A DNA stretch of 64,000 bases from Branchiostoma lanceolatum (taxonomy: Eukaryota > Chordata > Leptocardii > Amphioxiformes > Branchiostomatidae): assembly GCF_035083965.1 (NCBI RefSeq), contig NC_089738.1, positions 10,256,734 to 10,320,733 of the forward strand, in the 5' to 3' direction. Positions 1 through 64,000 of the stretch are shown piece after piece. A program made the translations under genes and the position numbers. Numbering within the stretch: the first letter of the stretch is position 1; each line of letters opens with the position of its first letter. The notes below the pieces were generated by a model. That model was not told the origin of the DNA. It did no database searches and saw only the letters and a list, made by a program, of their open reading frames with translations.

Positions 1-3000
1 TGTGTAATATGCAAACTGTGGTGCATCACTCGAGGTTTTTTTTACAACACATGTACGTAATTTGAAGTTTAATGTATATCATGGCGCGGCTGAACTAGTA
101 ACTTGTCATGCATTACGAACAAGAAACTACGACATATAACGTGGCCATTCGACCTTGTTTATACGCTGTGACTTATATCTGGTAGCTTAATTTTAAACTT
201 ATAGTTTCCAGGCATAGATATTCTATGCCTTGCCTTTGGGTAATCAGTAGCCATGAAAAAAATAGCTAATGTGGAATTGCCGAATCTATAGCTTTCGCAC
301 TTTCGCACTTTAAGTGTTCAAACTTTAAAGTGATCATAAAGTAAAATGCACGTAAGGTATTGTATTCTGTAAAAGCCATTGCAGTGTTCACAGCGCTATG
401 AGAATGGTTTAGTCAAGTGTTATACCCCTTCTTTCAATTCCGGCCTATTGTCGTCCTCCATTTTGTCTTGCAGAATCACGTCTTTGATCTTCTAAGCACG
501 GTGTGAAGCGGAGGCACATTTGACCATCTGTGAAAGGCTCGCCTTCCCTTAAACTCATTAAGTCCACTCTCTCTTTACGACCATTCGCCGTGCCGTTTTT
601 TCATTTAAACAATTCCATTTCTTCGCACGCGCGGCAATGCCTCGTTGGGGGGTTGGTTGATTACCTTGGTGGCAGCGCCGGGCTGGTAGCAGGGGGTAAT
701 GATGCGTACATTCACCGTAGACTGATTCGGGTGCTTGCCGGGTGTACGGATGGGTGGGTAGGGTAGATGCATGCCATCGTGCTAATAACCCACAGCACTA
801 TGTCACGTCACATCCACAGCCATTAGGCGGCGCCAGGACGTGCTTTTAAGGCTAATTCGACTCCGTGCAGCCGTGGCATTGCCTACAGATTGATGTGAGT
901 GCTTAGGAGTAACTTCTCCGGCTGCTAATGAGGCGTCATCAGACCAATACCCGATCGATGGCCGAAAAAACACGTTAAAAACAGCGTAATAGGAACGCGC
1001 TGGCATGTAACATTTCCTCCATTAAACAACCTAAATCCATCCTAAAAAAGTTAGAATGGCCAGATGTCTTGAAACGCTGTGAGAATAAATCTCAATTGCG
1101 ATTTATTTTGGCAGCTTGGGCGGTTTTGAAGTCGTTTTCACCACTTTGTAATGGCGCTTCATGCGCTGCGTCTAATACGTTTTCGAGAGACCTCTCTTTG
1201 GTAGCATTCGTCTGTCCAGTATTAATGACAAAGTGCAATTTCTCTTGCAATTTTCGGGCTTCAATCTAGATTTTACAGCTAAGAACGCGTGCCAGGCGCT
1301 GATGCAAAGTGCAAATTGAAAAGGAAGAGGCAAAAGTCACTTAGGAAAGGGCAAAACTTTTCCAACCTCTTCAGTACGCTTGTTCTTGAATCTGTTTGAG
1401 TAATCATTTGAAGAGCTGTCAAGCGGTTTTGTTCGGCAGTTTTCTGCTGTCTTGATCAATTACAGCGTAGTGGCAGCACTTACTAATTTTGGTAAAAGTG
1501 TACTCTAGCACCTCCATGTGAATGCAAACACTTTGAGCAAACGCATAGTCCCTGCTTACTATATCTGAAACTCGTGGCCTGTATGCAGTGCCTATAGCTA
1601 CGTTGTAATAGAGGGCTTAAATTGGTTCGACGTTGGCCTAAGATTGATTAACAATGCTTAGCATCTGTCTTTATTAGTGATTCAATCTCTGTCGATAGTT
1701 TTCGTTAGCACTAATCCCTTGAAATCGCGAACCCTTCATATCAATATGATTCCATTAAGACGAAACGTTTGTGCGTAAGAGAGCCAATAGCTTGAATCCT
1801 TTCAATATCGACACCTCGCCTCCCATTCCTCCGTTTCATGCGATCATCCCCTTAGCTTAGGTCGGCCCTGACACTCAAAAAGGACGGAACGAAAATCGAA
1901 ACGCAAGAGGTTTTGTGATTAATGGTGGGACGATTCTTTGCGTTCATGTGCGCTCGTTCATCATAGTCGACCAGACAAACCAGAAAGTCGCTGTACTCGT
2001 ATATTTTGTGCCAAACTCGGAAAATATTTTTCCTATGCCATAAACCAGTCAAACGGGATCTTTACGTATCGTTTATGTATCGTCAAACTGTCCCGTGCCT
2101 TTAATTGGAAATGGCATGCACTAGCACTTGATTTAATAGATATTGAATTAACGATTTTTCTTCCTCAAATAGTTGGTCTCGGTCGCAGGCAAAAATCACT
2201 GCGGGCATATACCGTAGAAATCCCGCCCGAATCAGAAATCCGATTGCCCTTTTCCCCAGTACCTTTTGGCACCTTATCCCAGTGCTCTTTCTGACTGGCT
2301 TGTCACGGGAAATAGGGATTTACTTGAACCACGTTTGCTTCATCCGCAACACAGTTATCTAAACCTGACAGTGTGTATCATATGCAACAACAGGCTACAA
2401 AGTCGACCAATGTTTGTAAACACAGATATGTTAAACTTCCTCTCATATACACAGCTATTGCTTGTGAAGCGTGATTAAGAAACAAATGCCTGCGGTGGGT
2501 GGGAGACGGTGACTTACCTCCGAAAAAGATGTAAGAGCAAGCGCAACCGCAATATGAACCGCAAGGTCACGTTCGCGGAGAAGACATTCGTTCTAAGTGG
2601 CGATGCGTGTACCATATGGGCGGAAATCCTCTCCTCGCAAAGCGACAAACACGAGCCCGGCGGTCTGCCCGCGTTCCCGTCGCTTTTGCAAATATTTTTG
2701 GCCTGCCCCGCACATTGTAGACATTGCTGGACCGCATACGATAGCCGGGACCTTTCACCGCCGGTGGGGTCGAAAATAACAGGCCTTACGCACCATGCCA
2801 GTTGGGATCTACACACGCGCCCGAGTTAGCTGACCTAAATTATTACAGCCGAAAATGAAGTTTTGAAGAAGAAGTTAGAATCACAAACCTCTTGACGGTT
2901 CCTGCACGTTGATCATAGGCTCCGAGCGATGTGTGCCTGCCCGGCGGCGTCTGGCTGCTTACCTTCCGAAGACATCCCAGCAGAAACACGACGCGTCTTC

Positions 3001-4790
3001 AGCCCTAGACGAGCTGGAAATACCCTGAATAGAATAGCATAGATAAGAAGTAACAGACTATGACTCGTGGCAGACCATATGAACGGAAGTCAAGCTACAT
3101 TGTCTGAACGAGACCTGAACAAATCTTGGGCGCTTACCAGTTTTAATTAATGTATGGAGGGGTGCACCAATGGCAATTTATATCCCTCCCAACTATATGG
3201 GATTTCTTAATGGAGTGTCTCGGGGGGAAGTAAAAATGGAAATGCAATTGCTTTATCTGGAGCTTCAATCAAGGTGATTCAGAACATAAATGCGCACCAC
3301 GAAGAATCCGTTTCAACAATCATTAGCGTTGGATGGTAGTGGATTGGTGTTTATTAACGGCGTGACCCAAAACGCGTGCGTGTAAATTGATGTTGATTTC
3401 CCGTCATCCTTTGTGCTTGCACCCCCCCCCCCCTCCCTTCTACAATCTCCCAAAGTTATCGATTCTGCTATTGGCTATCTTGAAGGAGCTTCGGCTCTGG
3501 AGATGACTCTATTGAGCTAGGGATTTGATACTATAGACGCAGTGCCTTTGTACTTTACTCAACTGTTAGATAGTGGCGAGCTTATCAAATTACTCACTCA
3601 ATGTGGCAATGCAAAGAATGAATGATAGAAGGAATAGTTATCTTTATGCGTTAATAAAGTTAGCGGCTAAATGGAAATGAAGAGGAAAGGTTGATGAAGA
3701 TAGTACCCCATTATTGGGAGGAAAGAAATAAAGTTTTTGGCATCTTATATTATTGTTGCATTGCGTCGGTAGGTAGTGTATTATGCTATTAATCATAACG
3801 ATGTTTACGATCTAATACATTGGATGGCCCAGGATGAAAAGAATGATAATTTTTGCTTTCTTTCAGAGAGGGCAAAGTTTTGATTATCGCAGTGATTGAT
3901 AATCTATAGTAATAATGTTAGTTGGTGTCACTGAAATTAGCAAGAAGCCCCCTCTAGCGGTTGTACGCGGTAATCCACTTGTATGTTCCCTTACGTTTGT
4001 TTTAACTTATTTGGAAGTCATTCTCTGAGGATTATTTCTAAAACTACACAGAACAGAAGACAGCTGGTAAGATTATTTCCACTTTCACCAGGCAGAAATT
4101 ACATTGCATGCTGCTAAAAATAAAATCGATTGAACAATCTTTTTCCTTTAGTAATCTTTAGGAATATTCTCGATTAATTTGACGTATACTCAAGAAAGGA
4201 TTCAAGGTGAAGTTCAGGGATGTTTCCTGTTAAAGTGATGCTGCTCTGAAATGCACGGATTACCGTAACCTTAAATCCGCCCACGAAAGTACTATCTTTA
4301 TCAGTCAGCTGTTGGGCAAATGGTAGAACCTCTATAATGTCCGTTTTATCACGCTACGTTAACATGGGAGATGTCGCTGTAACTTCCATTTGACGTATCT
4401 TCTCGGTACCTATCGTTGGATTACGAGGATACCACGAGACTAATATCAAGTAGAGAGGCTGAAAAGTAGAATTAGCGCAATGATGCGTGCGATCATAACG
4501 TTCCTTCCAACCAACCGAGAGGAAAAAACAGGTAAAACGCCACTGTATTCATTGAATAACTTACCTCGGCATGGCGGCCTTGAAAATGTGACCTTTGCCA
4601 AGAAACATCTGTACCGCCATACCTTCTACTTTATCAATGAAGCATAATAGACCTAATATAAATGAATTAGGATTAGCTTAGTTTCTGGAGTAGATTTTAT
4701 TGTAACGTTATATCATACTACATGGACATTACAATTTACTATATAAATATGCAAACGTAACAACGCCCAGTTTTCAAAGCTGTTTATCTG
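1..4790. other. Intergenic DNA, no supported gene
   Basis: I see no recognisable protein or RNA gene here. Open frames are short and overlap on both strands. A run of 12 C lies at 3422-3433. The GC-rich stretch around 2510-2840 is open in several frames and has splice-like signals on the minus strand (treated as a finding), but no protein family is recognisable. Confidence 0.5.
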
Positions 4791-4794
4791 ACTA

Positions 4795-5080
4795 GTGGCA
4801 TCAAATGGCAGAGTGGCTAGCCTAGCGGACACAAGTTCGCGAGGTCACCGGTTCGATTCCTGGTATAGATATCTAGACGTTATGTCCATGGGAAATGCAC
4901 TTTACGCAACTTTTCTCACCACTCCTAGGTGTCAAAATGGGTACCTGATTTCGGTCGGGGAGGTAACGGACGGTGGGACGAGAGGGGTGTGCTCTGCCTT
5001 CCAATACCGTGTCCTAGACACAGTGGATAACAACCCACTGTCCTTAAGCCGGCATCACAATTCATGGGAGCGTCGGCCGA
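4795..5080 (+). mobile_element. tRNA-derived SINE
   Basis: The left end carries RNA polymerase III internal promoter motifs: an A-box-like TGGCAGAGTGG at about 4807-4817 and a B-box GGTTCGATTCC at about 4850-4860. The body that follows (cacttta..., a gggtacctg block, the CTTCCAATACCGTG block) recurs in related form at 39.1, 41.4, 44.9 and, reversed, 49.0-49.25 kb. A tRNA-like head joined to a shared non-tRNA body is the structure of a SINE. It is not a functional tRNA, because no full cloverleaf can be drawn. The 97-codon frame across it is taken as chance. Confidence 0.75.
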
Positions 5081-5089
5081 CTTTGTAGA

Positions 5090-8000
5090 TCGCCCGAAGC
5101 TCGCCGAATCTCAAAATCGCCCGAGCGTCGATCGTATTTTCCTATGAAAATCTCGGGTGACGTCCGTCGAACACTAAAAACTAAAAATCCCCCATGAGAT
5201 GGTACCATCTCTTGGACATGGACGAAGTCAGAATCGACTAACCTGGTAAAAGGCCAATATTTGGATCAACTTTTATTTCTAAGAATCGCCCGAAGCCCGC
5301 GTAATCGACTGGACGTCGGTCGTACTTCGGCCGAAAATGCACATTTGAAGCTCGCCAACACGTCGGCCGAGCTGAATTTCTTATTTGTGACGGGGGCTTT
5401 ACGGTCTCAGATAAGCTATGGGACTACCTTTTTACGTATACGTACGTAACTGCATGGAAGCGTTTTCTATACAACAATACGGTGAATGATGAAAAATAAC
5501 AACCACACAGGCACTTTTAATAGGAAAGCCTTGACAAAAAGACTAACGTTAGCTGCTTTGTCAATTCGACTACTGGTAGCAAAGCAGTTTTATTTCATTA
5601 CTTCTACGTCTTTGTACGGAACCCGTGGGAGCATTCTTTGCAGCAGAATTGCCCGTAGAAATTGCACAGCTTTGCCGAAAACTACCACGACAATTCAGCC
5701 CTTTCAGTCTCTGAGCCTGTGGCCTTTGCGTTCTGATACATTTGTAGTTTTCCGGTTGTGCTATACTGGTTGTACTTTGTAAAAATGGAATAAATTCCGG
5801 TCCACGTTTCTGCACTTCGGCAAAACAATGCATACTAAACCGTTAAAACACTGAGACCGGAAAAAGAGAAAAGAATATGATATAAGACTGATACATATTC
5901 CGGATGCTGTCTCCTAACCTTGGGTTCACCAACATAGGTTGGACATAGTGTCCTTCATTTGACCCTTGACCTTTGTTCCAACAGGTCCCTGGGGACGATT
6001 CCGTCTCCATTTTGAACTGCGACAGCTGAGGCTCTCTGTCCCAGAGTGATTACTTATCTGTGATCCCCCTTCGGTTGAATTACGCTCTCCGCTAAAATTA
6101 GATTGCCGGGATTTTGCTGGGACTTAAACAGACGTTTCATATGCATAGCCTGAGGTGCCCAGATTAGACACGTCTAGATAAACCGTTTTATCTCCTTTAA
6201 GTAAAAGTGACGCCAGGCGGCCTTTTATCTTCCGCTGCGTTAGTGATAAATGTTGATAAAGATATCATGACTAAAGCTTTTAGAGGTAGAAAATAGATTA
6301 CTGTACACATTTATCGCATCGCTTCGGAAATGCCTTCTTTTACGATGTTTTTCTGTAACATTGTCTGTACTAACTACATCAAAATTGATTGTGTTAATCT
6401 CATTAATGATTAGACGGAATTCCTTGCCTTTAAGATAAATCTAGACATATCGTCATACATAGACTGGGGTATAAGCAATTTTTTTGACACAGATGCCAGT
6501 AGAAATCAATTTGAATAAATCTTGATCCGTTCTTTCTGATTTATATCACACTCTGTCCGATTGTTATTGCCTATGTTAGTAGATATAGATATGAGCCATA
6601 TGTCTCTAACTACATTTAACATTGTAGATGAAACTGACTATAATCATGTTACCCCCCTCCCCAATCATTTGTGACGCCGTTTTCCTACAAACGATTAGCG
6701 AGTTATTCGTACTAAAAGGATTCAGTTAGACCCGCTTAATGTATATTTCTCAGCAACTCATAGCTTACGAAGTGTGTGAAAAAGGCCTAACAAGCGGATG
6801 TTACGTGATTACAAATAATTTCCGTATATAAGCGGTTACGAGTTCACGTCTGAGGGTGAAATTTTTCGTAGTTAGGTAATGTTAAGAATGCCCTGTCCTT
6901 GGTGCTGAAAACCTTCGTTTAATCTGTGGTAGGTGAATATTTCAAAAATACCTTGAATATTGTGTTTTTCAAAGCTGTTAATCTGATACGTATATGGCAG
7001 AATTTTTCCTTGTAGGGAAACAAAGTGTGAAGCAACAAAATCAAGTCTTGGCACACGATTTTCATGTTCGAAGGTAGAAATTTAGAGCGAACAAGAATGA
7101 CAAGAACATCGTACAACCGGAATCAATTTCAACCATGTTCTAACAAATGCCATGGTTCAGCTTTGACTGATTTTGACATACAAAAAAACAGCACTTACAC
7201 GTTCATCTTTTTATCTTTCTCGTTCTAACTTCTCCTTCTACAGTCAAATTTAACCAGCTTTAAGAAAACGTTTGTGCTACGTACCAAACTACATAAAGAC
7301 CCGTTAGCAAACCCGATCATATTCACGAGATTGTGTGTTTAAACTAAGAACTATTATATAGAATATATCGTACGTACCACGCCTTTTTCTACTATACGGT
7401 CTTCTACCTCGTACGTAGAAATGCATAGACTTTGTTCACTTAATCTAATGATAAGTAAGGTATTTAAAACTAGTTCAACCTACCTTCTTATAGCTTGTGT
7501 CAATATTCCATATCCTTCCTGACACGCAGTGAAGAAGGTTGTATAAGATGCACTGCTCGTAGACTAGTCCCGGGCGCCACTCTTACACGTATGGTCGTTT
7601 TCGCAGCTGGCTCGGGCACCGAAAGTGTGATTAAAAACCCCTGCCTGTCCGAAAATTTAATCTAACTCTGTGAGAAAATTAGGTTGCGAGGGACGAGAGG
7701 GTTTGACTGCAATCGATGCCCCCGCGTTAATCAAACGGATTGACCTGGAATGTTTCTGTTATCGGGAACGGTGTGGTCACTTTGTGGTCGGTAGGGGATA
7801 GGGGGAGGGGTCACGTCTGATGTTGTCATCAATTTGTGGCTCGGACATGGATGGGGAAATCAGGTTTAGGGGGCACAGAGGGGACAACAGAGGTGAGAGC
7901 TCGGGTGGTTAGATGGATTAATGATACAGACGCAGTGGTCTGAACGGATTACGGGTAAGGAATTAGAGCGAGAGCGCTGATCGGAAGATTGGGATATGGG

Positions 8001-9520
8001 CAGAGGGAGAGAACAAGAGGCAAAAGAAGTGAAGAAAAGAGGGAGTAGGAAAATGAATAAGTCAAATTCAGCGCATACAGATAGCATGGCAGTTTATGAA
8101 CTGAATAGAATATTTCTGCATAATGTGAATCTGGTGAATTCACACAGATTGATCATAGACATACCAACCATATGCAAAAATTGTATCGACAAAGATATTG
8201 TATAAATCTTTATTCTCTGGCCCACAAAAATAGCGTATCGCTGTTGAGAGTACATCATACCGTTTATATAACTACAGACAGTATAAAATACCTCAGTTAT
8301 ATTAGAACGTACAAATATTTTAACTACCATACACCATTTCTGATCACATAGTTTGACTATGCTTCGTTACTATTGAGCACTGTGGGTAAAATAGTCCAAA
8401 CTTTTAGGCAGTTTGGTCCCTATATTTATCACATATGTTGTACAACGTTTTTAGAAATGTAATACATATCTGTAAGCAAATATATATAAGACTAATCAAA
8501 CTTAAATCTAGCCTACGCTTAGCTAACCATGAAATGGCGCAATGCAATGGACGTGAAACAGATAGCTACATTGACTCCGCCCTCATTTCAACAGTATCAA
8601 TGCACCTCCATAACCTCTATAGGTCACGTCAATACCCGTAGAGGGGGGTCTGCCATATTTCTGTCGCTATACTGACGTCTCTATTGTGGTGGAATGGTTA
8701 CAAGTGGTAGGTTTGCAGCGATATTTCTGTCAACAACACAATGCCAATAGGGCCACGGAACTTTAGAAAAGAAACGCCAACCTATTGCTTATCAATAGAA
8801 TGTAATAGACCGTGGTGCAAACTGCAAAGGTGTTGCTCTCTGTTGTATGTATAATCCGCACATCTAGCCCTTGAGCAACAAATTGAACAAATATAACAGT
8901 ATTTCTGTTTCTGACATGACAATCGATTAATGAATTATTAAAGAAATACTTATACCCCTACTCATACTAGAAGGTAGACAGTATTATCCTTTATTCTGCT
9001 AGCGGTACTGTTTTCTATGGATTATACGACTTTAAGATCATATCTTCATATCATAGCCCGAAACATGAAAGACAATGACAAAACAGGCCAGACATATATA
9101 CCCCCTTATAATTCAAAACGTGGGTCACTTCATTTCCCACTGCCTTCAAAAAAGAAGTCAAACCCAACCATAGTCAACCATAGATAACATAGAACTTTCA
9201 CAATAGGCTAGATAACTATTTCAATTTCCATGTATCTCCATGTACGTATGTACTTGTTTGTCTGCAATTAACCCTTGGGCATGAGCTTGCAAAAAAGTTA
9301 TTATATACGTATAACGTCATGCTTATAGAGTTAGATAGTCTGTGACCTACTGAGAAATTTATGACGGCAAAAGACACTTACAGTGTATCAACGTTACCAT
9401 AACGACCAGAGATGACGGCTTGTCACAAGCCCTGGCCTTGGGTAGGCCACGCACGGTGTCGTGTTTGGGGGTAAGAGCAGTAACTCACTACTGCCACCTA
9501 GCGACTGTTTTGTAAACTGC
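5090..9520. other. Intergenic DNA, no supported gene
   Basis: AT-rich non-coding sequence with only short, unrecognised open frames. I see no RNA gene, clear transposon ends or conserved exon here. Confidence 0.5.
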
Positions 9521-9522
9521 AG

Positions 9523-12500
9523 CTACATGACCCTGCATCTGTTCCGCATCATGTTGCCGTTCAGCCGTACGGACGTGGCGATGTTCTTGTTCCCTCCGTA
9601 GACAACGTTTTTCATTAGTTCCTTGAACAAGAATGTGACGTGCCAGTTGTACTTAGCCGAACACTCTATGTAGCCGCACTTCCACGTCTTCCGGACCAAG
9701 CTAGCGACGTCACGCCGGGGAACCACGCGGTGATCTGCGAGATCTCGCTGCGAGTGAACGAGAATATGAATTACACCTAACGCCATTACATGGATTTTTC
9801 AATGATTAAAAGAAGAAAAATAAAAGTCATCTTAGACTACTTTCAAAGAGGACTGAATCTGCTATACACATCAGAGCACATCAACAATTCCTCCACCGAG
9901 ACGGGGGCCGATACCGACTGCCCGGTACCTTTGACCCGTTGCTGACGTCATGCTTCCGTTCAGGTCACGTGACATAGGCTTAACATAATTTCAAGTTCAC
10001 CAGGATCAGAGGACTGGTTGAAAACTTGTTGAGCTGAACGTTGTGTACGAAAGACGTATAGCTAGGATCTCTGCGCTAACTTTGCAATACATGTATAATG
10101 ATAATAATTCAACAGTTCTTGGTGGTAAATGTGCTAGATGTTGGTACATCGGCGACCAAATCCGTAATGTGTTTTTGGCACACATTTTGACAGATTAGCT
10201 TTCTTTCTGGATACAATGTGGTCATTCACGGATACAAATGAGATTGTATACTTTACCTTGTTTCCCACGATGACGACAGGCACCTCCTGTGACAGAGCCG
10301 TCCGGCGGGTCTCTATGATCTGTTCCCGTAACAGCTTAATGTACTCGAAACTGTCTCTACAACTGATGTCATACACGAGGATGAACGCACGCTCGTTTCG
10401 GGAACCAAGGACCTGGAAGTCGTGGAAATCTTGCCAGTCGTGTCTGCAAGACATTTGGAAGAAAAAGATGCAATCATATTATTACCTCTTTTCAGAAGGG
10501 ATACATTATATTTCACATCTTAAGCATACGTAGTCGAGACTCAGTCAACTATTGCCAAGATAGATACATGTGTAACTCCCATCATTCAAAGACTTACTTA
10601 CACTGCACTTCTTTTAAAAACCGCTAAGAGGTGCACATGATGTTTATTTGTGTGAAGAAGAGCCTGTGGGGTATTCAACCAATCAAAGGAACCCACGTTG
10701 AACAAGAAATCTAGTCAATCAATCAATCAACAAATCAATCAATAAATCAATCAACCAATCAATGTATACATCTATCGATCGATCTATTTCAAGTGACGCC
10801 ATTGTAATCCCCGCCCATAGCAAAGAACATTTTACAATCCTCCCTGTCCTTCAGGGCAGCTGTTTTGCTACTCTCCAAGCAGAGGTCGGCGGGGAAGATT
10901 GTGATATTTTTATCATATGCCCCGTTTTTCGTCCCCTCTCCCTATCCGAGTACACTATTTTCCAGACTAGTGTCCTACCAAATCAGTTATTTCAAGGCGA
11001 CAAAAGAACGGTTCGCATACGATCGTCTGTTATCTGGTCGCCATTGACTAACCCCTGCAGCGGTTTCTTCATGAAACCTAATCAGACCCCATACAGACTC
11101 CTACCTTGCGGACAAAGGCGTTTTGATTACGAGTAGACATTCATTTGAACACTAGAAAACAGAATGACTAGCAGGCGGTCTGACTGCCAGCCAGTCATAT
11201 ATTTTGACCGACAGACAGACAGACAGGTAAACAGACACACAGACAGGCAAACAGAATGACTAGCAGGCGGTCTGACTGCCAGCCAGTCATATATTTTGAC
11301 CGACAGACAGACAGACAGACAGGTAAACAGACACACAGACAGGCAAACATACATACACATACGGGTAGACAAAAAGACAGACAGGCACACAGATGGACAG
11401 ACATTTATACAGACATGCAGACAGATAGACAGACGGACAGAATAACAGACAGATGGTCTAGTTTTTCCGACACGCAACAATCTCAATAACAAAAACGTTT
11501 TAACCAGAAAACGTTGCGATGTTGCAGCCAACATCTGCTCGAACAGTCGGGCATCCAGTCAGACCTTTGTACATTAAGATGCTTTATCAAACAGATAGAA
11601 CCAATACATGCAAAGAACATTTTGCAGACGTTCAAATAACTAGGCTGTTATATAAAAAAAAGACCGACTGCCAACCAAATTGCTTCAAAGGACCAGAAAG
11701 AATTACATAAGCTACCTTGCTGGACATGCCACAGGCAAAAGAGGTTTCAGAATAAGTGTTCAATTCGAATATTCCATGTAGGCGTCAAACCCATTTTAGC
11801 GACCTTTAAACACGATAACGCCCAATTTGAAACAGCATTGACACTAAACTGTCGGAATTAGTCTTACCTACTAAATTCAAAATATATTAGGCATATAAAG
11901 AAAATGATACCGAATTGAATTTCGTAGAAGAAACAATTCAATAAGAAATTGATTTGGTTGCCAGCCAATTGAATACGAATTTTCATCCACCACAAAACTA
12001 AAGGAAAAAAATATTAGCGTTCTTAATTGTTGCAATTATTGACGCCAAATTACATGCTTGCTTCTTTTTAAGTCAACATTTGTTGGTAACAAAACTGCGC
12101 CCTCTCTCATTACTTGTACTCCCAGGTGACACCGCGTACAAATTTATTGTCAAATACTCATTTAAAGCCATCATAGGACCTACTGCTGTGTTTGATTTCA
12201 ATGGACCTGTTTCTTTGCATGGATCTCACGTAGCTAAACCCAAGCAACTCACGACGCGACGCCACAAGAGGCTATTTTAGTCTGCCCGGGTAAGCGACTG
12301 AGTTCAAAAAAGATTGACTGAACACACTGTGCAAATAGTCTCCTGAATATAACATCTGCTAACGTAATTCCACCAGGGTACCTGGTTTTTACACTTTAAT
12401 TCATTATTGTAAATCATCTCGTTTGAGAAAAATGGGAAAAGAGTCTTATGGCTCATATTGATCTCTACTTTCCCCAGCACCATGTATTTTTATTAGTTAT

Positions 12501-12993
12501 ATGTATGTATTATTTTCTTTTTACCTATGCGAAATAAAGAAATAATCTTTTTAAAAAAAATACCTGATTCCCCCACCCTGAAAAAAATATTCGTCCAAAC
12601 AGATCTCCAACCCAACGTCTCCCAGTATAATGAATGCCTGTATAATCTAAACTGTGCATACCTCGGGGGTACTACATTAGAGATCTCTCAAACACACTGT
12701 TGTTTTAAGTGGCGGATTTATGTAACCCGATGGATTTATATGTAACCCGGCGGATTAATGTTAATGAAAGTTACTTACAGACTGTTTGCTCTGAGGTGAG
12801 GTAAAACGCCTGGGATGTCCAAGATGGTCAGTTCGTAGAGCTGATCGTTGACCACTACGGCCGTGTGGTACACTTTCCTCTTGACCGACGCCGAGTAATC
12901 GTCCGTGTAAGAGTTTCGGACAAAGCGCTGGACGATGGAGGTCTTTCCCACGCCGGGAGCTCCCATCACCGCAATCTTCAACCGTTCAACCAT
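9523..12993 (-). CDS. RASL10: RASL10-like small GTPase, 3 coding exons
   Basis: Three exons join in phase on the minus strand: 12993-12779, 10443-10257 and 9747-9523, all with GT-AG borders, giving 208 residues (vertebrate RASL10A/B are about 203). The P-loop is GAPGVGKTS near residue 11. The G3 site is DIPG, without the DTAGQ of classical Ras, as is typical of RASL10 proteins. G4 NKRD is split across the last intron, and G5 is ECSAK. The C-terminus RNRCRVM ends in a CAAX-type box, suggesting prenylation and membrane attachment. RASL10B has closely matching segments (ILVYDI, FEYIK, VRKTWKCGY). The start is the only ATG directly before the P-loop strand (MVERLKIAVMG). Loss of the catalytic glutamine region suggests weak or atypical GTP hydrolysis; this is inference. 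Whether it is the single pre-duplication orthologue of RASL10A/B is likely but not shown. Confidence 0.93.
10713..10763. repeat. (CAAT)n microsatellite
   Basis: Imperfect tetranucleotide array (aatc units with a few substitutions) in the intron between RASL10 coding exons 1 and 2. Confidence 0.9.
11159..11462. repeat. (CAGA)n array with a 92-bp internal duplication
   Basis: CAGA-rich simple sequence in RASL10 intron 1. A 92-bp segment beginning AGAATGACTAGCAGG is present twice in tandem, at 11161 and 11253, each copy ending in the CAGA tract. The long minus-strand frame rich in Cys-Leu-Ser-Val is simply translated repeat, not a gene. Confidence 0.9.
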
Positions 12994-13126
12994 GGCTGTT
13001 TGAGAAAATCTACAGTCCTCTCTCTCTCACATGCTCTTCTTAAGTGTCAACATATAGACTGACGGCCACCTGTTGAACGTCATTCCAGTTCACCTGTTTA
13101 TCACAAGCGCGTCATAGCGTCGTCAC

Positions 13127-13515
13127 AGCGTCCTTTTGAAATGCTGATGTTCCCTATTGTATCCCTTTTACCTTATTTGGTTGTACTTCCGGTAGTTAGA
13201 CTCACTTCCACCCACCCACAAGTGTGCGCTCCAGGAAACACCTGGAAAATAAAGCGAAGAAAGCGTCCTTTTAAATGATGACGTTTACTATTGTATGCCT
13301 TTTACCTTATTTGGTTGTACTGTACTTCCGGGAATTAATGCCACTTCCATCCGCCTACAAGTGTGCGCTCCAGGGTATACCTGGAAAATAAAGCGAAGAA
13401 AGCGTCCTTTTGAAATGATGATGTTTCCCTTATATATCCTATTTACCTCATGTGTCTGTACTTCCTGGAATTAATGCCACTTCCATCCACCCACAATTGC
13501 GCGCCCCAGAAAATG
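13127..13515. repeat. Tandem repeat of about 137 bp, nearly 3 copies, upstream of RASL10
   Basis: Units start with AGCGTCCTTTT at 13127, 13262 and 13401 (periods 135 and 139). They share the blocks TTACCTTATTTGG, ACTTCC.G, CCACTTCCA and AAGTGTGCGCTCCAGG. The array begins about 130 bp upstream of the RASL10 start codon, so it lies in or beside the promoter/5' UTR. The third copy is the most diverged and breaks off early. Confidence 0.9.
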
Positions 13516-13599
13516 AAGCATACAAAGCTGCCTGGAATATGATCTTGATACACATACTACAACGAGGATTATGAATGGCATTTGAGTGATGGATATTCG

Positions 13600-14620
13600 C
13601 ATGGGAGATTGCTGTGGACAATAAAAACGCAATGCGCTGCATATAAAAATAAGAGATTGGGGGATAAAAGCAGAGTGGAAAAGAATCCCTAGTGATGTTT
13701 CTACCGCACGCAAGCACGCAAAGCCGACGCGTTTTTTAAAAATGATATCTTAGCGTTACTAAGACTGTATGCCCACCCATACCACCCCATTTTTAAATGG
13801 AATATCCCCTACGCAGACGCCCCAAAGCAGTACAATTACGTCACCCGTCATCCCTGCTGATTTTACCCAGCCGGTTGGTCTTTGAACTTATCTCTCTCTT
13901 GCTACAACGACGTCACTTCCGGCTTTAACGATAAGGATAAGAAGGAAATATGATGTAGGCTGCTATGACGTCAAGCGTTATCACAGTTGAGGTCATACGT
14001 CTGAACTGTTACTGTCACAACGCTGAAGAGAACGGATGTGTTACACGCTTTTTCCAAATATGGACATACTGCAAATTTGATTTGACTTATTTGTTTCTAT
14101 GGTAACGGGACATACACACACTAACAGTTAAGCTTGCAATCACGTTCACAAAGAAGAGTTCGCAGACCTCATACTTCCGTGAGATATTTAGGGTTTTTGT
14201 GAATCTGTTGCTTTTGATTATTTGCTTGTCTTATTGATTATGCAAATGACATGAGAGAATTCCGTTCATTAATTATGCAAAGTTAATTGTGTACACCACT
14301 GTTTATGCAACCTACATGTCTAAAATGGAAATCCGTCCTTCCTTATTCGCTTGGATTTGAAAGATTTTAATAAAAACGCCCCTGCAGTTCCATAACAATC
14401 TGCTTTGGAACCGAATCCTACAACACTTTTTGCACACTTCAAAATATATCTGCCACCAAAGAAATTCATAGCGTGCACAGGACCAAAGACATCAAACCAA
14501 ACTACGTTATGTTACCTCTGGTAGCGATGTTAAATTGCCGCATTCACTCCATAAAACAGCTCCATATCATAAATACATGCCTCGATGTCGCCCACAAAAT
14601 CAGAACGGTATGCCCGTTAT
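13600..14620. other. Intergenic DNA with octamer-containing repeat pieces
   Basis: No gene seen. TTGATTATGCAAATGA and ATTAATTATGCAAA occur at about 14236-14285, related to the octamer-rich repeats at 19.5-19.96 and 31.75-32.4 kb. Confidence 0.45.
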
Positions 14621-14628
14621 GAGTATCA

Positions 14629-14916
14629 GAATGGACGTTCTAAGTTTGTAACTTGGCATTCGAATTCAGAGTGGACGCTCTACGTTTGTACTTGGCATTC
14701 AGAGTGGACGCTCTACGTTTGTACTTGGCATTCAAAGTGGACGCGCTACGTTTGCACTTGAGCATTCAGAATGAACGCTCTATGTTTGCACTTCGCACAT
14801 TCAAAGTGGACGCTCTACACACGCTCTACGTTTGTACTTGGCATTTAGAGTAAACGCTTTACGTTTGTACATGGCATTCAGAGTGGACGCTATATGTTTG
14901 AACTTGCCATTCAATC
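14629..14916. repeat. Minisatellite, about 33-bp unit, 8 copies
   Basis: Unit resembles CATTCAGAGTGGACGCTC followed by TACGTTTGTACTTGG. The copies are diverged and one is partly truncated near 14810-14830. A 66-codon frame runs through it because of the unit length, and I do not regard it as coding. Confidence 0.92.
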
Positions 14917-14919
14917 ACT

Positions 14920-17900
14920 GCTAGGCACGGCCGCCTCTACTCATTCATGGACTCCGCTGTGGTTCGAACTGACTGAATGACTAGCTATAGGCGAGCTGGT
15001 TAGACAGTCTGCAATTTGGAGATGCCGGTCACGTAGCACACATCTCTCTCGGCGGCCTGGCGTACGGTGTGTGTCTAAGGGTTCACTTTGAAGTAACGTC
15101 ACAGACGTTTCGGGGATAGTCCGTTATAATCACTGATAGTAAAGGAGGTCGCGGGAGGAAATTGTGGGAACCACAATGGAGGAGATGCACAAACAAGACA
15201 TTTTGATGCAAAAAATGTAGTAACAAGCAAAATATGAGTAGAATGTAGAAGAAATGATTTTCTATTAATATTGTTTTTAATTTATTCTGCTTAACAGATA
15301 CAATCTGAAGGGAGCCGACAACAGGTGCTACATCCTCTACAGGGCCGGCTAGAAACAAATTAAGATAAATCTAAATTAACAACTACAACAATGATAAAAG
15401 CAATTACAAAATGTACAAATGATAATGATAAATAAAAGTTACGTATAAAAAAAGAAAAGAACTACAACAATAGACAAATGCAAATAATTGAATTGTAAAG
15501 TTTCAATTGTAAGTGAAAGGGTGCAAAAATGTTTTCACATCACCCCTTCAGACATTTTTACAATGGAATAGTCCTGGAACCTACCCTGTCGTTTCCAGCA
15601 GTTGTGTATAATGTATAGGTAGATTGGGCGGCGAAACGTTTAAATCAAATGAGAGACACTATTGGCAGTAGACCGGCGTAGTGGCACACACCAAAGCTCA
15701 ATTTAACTGTCGCCCCCGCACACACATTCAGTCATTAGGACGGCAGCTTTCATTTCATGTTACAATCATTTGATGTCTGTAGAAACGTCGCCATGGCAAC
15801 AAAACCAAGCATAACACGTTGTAGCAGGTGCTTATTAGTTTAATTTGCCGACATCGACCGTTCTACATACACATGACTGAAGGGGCTTTTCACGACAAAA
15901 CATTTTTTCTGTATGTATTCTATGCGCCATGAGATTCGCAGCCTTGACAGAACTTTCGAGAGTAACTCTTGTAATGTTATTTTTGTCAGCAGGGCTAGCC
16001 CTTTATAATAGCCTCAGGCTAGTTGGGCAGCCCTGGCTGTGTGTCCTAAACAGCCAAACCAATAAATAAACAATAAAGAGTAACTAGTGACTGAGGGAAG
16101 CCACGAGACATAAGAAATATAATGTAATACTGCAGGTGGTCTACCAAAACGAAAAGAGCCGGATAATGCCTCTGCGCCACGAATGGTGTGAAATAAAGAG
16201 ACCGAATTTGATTGATTGATTGATTGATTGAGTGGGGTTGATTTATGGGAATTACGGGACGATTTTAAGCACTATATATTGTAGAAATATTGTGCGTGCA
16301 AAATAACCCACTGAGAAAAGCTGTCATTACGGGAATGATGCTAGCGCAGGGGGGGGGGGGGGCAACAATTTCCGCCGTTCTGCGATTTTTCATCTAGAAT
16401 TTTCCAGGGAGAATGTGAACGTACGTTGGAGCACAATATTCAATTACATGTACAGCTATAGCTTCACACAACAAGTCTCGCTCGGCACAGGAACTAAGAA
16501 AGCATATTATTCCACCGTGATTTGAAACCAATGCATAATCTGGTAAATATATTTGCAAGAATGAACAGTGCTGCAAAGATTTCGGCATAAACAGATCTAT
16601 ACGGATATATAACGCAAAATCTTACCGTCAGTCTCGGTAGCTCCCGTCGTAAGTCTGCACAACACAGTCTGCGTGCAGTCCCCAGCGGGAAAAAAACCTA
16701 ATCAGACGATTCAACTGTAGAAGATTTGAAATCTTTTCTCCTGAAGCCGGTCTTCCTCGCATTCGCTTCAGGTCTTCCTCGCATTCAAACCACAACGAGC
16801 TGCACAGTCAGCTACGAGCTACACAGTCGGCAAACCCGTGTGCACGCTGCACCCGCGGTTTGTGCAGAAATAGACTCGTCACCTGTTTGTTTTGCAAGCT
16901 GTATATAGCTTGACTGCGTCGTCCTCGGCCCACACTCTAGCCTTACACAATGAGCCTGCTGGCTATGATAATGAGGCCTCTCCATATGTGCAGACCCTTA
17001 CAACGACACAGCCATGTATTAAGGGTAATTGAGCCTATTACCCTCGACACTAGGTTTATACGAGGTTAATGCACACGCGGGGAATTCTGTCGTGTTGTAC
17101 AGAGCCCGTGGATTATTTATATGCGAGCGACTCTACCTTTTATAAAGCCCGGGGAATATACATTTCAAAACCTCAATCCTTAGAACCCGACGGAGAGGTC
17201 CGTTTTAAAACATACATTCTTTGTAACACATTTTTGAAATAGCGGAATGGTACTGCATACATGTACATGTCATCTGACAAGATGGACGAATGCCTACTAC
17301 TGTATACGTAATACACATTTATATATATTTCGTGATATCTTACACCATCTTTAAGATATGTCATATCTGTGCATTGCCTTTAAGCAACGTGTATTGACTG
17401 ATGTACATGCAAAATTCTGAAAAAATGACACATTTAAAGAGAGCGGCAAGGAATTACGCCAAGACATTGCAACGTTTTTATATTTTCTGTATTTTTTTTG
17501 GGGGGGGGGCGTATTTTCATCGTCAGGGAATGGCGCGGCATGTCTATGTCTGTATCAAAAACAAGAAACCATCATCTTCAGCCCGATTCTTACCCCTGCA
17601 AAAACTACTTGCTAGTACGCCCCATACGAGCACTCGACTTTACCATGCATGCATGAAGACATTTATTTCCTGGATGGGCTTATCACTGAAATACTGAATG
17701 CGGGTCGTTAAACATGAAAGGAAGTGGCCTTCATGTAATTGGTCCTTTGAGCTCTGAACCTTCAAATGTCGCACAGGCATGGGTAAGATCAAACGTGCTT
17801 TGAAAAATAAAGATCAAATGTGATGTGACTTTTGTATTTATCTGGTTTAGAAGTCGAAGGGGATGTACGCGTCGGAGGTATCAAAATTGAAAGCATAACA

Positions 17901-19040
17901 AGCTAAGCGTCATATTCAGACCACACAAGATACCCAAACAAGAGATCAATACAGAGACCAGACAAGAAAGAGACCACGAAATAATAATGACGTCTTCAAA
18001 ATGTTAAGGTTCGCCAGGTTATCAACATTTCATGTCGTTCCATGATTTTAGTCTGGTACAATAATCGAAAAATGTGACAAATTGTAGTAACTATTAATGG
18101 GTAAACTACGTTCTAATAATGAAGAAACCTCGCGGAACTTTCTCCGGCCTTCAGCAGGTTTGAATGGCCAATCACGTGACCACGAACATCCGGGAACTGC
18201 CGAAGAGCTTTCGCTTCCGTTCAAACTGCCGATCATTGCCATTCCCCTTGCTATAACCAACTTCCTTGGTCGACCGAAGTTATCCGAGGATGTGTCACGT
18301 AGTCAAAGCTGCTTTCGCTGTAAGATAATTTTTGATGACATTTTTTAAAATTACAATAGCCCTAACTCTTAACAAAAGTATACAGGGAAAATGATATTAG
18401 AGATGGTAGTTTCTGGCAGAGGATTTCATATGTTTCAAGATGCTTGCATTTAATAATTCTCTTACCTGCAAAACCAAGTATCAACGATTATTGTCTTTCA
18501 TTGGCAAGTATTAATTAGAATTTTATCAGATCTTGAACATGGTTTAACGGTTGATTTCAGGTTCTCAAATGTACACAATTAATCGCTTGATAAAAATGTG
18601 CGATTTGGTAGGCAAGACGTCAACTCAATCCTCAATAAATCTACTCGAAGCCTTCTGGCCTAATTCAGCAAGGATGTATTTTCAGTACCATGGAAACACC
18701 TGGCGCTAGGCGACGGGACACCCAAACACTTCCGGCCTTCGTTAATAACGCTTACAAACAGGACGCAAAACCATAGCAACGAGTCGTTAGATAGGATCCA
18801 TATGGACAGGAAGTAAATGATATCCATAGCAGCGGTTAGTCGGCAGTGGGACTACCCTAAGGCCATGTTGATTCGATTATCTGGATGGCATCGTCTGGGA
18901 AACCTAAAGCTGATGCGAGCGTGCGAAGAAGGAAACAAACGTAGACTCTAGTGGACTGTAGTGGTAACCATAACCTTCGCCATACTAGCCCAAAATACCA
19001 CACTCTATATGTCCGATTGAACCCGTGGTGACATTGCACT
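14920..19040. other. Intergenic DNA, no supported gene
   Basis: No recognisable coding exon. It holds a (TTGA)n tract at about 16207-16231 and a run of 14 G at 16349-16362. A donor-like GTAAG on the minus strand at 16621-16625 follows a GC-rich stretch, but no gene can be assembled from it. An E-box CACGTG lies near 18174. Confidence 0.45.
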
Positions 19041-19237
19041 AGCCTCTACCAGGCTCCAGAGGCGGCAGGAAAGAGTAGAAATTGGCCAAATAGACAGAAA
19101 AACATGCAAGAGGAGTTAGTCTGCTGTAGGGGTACAGTTTGTCGCTCTGAAATGGCAGATTTGACCCTCTCTCCATAGCCAGTTTGGCCAATTTCTACTA
19201 TTTTCCCAGCCATCCGCGGGGCCTGGTAGAGGCTAAA
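19041..19237. mobile_element. 197-bp MITE with 8-bp target-site duplication
   Basis: Terminal inverted repeats read AGCCTCTACCAGGC at the left and GCCTGGTAGAGGCT near the right end. The inner arms also pair (AAATTGGCCAAA against TTTGGCCAATTT). The flanks are the direct repeat ATTGCACT at 19033-19040 and 19238-19245. An 8-bp duplication fits hAT-type insertion. Related terminal motifs appear at about 42118-42135 and 45529-45545. Confidence 0.85.
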
Positions 19238-19279
19238 ATTGCACTATCTGTCCTGCACCGGTACCGGACCACGTAGATA

Positions 19280-20410
19280 GTTACCTCAGTGAAGGAGGTT
19301 CGCCTGCTCCGGGGGTATTGTGGTTTATTGTGCCTGTGTGTTCGCAGCTATAACTAGAGTTCCACGACCTCATACCTTCGCCAAATGATTTTAACCTTTA
19401 TGACTGACGTATTAGGAGTGTTTCTCATCAATAATAAATCATACCAGTTGATTGTCGTAAAATATAACATGTCCAAAGTATCAGCTTAACAAATTATGAG
19501 CCTACGGTTATGCTAATATTTATCAGCAATTATGCAAAAGAGGCCCTTATTAACATAATTTGATTCAACGATGTTAACATTCACAAAACTTCCCGACTCC
19601 ACAAAAAAATGAATTTGCCGTCATTTGCCAGTGTGGAATAATACAAGTTACTCATTAAGTATGCAAATTAGGCCCACATTTGCATATTTTCTATCTATTA
19701 ACAGTCCTCTCTTCCTCAGTTACAATTTGAATAGACATATCATGGAACAAAGTGGATTTTTAAAGTTGCCTTATTAATTATGCAAATTAGAATCTGATTT
19801 GCATAATTATTTTCCAATCATACTAAGCATCACACAAGCTATCCACATACCAACAATGATGACCATCCATCAAGGCCATCTTGATATAGTATTTTCTCAT
19901 TAATTATGCAAATGAGGTCTTCATTTGCATAGCTCATTAATTATGCAAATTAGATACTGATTTGCATGAGGAGTGTCTAATCATGGACATCATCACTCAA
20001 GCTATCTACCTACCAAAAATCATTACCATCCATCAAGCCCTTCTTGAGTTATTCCCTTTCAAAGTCAGACGCAAAACCTGCTCCTGCAGTTCAAAAAAAG
20101 CCGCTAGGGGGCCCAAACCCACACCAATTACTCTCTGTCCAAAGATCTATCTACCACTAAAAAATAAGTTCCATTCCATGTCCGGAACACGAGTTATCAA
20201 AACAGGAAGTTCCGCTGCAGTACCGTAAGAAGCCGCTAGGGGGCCCAAAATCTCATCGTTTTTAGGTCTCATCAAAACCTACTAACATACTAAATATCAA
20301 AACAATCCATCAAGGCATTCTCGAGTTATCCTGTGACACTACAAACAAACAGACAAACAGACAAACAGACAAACGCTACCCTCTGCATAACCTTCTCGGC
20401 GAAGGTAACT
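19280..20410. mobile_element. Octamer-rich dispersed repeat, about 1.0-1.1 kb
   Basis: It starts around CATACCTTCGCCAAATG (about 19371; related sequence from 19280) and ends with CTCGGCGAAGGTAAC (about 20395-20409), so the ends are inversely related. Inside, TTAATTATGCAAATTAG-type motifs recur from 19490 to 19965, followed by repeated blocks reading CCATCAAGCCCTTCTTGAG and a (CAAACAGA)n tract. A smaller relative of the 3' part is at about 62225-62335. No open reading frame for a transposase is visible. Confidence 0.7.
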
Positions 20411-20419
20411 AAAGATCCC

Positions 20420-22200
20420 TTTAATGTATTTGTATGCACTTTGTCATGTCGTCTGCTAGTATGTGCGAGATGATGCACGTCGATTTGTGAGCACCGTAGC
20501 TGTATTTCTAATGTTTTCAATTCAATAGGCAGCTCACAGTACAAGGGCCATCCTCATCAAAAAACGACCCAAAATACCACGCATGTGCTGTGTGTAACGT
20601 ATTACATGAAACTGACTGAGCTTGAACTCAAGTCAATAGCTGTTCGAATCCCCATATTGTACACGTCTCAGGAAGATGCAAATAATGAATCAGTCTACGA
20701 AAGGGGACCTTTTGAAAACTGCTGATCCAAGACTTGAAAGGCCAGTATAACGATCTTCATGTTCCGATGCCAGAAGAGACCCAAACGTGAAGTGGCCGCT
20801 AGCAAAGGTCAACGTTCTGCAGGTTGTTGTCAGGTGAGCAACAGGGTAACCTGAGATTATTTCAAGTTTTGTGCAGGCATATTTGTATACAAGTATATAA
20901 TTTGTTACATGTCATGTATGTATTCATGTTATATGTTATGAGTTGTTTTCCAGGGTCCCAGTGAAAAGCAGAGCTACGATGGGCCATTCTGGCTAAATAA
21001 AACAGAATAAGATGAATAGATGTTCTTGTACTTTGGAAATACATATAAGAAACAGGAATTTGGTTCCCTACCTATCGAGATCTATATGTGTAGATATGTT
21101 CCTTACTTATGATTTTAGTAAGGAACACGGTTTCCTTTTGTATCATGCTTATCTATAGAAAATCTTTTTTTGTATTTGAGAAATGAATATTTTGCGGCAT
21201 GTCCAATCCTAAACATATTAGTAATCTGTTCAGAACTGTTCTGCCTTATTATTTCCGTGAAGGAGGTCAGTGACCGCCCACGGAGGTATTGTTACCTGCG
21301 TGAAGGAGGTTCACCTCCTACAGGGGTACTGCTTCTGTCTGTAATTAGTGTTCACAACTAAATATCCATTGGATGTTTTTGTTTGAAATGTGGATTTTCG
21401 GTAGTCATTGAGGTCCTTAAGAGGCATGTCTTTTTTGGGGAACCGTAGCAGCATTTTCAGGTAGTATAGAAATATAGTATGACACCCCGATCTTGAATGT
21501 AGTGTGATATAGTCCAATAGACATCTATCTCCAGGTCGCCTGCCTTAAGCTAATTAGGTTCTGTCCAAGCAGAGGTTCCTTGGTTACTGCCTGGTGTTAT
21601 GATAAACAACTACCTAGACATAAAGGAAAGTGGTGTTAAAGAATTTGTTCTTCTTGCTAAAGAGGGCACCAAACACCTAAAGCCAATACGACAAACACCA
21701 TAATTATTTCACGAAGGTTTGTGTTCTACGGACTCCAATTTTTCATCTTGACTTACCCGATGTGTTAGCAGTACCGTGGTCACTTCAGTCGATAAAGAAC
21801 CCAATTATCTACCTACATTTTTACCTTTTATCATTTTTACATAAGCTCAGCAAACGTTATATATCATATACCAAAGCGGCTTGAAAAGAGCTCCCTAGGG
21901 GTCTATAGTCACAGTAGAAACCATATTATCTTCGGCCGTTGACACAAAACTAATCTTTTACATAAGGACGTACTTTGGAATAGCCAGGCTATCGAATCGT
22001 GTTACGAAAGGCTTTTGCGGCAATATAAACCAAATGGTCATGGTAACGACAGGGTAGAAATAGAAACAAAAATGTAGGAATATTTTAGAACCGGTGAAAA
22101 GATTCCCATCATTATAATGAAATATACAATTATACAAGCGGGAAAACTAGATTCATGTACAGTAGGGAAACCCTTTCTTTGCCATGTTACTTATAGTGCG
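20420..22200. other. Intergenic DNA with short repeated blocks
   Basis: No gene seen. The blocks GTGAAGGAGGTCAGTGACC (about 21258) and GTGAAGGAGGTTCACCTCC (about 21300) repeat each other and a block at about 19289, so they belong to a local repeat family. A copy of the CCAAGCAGAGG motif (see 34.3 kb) is at about 21569. Confidence 0.45.
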
Positions 22201-22203
22201 TAT

Positions 22204-23202
22204 AGTGGGTATTCCATTGGACTGCACCTAATTGCGTCAAATTTTGCGTCAACTTTGCGAATTTCAGCCAATTTTCTGACGTGCGACATACGGGTAAAAT
22301 ATGCGACTTCTACAAACAAAATGGCCACGCCCGGAATGTTACATTCTCAGTTTCGGCTCCAAATCAGATACAAGATAACATTATTTAAAATCGCAGAGTT
22401 CCAACAGGGGTGCCAAAGAATACATACGAATTTTACGGAATACATACGATCCATTACTAGAAACATACGATCCGTACGGTATACATACGATCCATTACGC
22501 AGAAACATACGATCCGTACGGAATACATACGATCCATTACGCGGAATACATACGATCCTTACTAATTTGCTGGCCATCGCGCTAGCACCGAATCTAGTTT
22601 TGTCTGGTCCTCCTAGTTGGTCTAAGCCTACATCAGTCTTAATTTAGTGCAGCTTGAGATTTTTAGAGTTTAGCCGGATGGGATACGCCATTATTAAGCT
22701 CTTAAAAGCCACGATTTCGTACGAAGAACTGGTTATCCCGAGTCAGCCATCTTGAATTTGCCGCCGGTGTCACGTGATCCAGGCACATTTCTCCAAATTA
22801 GTAAGGATCGTATGTATTCCGTAAGGATCGTATGTATTCCGTAAGGATCGTATGTATTCCGCATAATGGATCGTATGTATTCCGTAAGGATCGTATGTTT
22901 CTGCGTAATGGATCGTATGTATTCCGTACGGATCGTATGTTTCTAGTAATGGATCGTATGTATTCCGTAAAATTCGTATGTATTCCGTAAAATTCGTATG
23001 TATTCTTTGGCACCCCTGTCCAACTGGATTAAATACCAATGTACCACGACTCTTTTCGCACGTTCGCGCCATTATGTAAACTGTGATTTCTTTTCTTTTT
23101 TAATCTAAAGAAAAATTCGCAATTTCGGACGACATGTTGGCGCCGATATGAGTGCCTTTCGCAATCTAGATCAATTAGGCGCAGTCCAGTGACAGACCCA
23201 CT
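22204..23202. mobile_element. Outer inverted-repeat element, about 1 kb, host of a nested element
   Basis: The left end AGTGGGTATTCCATTGGACT is an imperfect inverted match to the right end AGTCCAGTGACAGACCCACT. The match continues into CACCTAATTG on the left and CAATTAGGCG on the right and a TTTGCGAATTT block. Between these arms lies the complete element at 22405-23018, so this element was inserted into. No transposase frame is seen. I could not identify a clean target duplication. Confidence 0.7.
22405..23018. mobile_element. 614-bp foldback/MITE-like element with subterminal tandem repeats
   Basis: The ends are CAGGGGTGCCAAAGAATAC and its exact inverse, flanked by the 5-bp direct repeat TCCAA at 22400-22404 and 23019-23023. 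Both arms are built of a short reiterated unit of about 16-21 bp around GGAATACATACGATCC, roughly 7 units on the left and 10 on the right in opposite orientation. They surround about 220 bp of unique sequence. Frames of up to 176 codons across the arms are translated repeat, not genes. Confidence 0.88.
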
Positions 23203-23209
23203 TGATACA

Positions 23210-24290
23210 TTCTTGCCATATATCTATACCTCGTATACCGTGGCATCAAACATACACCCAAAGCTATGCAGATCCACTAGGGATGCTTGAGAGACACAGC
23301 AAATGATTCTAACCCACACGAGTCGCTAGCTATAGCTCACATAATCTGTCTAGGCGACGACTTAAACTAGTTGCACTGTCTCACTACATCACAAAACATC
23401 ACGTAACATAGACGAATAAAAGGACCCCACAAAATCGCATCAATCAAATGTTCTATGGTCTACTTAACAGCGGGCCAGCGGCAAAGGCAATTTTCGACAG
23501 AAAATATTCTTCATATTAGCGCTTGTGCGGGGATGTCAATCTTCAATAAAATTCAAAGAAAACATGTCCTATCCTAAATGGAATTCTCGGAAACAATTTC
23601 CGATCTTGAATGGATGTCTCAAAAGATAGCACTCTATTATCTATCAAACCAGATGATATGAACTGAGTGCATGGCTTTTCAGGAGACTGGCGGTGTAATA
23701 TGCAATGTAGAAGGCATTAGATACGCAATGAAAAATATGGCTTTTGATACATGTCTCATGATGTCATATATAGTCTTGCTTTCAGGCTGCATGTATAAAA
23801 AAAATAGACAGTAAGATATTGGAAAGTACGTGAATTTTGCAGTCACGAGTTATGAATTGATTTTTTTCCATATTATCAATCATTGTACATTTACGTGCAT
23901 ACTGACTCCATGATCAGCATCAAGTTGTTTTTATTGCTCTCTTCTGTCATAACAGAATCCAAGAACGTTATATTGATTCTCAATGAACCGTCCTTGACCT
24001 AAGCGGATGTACATTTCCTCCTTTGATAGCTCAACATATCTTCCTCGACTCTCAGCTAGTGTTTGCTCGTTAGTCGCTTCTGACAGAAAATTGCTCTCCC
24101 TTCCGGAATAACCAGATGTTTTATAATCATCCCCTGGCCACAGGAGACTTGTTTTGCATTCCACAGAGAAAGCCTTATAGTATATACTGTCCGAGGTAAA
24201 GGCGCAGAATGACTGCTCACTGGTGTCATCTAGCGGAATGTTTTAAAACTGCAGAAGTAGGGTGCGCGATATTTCCCAGCGCCCTTTGCG
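23210..24290. other. Intergenic DNA upstream of RPLP1
   Basis: No recognised gene. A 77-codon minus-strand frame (24164-23931) ends in a clean stop but matches no family I know and has no partner exons. It is therefore not called. Confidence 0.45.
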
Positions 24291-24292
24291 AT

Positions 24293-24310
24293 CTCGTCCT
24301 CTTTCGCCAT
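24293..24310 (+). promoter_or_regulatory. Candidate 5' TOP tract / transcription start of RPLP1
   Basis: TCGTCCTCTTTCGCCATCTT contains the pyrimidine run typical of ribosomal-protein gene start sites (5' terminal oligopyrimidine tract). It lies about 170 bp before the RPLP1 ATG. The motif type is established for ribosomal-protein genes; its use here is inferred. Confidence 0.45.
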
Positions 24311-24473
24311 CTTGTGAAAAGTGTGGTGTTCTCTCCTGAGCTAAGGGCGCAATCCGCCGACTCACACTTCAACCAAGACCCATCCGTACAAATTTTGTAC
24401 GTAGTCTTGTTCATTAGAGCACAAGGAATATTTCTGTGTGAAAAGTTTGGTTATCCTGACCGAGAATTTGAAA

Positions 24474-26855
24474 ATGGCGTCTACATCCGAGCTCGCCTGT
24501 GTCTACAGTGCCCTAATCCTCCACGACGATGATGTCGCCATTACTGTAAGTTTTATTTCTTCACATTTTTCCAGCCTGATTGTCAAACATATGTTCATGT
24601 TTTGCTCATCGCAAGAACCGCGGTCAATTTTTGGGACCACTGGGCAGCGGACACTCTCAATCGCCAACAAAACGGGTTGAATCGACCCTCTAATTCTAAA
24701 AGGGGAGGGGGGCACCTGCACATGTTTCTATCCTGTACTCAACTTCACTTTGTAACCTTTCCCCATTCCCCGTCAGAAACATGTCAAATCTGTATTTAAC
24801 GTTGTCCTGTTGCTCTGTTCAATTTCTTTTTGGGGAGGTGCATGATTGATAAACCCGAGCAGCACGACTATCTCAGTATCTGATGATGATGATGGCTGTT
24901 TCTTATCACGATTATCTAATATCATATAAAACAAGACATTTTGTGAAGTAAAAATTCATTGAAAAGATATATTGTAAAAAAAGACATTATGTAGCTCGTA
25001 GTAGCTTTTACTTCTGGTCATTCTAAGAAATACATCAACCCCAAAATCTCTCCCCCACACCCCTGCTCAAAGTTATTTTTTACGGTCAGTGAGTCCCAAA
25101 TATTTATAATTTGTATCTTCCTCCTTTTTTGTAAGGGGGTGAAAGTCAGATGAAAGTGTCAAGGAAGCAGATGCAAAACTTTTGAATGAAATGTTTATGT
25201 CTTGTAACTTATACATAGAGATGAGACAGAAAATTGAAAATGTTAGATTGACACACAGGGAAACATTAACAATAGCGCCTATGTCACATTTGCTCGCGGC
25301 AGCTCACAATAATATATATTTAAATATATATGTGAAATTTCCATTTTAAAGTAAGCTCCCCGGCAGCTTCCGGCCGTAATTTCGCTTTTTGTCGCAAAAT
25401 CACACGAGGTCGCGAGGTCACATCGGAACTTCATATCTAAATGTATTACAACTCTTCGGACGTGTCTGAGCTTACCTCTCAATGGTACCCCCGTGCGGTT
25501 TTCGCCATCATGTTTATGACAAATCTACCTACAATTTGATATAAATTCTATATGCGTACCACGAAGAGAACTTATTCTACTAATTCCAGTTTGGTGGGAA
25601 GTTTGAATGGGCCAAATGGGACGCCATTTTCCGGTCTGTCGCAAAATCGCTAATTTGCATAAAATGGCCGAAATCTATTGTCGGTAGGTCGTTTCCCTGT
25701 GTGACAGTGACACCATTCCTTTATGATTATCTCTGCAGGGTGAGAAGATCGAGACCCTGATCAAGGCCGCCAACGTGGACGTGGAGCCGTTCTGGCCCGG
25801 TTTGTTCGCCAAGGCCCTGGAGGGTTCGGACATCGCGGCTCTCCTCTCTGCTGTCGGATCCGGCGGCGGTGGTGGCGGCGCGGCACCTGCAGCTGCTGCA
25901 GCTGATGCACCTGCTGCAGGTCAGGAAATATGTCTTTATTTTTGGCTACACCTCTGGGTTGGAGCCCTGGAGTGCAGTAGCATGATCATTGTTTTCATCT
26001 TTTTTTATCTCACACGAGTTAACGGTTTTGAAAGTTGCCACATATATGGCTGTTGATTGTTATTCTTTTGTTATTGAGCCCGAAGTGCATGTATTTCCTA
26101 CTTGGAACTGGAAGTTGGTATGTACTATTTTCCCCCAGGGTAGTGTCATTGCATTTACAGTGTTAAGAGTAGATTACAGGTAGTTGGTGAGTATCTGTAA
26201 TTGCGATCTATGCAAATGTGGGGTTTACATTCTTGACAGCAGAAGAGAAAAAAGAAGAGAAGCCGGAAGAGTCTGAAGACGAATCAGACGAAGACATGGG
26301 ATTCGGGCTGTTTGACGATTAGACCAAGCCTACTTAGCCAACTGTCCTTCTCCGAAGGCAAGGTTTGGCGTGAACTTGAACTCCCATAACTCTGGGTGTT
26401 TGTTTTCCGCCACTTCCATGGCTTGGTTGTCTCTACACCAAGTCCTAAATCTTCATTGCTCATTGTTAGAGAACTAACCTTTATAGGGATATCAGCATGT
26501 TACCATTCTATTAGGTGATGCTAGAAAGCTTCCCACAGAACCACTCAAGAAAAAAGAGTTGCTGTTTCCTGTATTGTCCTTTTGCTGAAGTGCTCATGTT
26601 GTTTCTTGCTGCTGACTTTGTTTTATCATTCCTTGTTGTAGTGTGATTTGAACTTGCAGTTCTCGTGCCACTTTTTTGTTTATTTATTTACAGATGGACT
26701 GTTAGTACCCAGTGGTTAATATCACTAGAGATAACCATTTTACACATCAGAAATCTTACAAATCCTTCTCTTTTGCAGAAAAAGAAGAGGAGAAGAAGGA
26801 AGAATCTGAGGAAGAAGAGAGTGATGATGACATGGGATTCGGACTGTTCGACTAG
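24474..26855 (+). CDS. RPLP1: 60S acidic ribosomal protein P1, with alternative last exons
   Basis: Exon 1 (24474-24545) encodes [20 protein letters not shown]..., and exon 2 (25739-25919) encodes ...[13 protein letters not shown]... followed by a Gly/Ala hinge. Both match animal P1 closely and join in frame. Two downstream exons can each complete the protein from the single leftover base of exon 2: exon 3a (26240-26322) and exon 3b (26779-26855). Isoform b is 109 residues and ends in the canonical [12 protein letters not shown]. Isoform a is 111 residues and ends [14 protein letters not shown]1 pairs with P2 on the ribosomal stalk; the acidic tail recruits translational GTPases. UQCRB lies convergently downstream. 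Gene identity is near certain; that both tails are expressed is inference. Confidence 0.96.
26240..26322 (+). other. RPLP1: RPLP1 alternative terminal exon 3a
   Basis: Preceded by TTCTTGACAGCAG, a tandem NAGNAG acceptor that allows a start at 26240 or 26243; both keep the frame (one extra Ala). It encodes [19 protein letters not shown]... and ends GFGLFDD then TAG at 26320-26322. Compared with exon 3b it carries an extra terminal aspartate and a Glu inside the usual triple-Asp. I see no clear AATAAA between this exon and exon 3b. Confidence 0.8.
26779..26855 (+). other. RPLP1: RPLP1 canonical terminal exon 3b
   Basis: Acceptor TTTTGCAG at 26771-26778. It encodes [19 protein letters not shown] and then GFGLFD and TAG at 26853-26855, the standard eukaryotic stalk tail. 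Confidence 0.9.
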
Positions 26856-27544
26856 CTCCATTTCCTTCAACATCTACCAAAAATGGAACCAAAAAAATAT
26901 ATACATGCTTCATACTCCTTTGTGTATCCCAGTATCTGACATGCCCTGGAGAGTTGTAATATCTTACCAAGGTTTTCCTGCAATCTGCATACATGAAGAA
27001 GTAAAAGCTGTATGATAACAAGAATGATGTGTCTGGTGTTGTTATTCAACTATACTATAGCTTGTCCTGACTGTCCATCACAATTAGCAGTTCAACCAAT
27101 AATGGCATGGCAATTGGCAGATTGACCAGTACCAGGGAGACAGTGTCTGTATGTCCATCAAGTATTTACACTTATGTCTTTATTGTGAATTTCTTCATTT
27201 TGATGGAAGTGGGTGGGGGGCTATGGGATCGGTCTATTCCATGGAAAGGGTGATGAGGAGTTTTCACATTGAAAGAGTGGTAGGTAAAAAAGGAATTCAA
27301 TATTGAATATGACGGACATTGATTTGAAATTAAAATACAAGAGAATGGTCTAGCCTAAATGTCTACAGTAAATTTATCTCTATCAGTGTTCCAAGCAAAT
27401 AACAGGAGTTAACAGTGACACAGTTCAATTATTATATCAAAGGCTACTTTTTAAATTCTTTTTAAATGATTTGAGGGCACAAGAAAGCAAGCAAGGACAT
27501 ATTTGCTGTAGTCCAAGTCTTTCAGTTGGTAGGTGATGTAGGTG

Positions 27545-29223
27545 TCATTTCTCCACACAGAACAAGGCTGGCTTCTTTTTTGCCGACTTCTCTCGCTGCA
27601 CTTCCTCCAAGTAAGGCTGCAGGTAGGGGTCCTCACTGTACTTAGTCCACTGCTCAGGTGCTAGCACCTATGGAAATTGAAGAAGCTGCCATTTGGAATG
27701 TTCTAGCAAGTACATGTGGAATTATTAGTCTGCAACTAGAACCCTAGGCCACTCTTATCTAGTAGTTTTACAGTAGGAAAACTCCAATTTAACAGCCCAA
27801 AACTTTGGCCTTTTTTTTTAAAAATTTGGCCTTTTTGAAAAAGCTGTGGGTGTGGTGAAAAAAACCCTGCTGTCTTGTAAAACGGATTGCCATAGAACCC
27901 TATCAATTGTCGGTTCTGTCAAAGCCTTGTTAAAAATTCTAGAAAAGAAATAATACAGTGTGGCCGCTCCTTAGTAAGCAATAATGATGAAAATTTCTGA
28001 AGAAATGATTCCTTCATTACTATTGATATATGTGATGAATGTAAATTGATAGAATTCTTCTTTTATACAATTCCATTAAAACAGAAGAAAAAAGTCATCC
28101 CAAATTCTGACAACAGTTTTTGTATACATGTACATGCAAACTACATAAAACAGCTGTGACTTTTTTTGTGTAATGGCCCTTTGACCTGGAACCAATTTGA
28201 CCCCTGAACCTCTAGTGATTAATGAAACCTTGTGAAGAACTGACAGATGAGACCTTCAGAATTAGGGACAGGTCACCACACATGGTATGCACCATTGAGG
28301 AGAGTAATTGTGCAGAAAGGTATTTCAATAGACTTAAAAACAATTGGCATACATGTGGTACTAGTATTTATGTTCTCTCTCTGAATGAATTTACATGTAG
28401 TAAGCCCATCATTTGTTCGAATAACCCGAATCTTAAACATACTAAGATCAAACTCTTACCTGCTAATTGTGTTGGTTACTGTATTCCCTTATACTTTTTT
28501 TATAGTGCCCCCCTCCCTCAGTCATACATGTTGAAATACTCACTGTAAATGCTTTTAAGTTCGCATGGTTTTTATTTCAGCTAAGGCGAAAATGGAGTGT
28601 TAACGGTGGTTTTAAGCATGCGACGTCATATACTGCTACAGTATTAGATTAAAATGTTTGCAGTGGTTTTAAGTTCGCGAACATAAAACCACTGCGAACA
28701 TATCTGCATTTATAGTACATGAAAATAAAATATGCCACCCTCCCTCCCCTCCATTATGAATCCAGAGTTTTAGATGGGGTAATTTTCCAGACCATTTTCC
28801 CATTAGGGCGACGTTTAGGGCTTGTCCGTGCATGTTGAATGGTATTAGTGTTACACTGGTTGGTTTTTGAATTTCTTTTAGAACCATTCAACATGTAGGA
28901 CTATATTTCCAAACTACAAGAAAATGAGAACACTCGGGTGTCGAAAATATACATATCGTCTTAAATTTTCTCACCTGTTTCTTAAGAAGCAAGTTGACCG
29001 CCCTACACACTCTGAGATGTCGTTCCTCCAACGTACTTCTGGGCAGTCGTGTCAGCGCCTCTCTCACATTCTCTCCTTCACACAGCAGGTCGTCTTTCTT
29101 CAGCCCGAGTTGGTTCCTCCCACCTGAGGTGAATCGAGCCTTACTCCTCTCCAGCCAGGTGTAGTCGCTCAGTGTGATCACCTGGTCTTTGTTTCTTCTT
29201 TCTGTCTTCTTTGCTGTCTCCAT
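27545..29223 (-). CDS. UQCRB: Cytochrome b-c1 complex subunit 7 (UQCRB)
   Basis: Two coding exons on the minus strand, 29223-28975 and 27667-27545, join at phase 0 (...LLLKKQ, then VLAPEQWTKY) to give 123 residues; human UQCRB has 111. The diagnostic stretch is FTSGGRNQLGLKKDDLL...EALTRLPRSTLEERHLRVCRA, then PEQWTKYSEDPYLQPYLEEV. It is a small matrix-side subunit of respiratory complex III that helps assemble the complex near cytochrome b. The N-terminus is about ten residues longer than usual, so an in-frame downstream start or a missed small 5' exon is possible. A candidate polyadenylation signal (AATAAA on the minus strand) is near 27177. The 1.3-kb intron carries a MITE. Confidence 0.95.
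28534..28720. mobile_element. MITE, same family as the 35.14-kb copy
   Basis: Ends read ACTGTAAATGCTTTTAAG and CTGCATTTATAGTA. Inner blocks TTCGCATGGTTTTTATTTC and GCAGTGGTTTTAAGTTCGC recur in opposite orientation at 35138-35369. It lies in the UQCRB intron. Confidence 0.8.
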
Positions 29224-30730
29224 TTCTCAGTATGCACATTCATATATACATTAAGATCACTTGAAATGCCAGTATCCTTTTCCTGATCCACTCTCGTCTG
29301 TGCAATTAAAGTTGAAAGTTCATAAAATATTCATGGGAGACACACTTTGCAGTTCCTGAAATGTGCCAACAGATATATAATTATGTTTATATATAAGTAT
29401 TTATAGGTAACGGTTAGATGAAAACCATACATAGGAGCTGTCCAAGTGTTGTAGAATTCTACAGAAGGCACAGTCTGTGAAATTCCTCTAGTGTTGAAAG
29501 AGCCAGATGGTCCTAGTATGCAACAATTGGTACAGAACACAGGACAAGTGGTCTTTCTCCACAGCTGCAGGGGTTTTCATTGAGCAGCCCAGTTCACCTC
29601 TGACTCTAACCAGGCAGCTTTCTTTTGTGTGTAGATATAGGGGTGATGTCAACTGCTAAAGCCCTACCCTTTTTTTAATGTTCAATGAAATATGGTATGA
29701 TGTAACAAAGATAAATGTACAATGATTGACTGGTGAAGTGATGCAAATGTGGTGAGAGGCACTGATCATTCTTTGGTTGTGCTTAATTGTGTTGGTCTTT
29801 CTGAGAGGCTTTGTTTTGTTATGTTTGAAGCACAAAGATTTGTGCAGCATCTAAAGCTAACCAGGGGTCAAGGAAAATGTTTAGTCTTGCCTTTAGGCAA
29901 GGTGAGTCTCCTTCAGAATGATGGAAGGTTCCACTAGAAAGTGGGGAGGATCAGTTATTCATGTGTAGTTCTCTTTGCCTTCAATTTCTCATTCATTTTT
30001 TATTTCTGAAAATATGTTTTGCTCGATACCAAATTTAATGTAATTTTATGCTGCATATTTTTCTTAGACTATTGTCTCCCCTCTGTAATTGTTTTGTGAT
30101 GAAAGAAAATCATTGTTCAGTTGACAACAATGTTGTGAAATAATAAGATGTCCACATGTGGGTTCATAGCTGGACCTGGAAGACTTAGACCTGTATATCT
30201 GTGCGTGTATAACGTGTACTTATGTCACAATGCATGACATTAATTACAAATTCAAATATACGTCAAGACTTCTATAATTATAAAAACCTTATGACTAATT
30301 TCTATCAATCGAGCCATGGCACGCTAGTTTACAATATCTAAAGTGATAATGATACACTGTCTTCCTTAGTGATGTTTTGTTTCTTTGCTGGTGGAAATAT
30401 CGTACTAGCACTGTGATACTAAAAAGAATGAAGCAGAGGAAGTCTGTAATATTCTAAGCCCTTTGAAGTTATGACAGATCACTAGGGAAATTCCTCTCAA
30501 GTTTTTACTGTCAACCAGACACCCAGCACAATTTTTACAATCAATACTGAATGATAAATTTTGGAGCAGATTCGTGCTTATTACAGCTCACCAAAAAAGT
30601 GTGGAATTACATACGATCATATTCCTTTTTAAGGTACAGGTAACAGAAGACACATTTCAGATTTTCTTGTGAAGTCTATCTCATGTGACACTTGACACAA
30701 CATGTAGTACAAAAACTAGTGTGTACATAA
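29224..30730. other. Spacer between UQCRB and AGMAT
   Basis: AT-rich, without a recognised exon. It must contain the UQCRB promoter and the AGMAT 3' UTR. A minus-strand AATAAA at about 29998-30003 could end AGMAT. Confidence 0.5.
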
Positions 30731-33700
30731 TCAACCACGTCTGTACTGGACCCCGGGCAGGACACACAGCATCTCAAACAGCAGGTTAGCTGCAGTCAGG
30801 GCTGTGTTACCGGATGGGTCGTAGGCAGGGGAAACCTGGAGAAAGGCAGTCAAAATGAATGTCAAAGTACATAAGCCAGGGTTCCATCATCATATGTTTA
30901 TTACCCTTGCCTCCATAGTACTACTGTGTAAGCGAGTATGAGAGCAAGTGTAAACTAAACAAAAATGTCACATACCCAGGTTACTAAGTATATGTCACTG
31001 GTGCGACTTTGATCATTATTTTGTTTAAAAACATGCAGACATTGCGAGGTATACTGGCAACTCACAGACATACTGCAAGAAACAGCTTTTATCCACAGGC
31101 CCTGAGCCATTTTTTTTTTCATCTGCAATATATATACTATCAACAGGTGGCGCTGTTTAACATCTCCTATCTCTCCTTGCTTATTATGTTTCGCCAACGA
31201 AACATATTGTTTTTGTCAGGTTTCTTCTTCTCCTTCTTCTTCTCCTTCTTCTTCTTCTCCTGTCAAATCTTCAAATCGCTTCTTCTCGGTCGTCCGTCGA
31301 CCAAATAAGCTGAAATTTGGTATGGAGGTAGAGTTTGTGTATACCCCTAGACCCTTTTAAAATTTTTTTCATATAAGTTTTTAAAATGATTTTATCGAGG
31401 TTTTTTGGTCATTTTCCGACAAAAGTCGCACATTATGGCCTCCAGTGCCGTGGTGTTCAAACCTAAGGACCTGAAATTTGGTTTAGTTGTGCATTGGATA
31501 TTTACCCAAAGGACCCCATAATTTTTTTTGGTATACACTACTTCAAAATGATTTATTTTGCAATTTTTTGATGGAATTTTTGGTTATTTTCTCACAACTA
31601 GGTCATCTTGTAACATAAGCCCTCCTACTGTCTGGGAGTTAAAACCAAGCAGATGTCAGGGGGTACCTCTACTATAAAAATGGTATTACAGAAAGTTATA
31701 TGTACCTTATGTTACATGGTACGGATGTTATATTTGAGATGTAGGTACCTATAGGACAGGTGAATACACCTGACAATTAATTATGATAATGAGGACCAAA
31801 TTTGCATAATGTATGCATAAAGTTGTATGTCCCTTACCGTACAAGCTGCGGATGTCATCTTTGAAATGTAGGTACCTTTAGGAAAGGCGAACACACCTGG
31901 CCATAAATTATGCTAATGAGGACCTCATTTGCATGATTTATGCGTAAACTTGTAATTCCCTTACCGGAAAAGCTGCAGATGTCAGATTTGAGATGTACGT
32001 ACCGTTAGCAAAGGTGATCACACCTGGCCATGAATTATGCTAATGAGGACCTCATTTGCATAATTCATGCATAAACTTGTATTTCCCTTACCGTGAAAGC
32101 TGCGGATGTCATCTTTAAGATGTAGGTACCATTAGGAAAGGTGAATGCACCTGGCCAAAAATTATGCTAATGAGGACCTCCTTTGCATAATTCATGCAGA
32201 AACTTGTATTTCCCTTACGGTACAAGCTGCAGATGCATAATTTATGCATGATGTTGTATTCCCCTTACTATAAAAGCTGCGGATGTCATCTTGAACATGT
32301 AGGTACATGTAGGAAAGGTGAAAGCACCTGGACATAACTTATGCTCATGAGGACCTCATTTGCATAAATTATGCAGAAACTTGGATTTGCCCAGGAGTTA
32401 TTTTGGGACAGCCCACTTCTTGCATGAGGAGTATGGGCGAAACATCCTGAATTTGCTCTTAAAGCAAATGACGGCCAGTCTAGTTCTACAGTGTGTTTTC
32501 AATTGAACATAATAACTTTAAATACATGTGAGTCAGGATGCCCGGAAATCACCTTATACTTTGTAAATCTCTGTTATCTTCATGATACCTTGTACTTAGA
32601 TCCCACAAAAAGCTCACTTCCTTAAGTCTTACGATTTCTTATCTCTTGAAGTTAAAAAAAAATTAAGACACTGTTCTCACCTCCACCAAGTCCCCTCCCA
32701 CCAAGTTGAGCCCACGACAGCCCCTGATGATTTCCAGGCCCTGGTGCGACGTCAGTCCTCCTATCTCAGGGGTTCCTGTCCCCGGTGCGTAGGCCGGGTC
32801 CAGGGCGTCGATGTCGAAACTCAGATAGACGGGACCGTCCCCCATCTGTGCACGGACCTCCTCCATCAGTGGCGCCAGAGACTTGTACCAAACCTCTTCA
32901 GCCTGGACCACTCGGAAACCCTGAAAAAACAATGTTCTTAAAATTACTTAGCTGATACTGCCTTGCATGTTATCATTTACTCTAGGCTGCATTGTTTGAT
33001 CTCCAAGCAGATGTGTAAGGACCTGGCTCACATTCTCACTGATTTACAATCATGTGCACTGTTTTTGCAACTGCTACCAGGAAAAGGCGAACAATGTGCA
33101 TATAGATAAAAGTACTTAATGACTTTTGCAAAAACACTGAAAATAAGCAGGATCCTTAACAACTACTTGGAGTAAAGCATTATATAGATTGGGACATTTC
33201 CTTGTTCTCTTACCGAGAATACTGTAAAAGACAGAGTTGATATGACCGAGATTTTTTTTCTCTTTGCGGTGGGTTCATCTATACAGAAACTTTGCATCAA
33301 TTACAATGCCACTCATTAAGATGAAGGTGTCTATATCATGTATGGCAAAGAAGGCAGCAAATCTAATTATGTACAATGCATATTATTTACAGCTGCAAAG
33401 AACATCTTCATGAGTCCATCTGATTCCTTAGTAATGAGACGTTTAAATCATTGGATTGGCAAGCATACATGCTTAAAGTATGCAGATAAAAGTAATTATT
33501 TCTGTACCTGACTTCTCGACCAATCATAGTCGTAATCAGTGTACCCTGTTCCACGCAGCCCTATCTGAATGACTCGGCTACAGTCCAGTAGACCTTCCTC
33601 CACCGCACGATAGAATGGCGTACCGTGGGCTACCTTCTCGTTGCCCATTTGGTCGTGTGTGTCTGCATGTGCGTCCACATGCACTAAGCCAACTGGACCA

Positions 33701-36534
33701 TGCTTATCCTGTAATATAGAATATATATATACACTATTGCTATATGAATATACAGAAACAAGTGTGCAGTATACACCATAAATGATTCCGTGATCCTTCC
33801 CTGTATATTGAGAAAGAGATTTCTTTTACTGAAGGTTTTTGACAAATGTATTATTTTGGACTCTGAGAGATTTTCCAGAATTCTTAAGACTCAAAGGTTG
33901 TGGGAATGCAAAATTTCACATCTGGCAAAATACATTGAACTTTGAATAAACCTGAAGAGATCAAGGGAGGGATCACTAATCATTCAGGGTGGATGCTGCA
34001 CCAGTACTGATCTACCTGTTGCCTGCTCCACCCATAATCGTCATCGGAATACCCCGTGCCTCTCAGCCCTATCTGTATAACTCGTTGGCAGTCAAGGAGG
34101 CCCTCCTCCACGGCCCTGCGGAAGGGCGTGCCGTGGGAGATTTTTTCTCCAAGCTGCTTGTCGTTGGTGTCAGCGTGAGCATCAACATGAACTAAGCCAA
34201 CAGGACCATACTTGGCCTATAAAAGGCAACATACACAAATTGGTGGGAATCAAAAGGGCTGATATTTGCATATTCTCCAAGCAGAGATTTTCATGGGGGG
34301 GCAGGGGGGGGGGGGGGGGGGCTAAGAAGTAGCAGTGATTTTTTTGAGGGAGGGCAACGTTAAAAATCCCGACCTAGTCCTTGCCCTTCCGATTAAAACC
34401 TCTGCTTGGAGAATAATATTTGCTGGCAAATGCAACCATTTTTCTCCAAAAATATTTCAAAGATAGCGATGTGAAAACTATAACAAATTTTTCACCCATG
34501 TGCTAAGATCCCATTTCTCCCATATTATATTTCTTTAGCAATACCTTACTTCTTGCTTAATCTTTTTAAGTTTTTCTATACTTTCTATACCACTTACAAC
34601 TCTTTGAACTGAAGGCATGCTAACTAAAGTCCCCATCCTAGAAGCTACTTACCTTAATTGCTTGTAAGATGGGGTAGGTAAGAGTGTGGTCACCCCCCAG
34701 GGTTAGAGGCTTGCACCCATTGGCCACGATCTTAGTGTAGGCATCTCTGATATTCTTCACAGCATCCTTCAAGTCGTACATGTTGAGGAAGACGTCTCCG
34801 ATATCCGCGACTTGGAGGGAGTCATATGGTGCAGCACCTGCGAAGAGATGTACATGTAGATGTAAGACATTGTACGAATACAAATAACCTTTGTGTGTTT
34901 CACATAACTGATGACCTACTTTCTAGGCATTATAATTAACACACCAGTTTTTCTTCTACACAAAACCAGACTGTAAGATTTGATCTGCTCACTGAATTCT
35001 TTTTCAATGAATGTGGTGGGATCTTAAACATGCTCGAGTCAAGGCGCTACTCTTCTCAAACACAGGGAGTCACTCTCTACTTTTCATCCAAAAGAATGTC
35101 CCAAGTTATTAGATACTCATTTCCACCTGAGTAGAGTGCATTTACAGTAAATGCAGAAATTTCGCAGTGGTTTTATGTTCACTGTTTTTGCAGTGGACTC
35201 CACAGCGCAAACTTAAAGCCACCGCGAAACTTTTTCCCCACCTATGACTCACTTTCACAGTATTGCTACTTTTGTACAAACGCATTTTACTTAAAACCAC
35301 AGTCAACACTCAATTTTCTCCCTACCGTGAAATAAAAACCATGCAAACTTAAATGCATTTACAGTAGTTTCCACCTGTCAGTGAATAGAATGAGAAAAAA
35401 GGTGTAAATTGCCTTTCCTTTCTATCACCATAAGGCCACATAGGCATCGCAAGCACAAAAAATGTAAGTCTTGTCAGGTTTGTTTGAATAATTCTTTGTC
35501 AAATTGTCAACGTTTTGATGTATGGCCTTATTTAATATGTGAATGTTCTACTGTTTGTTGGATGGCAGCAACATTGGCATCACTGTCTGGGTACCTACAT
35601 GCGTTACTGTGTTGCACTTTTGATGAAATAAAAAAACAAGCCTTGTAACAGTATAATACGATACTAGTTCATACCTGTCCAGTTGTTGTATGGTCTGAGC
35701 ATGACCGACTCGGTGCGAATCTGTCTCGGGCCGAATCTGGTTCCTGACCGGTTGGACGTACCGATGTCCAGCGGAATCCCAACAAAGCAAGCATCCAGAC
35801 CTGTGTGTGTATCAAAATATCAATAATCATAATTATTATATTTAGAATTTTAATCCCCCCCGCTGATGATGTCGATGGATAATTTATCTATCATCTTCTG
35901 GTGCTTTAAATAAAGGTTCACTGCAATCCAACATGGCTCAGATAACATCACAAGTCAAGTCAAGTTTATTGCACATGAAAGCCTGTATATGGGGACAGGC
36001 ACCACTACTAGAGACAGCCTCCTTTGGCGTTGCCAAAAAAAACGAAAACGGGGTCATGCATGGGGCATATGCCAGTTGCCAGGGCCAGTTGCCAACACAT
36101 GTTTTTGGAAGGAATGGGGAGCTCACTGTCGGAAAACGTGACAATTATTTAACGAAGCTTCGGTACTGGAATAAAGACGTTCCGTACTGGAATTCTTGTA
36201 CGGAACTTCCTTCCGTACTGGGGGCCGAGTATCGGCGGCATTTTCTCCACGGGTTCCGTACTGGGCGCCCAGTAAGGAGCCGGTTACATCTGTATATTTG
36301 CAATACTGATCATGACATGCATCTTGGACAGAAAGTTTTACCTTGAGTGTCGTTCTGGACGGGTAAACGCATCATTGAAGCGATGCCGCCAGGCCTGGGC
36401 AAGTCGTTCCCGCTGGGGGGAACATTGAACTTCTGCTGCGAGGCGCTGCTCGAAGACAATGGTCTTGATCCTTCAAGGAAGACAGAACTTCTTCGAAGTG
36501 TCGTCGCAACAGCTCGCACTGCTGCAACCGCCAT
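30731..36534 (-). CDS. AGMAT: Agmatinase-family mitochondrial ureohydrolase
   Basis: Exons: 36534-36342, 35800-35675, 34837-34653, one of two alternative exon 4 copies (34216-34016 or 33708-33508), 32920-32681 and 30835-30731. With a single exon 4 the coding length is 1,050 bp, 349 residues (human AGMAT about 352), all phases consistent. The Ala/Arg/Ser-rich N-terminus (MAVAAVRAVATTLRRSS) looks like a mitochondrial presequence. Manganese-binding motifs in order are GGDHT (exon 3), DAHADT (exon 4) and SFDIDALDPAYAPGTGTPE (exon 5). The C-terminus SPAYDPSGNTALTAANLLFE is typical. The family hydrolyses guanidino substrates (agmatine, guanidinobutyrate or similar) to an amine and urea; which substrate applies here cannot be read from sequence. 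It differs from arginase in its overall match. Confidence 0.95.
31185..32445. mobile_element. About 1.26-kb repeat element with internal 125-bp tandem array
   Basis: Ends carry ATGTTTCGCC (left, within the hairpin TATGTTTCG-CCAA-CGAAACATA at 31185-31206) and GGGCGAAACAT (right, 32436-32445). After a (TTC)n tract and about 450 bp of unique DNA, a unit of roughly 125 bp starting AAGCTGCGGATGTCATC repeats at about 31849, 31970, 32095, 32223 and 32274 (the last spacing short). Each unit carries ATTATGCTAATGAGGACC and ATTTGCAT. It lies in the last AGMAT intron. Confidence 0.8.
33508..33708 (-). other. AGMAT: AGMAT alternative exon 4B
   Basis: 201 bp, phase 0 at both ends, acceptor ATATTACAG, donor GTACAG. 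It encodes 67 residues beginning DKHGPVGLVHVDAHADTHDQ and ending DYDYDWSRSQ. The metal-binding DAHAD and the later HG are intact. It aligns without gaps to exon 4A with 52 of 67 residues identical. Confidence 0.93.
34016..34216 (-). other. AGMAT: AGMAT alternative exon 4A
   Basis: 201 bp, phase 0 at both ends, acceptor CCTTTTATAG, donor GTAGAT. It encodes 67 residues beginning AKYGPVGLVHVDAHADTNDK and ending DDDYGWSRQQ. It separates from exon 4B by a 307-bp intron. Both copies have intact borders and no stop, so neither looks like a dead duplicate. Confidence 0.93.
34270..34415. mobile_element. 146-bp MITE with 8-bp target duplication and G-run
   Basis: Terminal inverted repeats TATTCTCCAAGCAGAG and CTCTGCTTGGAGAATA, with direct repeats ATATTTGC at 34262-34269 and 34416-34423. 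It contains G runs of 7 and 18 bases at 34295-34321. It lies in the AGMAT intron just upstream (in transcription) of exon 4A. Single ends with the same CTCCAAGCAGA motif occur at about 10876, 33001, 38190 and 50607. Confidence 0.88.
35138..35369. mobile_element. MITE, same family as the 28.5-kb copy
   Basis: Begins TTTACAGTAAATGCAGAAATT and ends CTTAAATGCATTTACAGTAG. The blocks CGCAGTGGTTTTATGTTC and GAAATAAAAACCATGC match the copy at 28534-28720 in reverse orientation. It lies in the AGMAT intron between exons 2 and 3. Confidence 0.82.
35945..36000 (-). mobile_element. 3' tail of a retroelement
   Basis: Read on the minus strand this is a CAATAAACTTGACTTGACTTG end, matching the style of the (CTTGA)n tail at 55573-55592. 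Only the tail is clear, and the upstream body is not delimited. It lies in AGMAT intron 1. Confidence 0.5.
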
Positions 36535-36722
36535 GATTTTTGGTTCAGGGGTGTGGTTTCAGGGTTAGACGTAAGAAGGCCGTCAGACGGAGTGTTTTTC
36601 CTGCCTAAAGGGGGCGGGGTTGATCAGGCAGCTGCTTGCATGCAAAGGGTTCAAAGTTCACATGAGGTTAGCAGCCGAACAGTTTTCGGTCTGTGACCTA
36701 CGAAAGCCCAATGGTACAATCG

Positions 36723-36852
36723 AACAGGCAGCGCGAGCGTCGCGACACTGGCAGGCAGCGCGAGCATCGCGACAACAGGCAGCGCGAGCGTCGCGACAAC
36801 AGACAGCGCGAGCGTCGCGACAACAGGCAGTGTGCGAGCGTCGCGACAACAG
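36723..36852. repeat. CpG-rich 24-bp minisatellite upstream of AGMAT
   Basis: Five to six copies of a unit near GCAGCGCGAGCGTCGCGACA, each containing GCGCGAGC and TCGCGA. It starts about 190 bp upstream of the AGMAT start codon. It is open in several frames because the unit is 24 bp. A short palindrome, CAAGGAGGT...ACCTCCTTG, follows at about 36905-36931. Confidence 0.9.
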
Positions 36853-37375
36853 AGTAGCGCGACGACGAGCCGTGAGACAGAGTTCGGAAAACAGTTTGAT
36901 AAATCAAGGAGGTTATATAGACCTCCTTGGATAAATCAACTATAAACATAATCACATAATTGTCTTTTACATTAAACTTAAGATACTTTATATTGAGCTT
37001 TAGATACCTAATACTCCAATTAGAACTCTTCCTAAGACCGGTAGAACACACCTAAGCCTATATGATATAGCCTGTAAACATTCAACCTCCTTGTGTAAAC
37101 TTTATGTGGCGGCTTATAGGTGTGTTTTGCTGATCTTATAGTTCTACAAAGCATTGTAATCACTCTTTTTGTCGGCCTATATTTCCAGTCGGCTTTCTAA
37201 TTACTGCCTCCCCGTGAGCGAAGTAATTGAAACCAACCCCGTAAAAATCACCCGGCGTGCACTGTTGCAGTGGGCGGGCGGGCCGCACTCCTAGCACCGT
37301 AGAGATCCCGGCGAGCTCACGACCATATGTTTACCAGGCTAGAATATTGATTGGATTAGATGGGTCAATATATTA

Positions 37376-38045
37376 ACTCCTTGGTAACATCTAATTAAAG
37401 GACATAAGACACCAATAACATAAACATTAGGAATGTCCTGAAATTATATGAAACATAATACTATTGTTTAATAACATAGAAATTTTCACAACATATTCAC
37501 ACTTCGGATGTTATTGAACATCGAACCATGAAAACATCATATAACTCCAGCTTTTGATTCTTCCCACCAGGTAATTACATTAATCAGTGACTTACGTATA
37601 CCTGCTCATGACGTCACAACGAACATGGCAGCCGATTTGGAACTTTGCACAACGGCTCAGAAAGAACGTTATTTTTATAAGAAAACGAAATAGATATTGT
37701 TATGTCCTTTAATTAAATGTTATCACGATAATCAAGCACTGTTTGCTCATTAGATAATGTTTTTTGCAAGCCGTTGTGTAAGGTTCCGAACCGGCTGCCG
37801 TGTTCATTGTGACGTCATGAGCAGGTATTAGTCACTGATTAATGTAATCACCTGGTCGGAAGATCAGATAAAAATAAAGAGCTGGATCCATGGAAGTATG
37901 GTTTCTGATGGTTCAATGTTAGATAACATCAGAAGGATGTGTATTTGTTTTAAACGTTTATATTCCTTCAATGATGCTATTCCTGTTTCAGATAATAAGA
38001 AAATGTTGTTTTTTGGTGTCTTATGCCCTTTAACTCCTTGAGATG
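37376..38045. mobile_element. Long foldback element, about 670 bp
   Basis: The inner arms 37561-37657 and 37769-37862 are highly similar inverted copies (AGGTAATTACATTAATCAGTG against CACTGATTAATGTAATCACCT). Weaker inverted similarity continues outward to AAGGACATAAGACACC (about 37399) and GGTGTCTTATGCCCTTT (about 38016-38032). The loop is about 110 bp. Each inner arm contains the CRE-like palindrome TGACGTCA (37609-37616 and 37810-37817). No open reading frame of note. Confidence 0.85.
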
Positions 38046-39057
38046 ACACTGTAGTTTTCGCAATTCTTACTGACCAGCCCTTTTCATTGCGAACATCGGA
38101 GAGAATTTACACGATTTCCGAAAAATTTAATTTAGCTGACGAATGATCAATGACATTATCATATTAACTTGAAAACGTATTTTGGATAAACTCCAAGCAG
38201 ATGTTGGGAGAGGAAATCATAATGTTTCGGTATGACTCGTATTTCTGGCACTCAGCCATCCCCGACAGCCAGCTAACCCGGTATCCAATATTTCCTCGTT
38301 TGCCCGGGCGGCTCTACGGCGATTTCCGCCGCCGATGTATCTTTCGCACCCGGTAGCACTTTGATGCCGTATGAGTTCATGGGCAATGACGTCGCCGATC
38401 GTCGTGGCCCACTGAAAACTACCGGGTGCAAACGATTACCCAGGTGGCATAGAGCTCCGAGTTCCCCCCAAATAAACCTTGGCCGAATATATCCCGGCCT
38501 AACGACGATGGACTGTATTTCAGCTTAATAACCAGTCAGAGGTTTGAGTAACCTCACGATGCATGACTTCAGCACACACAGCTGACGTTTCTTTGCGAGG
38601 GAGAGTGAAGTCGCTAGGGGGCGAGGCGATGTGAGCTTCACTGTGGAAACGGTGTCATTTAAAGGCCTGAAATTTCATGATGACAGGATTACAACTAGTC
38701 AGGACAAGCATCTCATGTTTTAAATTGATTGGTTAATCTTTTTAGTCCGTCAGGACGACAAGAAGAAAAAGAATCTTCTCAGCGTGGCTTACAGACACAA
38801 AATGTGCAAAAGCAGACAAACCTACTGCTTTGACTCATAAGCATGGGGTACAACGGACATATACTTAAGCTACGCATCTATTGGCGGATTTGCCTCAGGC
38901 ATCAGTTTGCGCATGCGCTTGTAGTTTCCATGACGGGATCTGTGGTTTACAGGCGACTTTTGTATAAACAAAAACAACAAAGAGAGCGTACCCAGGAAAA
39001 CATATATACGCAAGATGCCATATTCATAAGTGCATTGTAAGTGCGTATACGTCGAGT

Positions 39058-39330
39058 TGGCAAGGTGTTCCTGTGGTTAGGGTTGTTGACTTAGAAGCTT
39101 AATGTTCTTGGTTCTAACCCAGGTTTGCAGGTACGGCGATGTTTTTTCCCTTGGGAAAGGAACTTTACACCTGTCCCTCACTCGACTTGGGTAGAGATAT
39201 TATATAGCTCCAGCTAGCAAGGTACTCTCGGATGGGATTTAAAGCTGCAGGTCCTATGTTTTAGGAGAGCCACACCTCGAGCACAGTTAAAGAACCCACT
39301 ACACTTGTCGAAAAGGGTATGGGACTATCC
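39058..39330 (+). mobile_element. tRNA-derived SINE, diverged
   Basis: The head has GTGGTTAGGGTTGTTGAC (A-box region) and GGTTCTAACCC (B-box) at about 39111. The body CCCTTGGGAAAGGAACTTTAC and ACCTGTCCCTCACTC matches the family seen at 4.8, 41.4, 44.9 and 49.1 kb. Confidence 0.7.
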
Positions 39331-39714
39331 CGGTGTAGATGGTTCAAATCGTACAGTCTGGTTTCTGGGATGACATATGCATCTTGAAAAGGTGATACGG
39401 TCACCTGTTCTACCATTCACAAATGTGGCAAATCTCTAAATACATGTCAAGGGTAGAGCTTAAAGGTGAATCGGCCAACCTCAGACGTAGTAATGTCAAG
39501 GTAGCCGTGTACAGTTTTCTCCAATTTTCTTGGCCGCCAAAATCTAGCCTCCGATATGCAGCTAGACTCCCTTAGTGGCTGTTTTCTTTTTCAAGGGACA
39601 ATTTATTCTTATAACTCGGACAGCAAAATGAAAAAAAAAGAATCTTGTAAGAAAACGTTAACTTGAAAAGGAAAACAGTCAGCCACAGTGGTTAACAAAT
39701 AATTAAAAAAGACA

Positions 39715-40200
39715 GGGACGACACTGGACAGAACAGGCAATTATTAGATATTACATATACTGCAATTTTGGCCACCTGTTTGTCGGTATGATTGAAGAAA
39801 GATCGAATTTTTCTGCAGACCAGATGACGCTGTGACAACCATTGTAGCCACTTTTTGTCGTCATCTTTCCACAAAAGAAAGACACTGGCCAGAACAGCCA
39901 ATAACCGTTATCATTTCAAACTAAATGACAGTTGGTGTGATTAAAAAAATGGACACTGGGCAGAACATGCAAGGAAATGCCATGCCATTTCAATTATGTC
40001 ACATGAGCGGTATAAAAATAGAAAAAACACTGGACAGAGTGTGGAATACATCATTAGTCATTGTGACCCAAAGTTCATTAGGGTAATTAAATAAAACACA
40101 CTGGGCAGAGCTAGCAATTAATGTGAGTCATTATCCACAATTTAATCGTCACAATTAAAAAATAGACACCGGCACTGGACAGAACGTGCAATTACTGACC
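39715..40200. repeat. Diverged tandem repeat, about 73-bp period
   Basis: The block CACTGGACAGAAC..GCAATTA, with variants, recurs at about 39722, 39884, 39954, 40029, 40099 and 40172. Most spacings are 70-75 bp and one is double. The rest of each unit is AT-rich and poorly conserved. Confidence 0.75.
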
Positions 40201-41259
40201 TTTTAGTAATAGGTCTGCTCTGGATGTCCCGTGAGAGACATGCATATTTGCATTGGTTTAGTTTCGAAAAGGTGGGGTATTTATAGAAACAAATAAGGGC
40301 ACCCCCAGGACGGCTGGACAATGTTGGTGCAAATTTGCTGTTCCACTGGGCCACAGTAAATACATTCTTTGGATGACACCAACGCGCGCATTGACTTTTG
40401 TCTAGTTTCGAAAAACAACAGCAAATTTTCTTACCCTCCAGAGATGACCAACAAACAAGTAACAAAAAAAATCTGACAAGAAGATACCGAAAATTGGAAA
40501 ATATGTCGTATTGTATTCTTGATTGTACTTATATAAGTGCCAATATAGTAAGATAGAGGCATGATGTAGTTGTAGAAGGGACACTTGTTCGGTAGTTTTA
40601 CTGGTAGAAGCGGCAGTAGTATGGTATTTTTGAGTGTTGTTACCAATTTGTAAGAGGTGATACTAGGCCATTACACTAGTGTCAGTTTTGCACTTGTCTA
40701 GTACAAGAATAAAAGCTGTAATACCATGTGCGGTTTGGAAATTTAGGCTTGTTTTTCTTTTCTCACATTAGATTTAGAGTATACAGATGAAGTCCATAAA
40801 ATTTACTTGCTGTGGCCTAGTGATACAAAGCAACAGACGTAGAGGGGGTCATCGAGTGCCTACTTTGATATCCCCGCGGATTTGTAACTTTATTCATGAT
40901 ACATGTACCATATGATATCCAAATCATTCTTTTTGAAGGTTAGCAGGTTATATTTCTCCCCCCCCCCCCAAACATCACAAAGAATTTGCTGCGCTAACAT
41001 TAATTATTCATCTTTGGATTATGATATCGCTGCCATCCGTGCGAGGCTGTTGTTTATTTCTCTTCGGTACTCATGATAAGTTCAAACAAGCCTTCGATGA
41101 AGAAAGATATACATGTACCTGTAATCATGTTACTAATCTGTTGCACCTGCAAACGTAATTATAAGGCTTATAATCGGTGATTGGTCTATCCCGATTAAAG
41201 ATAATTGTTCAATGATTACTGATGCCAATAAGTGGATACAATTAGGGCACACCTTAGAG

Positions 41260-41266
41260 TATATAA
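41260..41266 (+). promoter_or_regulatory. TATA box of small secreted peptide gene A
   Basis: TATATAA lies in AGAGTATATAAGTCCG, about 80 bp before a GTAAGT donor at 41343 that ends a short non-coding first exon. The block from about 41060 to the donor is similar to the region before gene B. Confidence 0.65.
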
Positions 41267-41383
41267 GTCCGTCCCCAACCGCGCTCTTCATTCCACTACT
41301 TCATCTTCTCAAGACGCAAGTCGCACAGCGAAGATACAAAAGGTAAGTCCTTCTTACTTTATCTTGTGGCTACAAATTGCCGC

Positions 41384-41530
41384 AACGCGAGGTCCCGGGT
41401 TCGATTCCCGACGTTTTGGGCTTAACTTTGTGTCCTTGGGAAAAGCATCCTAACTTCAGTTGAGAAGGCGATGGATAGAGACTCATGATACCGTACCTTC
41501 CAATACCGTGCCCTAGACCTAGACATTGTT
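41384..41530 (+). mobile_element. SINE fragment in intron 1 of peptide gene A
   Basis: B-box GGTTCGATTCC at about 41399, then TTTGTGTCCTTGGGAAAAG and CTTCCAATACCGTGCCCTAG, the shared SINE body. The equivalent position of gene B carries the same insert, so it predates the tandem duplication. Confidence 0.7.
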
Positions 41531-41797
41531 CCTACGGACTTAAATAGGCTAAGGGACTGCCTTTACCTTTAACTTTTTTCCCATGGCAATCGTCGTTGTG
41601 AAAATGTGACCCCAAAACCTAACTCTCACATTCCTTCTTACTCAAGTTGTAACATGATAAAAATCGAATTTGTACATCTGACGGAATCAGAAGAAAGACC
41701 AGATTAGTCCTAACTAAGCCCTCTCTTCAAAAAAGAATGACCAGGTTGGTCCTGTAACTGAGTCCTGTCTGTAACGTTTTCCAGGCAAAGCTGCACC

Positions 41798-43102
41798 ATG
41801 AGGCTGTTCGTTGGTACCCTGCTCGTGACCATGCTCGTCGTGGCCATGCTCATCGACGACTCGGAGGGGTGGAGGCGCAGGCGCAGGCGTAGGCGTAGGA
41901 GGAGCCTGCAGGCCGATGGCGATGCCGATGGTACGATCAGCTTATCTAATCTTGATAAGATAGAGCAGATGTATCGATGGTATGTTAGATATAGGGAAAA
42001 TAATTTTTGCCAGAGGTTTGACCAGTACCACATGGCTTCCTTTTACTTCCCGCAGACTATCTCTCCTGGTGAACTATTTTTTTTCCTAATTCCAGTATCC
42101 AGACCTCCATAGGAAGGTCCGGTAGAGGCTAAGATAGCCGTACAAAGGGCCAGAAAAGAAAGAAAAACAAGCCAGCCACACATTTTGCTTGGAATTACGT
42201 TTTGTACAAACATGTGCATGTCAGCCACAGCTTTTTGGCGTCTTATTCTGATTTGATACGAACAAAAAACAGCGTTACTTTGAGTCCCCGAACTTTTATT
42301 CATGTTTCCACTAGATGTATTTTCTTAATGATTGTCTTTATTGGTTGTGTTAACAGGCGAGCTGATGGAGGTCGTGCAAGAGGCCAGGTCCCTCCTGGAG
42401 GAACTGGATGACCTCGATGACCTCGATGACATGGCTGCAGAGCATGCGCCCATGGAGGCAAGGGGCTATGAGGAAGACGGTAAGAAACCTGTTAAGCTCT
42501 GTTTCGTTAACGATGACAGCAATGTGGACCTTCTAGTTTGAATATACGTAAAAATCATTTGACTAGTAGTCTCCTTCGCAGACTTCTTGGACCGCCGGTG
42601 TTTATTTTTTGGCTGAAGCGATGATTCAAAATTTCCAACAAGATTCTCTAATGCCGGGAGCTATAGGGAGTTTCGCCTAGCTTGTATTTACACAAGCTTT
42701 CGGCCGGAGGTTACTGACCCCCGGTCACAGGACCGGCTGGCCACTAGGAGCGCGATTCGTCAGACTAGAGTTTCGCCGCGCCGATTAAGAACAAAACTGT
42801 TTATCCGGTCCCTCGCCGGCGCTCCAAGAGGTCTACCAAGGAGGCTAACGTAAAAAGGCATTTATGCAAGCTTAAGTGTGACATTTCATGAGGTGTTTGT
42901 TTATGCGACGAAATGGTTTACATTATGCAGATGTAACTCGAAACTTTAAAAAAAGGAGGCCAAGGCGTATTATGATGACTTGGATGCTTCACGATTCTTG
43001 AAGCAACCGCCCATGTCATAACACTAGATGAGAAATATGTAAATATTAAGAAACGTTTTAATACATTGATTTGTCCCTTTTTTTACAGACAACCGGAAGT
43101 AG
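41798..43102 (+). CDS. Small secreted Arg-rich/acidic precursor, copy A
   Basis: Coding exons 41798-41930, 42357-42479 and 43089-43102 join in phase to 89 residues. A non-coding exon ends at 41342 and splices to 41785. Residues 1-24 form a clear signal peptide (MRLFVGTLLVTMLVVAML...). Then comes W followed by ten arginines, SLQADGDADG, and an acidic helical tail (VVQEARSLLEELDDLDDLDDM...) ending GYEEDDNRK. The last exon codes only four full residues before TAG. A polyadenylation signal AATAAA is at 43568-43573. I do not recognise the family. The signal/cationic/acidic order recalls tunicate-type antimicrobial peptide precursors or a propeptide hormone; this is inference. Gene B is a tandem paralogue. 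Confidence 0.82.
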
Positions 43103-43109
43103 AACTGGC

Positions 43110-44500
43110 TACCGGAAACCAGCCGGCCCGGACTTCCAAAGTTCGTCTTTTTCAAGGCACCAACAACCAAGATTGACCAGGCAATATTTACTAATATCAT
43201 AACTCATATATTCATGTTCCATAGTTGTGTACTAACAAGCCTGTAGTAACTATATATGAAGGTGACTGTCCGACGTCTAAATGATATCTAGCCTATTTTT
43301 CAGTGTTTCGTTTCAAGAGTCCCAGACGAGAAATGTCAATGGCATGCCTTTCAACCAATAAGATAACTCATCCGTTAATTATTCCCGGTGTTTAAGAATG
43401 GTTCAACATTCTGTAACTGTAACTGTAACAGTTACTTTACTTAACGGTAACTGTAATACAACCGATTAATTGTGAACGAAAACTGACAAACGTACAATGT
43501 GACGTCGATGTCTATGCATTAAGGTGGCAAAGTTGTAATACTCTGTGCGCTTGGCGATCTTTGGTTGAATAAAACTTGCAGGTGCAACTTTGTGTTTTTG
43601 ATCATATTCTTTTAAATCTAGATAGTCATTTAGTCAAAGAGGGAAAGAAAGATCTAGAGTTACATCAATCAGCTCAAGACTTATGTCCGAAAGTAGACGG
43701 CGGGGTAAGTCTATCTTTCGCGTGTCCAAACAAAAAGAGCGCATTGGTCAACACAAGTCACTAGTAGTATATGCTTCTTAGAATCTGTAAACTACTTGTG
43801 TAGAGACAGACCTTGAACATATACGTTCTATAGACTGAAATGGGTTACAAACAAGTTAGAAAAAAACATCGATCGGGAATCGACCGCCCATCGATCAGGC
43901 GTCGACCGCATACAGTAATTTGGCCTCTTTGTAGCCTTGCTACGATATTTTTTTTTAATTTTTTTTTTTTTAAATTCTATTTTTTAATTTCCTTGGACAG
44001 GCAGGGTGGGGAACCCACTGTTATGAAACATTTGACGATTTGCAGAAAACAAACATTCCAGTAGTTTCCTCTTTGTTATGCCGATTGATACCTATAATCA
44101 TCGCAATAATCGCATAATTGTTGAATTAAGCATTTCTCTGATCCCGTCACTAATACAATTATTGTTAAATTAGGCGAATCCTTGTTGTTGTACAGACCCA
44201 CAATTATGGCAATGACAACTATCTAATGGTGTTTAAAAAGCTATCATTTGTTTTAATGAACAGTTAGAATTGTCCAGATGCGATGTAATTGTTAAACCTT
44301 TAATCGTTACGTGTCACGTCTTCTGACAACTGCCAGGTAGCCTCTGTCAAAATGTTTTTTTTTCTTCACCCAATAGGGTGAGGTAGTGTTTTTCTTGTCT
44401 CTGTTTATGTCTATCCGTGTGTGTGTCAGTCTACCGGTCTGTGTTTCTGAATGCAAAGCAGAATGGGTAATTACATCATAGGCACTACTTGTGTGAATGG
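43110..44500. other. 3' UTR of peptide gene A and duplicated spacer
   Basis: 43103 to about 43590 is 3' UTR. 43600-44260 corresponds, with substitutions and indels, to about 47160-47800 behind gene B, so it belongs to the duplicated unit. No independent gene is seen. Confidence 0.55.
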
Positions 44501-44867
44501 GGTGGAAGTTTGCTATGTCTGATTGCATGATAATGACTCTTGATAAGCTCAAACAAGCCTTAGATAAAGAAAGATATAATTGTAATCATGTTGTCAGTTC
44601 TTACCGACCAGCGACACCTTAAAAGGCCCATAATATGCAACCTTGACTCGTAAAGACCTTGGGAAAGGGACCGATTATTAAAGATAATTGTTCAATGATT
44701 GCTAATGACAATAAGTGTATACAATCAGGGTACACCTTGACGTACTAAAGTCCGTTTCTGACCGCGCTCTTCATTCTACTACTTCACCCTGTGAGGCCGC
44801 AAGTCACACTTGCTGTGATCTACCAGACCGCACCGAAGATATAAAAGGTAAGTCCTTCTCACTTTAT

Positions 44868-45015
44868 CTTGTGTTGCTGAGTGGCTTAAGGCAAGAAGAC
44901 GAAGGGAGGTCCGGGGTTTGATTCCTGGCGTACCTGGCTTAATTTTGTGTCCTTGGGAAAAGGAACCTATCTTCAGTTGGGAAAGCCGAGAAGGATGGGC
45001 TCCACCATCCAATAC
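44868..45015 (+). mobile_element. SINE fragment in intron 1 of peptide gene B
   Basis: A-box-like GCTGAGTGGCTTAAGGC at about 44876, B-box-like GGTTTGATTCC at about 44914, then TTTGTGTCCTTGGGAAAAGG. Same position as in gene A. Confidence 0.7.
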
Positions 45016-45226
45016 CATGCCCCAGACTCTGCTCCTTATCTTTCACGTTTTCCCCGTGACAATCGTCGTTGTGAACAATATGCCCCCCAAATCATACTCT
45101 TACATTGGTTCTTACTTGAGTTGTTAAATGAAAAATATATTTTGTACTTCTGAAGAAATCAGAAGAAAGACTGAGAGTAGTTCTAACTGAGTCCCCTCTT
45201 TAACGTTTTCCAGGCGAAGCTGCACC

Positions 45227-46683
45227 ATGAGGCTGTTCGTTGGTACCCTGCTCGTGACCATGCTCGTCGCGGCCATGCTCATCGACGACTCGGAGGGGTG
45301 GGATCGTAGTGGCAGGCGCAGGCGTAGGCGTAGGCGCAGTATCCGTAGGACGCTGCAGGCCGATGCCGATGGTACAATCAGTCTACTCTCGATAAGATGG
45401 AGCCGATGTGTCGGTTGGGCTTGTTTTGCGGGTCTTTTGTAGCGTTTTCAGCATTTCTAGACACTAGAGAGCAATTGTTTCCTGCTCCTACTCTCTCCAC
45501 AGAAAAAAAGGTGCATCACTAGAGAGAGGTAGCCTCTACCAGACTAACTACGCTGGCTATACGCTCTTTCTCATTTAAATGTACACATTTTGTAACTTCC
45601 GTTACCGTTTGAAATAAGACGTTCCTGACATTAGGATTTGCCACATATAAGGTGCCAAACTGTCATTTTTAAGACGACTTAAAAACTTTTCTAGCTTTTG
45701 AAAACGACAGTTTGGTACCTTCGCGGACGGATTGCAGAAATTCCTTTTTGTAATTCTAGGAATTCTTGTAAATCGTGCGTAAAATATAGTATTAAGCTCG
45801 CTCATGAAGCTTTCCCCAAAACAAGCCGGACCAATACATCTGCTTGGAAATTACATTTTGTACAAGCATGTGTGAGCAATAGGCCACTAGCTTTTTGGCA
45901 TCTTATTCTGATTTGATACATAAAAACAGCGTTAGTTTGAGTCCGTGTACTGTCATTCATGCCTCCACCAGATGTATTTTCGTAGCGTCTGCCTTTACTT
46001 ACTGTTAACAGACAAGCTGGTGGAGGTTGTGCAAGAAACAAGGTCCCTCCTAAAGGAACTGGATGACCTCGTTGACCTTGATGACATGGCGGCAGAGCAT
46101 GCACCCATGGAGGCGAGGGGCTATGAGGAGGACGGTAAGAAACTTGACAAGTTCTGTTTCGTCAACGATGAACACAGTTGTGAACCTTCTGGTTTTAGTA
46201 TACGTAGAAATAGCCTCCTCCGCTTGGAGCGTCGGCGTTTATATTTTTTTGTGGGGAGGGGGGCAGCGGCGATGGTACACGATTTTCAACAGGGCTTAGG
46301 TTTTCTAATGTCGGAGTAGGGAGTTTCACCGCCGCCAATCAAGAACATAACTGTCTCTCCCCTGCTGACTCTCGAAGATTTTAGTCTGCAAAAGAGGCAT
46401 TGAAATGCATGCGCATATATGACAAGTGTGGCATTTCATCGTGTGCTTGTTTGTTTGTTTATGTGACGAAATGGTTCACATAGTTTACATCATATTGTGA
46501 CGTAGTAAGCAGACGTACAGATTAATATTCTAGAAAGGGGATAAAGGCGTATTACGATGACTTTGGTGCTTCACCATTCTAGAAAAAAAACGCCCATGTC
46601 ATAACACTAGATGAGAAATATGTGAATATTGACAAACGTTTTGATATATTAATTTGCATATTTTTACAGACGACCGGAAGTAG
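45227..46683 (+). CDS. Small secreted Arg-rich/acidic precursor, copy B
   Basis: Coding exons 45227-45371, 46012-46134 and 46670-46683 join to 93 residues; the upstream non-coding exon ends at 44847 and splices to 45214. The signal peptide is identical to copy A except for one Val/Ala change. The cationic part differs: after GW it reads DRSG, eight arginines, SIRRTLQ. The acidic tail is nearly the same (VVQETRSLLKELDDLVDLDD..., ending GYEEDDDRK). AATAAA is at 47128-47133. The TATA box of copy A is replaced here by TACTAAA (44742-44748). Conserved leader and tail with a variable middle suggest the middle is the active product. Function unknown. Confidence 0.82.
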
Positions 46684-47199
46684 AGCTGGCTACTGGAAAC
46701 CAACCGGCCCGGACTTCCAAAGTTCAATTCGTCTTTTCAGTTAACACACCAGCAACCCAGATCGACCAAGCGACATTTACTAATCTTATAATCCACATAT
46801 TAATGTTTAATAGCTGTGTACTACCCACCTCTACTGTAGTAATTATATATCAAAGTGACTTTCCAACGTCTACATGATACCTATATTACCATACTTTCAT
46901 ATATTTTACTTTGCCTTTCAACCATTCAAATAAATCATTCTTCAATTGTTCACGGTGTTTAAGAAAGATTCAACATCCTGTAACTGTAATGTTTACTTCA
47001 TTTAACTGTAATTATAATACAACTCACTAGATGTAAACGAAACTGACAAAAGTACAATGTGACGTCGATGTCGATGCATTAAGGTGGCATAGTTGTAATA
47101 TTCTGTGCGCTTGGCGATCTTTGGTTGAATAAAACTTACAGGTGTAACTTTGTGTTTGAAATTATTTTGTATTTAAGTTTATAATAGATAGTCCTTAGT

Positions 47200-49340
47200 C
47201 TGGGAATAAAGAAAAAGAAAAAAAGGAAGAAAAAAAGATGTAGACTTACAGCTGGCTAGCCTAAGACGTCCGACGTCCAAAATTAATCGACAAGGTAAAT
47301 CTTGTGTGTCAAAACAGATCGAGTGCATTTACTGTCAACACAAGTCATTATATTAGTATATATCAGTATATAATCTAATACAATCTTCAAACTACTTGTT
47401 TGGAGACAGACTTTGAGAATATGCATCGTATCAACTTGAAGAAAAAGTGGGGTAGAAACAAGTTAGAAAATGCATCGATTGTGTATCGACGGGCCATTGA
47501 CCAGGCGTCGGCCTCCTTTTTAGCCTTGCTGCGATATTTTGTCGACAGGCTGAGGCCCCACTGTTGTGAAGCCTTTGACGACTTGCAGAAAACATACGTG
47601 CTTGTAATTATCTCTTTGTTATGCCGATTGATACCTATGATTATCGCAATGATTGCTACAAAATTGTTGAATTAACCATTCGGTTTTCGTTGATCCTGTT
47701 TCTATTACAAATATTGTTAAATTAGGCGAATCCTTGTTGTTGTGCAGACCCACAATAATGGCAATGAGAACTTTCTAATAGTGGTTAAGAATACCTTCAA
47801 CAATTTGGTTTGATATGTTTTCTCGTGTGTGTTTGTGTGTATGTCCGTCTGTCTGTTAGCTAGATCCAAGGAGGAGAACGTCTAGAAGCCTTTGAAAATG
47901 ATAGCCATCACTCATCATATTTATCTGGTCAGATCAAGGACATTGGATATATGATAGCTTAAATACCCATAGCTGACCTGTCGACTGGCATGGGCTTCCA
48001 CGAAGGAATATAATTGCGCTCCCTCTAGAAGTCGCTAGGTGACAGTATTTCCACACACATGTACACATAAAAAAGACATCAATACACATCTGGAATCTAT
48101 TCCCAAAGAAACCTTTCTATGAAAACGTGTCATCTGCGTGTGGGATGAGGGAATGTATGTCCGTGTGTTGTATGTGTAGTTTGTTGTTGTGAGAAAATCG
48201 TGCATTTTTCTGCTCGTTGTAATTATCCCAAATAGACATTTATTAATGCCCAAATCTTCTGCTAGGTTTTGACGCCATTACCAAATAATCTGCTATGTTT
48301 AGCCTCATGTGCTATAGCGGGAGATTTGCTCGGAGATTTTGTGGAGGTAAGTCGTACATTTTGTTTATCCATGGAAACTGTGTGAAACTGTTAGTGAAGT
48401 GCACGTATTTCAGATAACTGAGAATGATACAAGACTAATCAACTGGTTTGTAGGTGTGTCATAGCCAGGCTTTGCATACATTATCACGTTTTGTCAGTAA
48501 AATCTAGACGTGTAAATATCGAGTTTTGAATGCATGATGCTCGTCATCAGTGAGCTACTATTATGGTGGTCTCTATCTACTAACAGTTTGGACGGGATAT
48601 GTTACCCTGTACGCTATTTCTACTTCATCCAAAGAGTCGAGGTATTAAATGATTTCCTTGTCTCAGTTTGGTATATGTCTCTGTGTGTGTGTGTCTGTCT
48701 GTCTGTGTTTCTGACTGCAAGGCAGTATGTGTAACTGCAAAGCAGTATGGGTAATTACATCATAGGCACTGGTTGTGTGAATGGGGTGAAGTTTGCCATC
48801 TCTGATTGCCTTGTTTTGAAACAAGCTCAGAATCCTAAGATATTGTCTACCAAAACATGTTTGTTTATATTGCATACCCAGTAAACTGCCTTGTGGCGTA
48901 ACACACCAGGTTTGTACTGAGGAGTACAAGCTGCATATCCTGACAGATTTATTTGATCCACTCACTCCAGGAAGGACCCCTACTACTTATACTGGTACTC
49001 TTTTCGATAAGTGTTGTGGGTTCTTTTACATGCTTGATGTGTGGCTCTCTTTATACATGGGACCTCCATTTAACTAACGTTCTATCCAAGGGACGTCCTC
49101 AACTGAAGCTATTAAGTTCTCATTTAAACCTGAGTGAAATATGTTCCAAGGGAACAACGTCAACGGGACAAGTCAGGGGACGCAGGACTCGAACCCAGGA
49201 CCTTTGGGTCTAGGCCAAACACCCTGCCATTGCACCACTGCGATGCCATCTTCTTGACCTAATACATGAGTTTTGATAGTATGTACATTTTAGGAACTCC
49301 AAAGTAACTGCCACAACACTAAAAGACTGTGAATATATTT
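47200..49340. other. Spacer between peptide gene B and the filamin gene
   Basis: The left part is the end of the duplicated unit (to about 47800). A 91-codon frame at 47400-47675 is not open in the matching region behind gene A and is not called. A block at about 48715-48805 resembles 44440-44525 (TGGGTAATTACATCATAGGC). The SINE at 48.95-49.26 kb follows. Confidence 0.5.
48950..49260 (-). mobile_element. tRNA-derived SINE with near-complete tRNA head
   Basis: On the minus strand, about 49246-49175 reads as a tRNA-like head: A-box AGTGGTGCAATGG, an anticodon-like stem TTTGG/CCAAA with loop CCTAGAC (would-be anticodon TAG), and B-box GGTTCGAGTCC. The acceptor and T stems do not pair well, so it is not a working tRNA. 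The family body (CCCTTGGAACATATTTCAC) follows. Confidence 0.75.
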
Positions 49341-49349
49341 TAAAAACAC

Positions 49350-50175
49350 TTTATTTTCAACCACCACCATACCAGTGATACATGTAATAACTTAGTGTGT
49401 AGATGCCGGCCGTGATGTTTTTCTGTACCAAACACAATTTTCATAGCAGTGGCAGTTTTTCTTTCAAATAGTCAAAACAGGATACATTTAAATCATTAAT
49501 GTCCTGGGTATAAGTTACTGTAACATAATTAGATTGTTCCAAGTTTTCAGAACACCACTTCCCTAAATGTACCTTTGATATAATACCTTTAAGTTTATAT
49601 GCTTATAATGGTAAGATTCAATCCGTAAGAAGTCAAAAGATAAAACTATCATTATGGAAAAATTAGATGTAACTCAACATCCTTTATAGAGTAAATCAAT
49701 TAGGTAACGTTAAATTTACAACATACATATGTGTCAGTAGTAACAGAATGATATATTATTGTTGTATAGGGATAGGGCAATGTTATATCCTGAGAAATTT
49801 ATGCCATGGATACACAAGGTTAAAACTTGCTATCTTAAGGTCTGAATTGTCAAATGATATAACTGTACTAAACTAATGCTATATCATATAGCAAATGACA
49901 TGATTAAGTTAAGGCATAGTGTTCTCCTTGCAAGTTCTATTCAGGAAGACAGATTTTTTTTTTAATGTAATATAGTTTATTGCAAATGAGACCCTGTACT
50001 CAACCCTAAAGAATGAATATTTGTGCAACTTGCATGAAAATTAAGAGTTGCTGAGACAACCAGGAATACTTGGTAAAATATACAGATCAGAACGAAAACT
50101 GTTGATGGTTATATCTTGCTTGTTTGAAAGTGTTTCACATCTTCTTTACATTGTTACAGTGTAAATAAATGAGGA
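49350..50175 (-). other. 3' UTR of the filamin-like gene
   Basis: From the stop codon (TAA, 50178-50176) to a minus-strand AATAAA at 49355-49350 is about 825 bp without another exon. A retroelement-like tail (GGTCTCATTTGCAATAAAC on the minus strand) lies inside at about 49975-50005. Its AATAAA could be used as an earlier end. Confidence 0.6.
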
Positions 50176-53100
50176 TTAATATCGACTACTCCCCCTTGTC
50201 CTAGGTATGGATTGTCCCATCATGGGAGGTAGGTCGGGTTGTCCCATTGGTGGTCCCATGGGTTCAGAAGAGGGGGGAGCGAGGAACACCCTGAAGGGAC
50301 TTCCAGGGACGTGTTTGTCGGACCACTTCACAGTGATGTCATAGTTTCCAGGGTACGTCGGGTCGTACGACACGGCTATGACACGATCGTTCTCAGCCAA
50401 TGGGTTCATGCGAACCTTGAAGGCACCTGGAGAAAGACACAACGCCATGTTTAATCAAAGGCACCATACTACTATTACAAGTAATGCCTGGCATATACAT
50501 TTTATACATTCTTAGTTAAATCATGTGAACTTATTTTAATTTCTTAAAAGTTGAGGTAAATCATTTCAATGTGCCTTCTACACATGTACAGTAGCTATTT
50601 TGCATCTCCAAGCAGATGTGTGTAAAAGAATTTGAGGAAAGATTGAAAATATCACAAAAGCTGTCTAGAATATTTCAAGAAATCTCTGGATCTACATATG
50701 CATCTGGATCCAAAATATAGATATGTTCTTGATGCTTAAGGCCTTAATCCCCCTCCCCAAAAAGTATTTCACCTTCCTTTGATTGGCACAGATAATGATG
50801 AAATGCAACCGTGTTAAGCACACTTTTGGAGTAAGGATCCCGCTTACAAAGAACAGTCAGTAGTGGCCCATCAAGGTGTGAAAATCAAACCTTACAGTTC
50901 AGTCTTACATGTAGCTTGTAGTTGTACTCACTATACAAAACTGGTGTACTGTACCTACTGTTTACCTGAGTTATGCACAACAAAGAAAACCTCAGCACAT
51001 TACCTTTTGGTCCCTGAATCCTGACAGACAGATCGCCCTCCCCAGCTCCACGTGTGTCACAGAGGAAGTTCCCGCGGTAGTAGTTGATCATCCCGTTGTT
51101 CAGTCCTGGTCCAAACACTTTCACCCTCTTGTAGTCAGACTTGGAACTAACGTCAAAAACATGGGGACTCCCTTTGGAGTGAGAGAAACAAGAAGGAAGA
51201 TGTAAGAAGACAAAATGAGTTTGAGAATATTAGATATCAATCATGTACTGTATGCAGTTAGCAGTTAACATGTAGTTGGCTCTATGGTTGCTATCAATGA
51301 TTTAATGTAGTATGGTCAGCACATTCCTTTCTCATGTTAGCAACATATAAAGGAATTTACAAAACAAAAAGCTTCTTTATACAAAGAAACAGGGTCATGT
51401 CCTTGGTGCTGAATGGTGTTCATTTGGATAAAGGATCCCTCTAAAAGACCATCACTCCTATGTTTTTTGCATATTGGGATAAAAATTATGCTCTCTTTGA
51501 AAGTTGCGTTTCTGCAGCATTCTTTTCAGAAGAAAGATAAACAAAAAAAGGTATTCTTTCTGTAATCAATTCAAGCTTTCTAGTAAAGGCAAGTACATGT
51601 AAGACCATAACTTACTGTTGATTTTGAAATATTTACTAGTACAGTGATAAAGATAAAACATCTTTGTGGTGAATATGCTTATCTATACAATGTATTACTA
51701 CTGTACCACGGAATTGTTTAAACTGTGAACTTATTTAAAACATGAGTTCGTTCTTTCCCCATCCACGCATGCAGAAAGAAAGAAAATTTATTGTACCTGG
51801 AGCATGTTTCTGGTCATAGACCACCTCCAGTGTGTGCCTGCCCTTCTCCTTGGGGGTGACCCTTAGCTCATAGGTGCCATTCTCAAAGTCAAAGAGTTGC
51901 ACATCTGAGGACTTGCTTGGCCCAAAACACCTTGAAGCCAGAGTCCCTAAAATGCGAGGTACAATGTTGATGTTACATGTGTATTCATCATCAGTAAGTG
52001 AAGTAAAACATGTAACACAATTGCAAGGGTTAACACCAACTTGTCTGACATAACATTATTTTCTTACTTGTGCTGTATTGTCTTATTCGCTTTATGCAAA
52101 GCAACCTAGCTAGACTTAATCAGCATGAAATCTGAATCATAGAATTTTGAACATGCCCTGTATGCATAATTTACACCCTCTACCCCCATGTGAAATTACT
52201 TGGCATACATGACTACTATTCAATGATGATTACATGGCCATATATAAGACAATGGTACCACAAAGCTATTACAGTTCAGACAACTGTTAATGATAAGACC
52301 TAGGCCTGTAATCAGCACGAAATCTGAATTGTAGAATTCTTAACGTGCTGTATGCAGATTTTACATACCCCCATTCAATGCATTTGACAGATTTAATTGG
52401 ATGGCCCTAAAACAACTCCAATGCAAAGCTAGTACAGAACATACAAATATTTATGTAATTGTTTAAATGCATAAGTTCTTACCTCCCCCAGGGGCTGGTC
52501 TTGTGTCCACGTTAACTCGGAATGCTGTCTTGGCGTTGGCGTACTCCGGCAGCCCCTTCAGGATAACATCACCTGGCTGTGCATGTAAGTACGGACATCA
52601 TCATTTTCTTGTTCTTTCTCTTTTGTCATCCTCAATTGAGATGAAGCATAAGGTTTTTAAGTAGCTAGTAGTGCAATGCGGCTTTGCTACTGCTCACATG
52701 TTTAACCAAGCACACATGGTCTCCCCTACTCTTCTCAAGAAATGTGTTGGGTTCTTTTATGCAGAGTCTGCAGGTTAACCTCTTTTAAAGGTTATAAAAG
52801 CTCCCTTAAAAGCTCCCTTAAAAGCTGTCTAATACAGGGGGTTGCTAGCTTGATGTCACCATCCAAAAGGATGGATGCAATCCCTTACAACTTATCAAAC
52901 ATACTGTATTTTCAGTATACATTATGAAAAATATATTGCTCGGCCATGCACAGCATGCTATTACGTATTCTATACTTAGGAAGTAAAACATGTTTGAAAC
53001 CTAAGTAATTGCTCAGTTGCTCATACTCTCTGCAGTTAAATTCCACATGGAGAAGTGTGTATTCTACATGCATATTGATAGTGTTTATAGGCATGTACCG

Positions 53101-56100
53101 GTGTGGTTGCCACTTGTGTAGGTGGGGGCACCTCTGCCGGCTGGGCCACCTGCTCAGGTGGAGACACCTGTGCTGGGGGTGGCACCTGTGCCGGTGATGG
53201 CACCTGTGTGGGTGGGGATGGAGGAGCCTCCACCTATCCAATACATTCAGGTGTTAATATCCACATCACCTTGTGAATTAAGTTGACCAACATTCTACAT
53301 ACTAGAAAAACACAAACTTGTGTAAAAATATTAGTTGTACATGTAAATTTCTACTCCTTTGTTAAGGTTAATGAAACTAAACATATTATATACATACACC
53401 AGAAGACACTTATTAGTTATATTATTTACATTGCCCTTTAAGGGTAACCACATTTTAGTAACTGTACTAGTAAAATATGTAATGCTCTTTTAGATGAGTG
53501 GTTAATCTCGAGGATAGTGGTATTAAATGGTGTACTCTATATGTCAATGAATGTATTGGAAAGATGTTACATACTGGGCGTGATGGCTGAGTTGGTGCCT
53601 GTCCGTGCTGGGAGCCCGAGGGTGCCTGTGCGTACTGGGAGCCCGAGGGTGCCTGTACGGAAGAGAATATAATTATAGTACTGTATCTTACTGTGATAAA
53701 GAGGAGAAACTAAAATAACATATTAAGCTACTACGCTATTAACTCTGCCTTTGAGGTGAAGCCAAAAAGATAAGTTAATAAGTCCTGGCCTTTATTATAT
53801 TGCTGCAATGCCAAATATAAGAATTTATGTTGCCAACAGTTACATGTAGCTTGTGAATTCAATTCTTTGCTGATGATCATATGTGTTGTATTCCACTGCT
53901 AATTTTAACCTTCTCCCTGCTACTTAACTCTGTAACCAATACAGAATGGGCAGCTAAATAGTTAAAACTGCAGAGTGCTAGCTTAAGATTTAAAAAAAAC
54001 TATTCGTTAAACATACCAGTGGTGGTGCGGCTGACTGAAGTGGTGGTGCCGCTGACTGAAGTGGTGGTGCAGCAGACTGTTCCTGTTGAACTTCTTGCAT
54101 CACTTGTATGTCTGGTTCCTGTACGTCTGCTCGGAAGGGCGAGTGCTTGATGTCGCGACCAGCGTACAGGACAGAGATGTCGTGGTTGCCCTTCTCGAGG
54201 GGCGTAAACTTCAGGTTGTGCCTGTCGTTGCCGATGTCAGTCACGGAAGACTGGATCTCTCCTGACGGTCCCCGCACCACTGATTTAAACGTTCCTGCAA
54301 AGTCAAGTACAAACATTAGGAACATCATATATCTCACTGTCTTCTGTACATTATGCAAGTCTCACAAGCAGCGTTCTTGGTATCTTGCGATTTTTATTTT
54401 TTTTATTTTTTTATTCAAACATTTAAACAGAGATACAGAGTGACAAAAGGGGGCGCACTCAAGTGCAAGACTTATTTTGACGCTACCCCTTACATAAAAA
54501 AAAACATACATATTTTACAGAGAGAAATCAAGTACAAGTGAAAAGCAAAGGAAAATCACATCAGACAGAAATAATACATTGTACTTAATATTACAAGAAA
54601 GGATAAGCGCAAGTCCAGTTTCCCACCCACTGATGAAATAGTTGGACACATTACAAAAAATGCCAGGACAACTGTGTTTTAAAAACGCTTAGTTGTAGTG
54701 ATGAAGTTTTGGGTTGCTAATAGAATATTGGAGTTAACAACAGATGAATGTGAAGGACTACCACGGAGTAAAACGGAAACTTTAGCGTTGTCCGATAATG
54801 ATGGGAAGTTAAGGGTGTGTCCTAAGAGCCTGGAGAGTTTGCCGAGGAGGGTTGAGCGTTGGGCATTGTACATAGGGCAGTGGAGTAAATAATGTGGTAC
54901 TGTTTCGCGTTGGCACCCGCAGTTACATGCTGGGCTGTTTAGCAACCCTCGAGTAAAGAGACTGTGGTTTAGACTACAGGTGCCAATGCGAAGGCGTAAT
55001 AGGTGAACACAGGAAAGGCGAGGGCCATGGCTAAAATAGTTGAGCTTAACAGGTCGTATGGTTTTTAGGAGAACAGTTCGAAATTGAGAGTAGTTTAATG
55101 AGCGAGTTGACAAATCGAGGTTGTTCCAGTGGTGCGTCGAGTACGGAACAAAGGACCTGGCAAAACGATTTGTTGAATAATTTAGAGGTTTTAAGTTCAT
55201 CCTATTACGCAATTCGTATGAACATGATGAGAGGATAGGTGTGGGTGCTAGTTGAGACAGGTAGTTTCGGGTTTGACCATTTACAATTTTATAGAACAAA
55301 CATAATCTATGAAGGTGTCTTCTGTCTGACAGTGTTTCCCAACCAAGTTCGTTCCTAGTTGCCAAGTAAGAAGACCCCTTGATGGCGCCTGTTACAACAA
55401 GGGCACAGTGATATGACCCATCATATCACTGCGATTGCTTCCTTCTTTTAATGGTAATGCATTATTTTTTTTATTATTTTTGTACCGTGACTCCTGCCCC
55501 TCTGTTTCACTTCGACCTTGTCGAAAAGCGGCCATATTATGGCCGAACAAGCATTCAAAGTAAAATAAAGGCTTTGACTTGACTTGACTTGATTAGTCTC
55601 GATGATCAACTTCATTTGATGAAAACACATAGTCCCTACAATACAAATTGTCATTACAGTACATGTACTTAGAATATTGGTACAGCAAAGGGCAAAGACA
55701 CATCATGAAGATTAGCTAATTCACATCCCCCCCCCCATCTACCAATGCAATGGCCAGGGGTATGGAGTTTTGTCTTGTACATGTATTTAGAAGGTTGGAG
55801 GTTTAAATCCCAGCCAGGTCAAACCAAAGACTTATTGGAAAGAGTATGGAAGTTGAACACACTCCAGTGAACTAGCCCCAAACTGCAGTGGTCTGTGTGG
55901 CTCAAGGAATGAGGAAATGGAGATAGACACTACACAGAGAAAGGCATGACAATTTAAAAAATTCTTACCTGGTCCAGCAGTGGATGCATCTAACTCGACG
56001 TTGCAGGTCTTGTCCACTGTTAGCGGTAGCTTCCGTCTGTCTGCCACCATCTCTCCATGTTTGCCAAGTATCTGAACATTTCCTGGTGCAGAGATGTTTG

Positions 56101-59100
56101 GATAAAAGGGACTACCTGCTCAAAAGAGACCAAAGAATTACTTTTGTTAACGTTTGTGATAGAAAGTTTTTTGTGTGCAAATGTAGCAAAACATACGAAA
56201 CAGTTGATTCCATTTTTAAGATATATAGAACATATCAAGTTTAAGATTATTTTAATGAGAAGTATGTAGTGACTTGATTCACTTCTATTTGAGGCATTGA
56301 AAATGATAGACTTTGCAGAATGATTAAGAGGAATTGTACCATTCACATGTTTCCCAAAGTACACAATATCCACAGTGTGGGGCCCTGCATCTCTTGGTGT
56401 GTAGATAACTTTGTGTTGGTCACCTTTGCTGTCTACCTCATGAGGAACAAAGCCGTTGCTGTCTAAAAAGAAACATAACATATAGATCCATGTTTAATAA
56501 TCGTTTGAACTTTCACCACAAGTTATGTAACGTCTCAAGATGCAGTCAAACTCAAGAAAAGTATCTCAATGTATATTATGTCTGTATTATAATACAGTAC
56601 ATACATCATGTAGATAGTCGTTCTTAACATCATTCATGACATTGTATCTATTGTTCTTATCTATATTACATGCACTTCCTATTATCCCTCTGGCATGTAT
56701 TTGCAATGAATTTATCTTACTAACATAACTACAACAACCATAAAATGATTCAGACTTACTTGAGATCCTGACGCCAAGCTCTTCCAGCTTGCAGTTTTGG
56801 GCATTAATGTCAAAGGAGGCCTTTTCATCAACATAGCCTCTTACCAACCCATCTCCAACCACACCAATTTCGGGTTCTGTTTGGACGTCACACACAAACG
56901 GTGTACCTATGGGGATATGGTAAAGTTTTCCACATGTTAGAGGTAGAAAGAACAGCTTTGAAGTGATGTTGGGCACCAATACATATGTCATAAACATAGG
57001 AAATGTAGAAAAATAACTTTGATGTGCAAATATATAAAATATAAACATATCCATTCTTTTGATAAGACCATTAGTATTAGATTTTAATATATGATAGACT
57101 TCTGGCAAGAAGGAAGCACATACACAAGAACACACAGATCATAGGATAAATGACAAAAGGTTTCGTATGAAACATCAACTTCAAAGCAGCATATACATAT
57201 TAGAAAAGGCACATGAAGAATATCACAAACATGAGCATTTTATAAAAGGAGTTGCTTGAAAAATAGTCGTCTGTTGTTCAGAGGAACATAGTGATATTAT
57301 GCACTGAATTGTATTGTATAAAAGTGCGACATTTGACACGCAATGATTGCATTGGAAAGCGCGCTAGGCAGCGTGGCAGTTAACCTGTTAGAGTAATCAG
57401 TATTATGGAAGGCAATGTTATGGTCACAGGCTGTTGCAAAGAAGCTGCACATGATGGAGACACACAGAAAATGGACACAAAGGAGTCAAGGAGAATGCGT
57501 TTTTTATTGAACTGTGTGTTAAAAGTCTTTAGTTGTCGTTGCCATGTTGTTGCCATGGTACCTGGCACATGCGTATTGTGATACTCGAGATGAAGGTCGT
57601 GAGGCTCCGGTTCTGTGGGTGTGAATCGGACGCTGTGAATGGCAGGTTCGGGGGTGTCTTTCACCACCACTGTCGGCACCTCTGAACCCGCCCTCATCAC
57701 CAAGGTGTTGAGATCTCCTGGTCCAGCCTCACGGCAATCAACTGAACAGTCAAATACACGCTTGTATTACCAAATTATCTAGTATCAAACCAAGACGTTT
57801 CAGAAATAGGAACGTTCTTCTAATAAATGTTTATCAGTCGTACGGTGATGATCATAATCCTCAAAGATAATAGAAGACTATTCCACCATACAACAGCAAG
57901 CTAACTATGTATTGAAGTACTGAAGAAAAAATATACATACATATAGCCATATTGGATACTTGCCCCCCAAAAAATGAGATGATCTCAATTAGCCCTTGTA
58001 ATGTTCAGTTGGGAAGCCATGTTTAAAAAAAAAGGCTTTATCATGGCATTTTTTATTGCACGAAGTTTTACATTCTATGACATCTTTGAAGGCTTACAAA
58101 TGTTTACTGGAATAAGCTTAGATTGTTTTCGTAATAGGTAATGTTAAGTTATTGATGCATTTGCCATGCATTGAAATACAGGTTGCCAAGCATGGTGTAA
58201 AATACCTTGGAAAGACGTTTCCTTTCCGACAAATGAGTGGTCCAACAAAGTCACGACAATCTTTGAAACATCGTACGCTTCAAAGGTGAAAGGACTGCCC
58301 GTCACCCCCTTTCCAGAAAAGAACACGCTAACATCGTGTCGACCTATGATTTTACAGGAACAAAATACAACTTTACTGAATGTTGAAGTGTTTTTCGTTT
58401 TCTTGCACGTTCTGATTATAAATCAAATGTCAAAAGGCCATGATATTGTATTTATCTCCATAAAGGAACCAACACTCACCAACATCCTGTGGTATGAAGG
58501 AGACCAGGCTGTCTTCGACTTCATAGCGTAAAGGAAGTCCTTTGGGGTCTGTGAAGATTTGTCAGACATCTATCGACTTTTGGTTCTTATAATGTTGTTA
58601 AAGTATTGTGAATACGATCGCAGTCTTGGAAGAAGGTGTCGGTCTTTTATTGCCAGTTTTGAGTACAATTCATGTGTTTTTTTATACAACGTGCTCTGAT
58701 GTTAACTTAGAAGGCGATTTTTGTGGTAAAATATCACTTTATAATAATCTTCAAACAGATATTTTGAGAGTTAACGGTTTCTTTTTTGTCCCGTTTTACT
58801 GACTGCTGGCCCTCCTGTGATGGTTTATCAAGAAAACGATATGGTAGTCTTCCCCGTTGGAGATACATGAAGCTTAAATTTAACATCCCGAGACATTACC
58901 TCTCACGTGCACCCCGAGAAGGTCGTCGTTATCGGCACCTCCGACGAAGAAGTAGGCTTTCTCATTGACGGGAATCTTGCTCAGGTTCTCCGCCATCACC
59001 ATTATGTTTTTGGTATCTAGTACCAAGAACTGGAACGGAGATCCTGCAAGAAACCTGACCACTGACCCACAGAAATCACCCGCACAAGAATGTACCTTGA

Positions 59101-62100
59101 TTACGCGCAACCTGGCAATATGCAGCTTGTAAGAAGGAGTCCCACATCGCATACAGAACCTTTGAATTTGAATTCTTTCATACAAATACAGTAGAAAGCT
59201 TTGTCACTGTAGTACGTCAATCAAACAATGTATTAGTGATGGCAATGTGTCACTATTGCTCTATAAAGCCTCTGAACAACAGACGACAAGAACATAGTAC
59301 ATTTCAACCCCTGTCTGTGTGTGTCTGTGTGTGTACATGTTTTTTTACCTGGTACAGGTTTATTGTTGTACTTCATGTGGACGCTGTAGGTTCCAGGTTG
59401 GGTCGGAGTGTACTGCACGAGATACTGGTCACGTGAGGGCTCTGTCATGACGTCGGAGACGATGGGATCGACTGTGTAGGTCAGTTTGCCCGGACCAGCA
59501 TCCCTTGCGTCCACTAGAAAATGTAGGAGGCAAACGATATTAGAATTGATTTCAATACTAGTATGTACTTGAATACCTTAAGAGTGTATGGTGATCACTA
59601 CTCTTCTTTCTTTTCCGCGTTCTTTTCATTCAAATTTTCATACAACTCTTAACTTCTCTTAAGGTTCTTACCTTTGATGTTGACAGGTTGGTTAACTGTG
59701 GCAGTCCTGTCCGGGTCAGCGCGTATTCTGTTGGCATCAAAAACGTTCACGATGTAGGGACTGCCAGACACTTCCTTCTCGTCATAGTGCACTCTGACTT
59801 TGTGTGGACCTTTGTTGGGATAAAAGAAGAGAGATATATGTAGCACATGCTATACCTAAGAAAATAATTACGCTTGCCGGGCATGTTTACATTGCAGTGG
59901 TATTGTTACACCAGAGGATAGCAATAATCCCACTAAACTATTGCTATCACAACATTGATGCATATTATTAGTTGTAAGAATCATGTCATAAGCCTGTTTT
60001 GTGGCTATTGGAATGTTTGATGCAATTTTGAAAACAATACAGAGATCATTATTTTCATGTAGTTTTTCCATGAAAGCCTTATTGTTCTTTATCATACAGA
60101 GGAACAATTCAATCTTCATTGTGAAGTTTGGTGATGCTCTTTTACTTACCAATCTCTCTTGGAGTGTAGTCTACCGTGTAAGTTCCGTTGTGTGATGTGA
60201 TGTTAGCAGGCACATCTTTACCCGTGGGATCTGCACAAGATTTAGAATAACTTATCAGCATTTAACGAGGAAATAGATCGAATTATAAGTACTATAAAAC
60301 TACTCTTTAAGACGCGAAATGACATATTAGATTGATGTTTCTTGGCCTCATTGTGTATGGAATAGCGTGTCTAAGACTTAAAGTGACAATACCTCACAAG
60401 AATCTTCGCAGCAATTATTCTTTTAAGGCAATTTTATTCGTATACAAATAGGAGCATTGTCATGGACTGAGAACGTCATACGGTAAGGAGTATGACTGTT
60501 TTATCAAAAGCAATAGTCAGAACTTACCGAACACCTTCACCAAGGCATCTTCCACGTTCCCTGGTCCCTTTGTCTCCATGTAAAATGCTGTCTTCTCGTT
60601 CACAGGAAGAGGTATGGTCTCGCTCACACCATCTCCGTGGACATCAATGGCGTCCATGTTGAACACTTTGCACGGGAACGGGCTCCCTATAGTAGAAACA
60701 TTGAGGTATATTAGAATAACAAAATTAGTTGGTCTATCTTTTCCTCTCTCCCACATACTTAAAATCATGCAAAAGTCTTTTCACGTGTTTTAGTAACCTT
60801 TCATTTTGCATATCAAGCCACCACGAATGTGCACAATGTAGATATCACATTCATTGGGACATCTATACCAGACTATTGAAATGGACTGATAGTTACTTTA
60901 AGTTAGGTCACATTTTATCATGCTGCTTTTTTAGATCGTGTTTAGTGCCTCGCTTGTGATTTGTAGGTCTTAAGTTTATGGAATGTTCAGCTACGTGTTC
61001 TGTAATGCATGTTGTATGTGTGGGTCACGACACCCGCAATGGCTGCCTGTGCCCCACGTGTATTGTACCGTTACAATTCAAATAAAATAAAATCAAATCT
61101 CAAGATTCTCAGGTTTACCTTCCACAGGAAGACCGCCGTGTCGGATGTGGGCGTTGTACGTTCCAAGTTCATTGGCAACGAAGGTCATCATATGCCGTCC
61201 GTCATCTGTCTTCCACAGCTCGGATGGCACCTTGTCTCCATCCTTACTGATCTCTCCGGTAAGTTCAGCCTTGCCCGCGTTCCTGCCGTCAACTGTAGAG
61301 GTAAAGACATTGTCAACCTATTGTGTGCTGAGAAATGGTAAAGAACTAGTGAAATGGAATCTTCCCAAGGCGACCACCCGGGGTACCGAGCAAAAGTAGT
61401 CGCTTTGGACAGGTGGTCGCCTTGAAGTGTTTGACTCACAACATATTAAGGTGTTCTAATGTCAATTTTAAATATTGCATTGCAAAGATGGATGGAAAAT
61501 GATGTGATTCTAGACAGCATAACCACCACCAGGTTCAGTTACCATTGACAGAATGATTCTACAAAAGTCATATTCCCCGTTATCGTTGTATGTTTGTGTA
61601 CTGTTACATCGTATATGCTATGTTCCATATACTTTACAATGCAGAATGAATAGCTTTTTGAGTCATTACATGCATATTGATACGATGATGTTTCTTACCT
61701 TTCAAAGATACTTGCTGTCCAAGCTTGGCCTTCGGGACACTTTGAACTTCGACTTTGCTGGGATCAAAGGCGTGCGCTATGAACGGACTTTCCTTGACTT
61801 CTTCCTCTCCATACTTCACCATAAACTTGTGGTCACCTGGGAGATAAGGTGAGTTTAGCATAAAGCATTGGCCCCAACTCTATTGCATTTGTGTGATAGT
61901 TGTATTTCCCCCTGTATGTCATGCATTTAATGATATTTCAGAAGAGGTCTTGAAGCAAAATTCAATAGAAAATTGATGATTGAAACATTAACCCACCAAC
62001 ATCCACGGGTGTGAAGTTGACACTGTAGATCTGATCCTCTGCGTTCATTTCACAGGGAAAGTCCCTCTCTGTAGGTCCTAGTCCAAGAACAAAACATCGT

Positions 62101-63981
62101 CAAACAGCATGAAAAACCTCCCAAACTGACCCAAAGTTCACGAGAAACTTGCACTGAATCATGCATGAGTTTATGATTGCTATAAACAACCACATTAGCT
62201 ACTCTTTTAACAAGAGATACAAAAATCGACCTGCCCACATACCAAATATCATCGTAATCCATCAAGAGGTTCTTGAGTTATGCTGACTACAGTTGTCCGG
62301 AAACACAAACAGACGCACAGACACACGGACACACCCAAAACTATATCTCCATTTTTCATTGAGATAACAAAGGTTTTTACCAGCCACTTTAACGACGACT
62401 TCCTCATCTCCGGCCTTAGTGGCATCGATTTTCATGATGGCCTCCTTGTTGACTGGGATGCACTTCTGGTCGCCCATCCCTGCTCCCATCACCACGATGT
62501 CCTCAGGGGTCGACAGGGCCGTTGTAAATGGAGACCCTGTCATTTTGATAAGTATAAGTTTAGCTGCAGCTTGTCACTCTTGTTTACATTTTCAATGAAT
62601 CAAGATGATATTTATCAAGAATATCTATTTGGCTGAAATTGCAGACACTAGAAATTAGGTAGCCATCTCGTCTAAATAAAAATGGAACTCTGAGATACCT
62701 GAATTTGATTGAAATACTTTCATATAGTCTTATCCGCCTCCATCCTTTTATGACATGGTATGTCATCCAACCCGATGTTGAACAGACATTATCATAGAAA
62801 GCAGCGTTACGACTTCTAAGTTACGATTTCTAAGTTCACCTTATGCCATTGAACCCTAATATTGTATAACATATATTATTCTACTGGCTTTGTGTTACTT
62901 CAACTGGCTTACACCGTAACGAATTTGACTTTGAAAAAAAATGACAACTTACCTTTAACGACTTCGTCATTGAAGGAGAAGGTAGTGAGATGGGCTGCAC
63001 TAGTTTTGGGGGTGAACGTCAGATCGTACAGCCCTTCTCCGGCTGAAGTCAGATTGGACGGCACGTCCTGTCCACCCGCAGCCACAACAGCCTTCAGGAC
63101 ACCCTGCCCAGCGTTCGTAGTGTCCACTAGATAGAAGAACAATACACATGTCTATTGCAGGCTATGTTTTATTCGAATGTTGTATTCATAGATATACTAT
63201 AATCGCTTTAGGTTGGTGTTTCACTAACACTTTGAAACGTTCACGTTGCATGCAATGACTTTTTTCTTATGGCAAAGCTGTTCTGTGTTTTCTGCTTTTT
63301 CTATTACAATTGACGGTATTCCTGATACCGCACACTATTTAAAAGGGAATGTATTAAGCAGACATCAACAGATACAGACATAATGACGATGCTATCGAAC
63401 AAGAAAACAATTACACTTACAAAGATACATTAGTACATAAATGGACAGATAGAAATATACAACGATAACGGGAATATGTACTTGGGCTACTTTACCTTTG
63501 TGGCAAACTTCCTTCCCGATCTTCCCTCTCTCCTGTGCGTTCACCGCTACAGCCGAGGCGTCGTACGCGTGGCTAATGAACGGCTCCTGCTTCACTGGCT
63601 CCCCATCGAAGAGGACCAGGAAATCATACTGGCCTAAGGAGGAGAGAAAATGGTATTCCTTGATGAAGCTTTACACAATAGCAGCACAGCAAATGATATC
63701 AGGCGCTTAGCGATACAGAGCATCTACATTGCCAAACAGCAAGAATGAGTCGAAAATGTACTCCTGGGCCACTCTCAGGCAATGAATCAATGGTGCCCTT
63801 TCTTTCATTCATCAAACCGGCGTTTTCCTTGTGTTTTAGGTACGGACAACTCTGTTGGTGGATAGTGCAGGTGTTGGTTTAGGTTACCCACCTACGTCAC
63901 TCGGAAGGTACTCTACATTGGTGACCTTGTCCACATCTGATGGGGTCACACTACCGGCGTAGTCTGCTCCCTTCCTCGGAC
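50176..63981 (-). CDS. Filamin-type actin cross-linker, 3' part (25 exons)
   Basis: Coding exons in transcript order (lengths in bp): 63981-63892 (90), 63633-63496 (138), 63126-62953 (174), 62536-62381 (156), 62077-61997 (81), 61836-61699 (138), 61292-61119 (174), 60686-60528 (159), 60230-60150 (81), 59809-59672 (138), 59513-59349 (165), 59043-58900 (144), 58548-58480 (69), 58343-58206 (138), 57741-57562 (180), 56906-56760 (147), 56462-56340 (123), 56115-55969 (147), 54294-54017 (278), 53652-53575 (78), 53233-53099 (135), 52576-52483 (94), 51946-51797 (150), 51171-51004 (168), 50426-50176 (251). All phases agree, giving about 1,198 residues. Nearly all introns are phase 1. Repeated motifs VxYxxxxVxGSPF, DARDAGPGKL, GTYTVDYTP and VNEKxxF are those of filamin Ig repeats (about 11-12 here). 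The protein ends GSPFRVFLAPP followed by a Pro/Met-rich tail. Filamins cross-link actin and bind membrane receptors. The actin-binding CH domains would lie 5', outside the window. Confidence 0.93.
53099..54070 (-). other. Filamin hinge region with two symmetric cassette exons
   Basis: Between Ig repeats the protein becomes low-complexity: the end of the 278-bp exon repeats QSAAPPL about three times, a 78-bp exon repeats APSGSQYAQ/APSGSQHGQ, and a 135-bp exon is Pro/Val/Gln-rich (VPSPAQVPPPAQVSPPEQV). The 78- and 135-bp exons begin and end in phase 0, so each can be skipped without a frameshift. Vertebrate filamins have two hinges, one of them variably spliced; the parallel is inference. Confidence 0.8.
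54385..55400 (-). mobile_element. 3' fragment of a non-LTR retrotransposon (LINE)
   Basis: A 228-codon frame (55365-54679) has the C-terminal signature of CR1/jockey-like elements: LGWETLSDRRHLHRLCLFYKI, then a CNCGC...HYLLHCP cysteine-histidine motif. It is followed downstream by an untranslated tail ending in A-rich sequence (AATAAAAAAATAAAAAAA) at about 54385-54420. The reverse transcriptase core and endonuclease are absent, so it is a 5'-truncated copy. The frame is open, which suggests fairly recent insertion. It lies within a filamin intron, in the same orientation as the gene. Confidence 0.85.
55480..55594 (+). mobile_element. 3' tail of a second retroelement, opposite orientation
   Basis: AAAGTAAAATAAAGGCTTTG followed by four CTTGA units. 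It contains the short palindrome GGCCATATTATGGCC. Oriented opposite to the LINE fragment beside it. Confidence 0.55.
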
Positions 63982-64000
63982 CTGGTTTGGCAAAGAAAAT

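Follow-up and report, generated by a model that had tools for sequence, protein, structure and literature searches.

We propose that a single ureohydrolase gene of Branchiostoma lanceolatum likely gives rise to two isoforms of the enzyme through the substitution of one homologous exon for another, with an altered entrance to the active site. The gene runs from 36534 to 30731 on the minus strand of the 64,000-nucleotide stretch of NC_089738.1 that was analysed here as a whole (the window, position 1 being its first letter), with exons in the order 1, 2, 3, 4A, 4B, 5 and 6. The exons and two features of the introns are as follows.

Exon 1: 36342..36534, minus strand, 193 bp, start codon at 36534.
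Exon 2: 35675..35800, minus strand, 126 bp, encodes Arg100.
Exon 3: 34653..34837, minus strand, 185 bp, GGDHT including the first metal-ligand His (His157).
Intron 3 hairpin: 34271..34415, minus strand, 27-nt arms (89% complementary) enclosing a long C run.
Exon 4A: 34016..34216, minus strand, 201 bp, phase 0/0, loop A TNDKQLGEKIS.
4A-4B intron: 33709..34015, minus strand, 307 nt, imperfect fold-back.
Exon 4B: 33508..33708, minus strand, 201 bp, phase 0/0, loop A THDQMGNEKVA.
Exon 5: 32681..32920, minus strand, 240 bp, FDIDALDP, which supplies the two remaining metal-ligand Asp residues.
Exon 6: 30731..30835, minus strand, 105 bp including TGA.

The original prediction described 4A and 4B as exons of equal length and phase with intact splice sites, 52 of whose 67 residues are identical without gaps. 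The coordinates, lengths, phases and splice sites were confirmed, with both exons open in the expected frame and flanked by AG acceptors and GT donors, and recomputation gave the same identity. When exons 1 to 3 were spliced in silico to either 4A or 4B and then to exons 5 and 6, the product was 349 residues long with a single terminal stop, reproducing the length predicted for joining either copy to exons 3 and 5. Inclusion of both copies yielded 416 residues, in frame and without an internal stop, so that the reading frame by itself would permit both to be included, as had been argued; skipping of both left 282 residues, also in frame. The intron 3 hairpin is situated 54 nt upstream of exon 4A. 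Scanned against Rfam at gathering scores, the window gave no matches.

The pair has the attributes of tandem-duplicated exons, in that 4A and 4B are adjacent homologous internal exons of the same phase, are interchangeable and possess complete splice sites. At the nucleotide level 138 of 201 bases are identical, and the 63 differences fall 16, 9 and 38 at codon positions 1, 2 and 3. Nucleotide similarity was detected between 33505-33629 and 34013-34137 and between 33652-33725 and 34160-34233; it ends 3 nt beyond the donors and 17 nt beyond the acceptors. Analysis of 4A against 4B by the Nei-Gojobori method gave a pS of 0.77 (35 of 45.3 sites) and a pN of 0.18 (28 of 155.7), with a dN of 0.21. 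The Jukes-Cantor dS is undefined at this pS, and the lower 95% bound of 0.63 corresponds to a dS of at least about 1.4. Because the synonymous sites are saturated and protein divergence is low, the duplication appears to be old and both copies seem to be constrained. A freely drifting copy would be expected to accumulate a dN of about 0.7 on its own branch, and the total is 0.21; this comparison, made between two sequences only, suggests that both copies have probably been held by selection since the duplication. As judged by sequence matching, the similarity of each exon by itself to the guanidinobutyrase structure 3nio (E 1e-27 for 4A, 1.1e-26 for 4B) is far beyond chance. The claim that the gene carries two complete, interchangeable exons with metal-ligand residues thus stands, in an intact gene in which both are apparently constrained. 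No third copy of exon 4 was detected in the window when the isoforms and the window's reading frames were used as tblastn queries. We also considered an echo of a second haplotype or of the assembly, which is unlikely given the pS of 0.77 and the loss of similarity just outside the exons.

The gene had been labelled an agmatinase, and part of that assignment survives. Both isoforms (A, with exon 4A, and B, with exon 4B) match the Pfam Arginase family (326.3 and 322.6 bits; cut-off 22) and pass the NCBIfam agmatinase models TIGR01230 (227.0 and 217.6 bits; cut-off 174.3) and NF002564 (315.3 and 318.8; cut-off 302). However, the best whole-protein structural match is the Pseudomonas aeruginosa guanidinobutyrase GbuA (3nio; E 1.8e-144 with isoform B), with guanidinopropionase and the agmatinases 4dz4, 7lol and 7lba ranking below it. 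Furthermore, the human protein annotated as agmatinase is described, in the available part of PMC9772407, as hydrolysing linear guanidino acids while being virtually inactive with agmatine, and its mature form as sharing 60.2% identity with GbuA. Agmatinase is therefore a doubtful name for the gene, and the proximity of 3nio together with the substrate profile of human AGMAT suggests that the product is of the guanidino acid hydrolase type. Arg100, which is encoded by exon 2 and is hence common to both isoforms, aligns with GbuA Arg72 (human Arg105), identified in the same portion of PMC9772407 as the carboxylate-capping Arg, and the position is Arg in all 80 of the bacterial relatives compared (the best 80 of 432 confirmed).

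Exon 4 encodes three of the metal ligands as well as the catalytic His, and the two published specificity loops fall within it. The metal-ligand and catalytic residues are retained in both copies: Asp180, His182, Asp184 and His196 are intact in 4A and 4B, and His157, Asp271, Asp273 and Glu315 are intact in the exons that the isoforms share. The loops, as delimited in the accessible text of PMC8125230 and PMC9224512 (loop A, Thr154-Asp162 of Escherichia coli agmatinase or Ile129-Leu140 of arginase; loop B, Thr188-Asp191), were mapped through the alignments with the solved proteins to residues 17-27 and 53-56 of exon 4, respectively. Loop B is identical in the two copies. In loop A, 7 of 11 positions differ, compared with 8 of 56 elsewhere in the exon (Fisher p 0.0015; for this and the Fisher tests below, the loop limits came from the literature, and the differing positions were already known when the limits were taken and the tests run). 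The differences between 4A and 4B are thus concentrated in specificity loop A.

The consequences of changing this loop are described in the portions of two papers available to us. In arginase, loop A and Asn130 are specificity determinants; Asn130 takes part in binding the carboxylate of the substrate, replacement of this Asn by Asp admits agmatine, and an enzyme with a chimeric loop A accepts agmatine only (PMC9224512). In E. coli agmatinase, changes in loop A chiefly raise the KM (PMC8125230). Exon 4B has His at the position of Asn130 (exon position 18) and Tyr in place of the neighbouring Arg of HGTPFR (exon position 33), substitutions that, by this reading, should alter substrate binding. 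A simple switch of 4B to agmatine was nevertheless downgraded as an explanation, since the capping residue Arg100 is common to both isoforms, which argues against 4B having abandoned acid substrates. The SpeB-type mark, Tyr or Trp at the position equivalent to Asn130 (Tyr in E. coli agmatinase 7lol, Trp in Burkholderia thailandensis agmatinase 4dz4), is found in neither copy, 4A having Asn and 4B His. Position 33 of both solved agmatinases is Tyr, as it is in 4B, and the guanidino-acid and clavaminate enzymes 3nio, 3nip and 1gq6 have Asn at 18 and Arg at 33. A further residue of SpeB-type agmatinases, Trp68, is contributed by the neighbouring subunit according to the accessible part of PMC8125230.

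We compared exon 4 with bacterial relatives, taking the 80 best of the 432 confirmed, whose best segments show 64-74% identity. Among these 80, Asn at exon position 18, Met at 21, Phe at 22 and Arg at 33 are present in every sequence, and Gly at 23 and Ala at 27 in 79. The Asn in loop A and the adjacent Arg characteristic of the bacterial group are present in 4A and absent from 4B, in which these two invariant residues are replaced by His and Tyr; for the human enzyme, PMC9772407 treats the loops in general terms only, so these residues may not define the animal members. Overall, 4B departs from the bacterial consensus at 18, 22, 23 and 33, 4A departs at 21 (Gln for Met), 22 (Leu for Phe) and 27 (Ser for Ala), and both depart at 58 and 61. 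Because 4A is itself off consensus in loop A, departure from the bacterial pattern is not peculiar to 4B, which, unlike 4A, retains Met21 and Ala27. At least 95% conservation among the best 80 of 432 was observed at 32 of the 67 exon positions, and the copies differ at 5 of the 6 such positions in loop A versus 1 of 26 outside it (p 0.00017). Dereplication at 85% identity left 18 of the 80 relatives, and in this smaller set 4 of 5 conserved loop A positions differ versus 1 of 22 outside (p 0.0014). Mean identity over exon 4 to the best 80 of 432 is 45.7 of 67 residues for 4A and 44.2 for 4B; 4A is closer than 4B to 63 of the 80 and less close to 4, in a set that was chosen and ranked with isoform A and whose members are mutually related and redundant.

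A wider sample of the arginase family comprised 73 matches in 13 genomes, from which 30 loci were taken, 28 of them with a readable motif. Thirteen of the 28 are GbuA-like and are largely the same genes as in the set of 80. His at position 18 was seen in none of the 28, and position 33 is Arg in 21, the others having Trp, Phe, His, Tyr, Gly, Gly and Ala. When 29 of the 30 loci were scored with each exon, 4B outscored 4A against three (L100, L102 and L109), equalled it against L097, and scored below it against the remaining 25, including the 13 GbuA-like members. All four of the named loci have the HGxxF motif without the following Arg, and the motif of the first three appears, by reading, to be agmatinase-like. 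The human protein presumably has Thr at position 18 and lacks the bacterial Asn, which would weaken Asn as a mark of the animal enzymes. Matches turned up in 585 plasmid records, with 60-80% identity in 41 of these; viral contigs searched with exon 4B gave four pattern matches and no relative.

Our preferred account is that each transcript would include one copy, and that 4A or 4B joined to exons 3 and 5 would give the same 349-residue enzyme with a different entrance. The 4A isoform would be a standard guanidino-acid hydrolase; the 4B isoform would be active too, but with a different range of substrates or a different affinity, given the change of Asn to His at the Asn130 position and of Arg to Tyr in HGTPFR. 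It is possible, if rather doubtful, that both isoforms are made and the substrate is unchanged, with the swap tuning expression, stability or hexamer assembly, or being nearly neutral. The metal ligands, catalytic His, Glu315, loop B and capping Arg are indeed identical in the two isoforms, and the specificity loops are reported, in the part of PMC9772407 that was available, to be unconserved between human AGMAT and SpeB or arginase 1, which indicates that the region tolerates change. Yet loop A hardly varies among the guanidinobutyrase-like bacterial relatives (best 80 of 432), and it is there that the copies differ most. We regard it as very unlikely that one of the copies, more plausibly 4B, is a leftover that transcripts seldom or never include. 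Of all the donors in the gene, that of exon 4B scores lowest (4.2 bits), its acceptor tract is TA-rich, the exon departs from conserved residues at 18, 22, 23 and 33, and 4A is nearer to 63 of the 80 relatives; but the frame and splice sites of 4B are intact despite synonymous saturation, a copy free of constraint should have raised the total dN above the 0.21 observed, and the bacterial Met21 and Ala27 are kept in 4B, unlike in 4A. That the two exons are included together in a 416-residue protein is extremely improbable. Such a product is compatible with the frame, and the intervening 307-nt intron has ordinary GT-AG ends; however, it would place a second stretch of three metal ligands in a compact fold, and GbuA aligns over the whole of the single-copy protein, leaving no room for it.

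The substitution of one exon for the other calls for some means of exclusion, and three familiar ones do not apply here. Frameshift and nonsense decay would not act on the double product, which stays in frame. Steric hindrance operates when the donor and branch point are within roughly 50-60 nt, and the 4A-4B intron is 307 nt long. Incompatibility of U2 and U12 introns does not fit the donors, GTAGAT and GTACAG, and no U12-donor-like motif was present in intron 3 or in the 4A-4B and 4B-5 introns. As for docking-selector pairing, whole-intron duplexes among these three introns, a weak test in a single species, gave values no different from those of 60 shuffles (z -0.2 to -0.9). The 4A and 4B donors scored 6.2 and 4.2 bits, the lowest two of six (the others 7.0 to 12.4), on a consensus computed from donor base frequencies; U1 duplex energies do not single them out as weakest (-8.0 for 4A and -7.1 for 4B, compared with -6.8 and -7.2 for exons 1 and 2). 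The TA-rich acceptor tract of 4B has 12 pyrimidines in 20, and that of exon 2 has 11 in 20. Splicing-factor motifs were counted in the six introns, and in these raw, unshuffled counts only the C run of intron 3 stands out. In the preferred account, exclusion would probably be set by regulation of the weak donor sites, possibly helped by the fold-back of the intron between them.

The halves of the 4A-4B intron align in inverted orientation with a score of 65, compared with a maximum of 42 in 500 mononucleotide-shuffled controls. The arms extend from the 15th intron nucleotide to 55 nt before exon 4B, and a candidate branch motif, TTCAT, lies 37 nt before 4B; in the folded intron, only some 30 nt of free RNA would separate the 4A donor from this putative branch site. 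It is conceivable, and in our estimate unlikely, that the fold-back blocks 4A-to-4B splicing by drawing the 4A donor close to the 4B branch region in this way; the stem could also promote the same splicing. On balance we lean towards the view that the fold-back is a mere decayed inverted-repeat element with no role in splicing. The window contains other strong fold-backs, since 1 of 208 fixed 307-nt tiles reaches the score of 65 and another nearly does (tiles 31929 and 19035), a count that is too low because the fixed grid splits fold-backs. In addition, the mismatches between the arms are, by eye, mostly not wobble pairs, and the 4B-5 intron is also more stable than its shuffles (MFE z -3.0 against 60 dinucleotide shuffles, with -0.3 for intron 3). 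Against this view, the MFE z of the 4A-4B intron is -3.5 on the same scale, and the fold-back follows closely on the 4A donor and ends shortly ahead of the 4B branch region.

The individual elements could be combined into a broader scheme, in which splicing retunes the substrate of a chordate enzyme, mixed hexamers form and a hairpin enforces exclusion; as a whole we consider it quite unlikely. In this scheme 4A would specify a guanidino-acid hydrolase, 4B would have moved toward agmatine or a different guanidino acid, mixed 4A/4B hexamers would provide further activities because neighbours share active sites, and an RNA hairpin would shorten the effective intron below the spliceosome limit. 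Ureohydrolases commonly assemble as hexamers, each active site being completed by an adjacent subunit, according to the available portion of PMC9772407, and one bacterial heterohexamer is built from two different subunits (PMC11271267, likewise available in part); together these make mixed 4A/4B hexamers conceivable.

Exon swaps of this type are already known, the nearest in effect to the proposed one being those of coq-2 and CYP4F3. As described in the accessible text of PMC7434440, exons 6a and 6e of coq-2 in Caenorhabditis elegans and other rhodoquinone-making animals are two mutually exclusive internal exons that remodel a catalytic core, one typical of the family and the other distinct. 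The enzyme in that case is a polyprenyltransferase, and alternative use, regulation and a product switch have been demonstrated, whereas for the ureohydrolase they are predicted only. Exon choice likewise switches the substrate specificity of a single enzyme in CYP4F3, in contrast a cytochrome P450 for which a tissue-specific switch has been measured, and the authors of the same text state that exon swaps clearly changing the specificity of an enzyme core are rare, with few examples (PMC7434440). In FGFR IIIb/IIIc, also in the amphioxus Fgfr, tandem homologous exons swap the ligand-recognition segment, but the protein is a receptor and is regulated by Esrp; amphioxus Fgfr also has an isoform that contains IIIx and IIIc together (all from the available part of PMC5703972). 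GbuA (3nio) and human AGMAT/GDAH have the metal ligands and capping Arg of the ureohydrolase, and no alternative exon was found described for them in those portions of the sources that could be consulted. Judged by titles and the openings of abstracts, the open-licence papers searched yielded no description of the ureohydrolase 4A/4B pair. Mutation of loop A by hand turned arginase into an agmatine-only enzyme, as the accessible part of PMC9224512 relates. The swapped segment contains that loop, so nature may have run a similar experiment within one gene, which may make two versions of an enzyme with different substrate preferences. Such a pair would bear on the unsettled substrate of the animal "agmatinases".

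Several other features of the window were recorded. Intron 5 of the ureohydrolase gene holds a tandem array of 127-nt units with AT-rich palindromic parts (31689-32391), and related pieces are found near 19.5-19.9 kb. On the plus strand, an acidic ribosomal protein P1-like gene, with an upstream exon near 25740-25920, has two homologous candidate last exons (26243-26322 and 26779-26855), each encoding an acidic MGFGLFD tail and a stop; this pair would be a second tandem exon duplication within about 10 kb. Direct repeats at 41193-44222 and 44622-47775, spaced by about 3.5 kb, have similar reading frames and about 50-94% identity in the pieces listed, and among these frames is a small peptide that looks secreted, MRLFVGTLLVTMLV, after which comes an Arg-rich stretch; from their sequences they are a probable tandem duplication. 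Lastly, several mutually similar segments (33-44% identity) on the minus strand at 51738-63670 look like the repeated immunoglobulin-like domains of a putative filamin-type gene.
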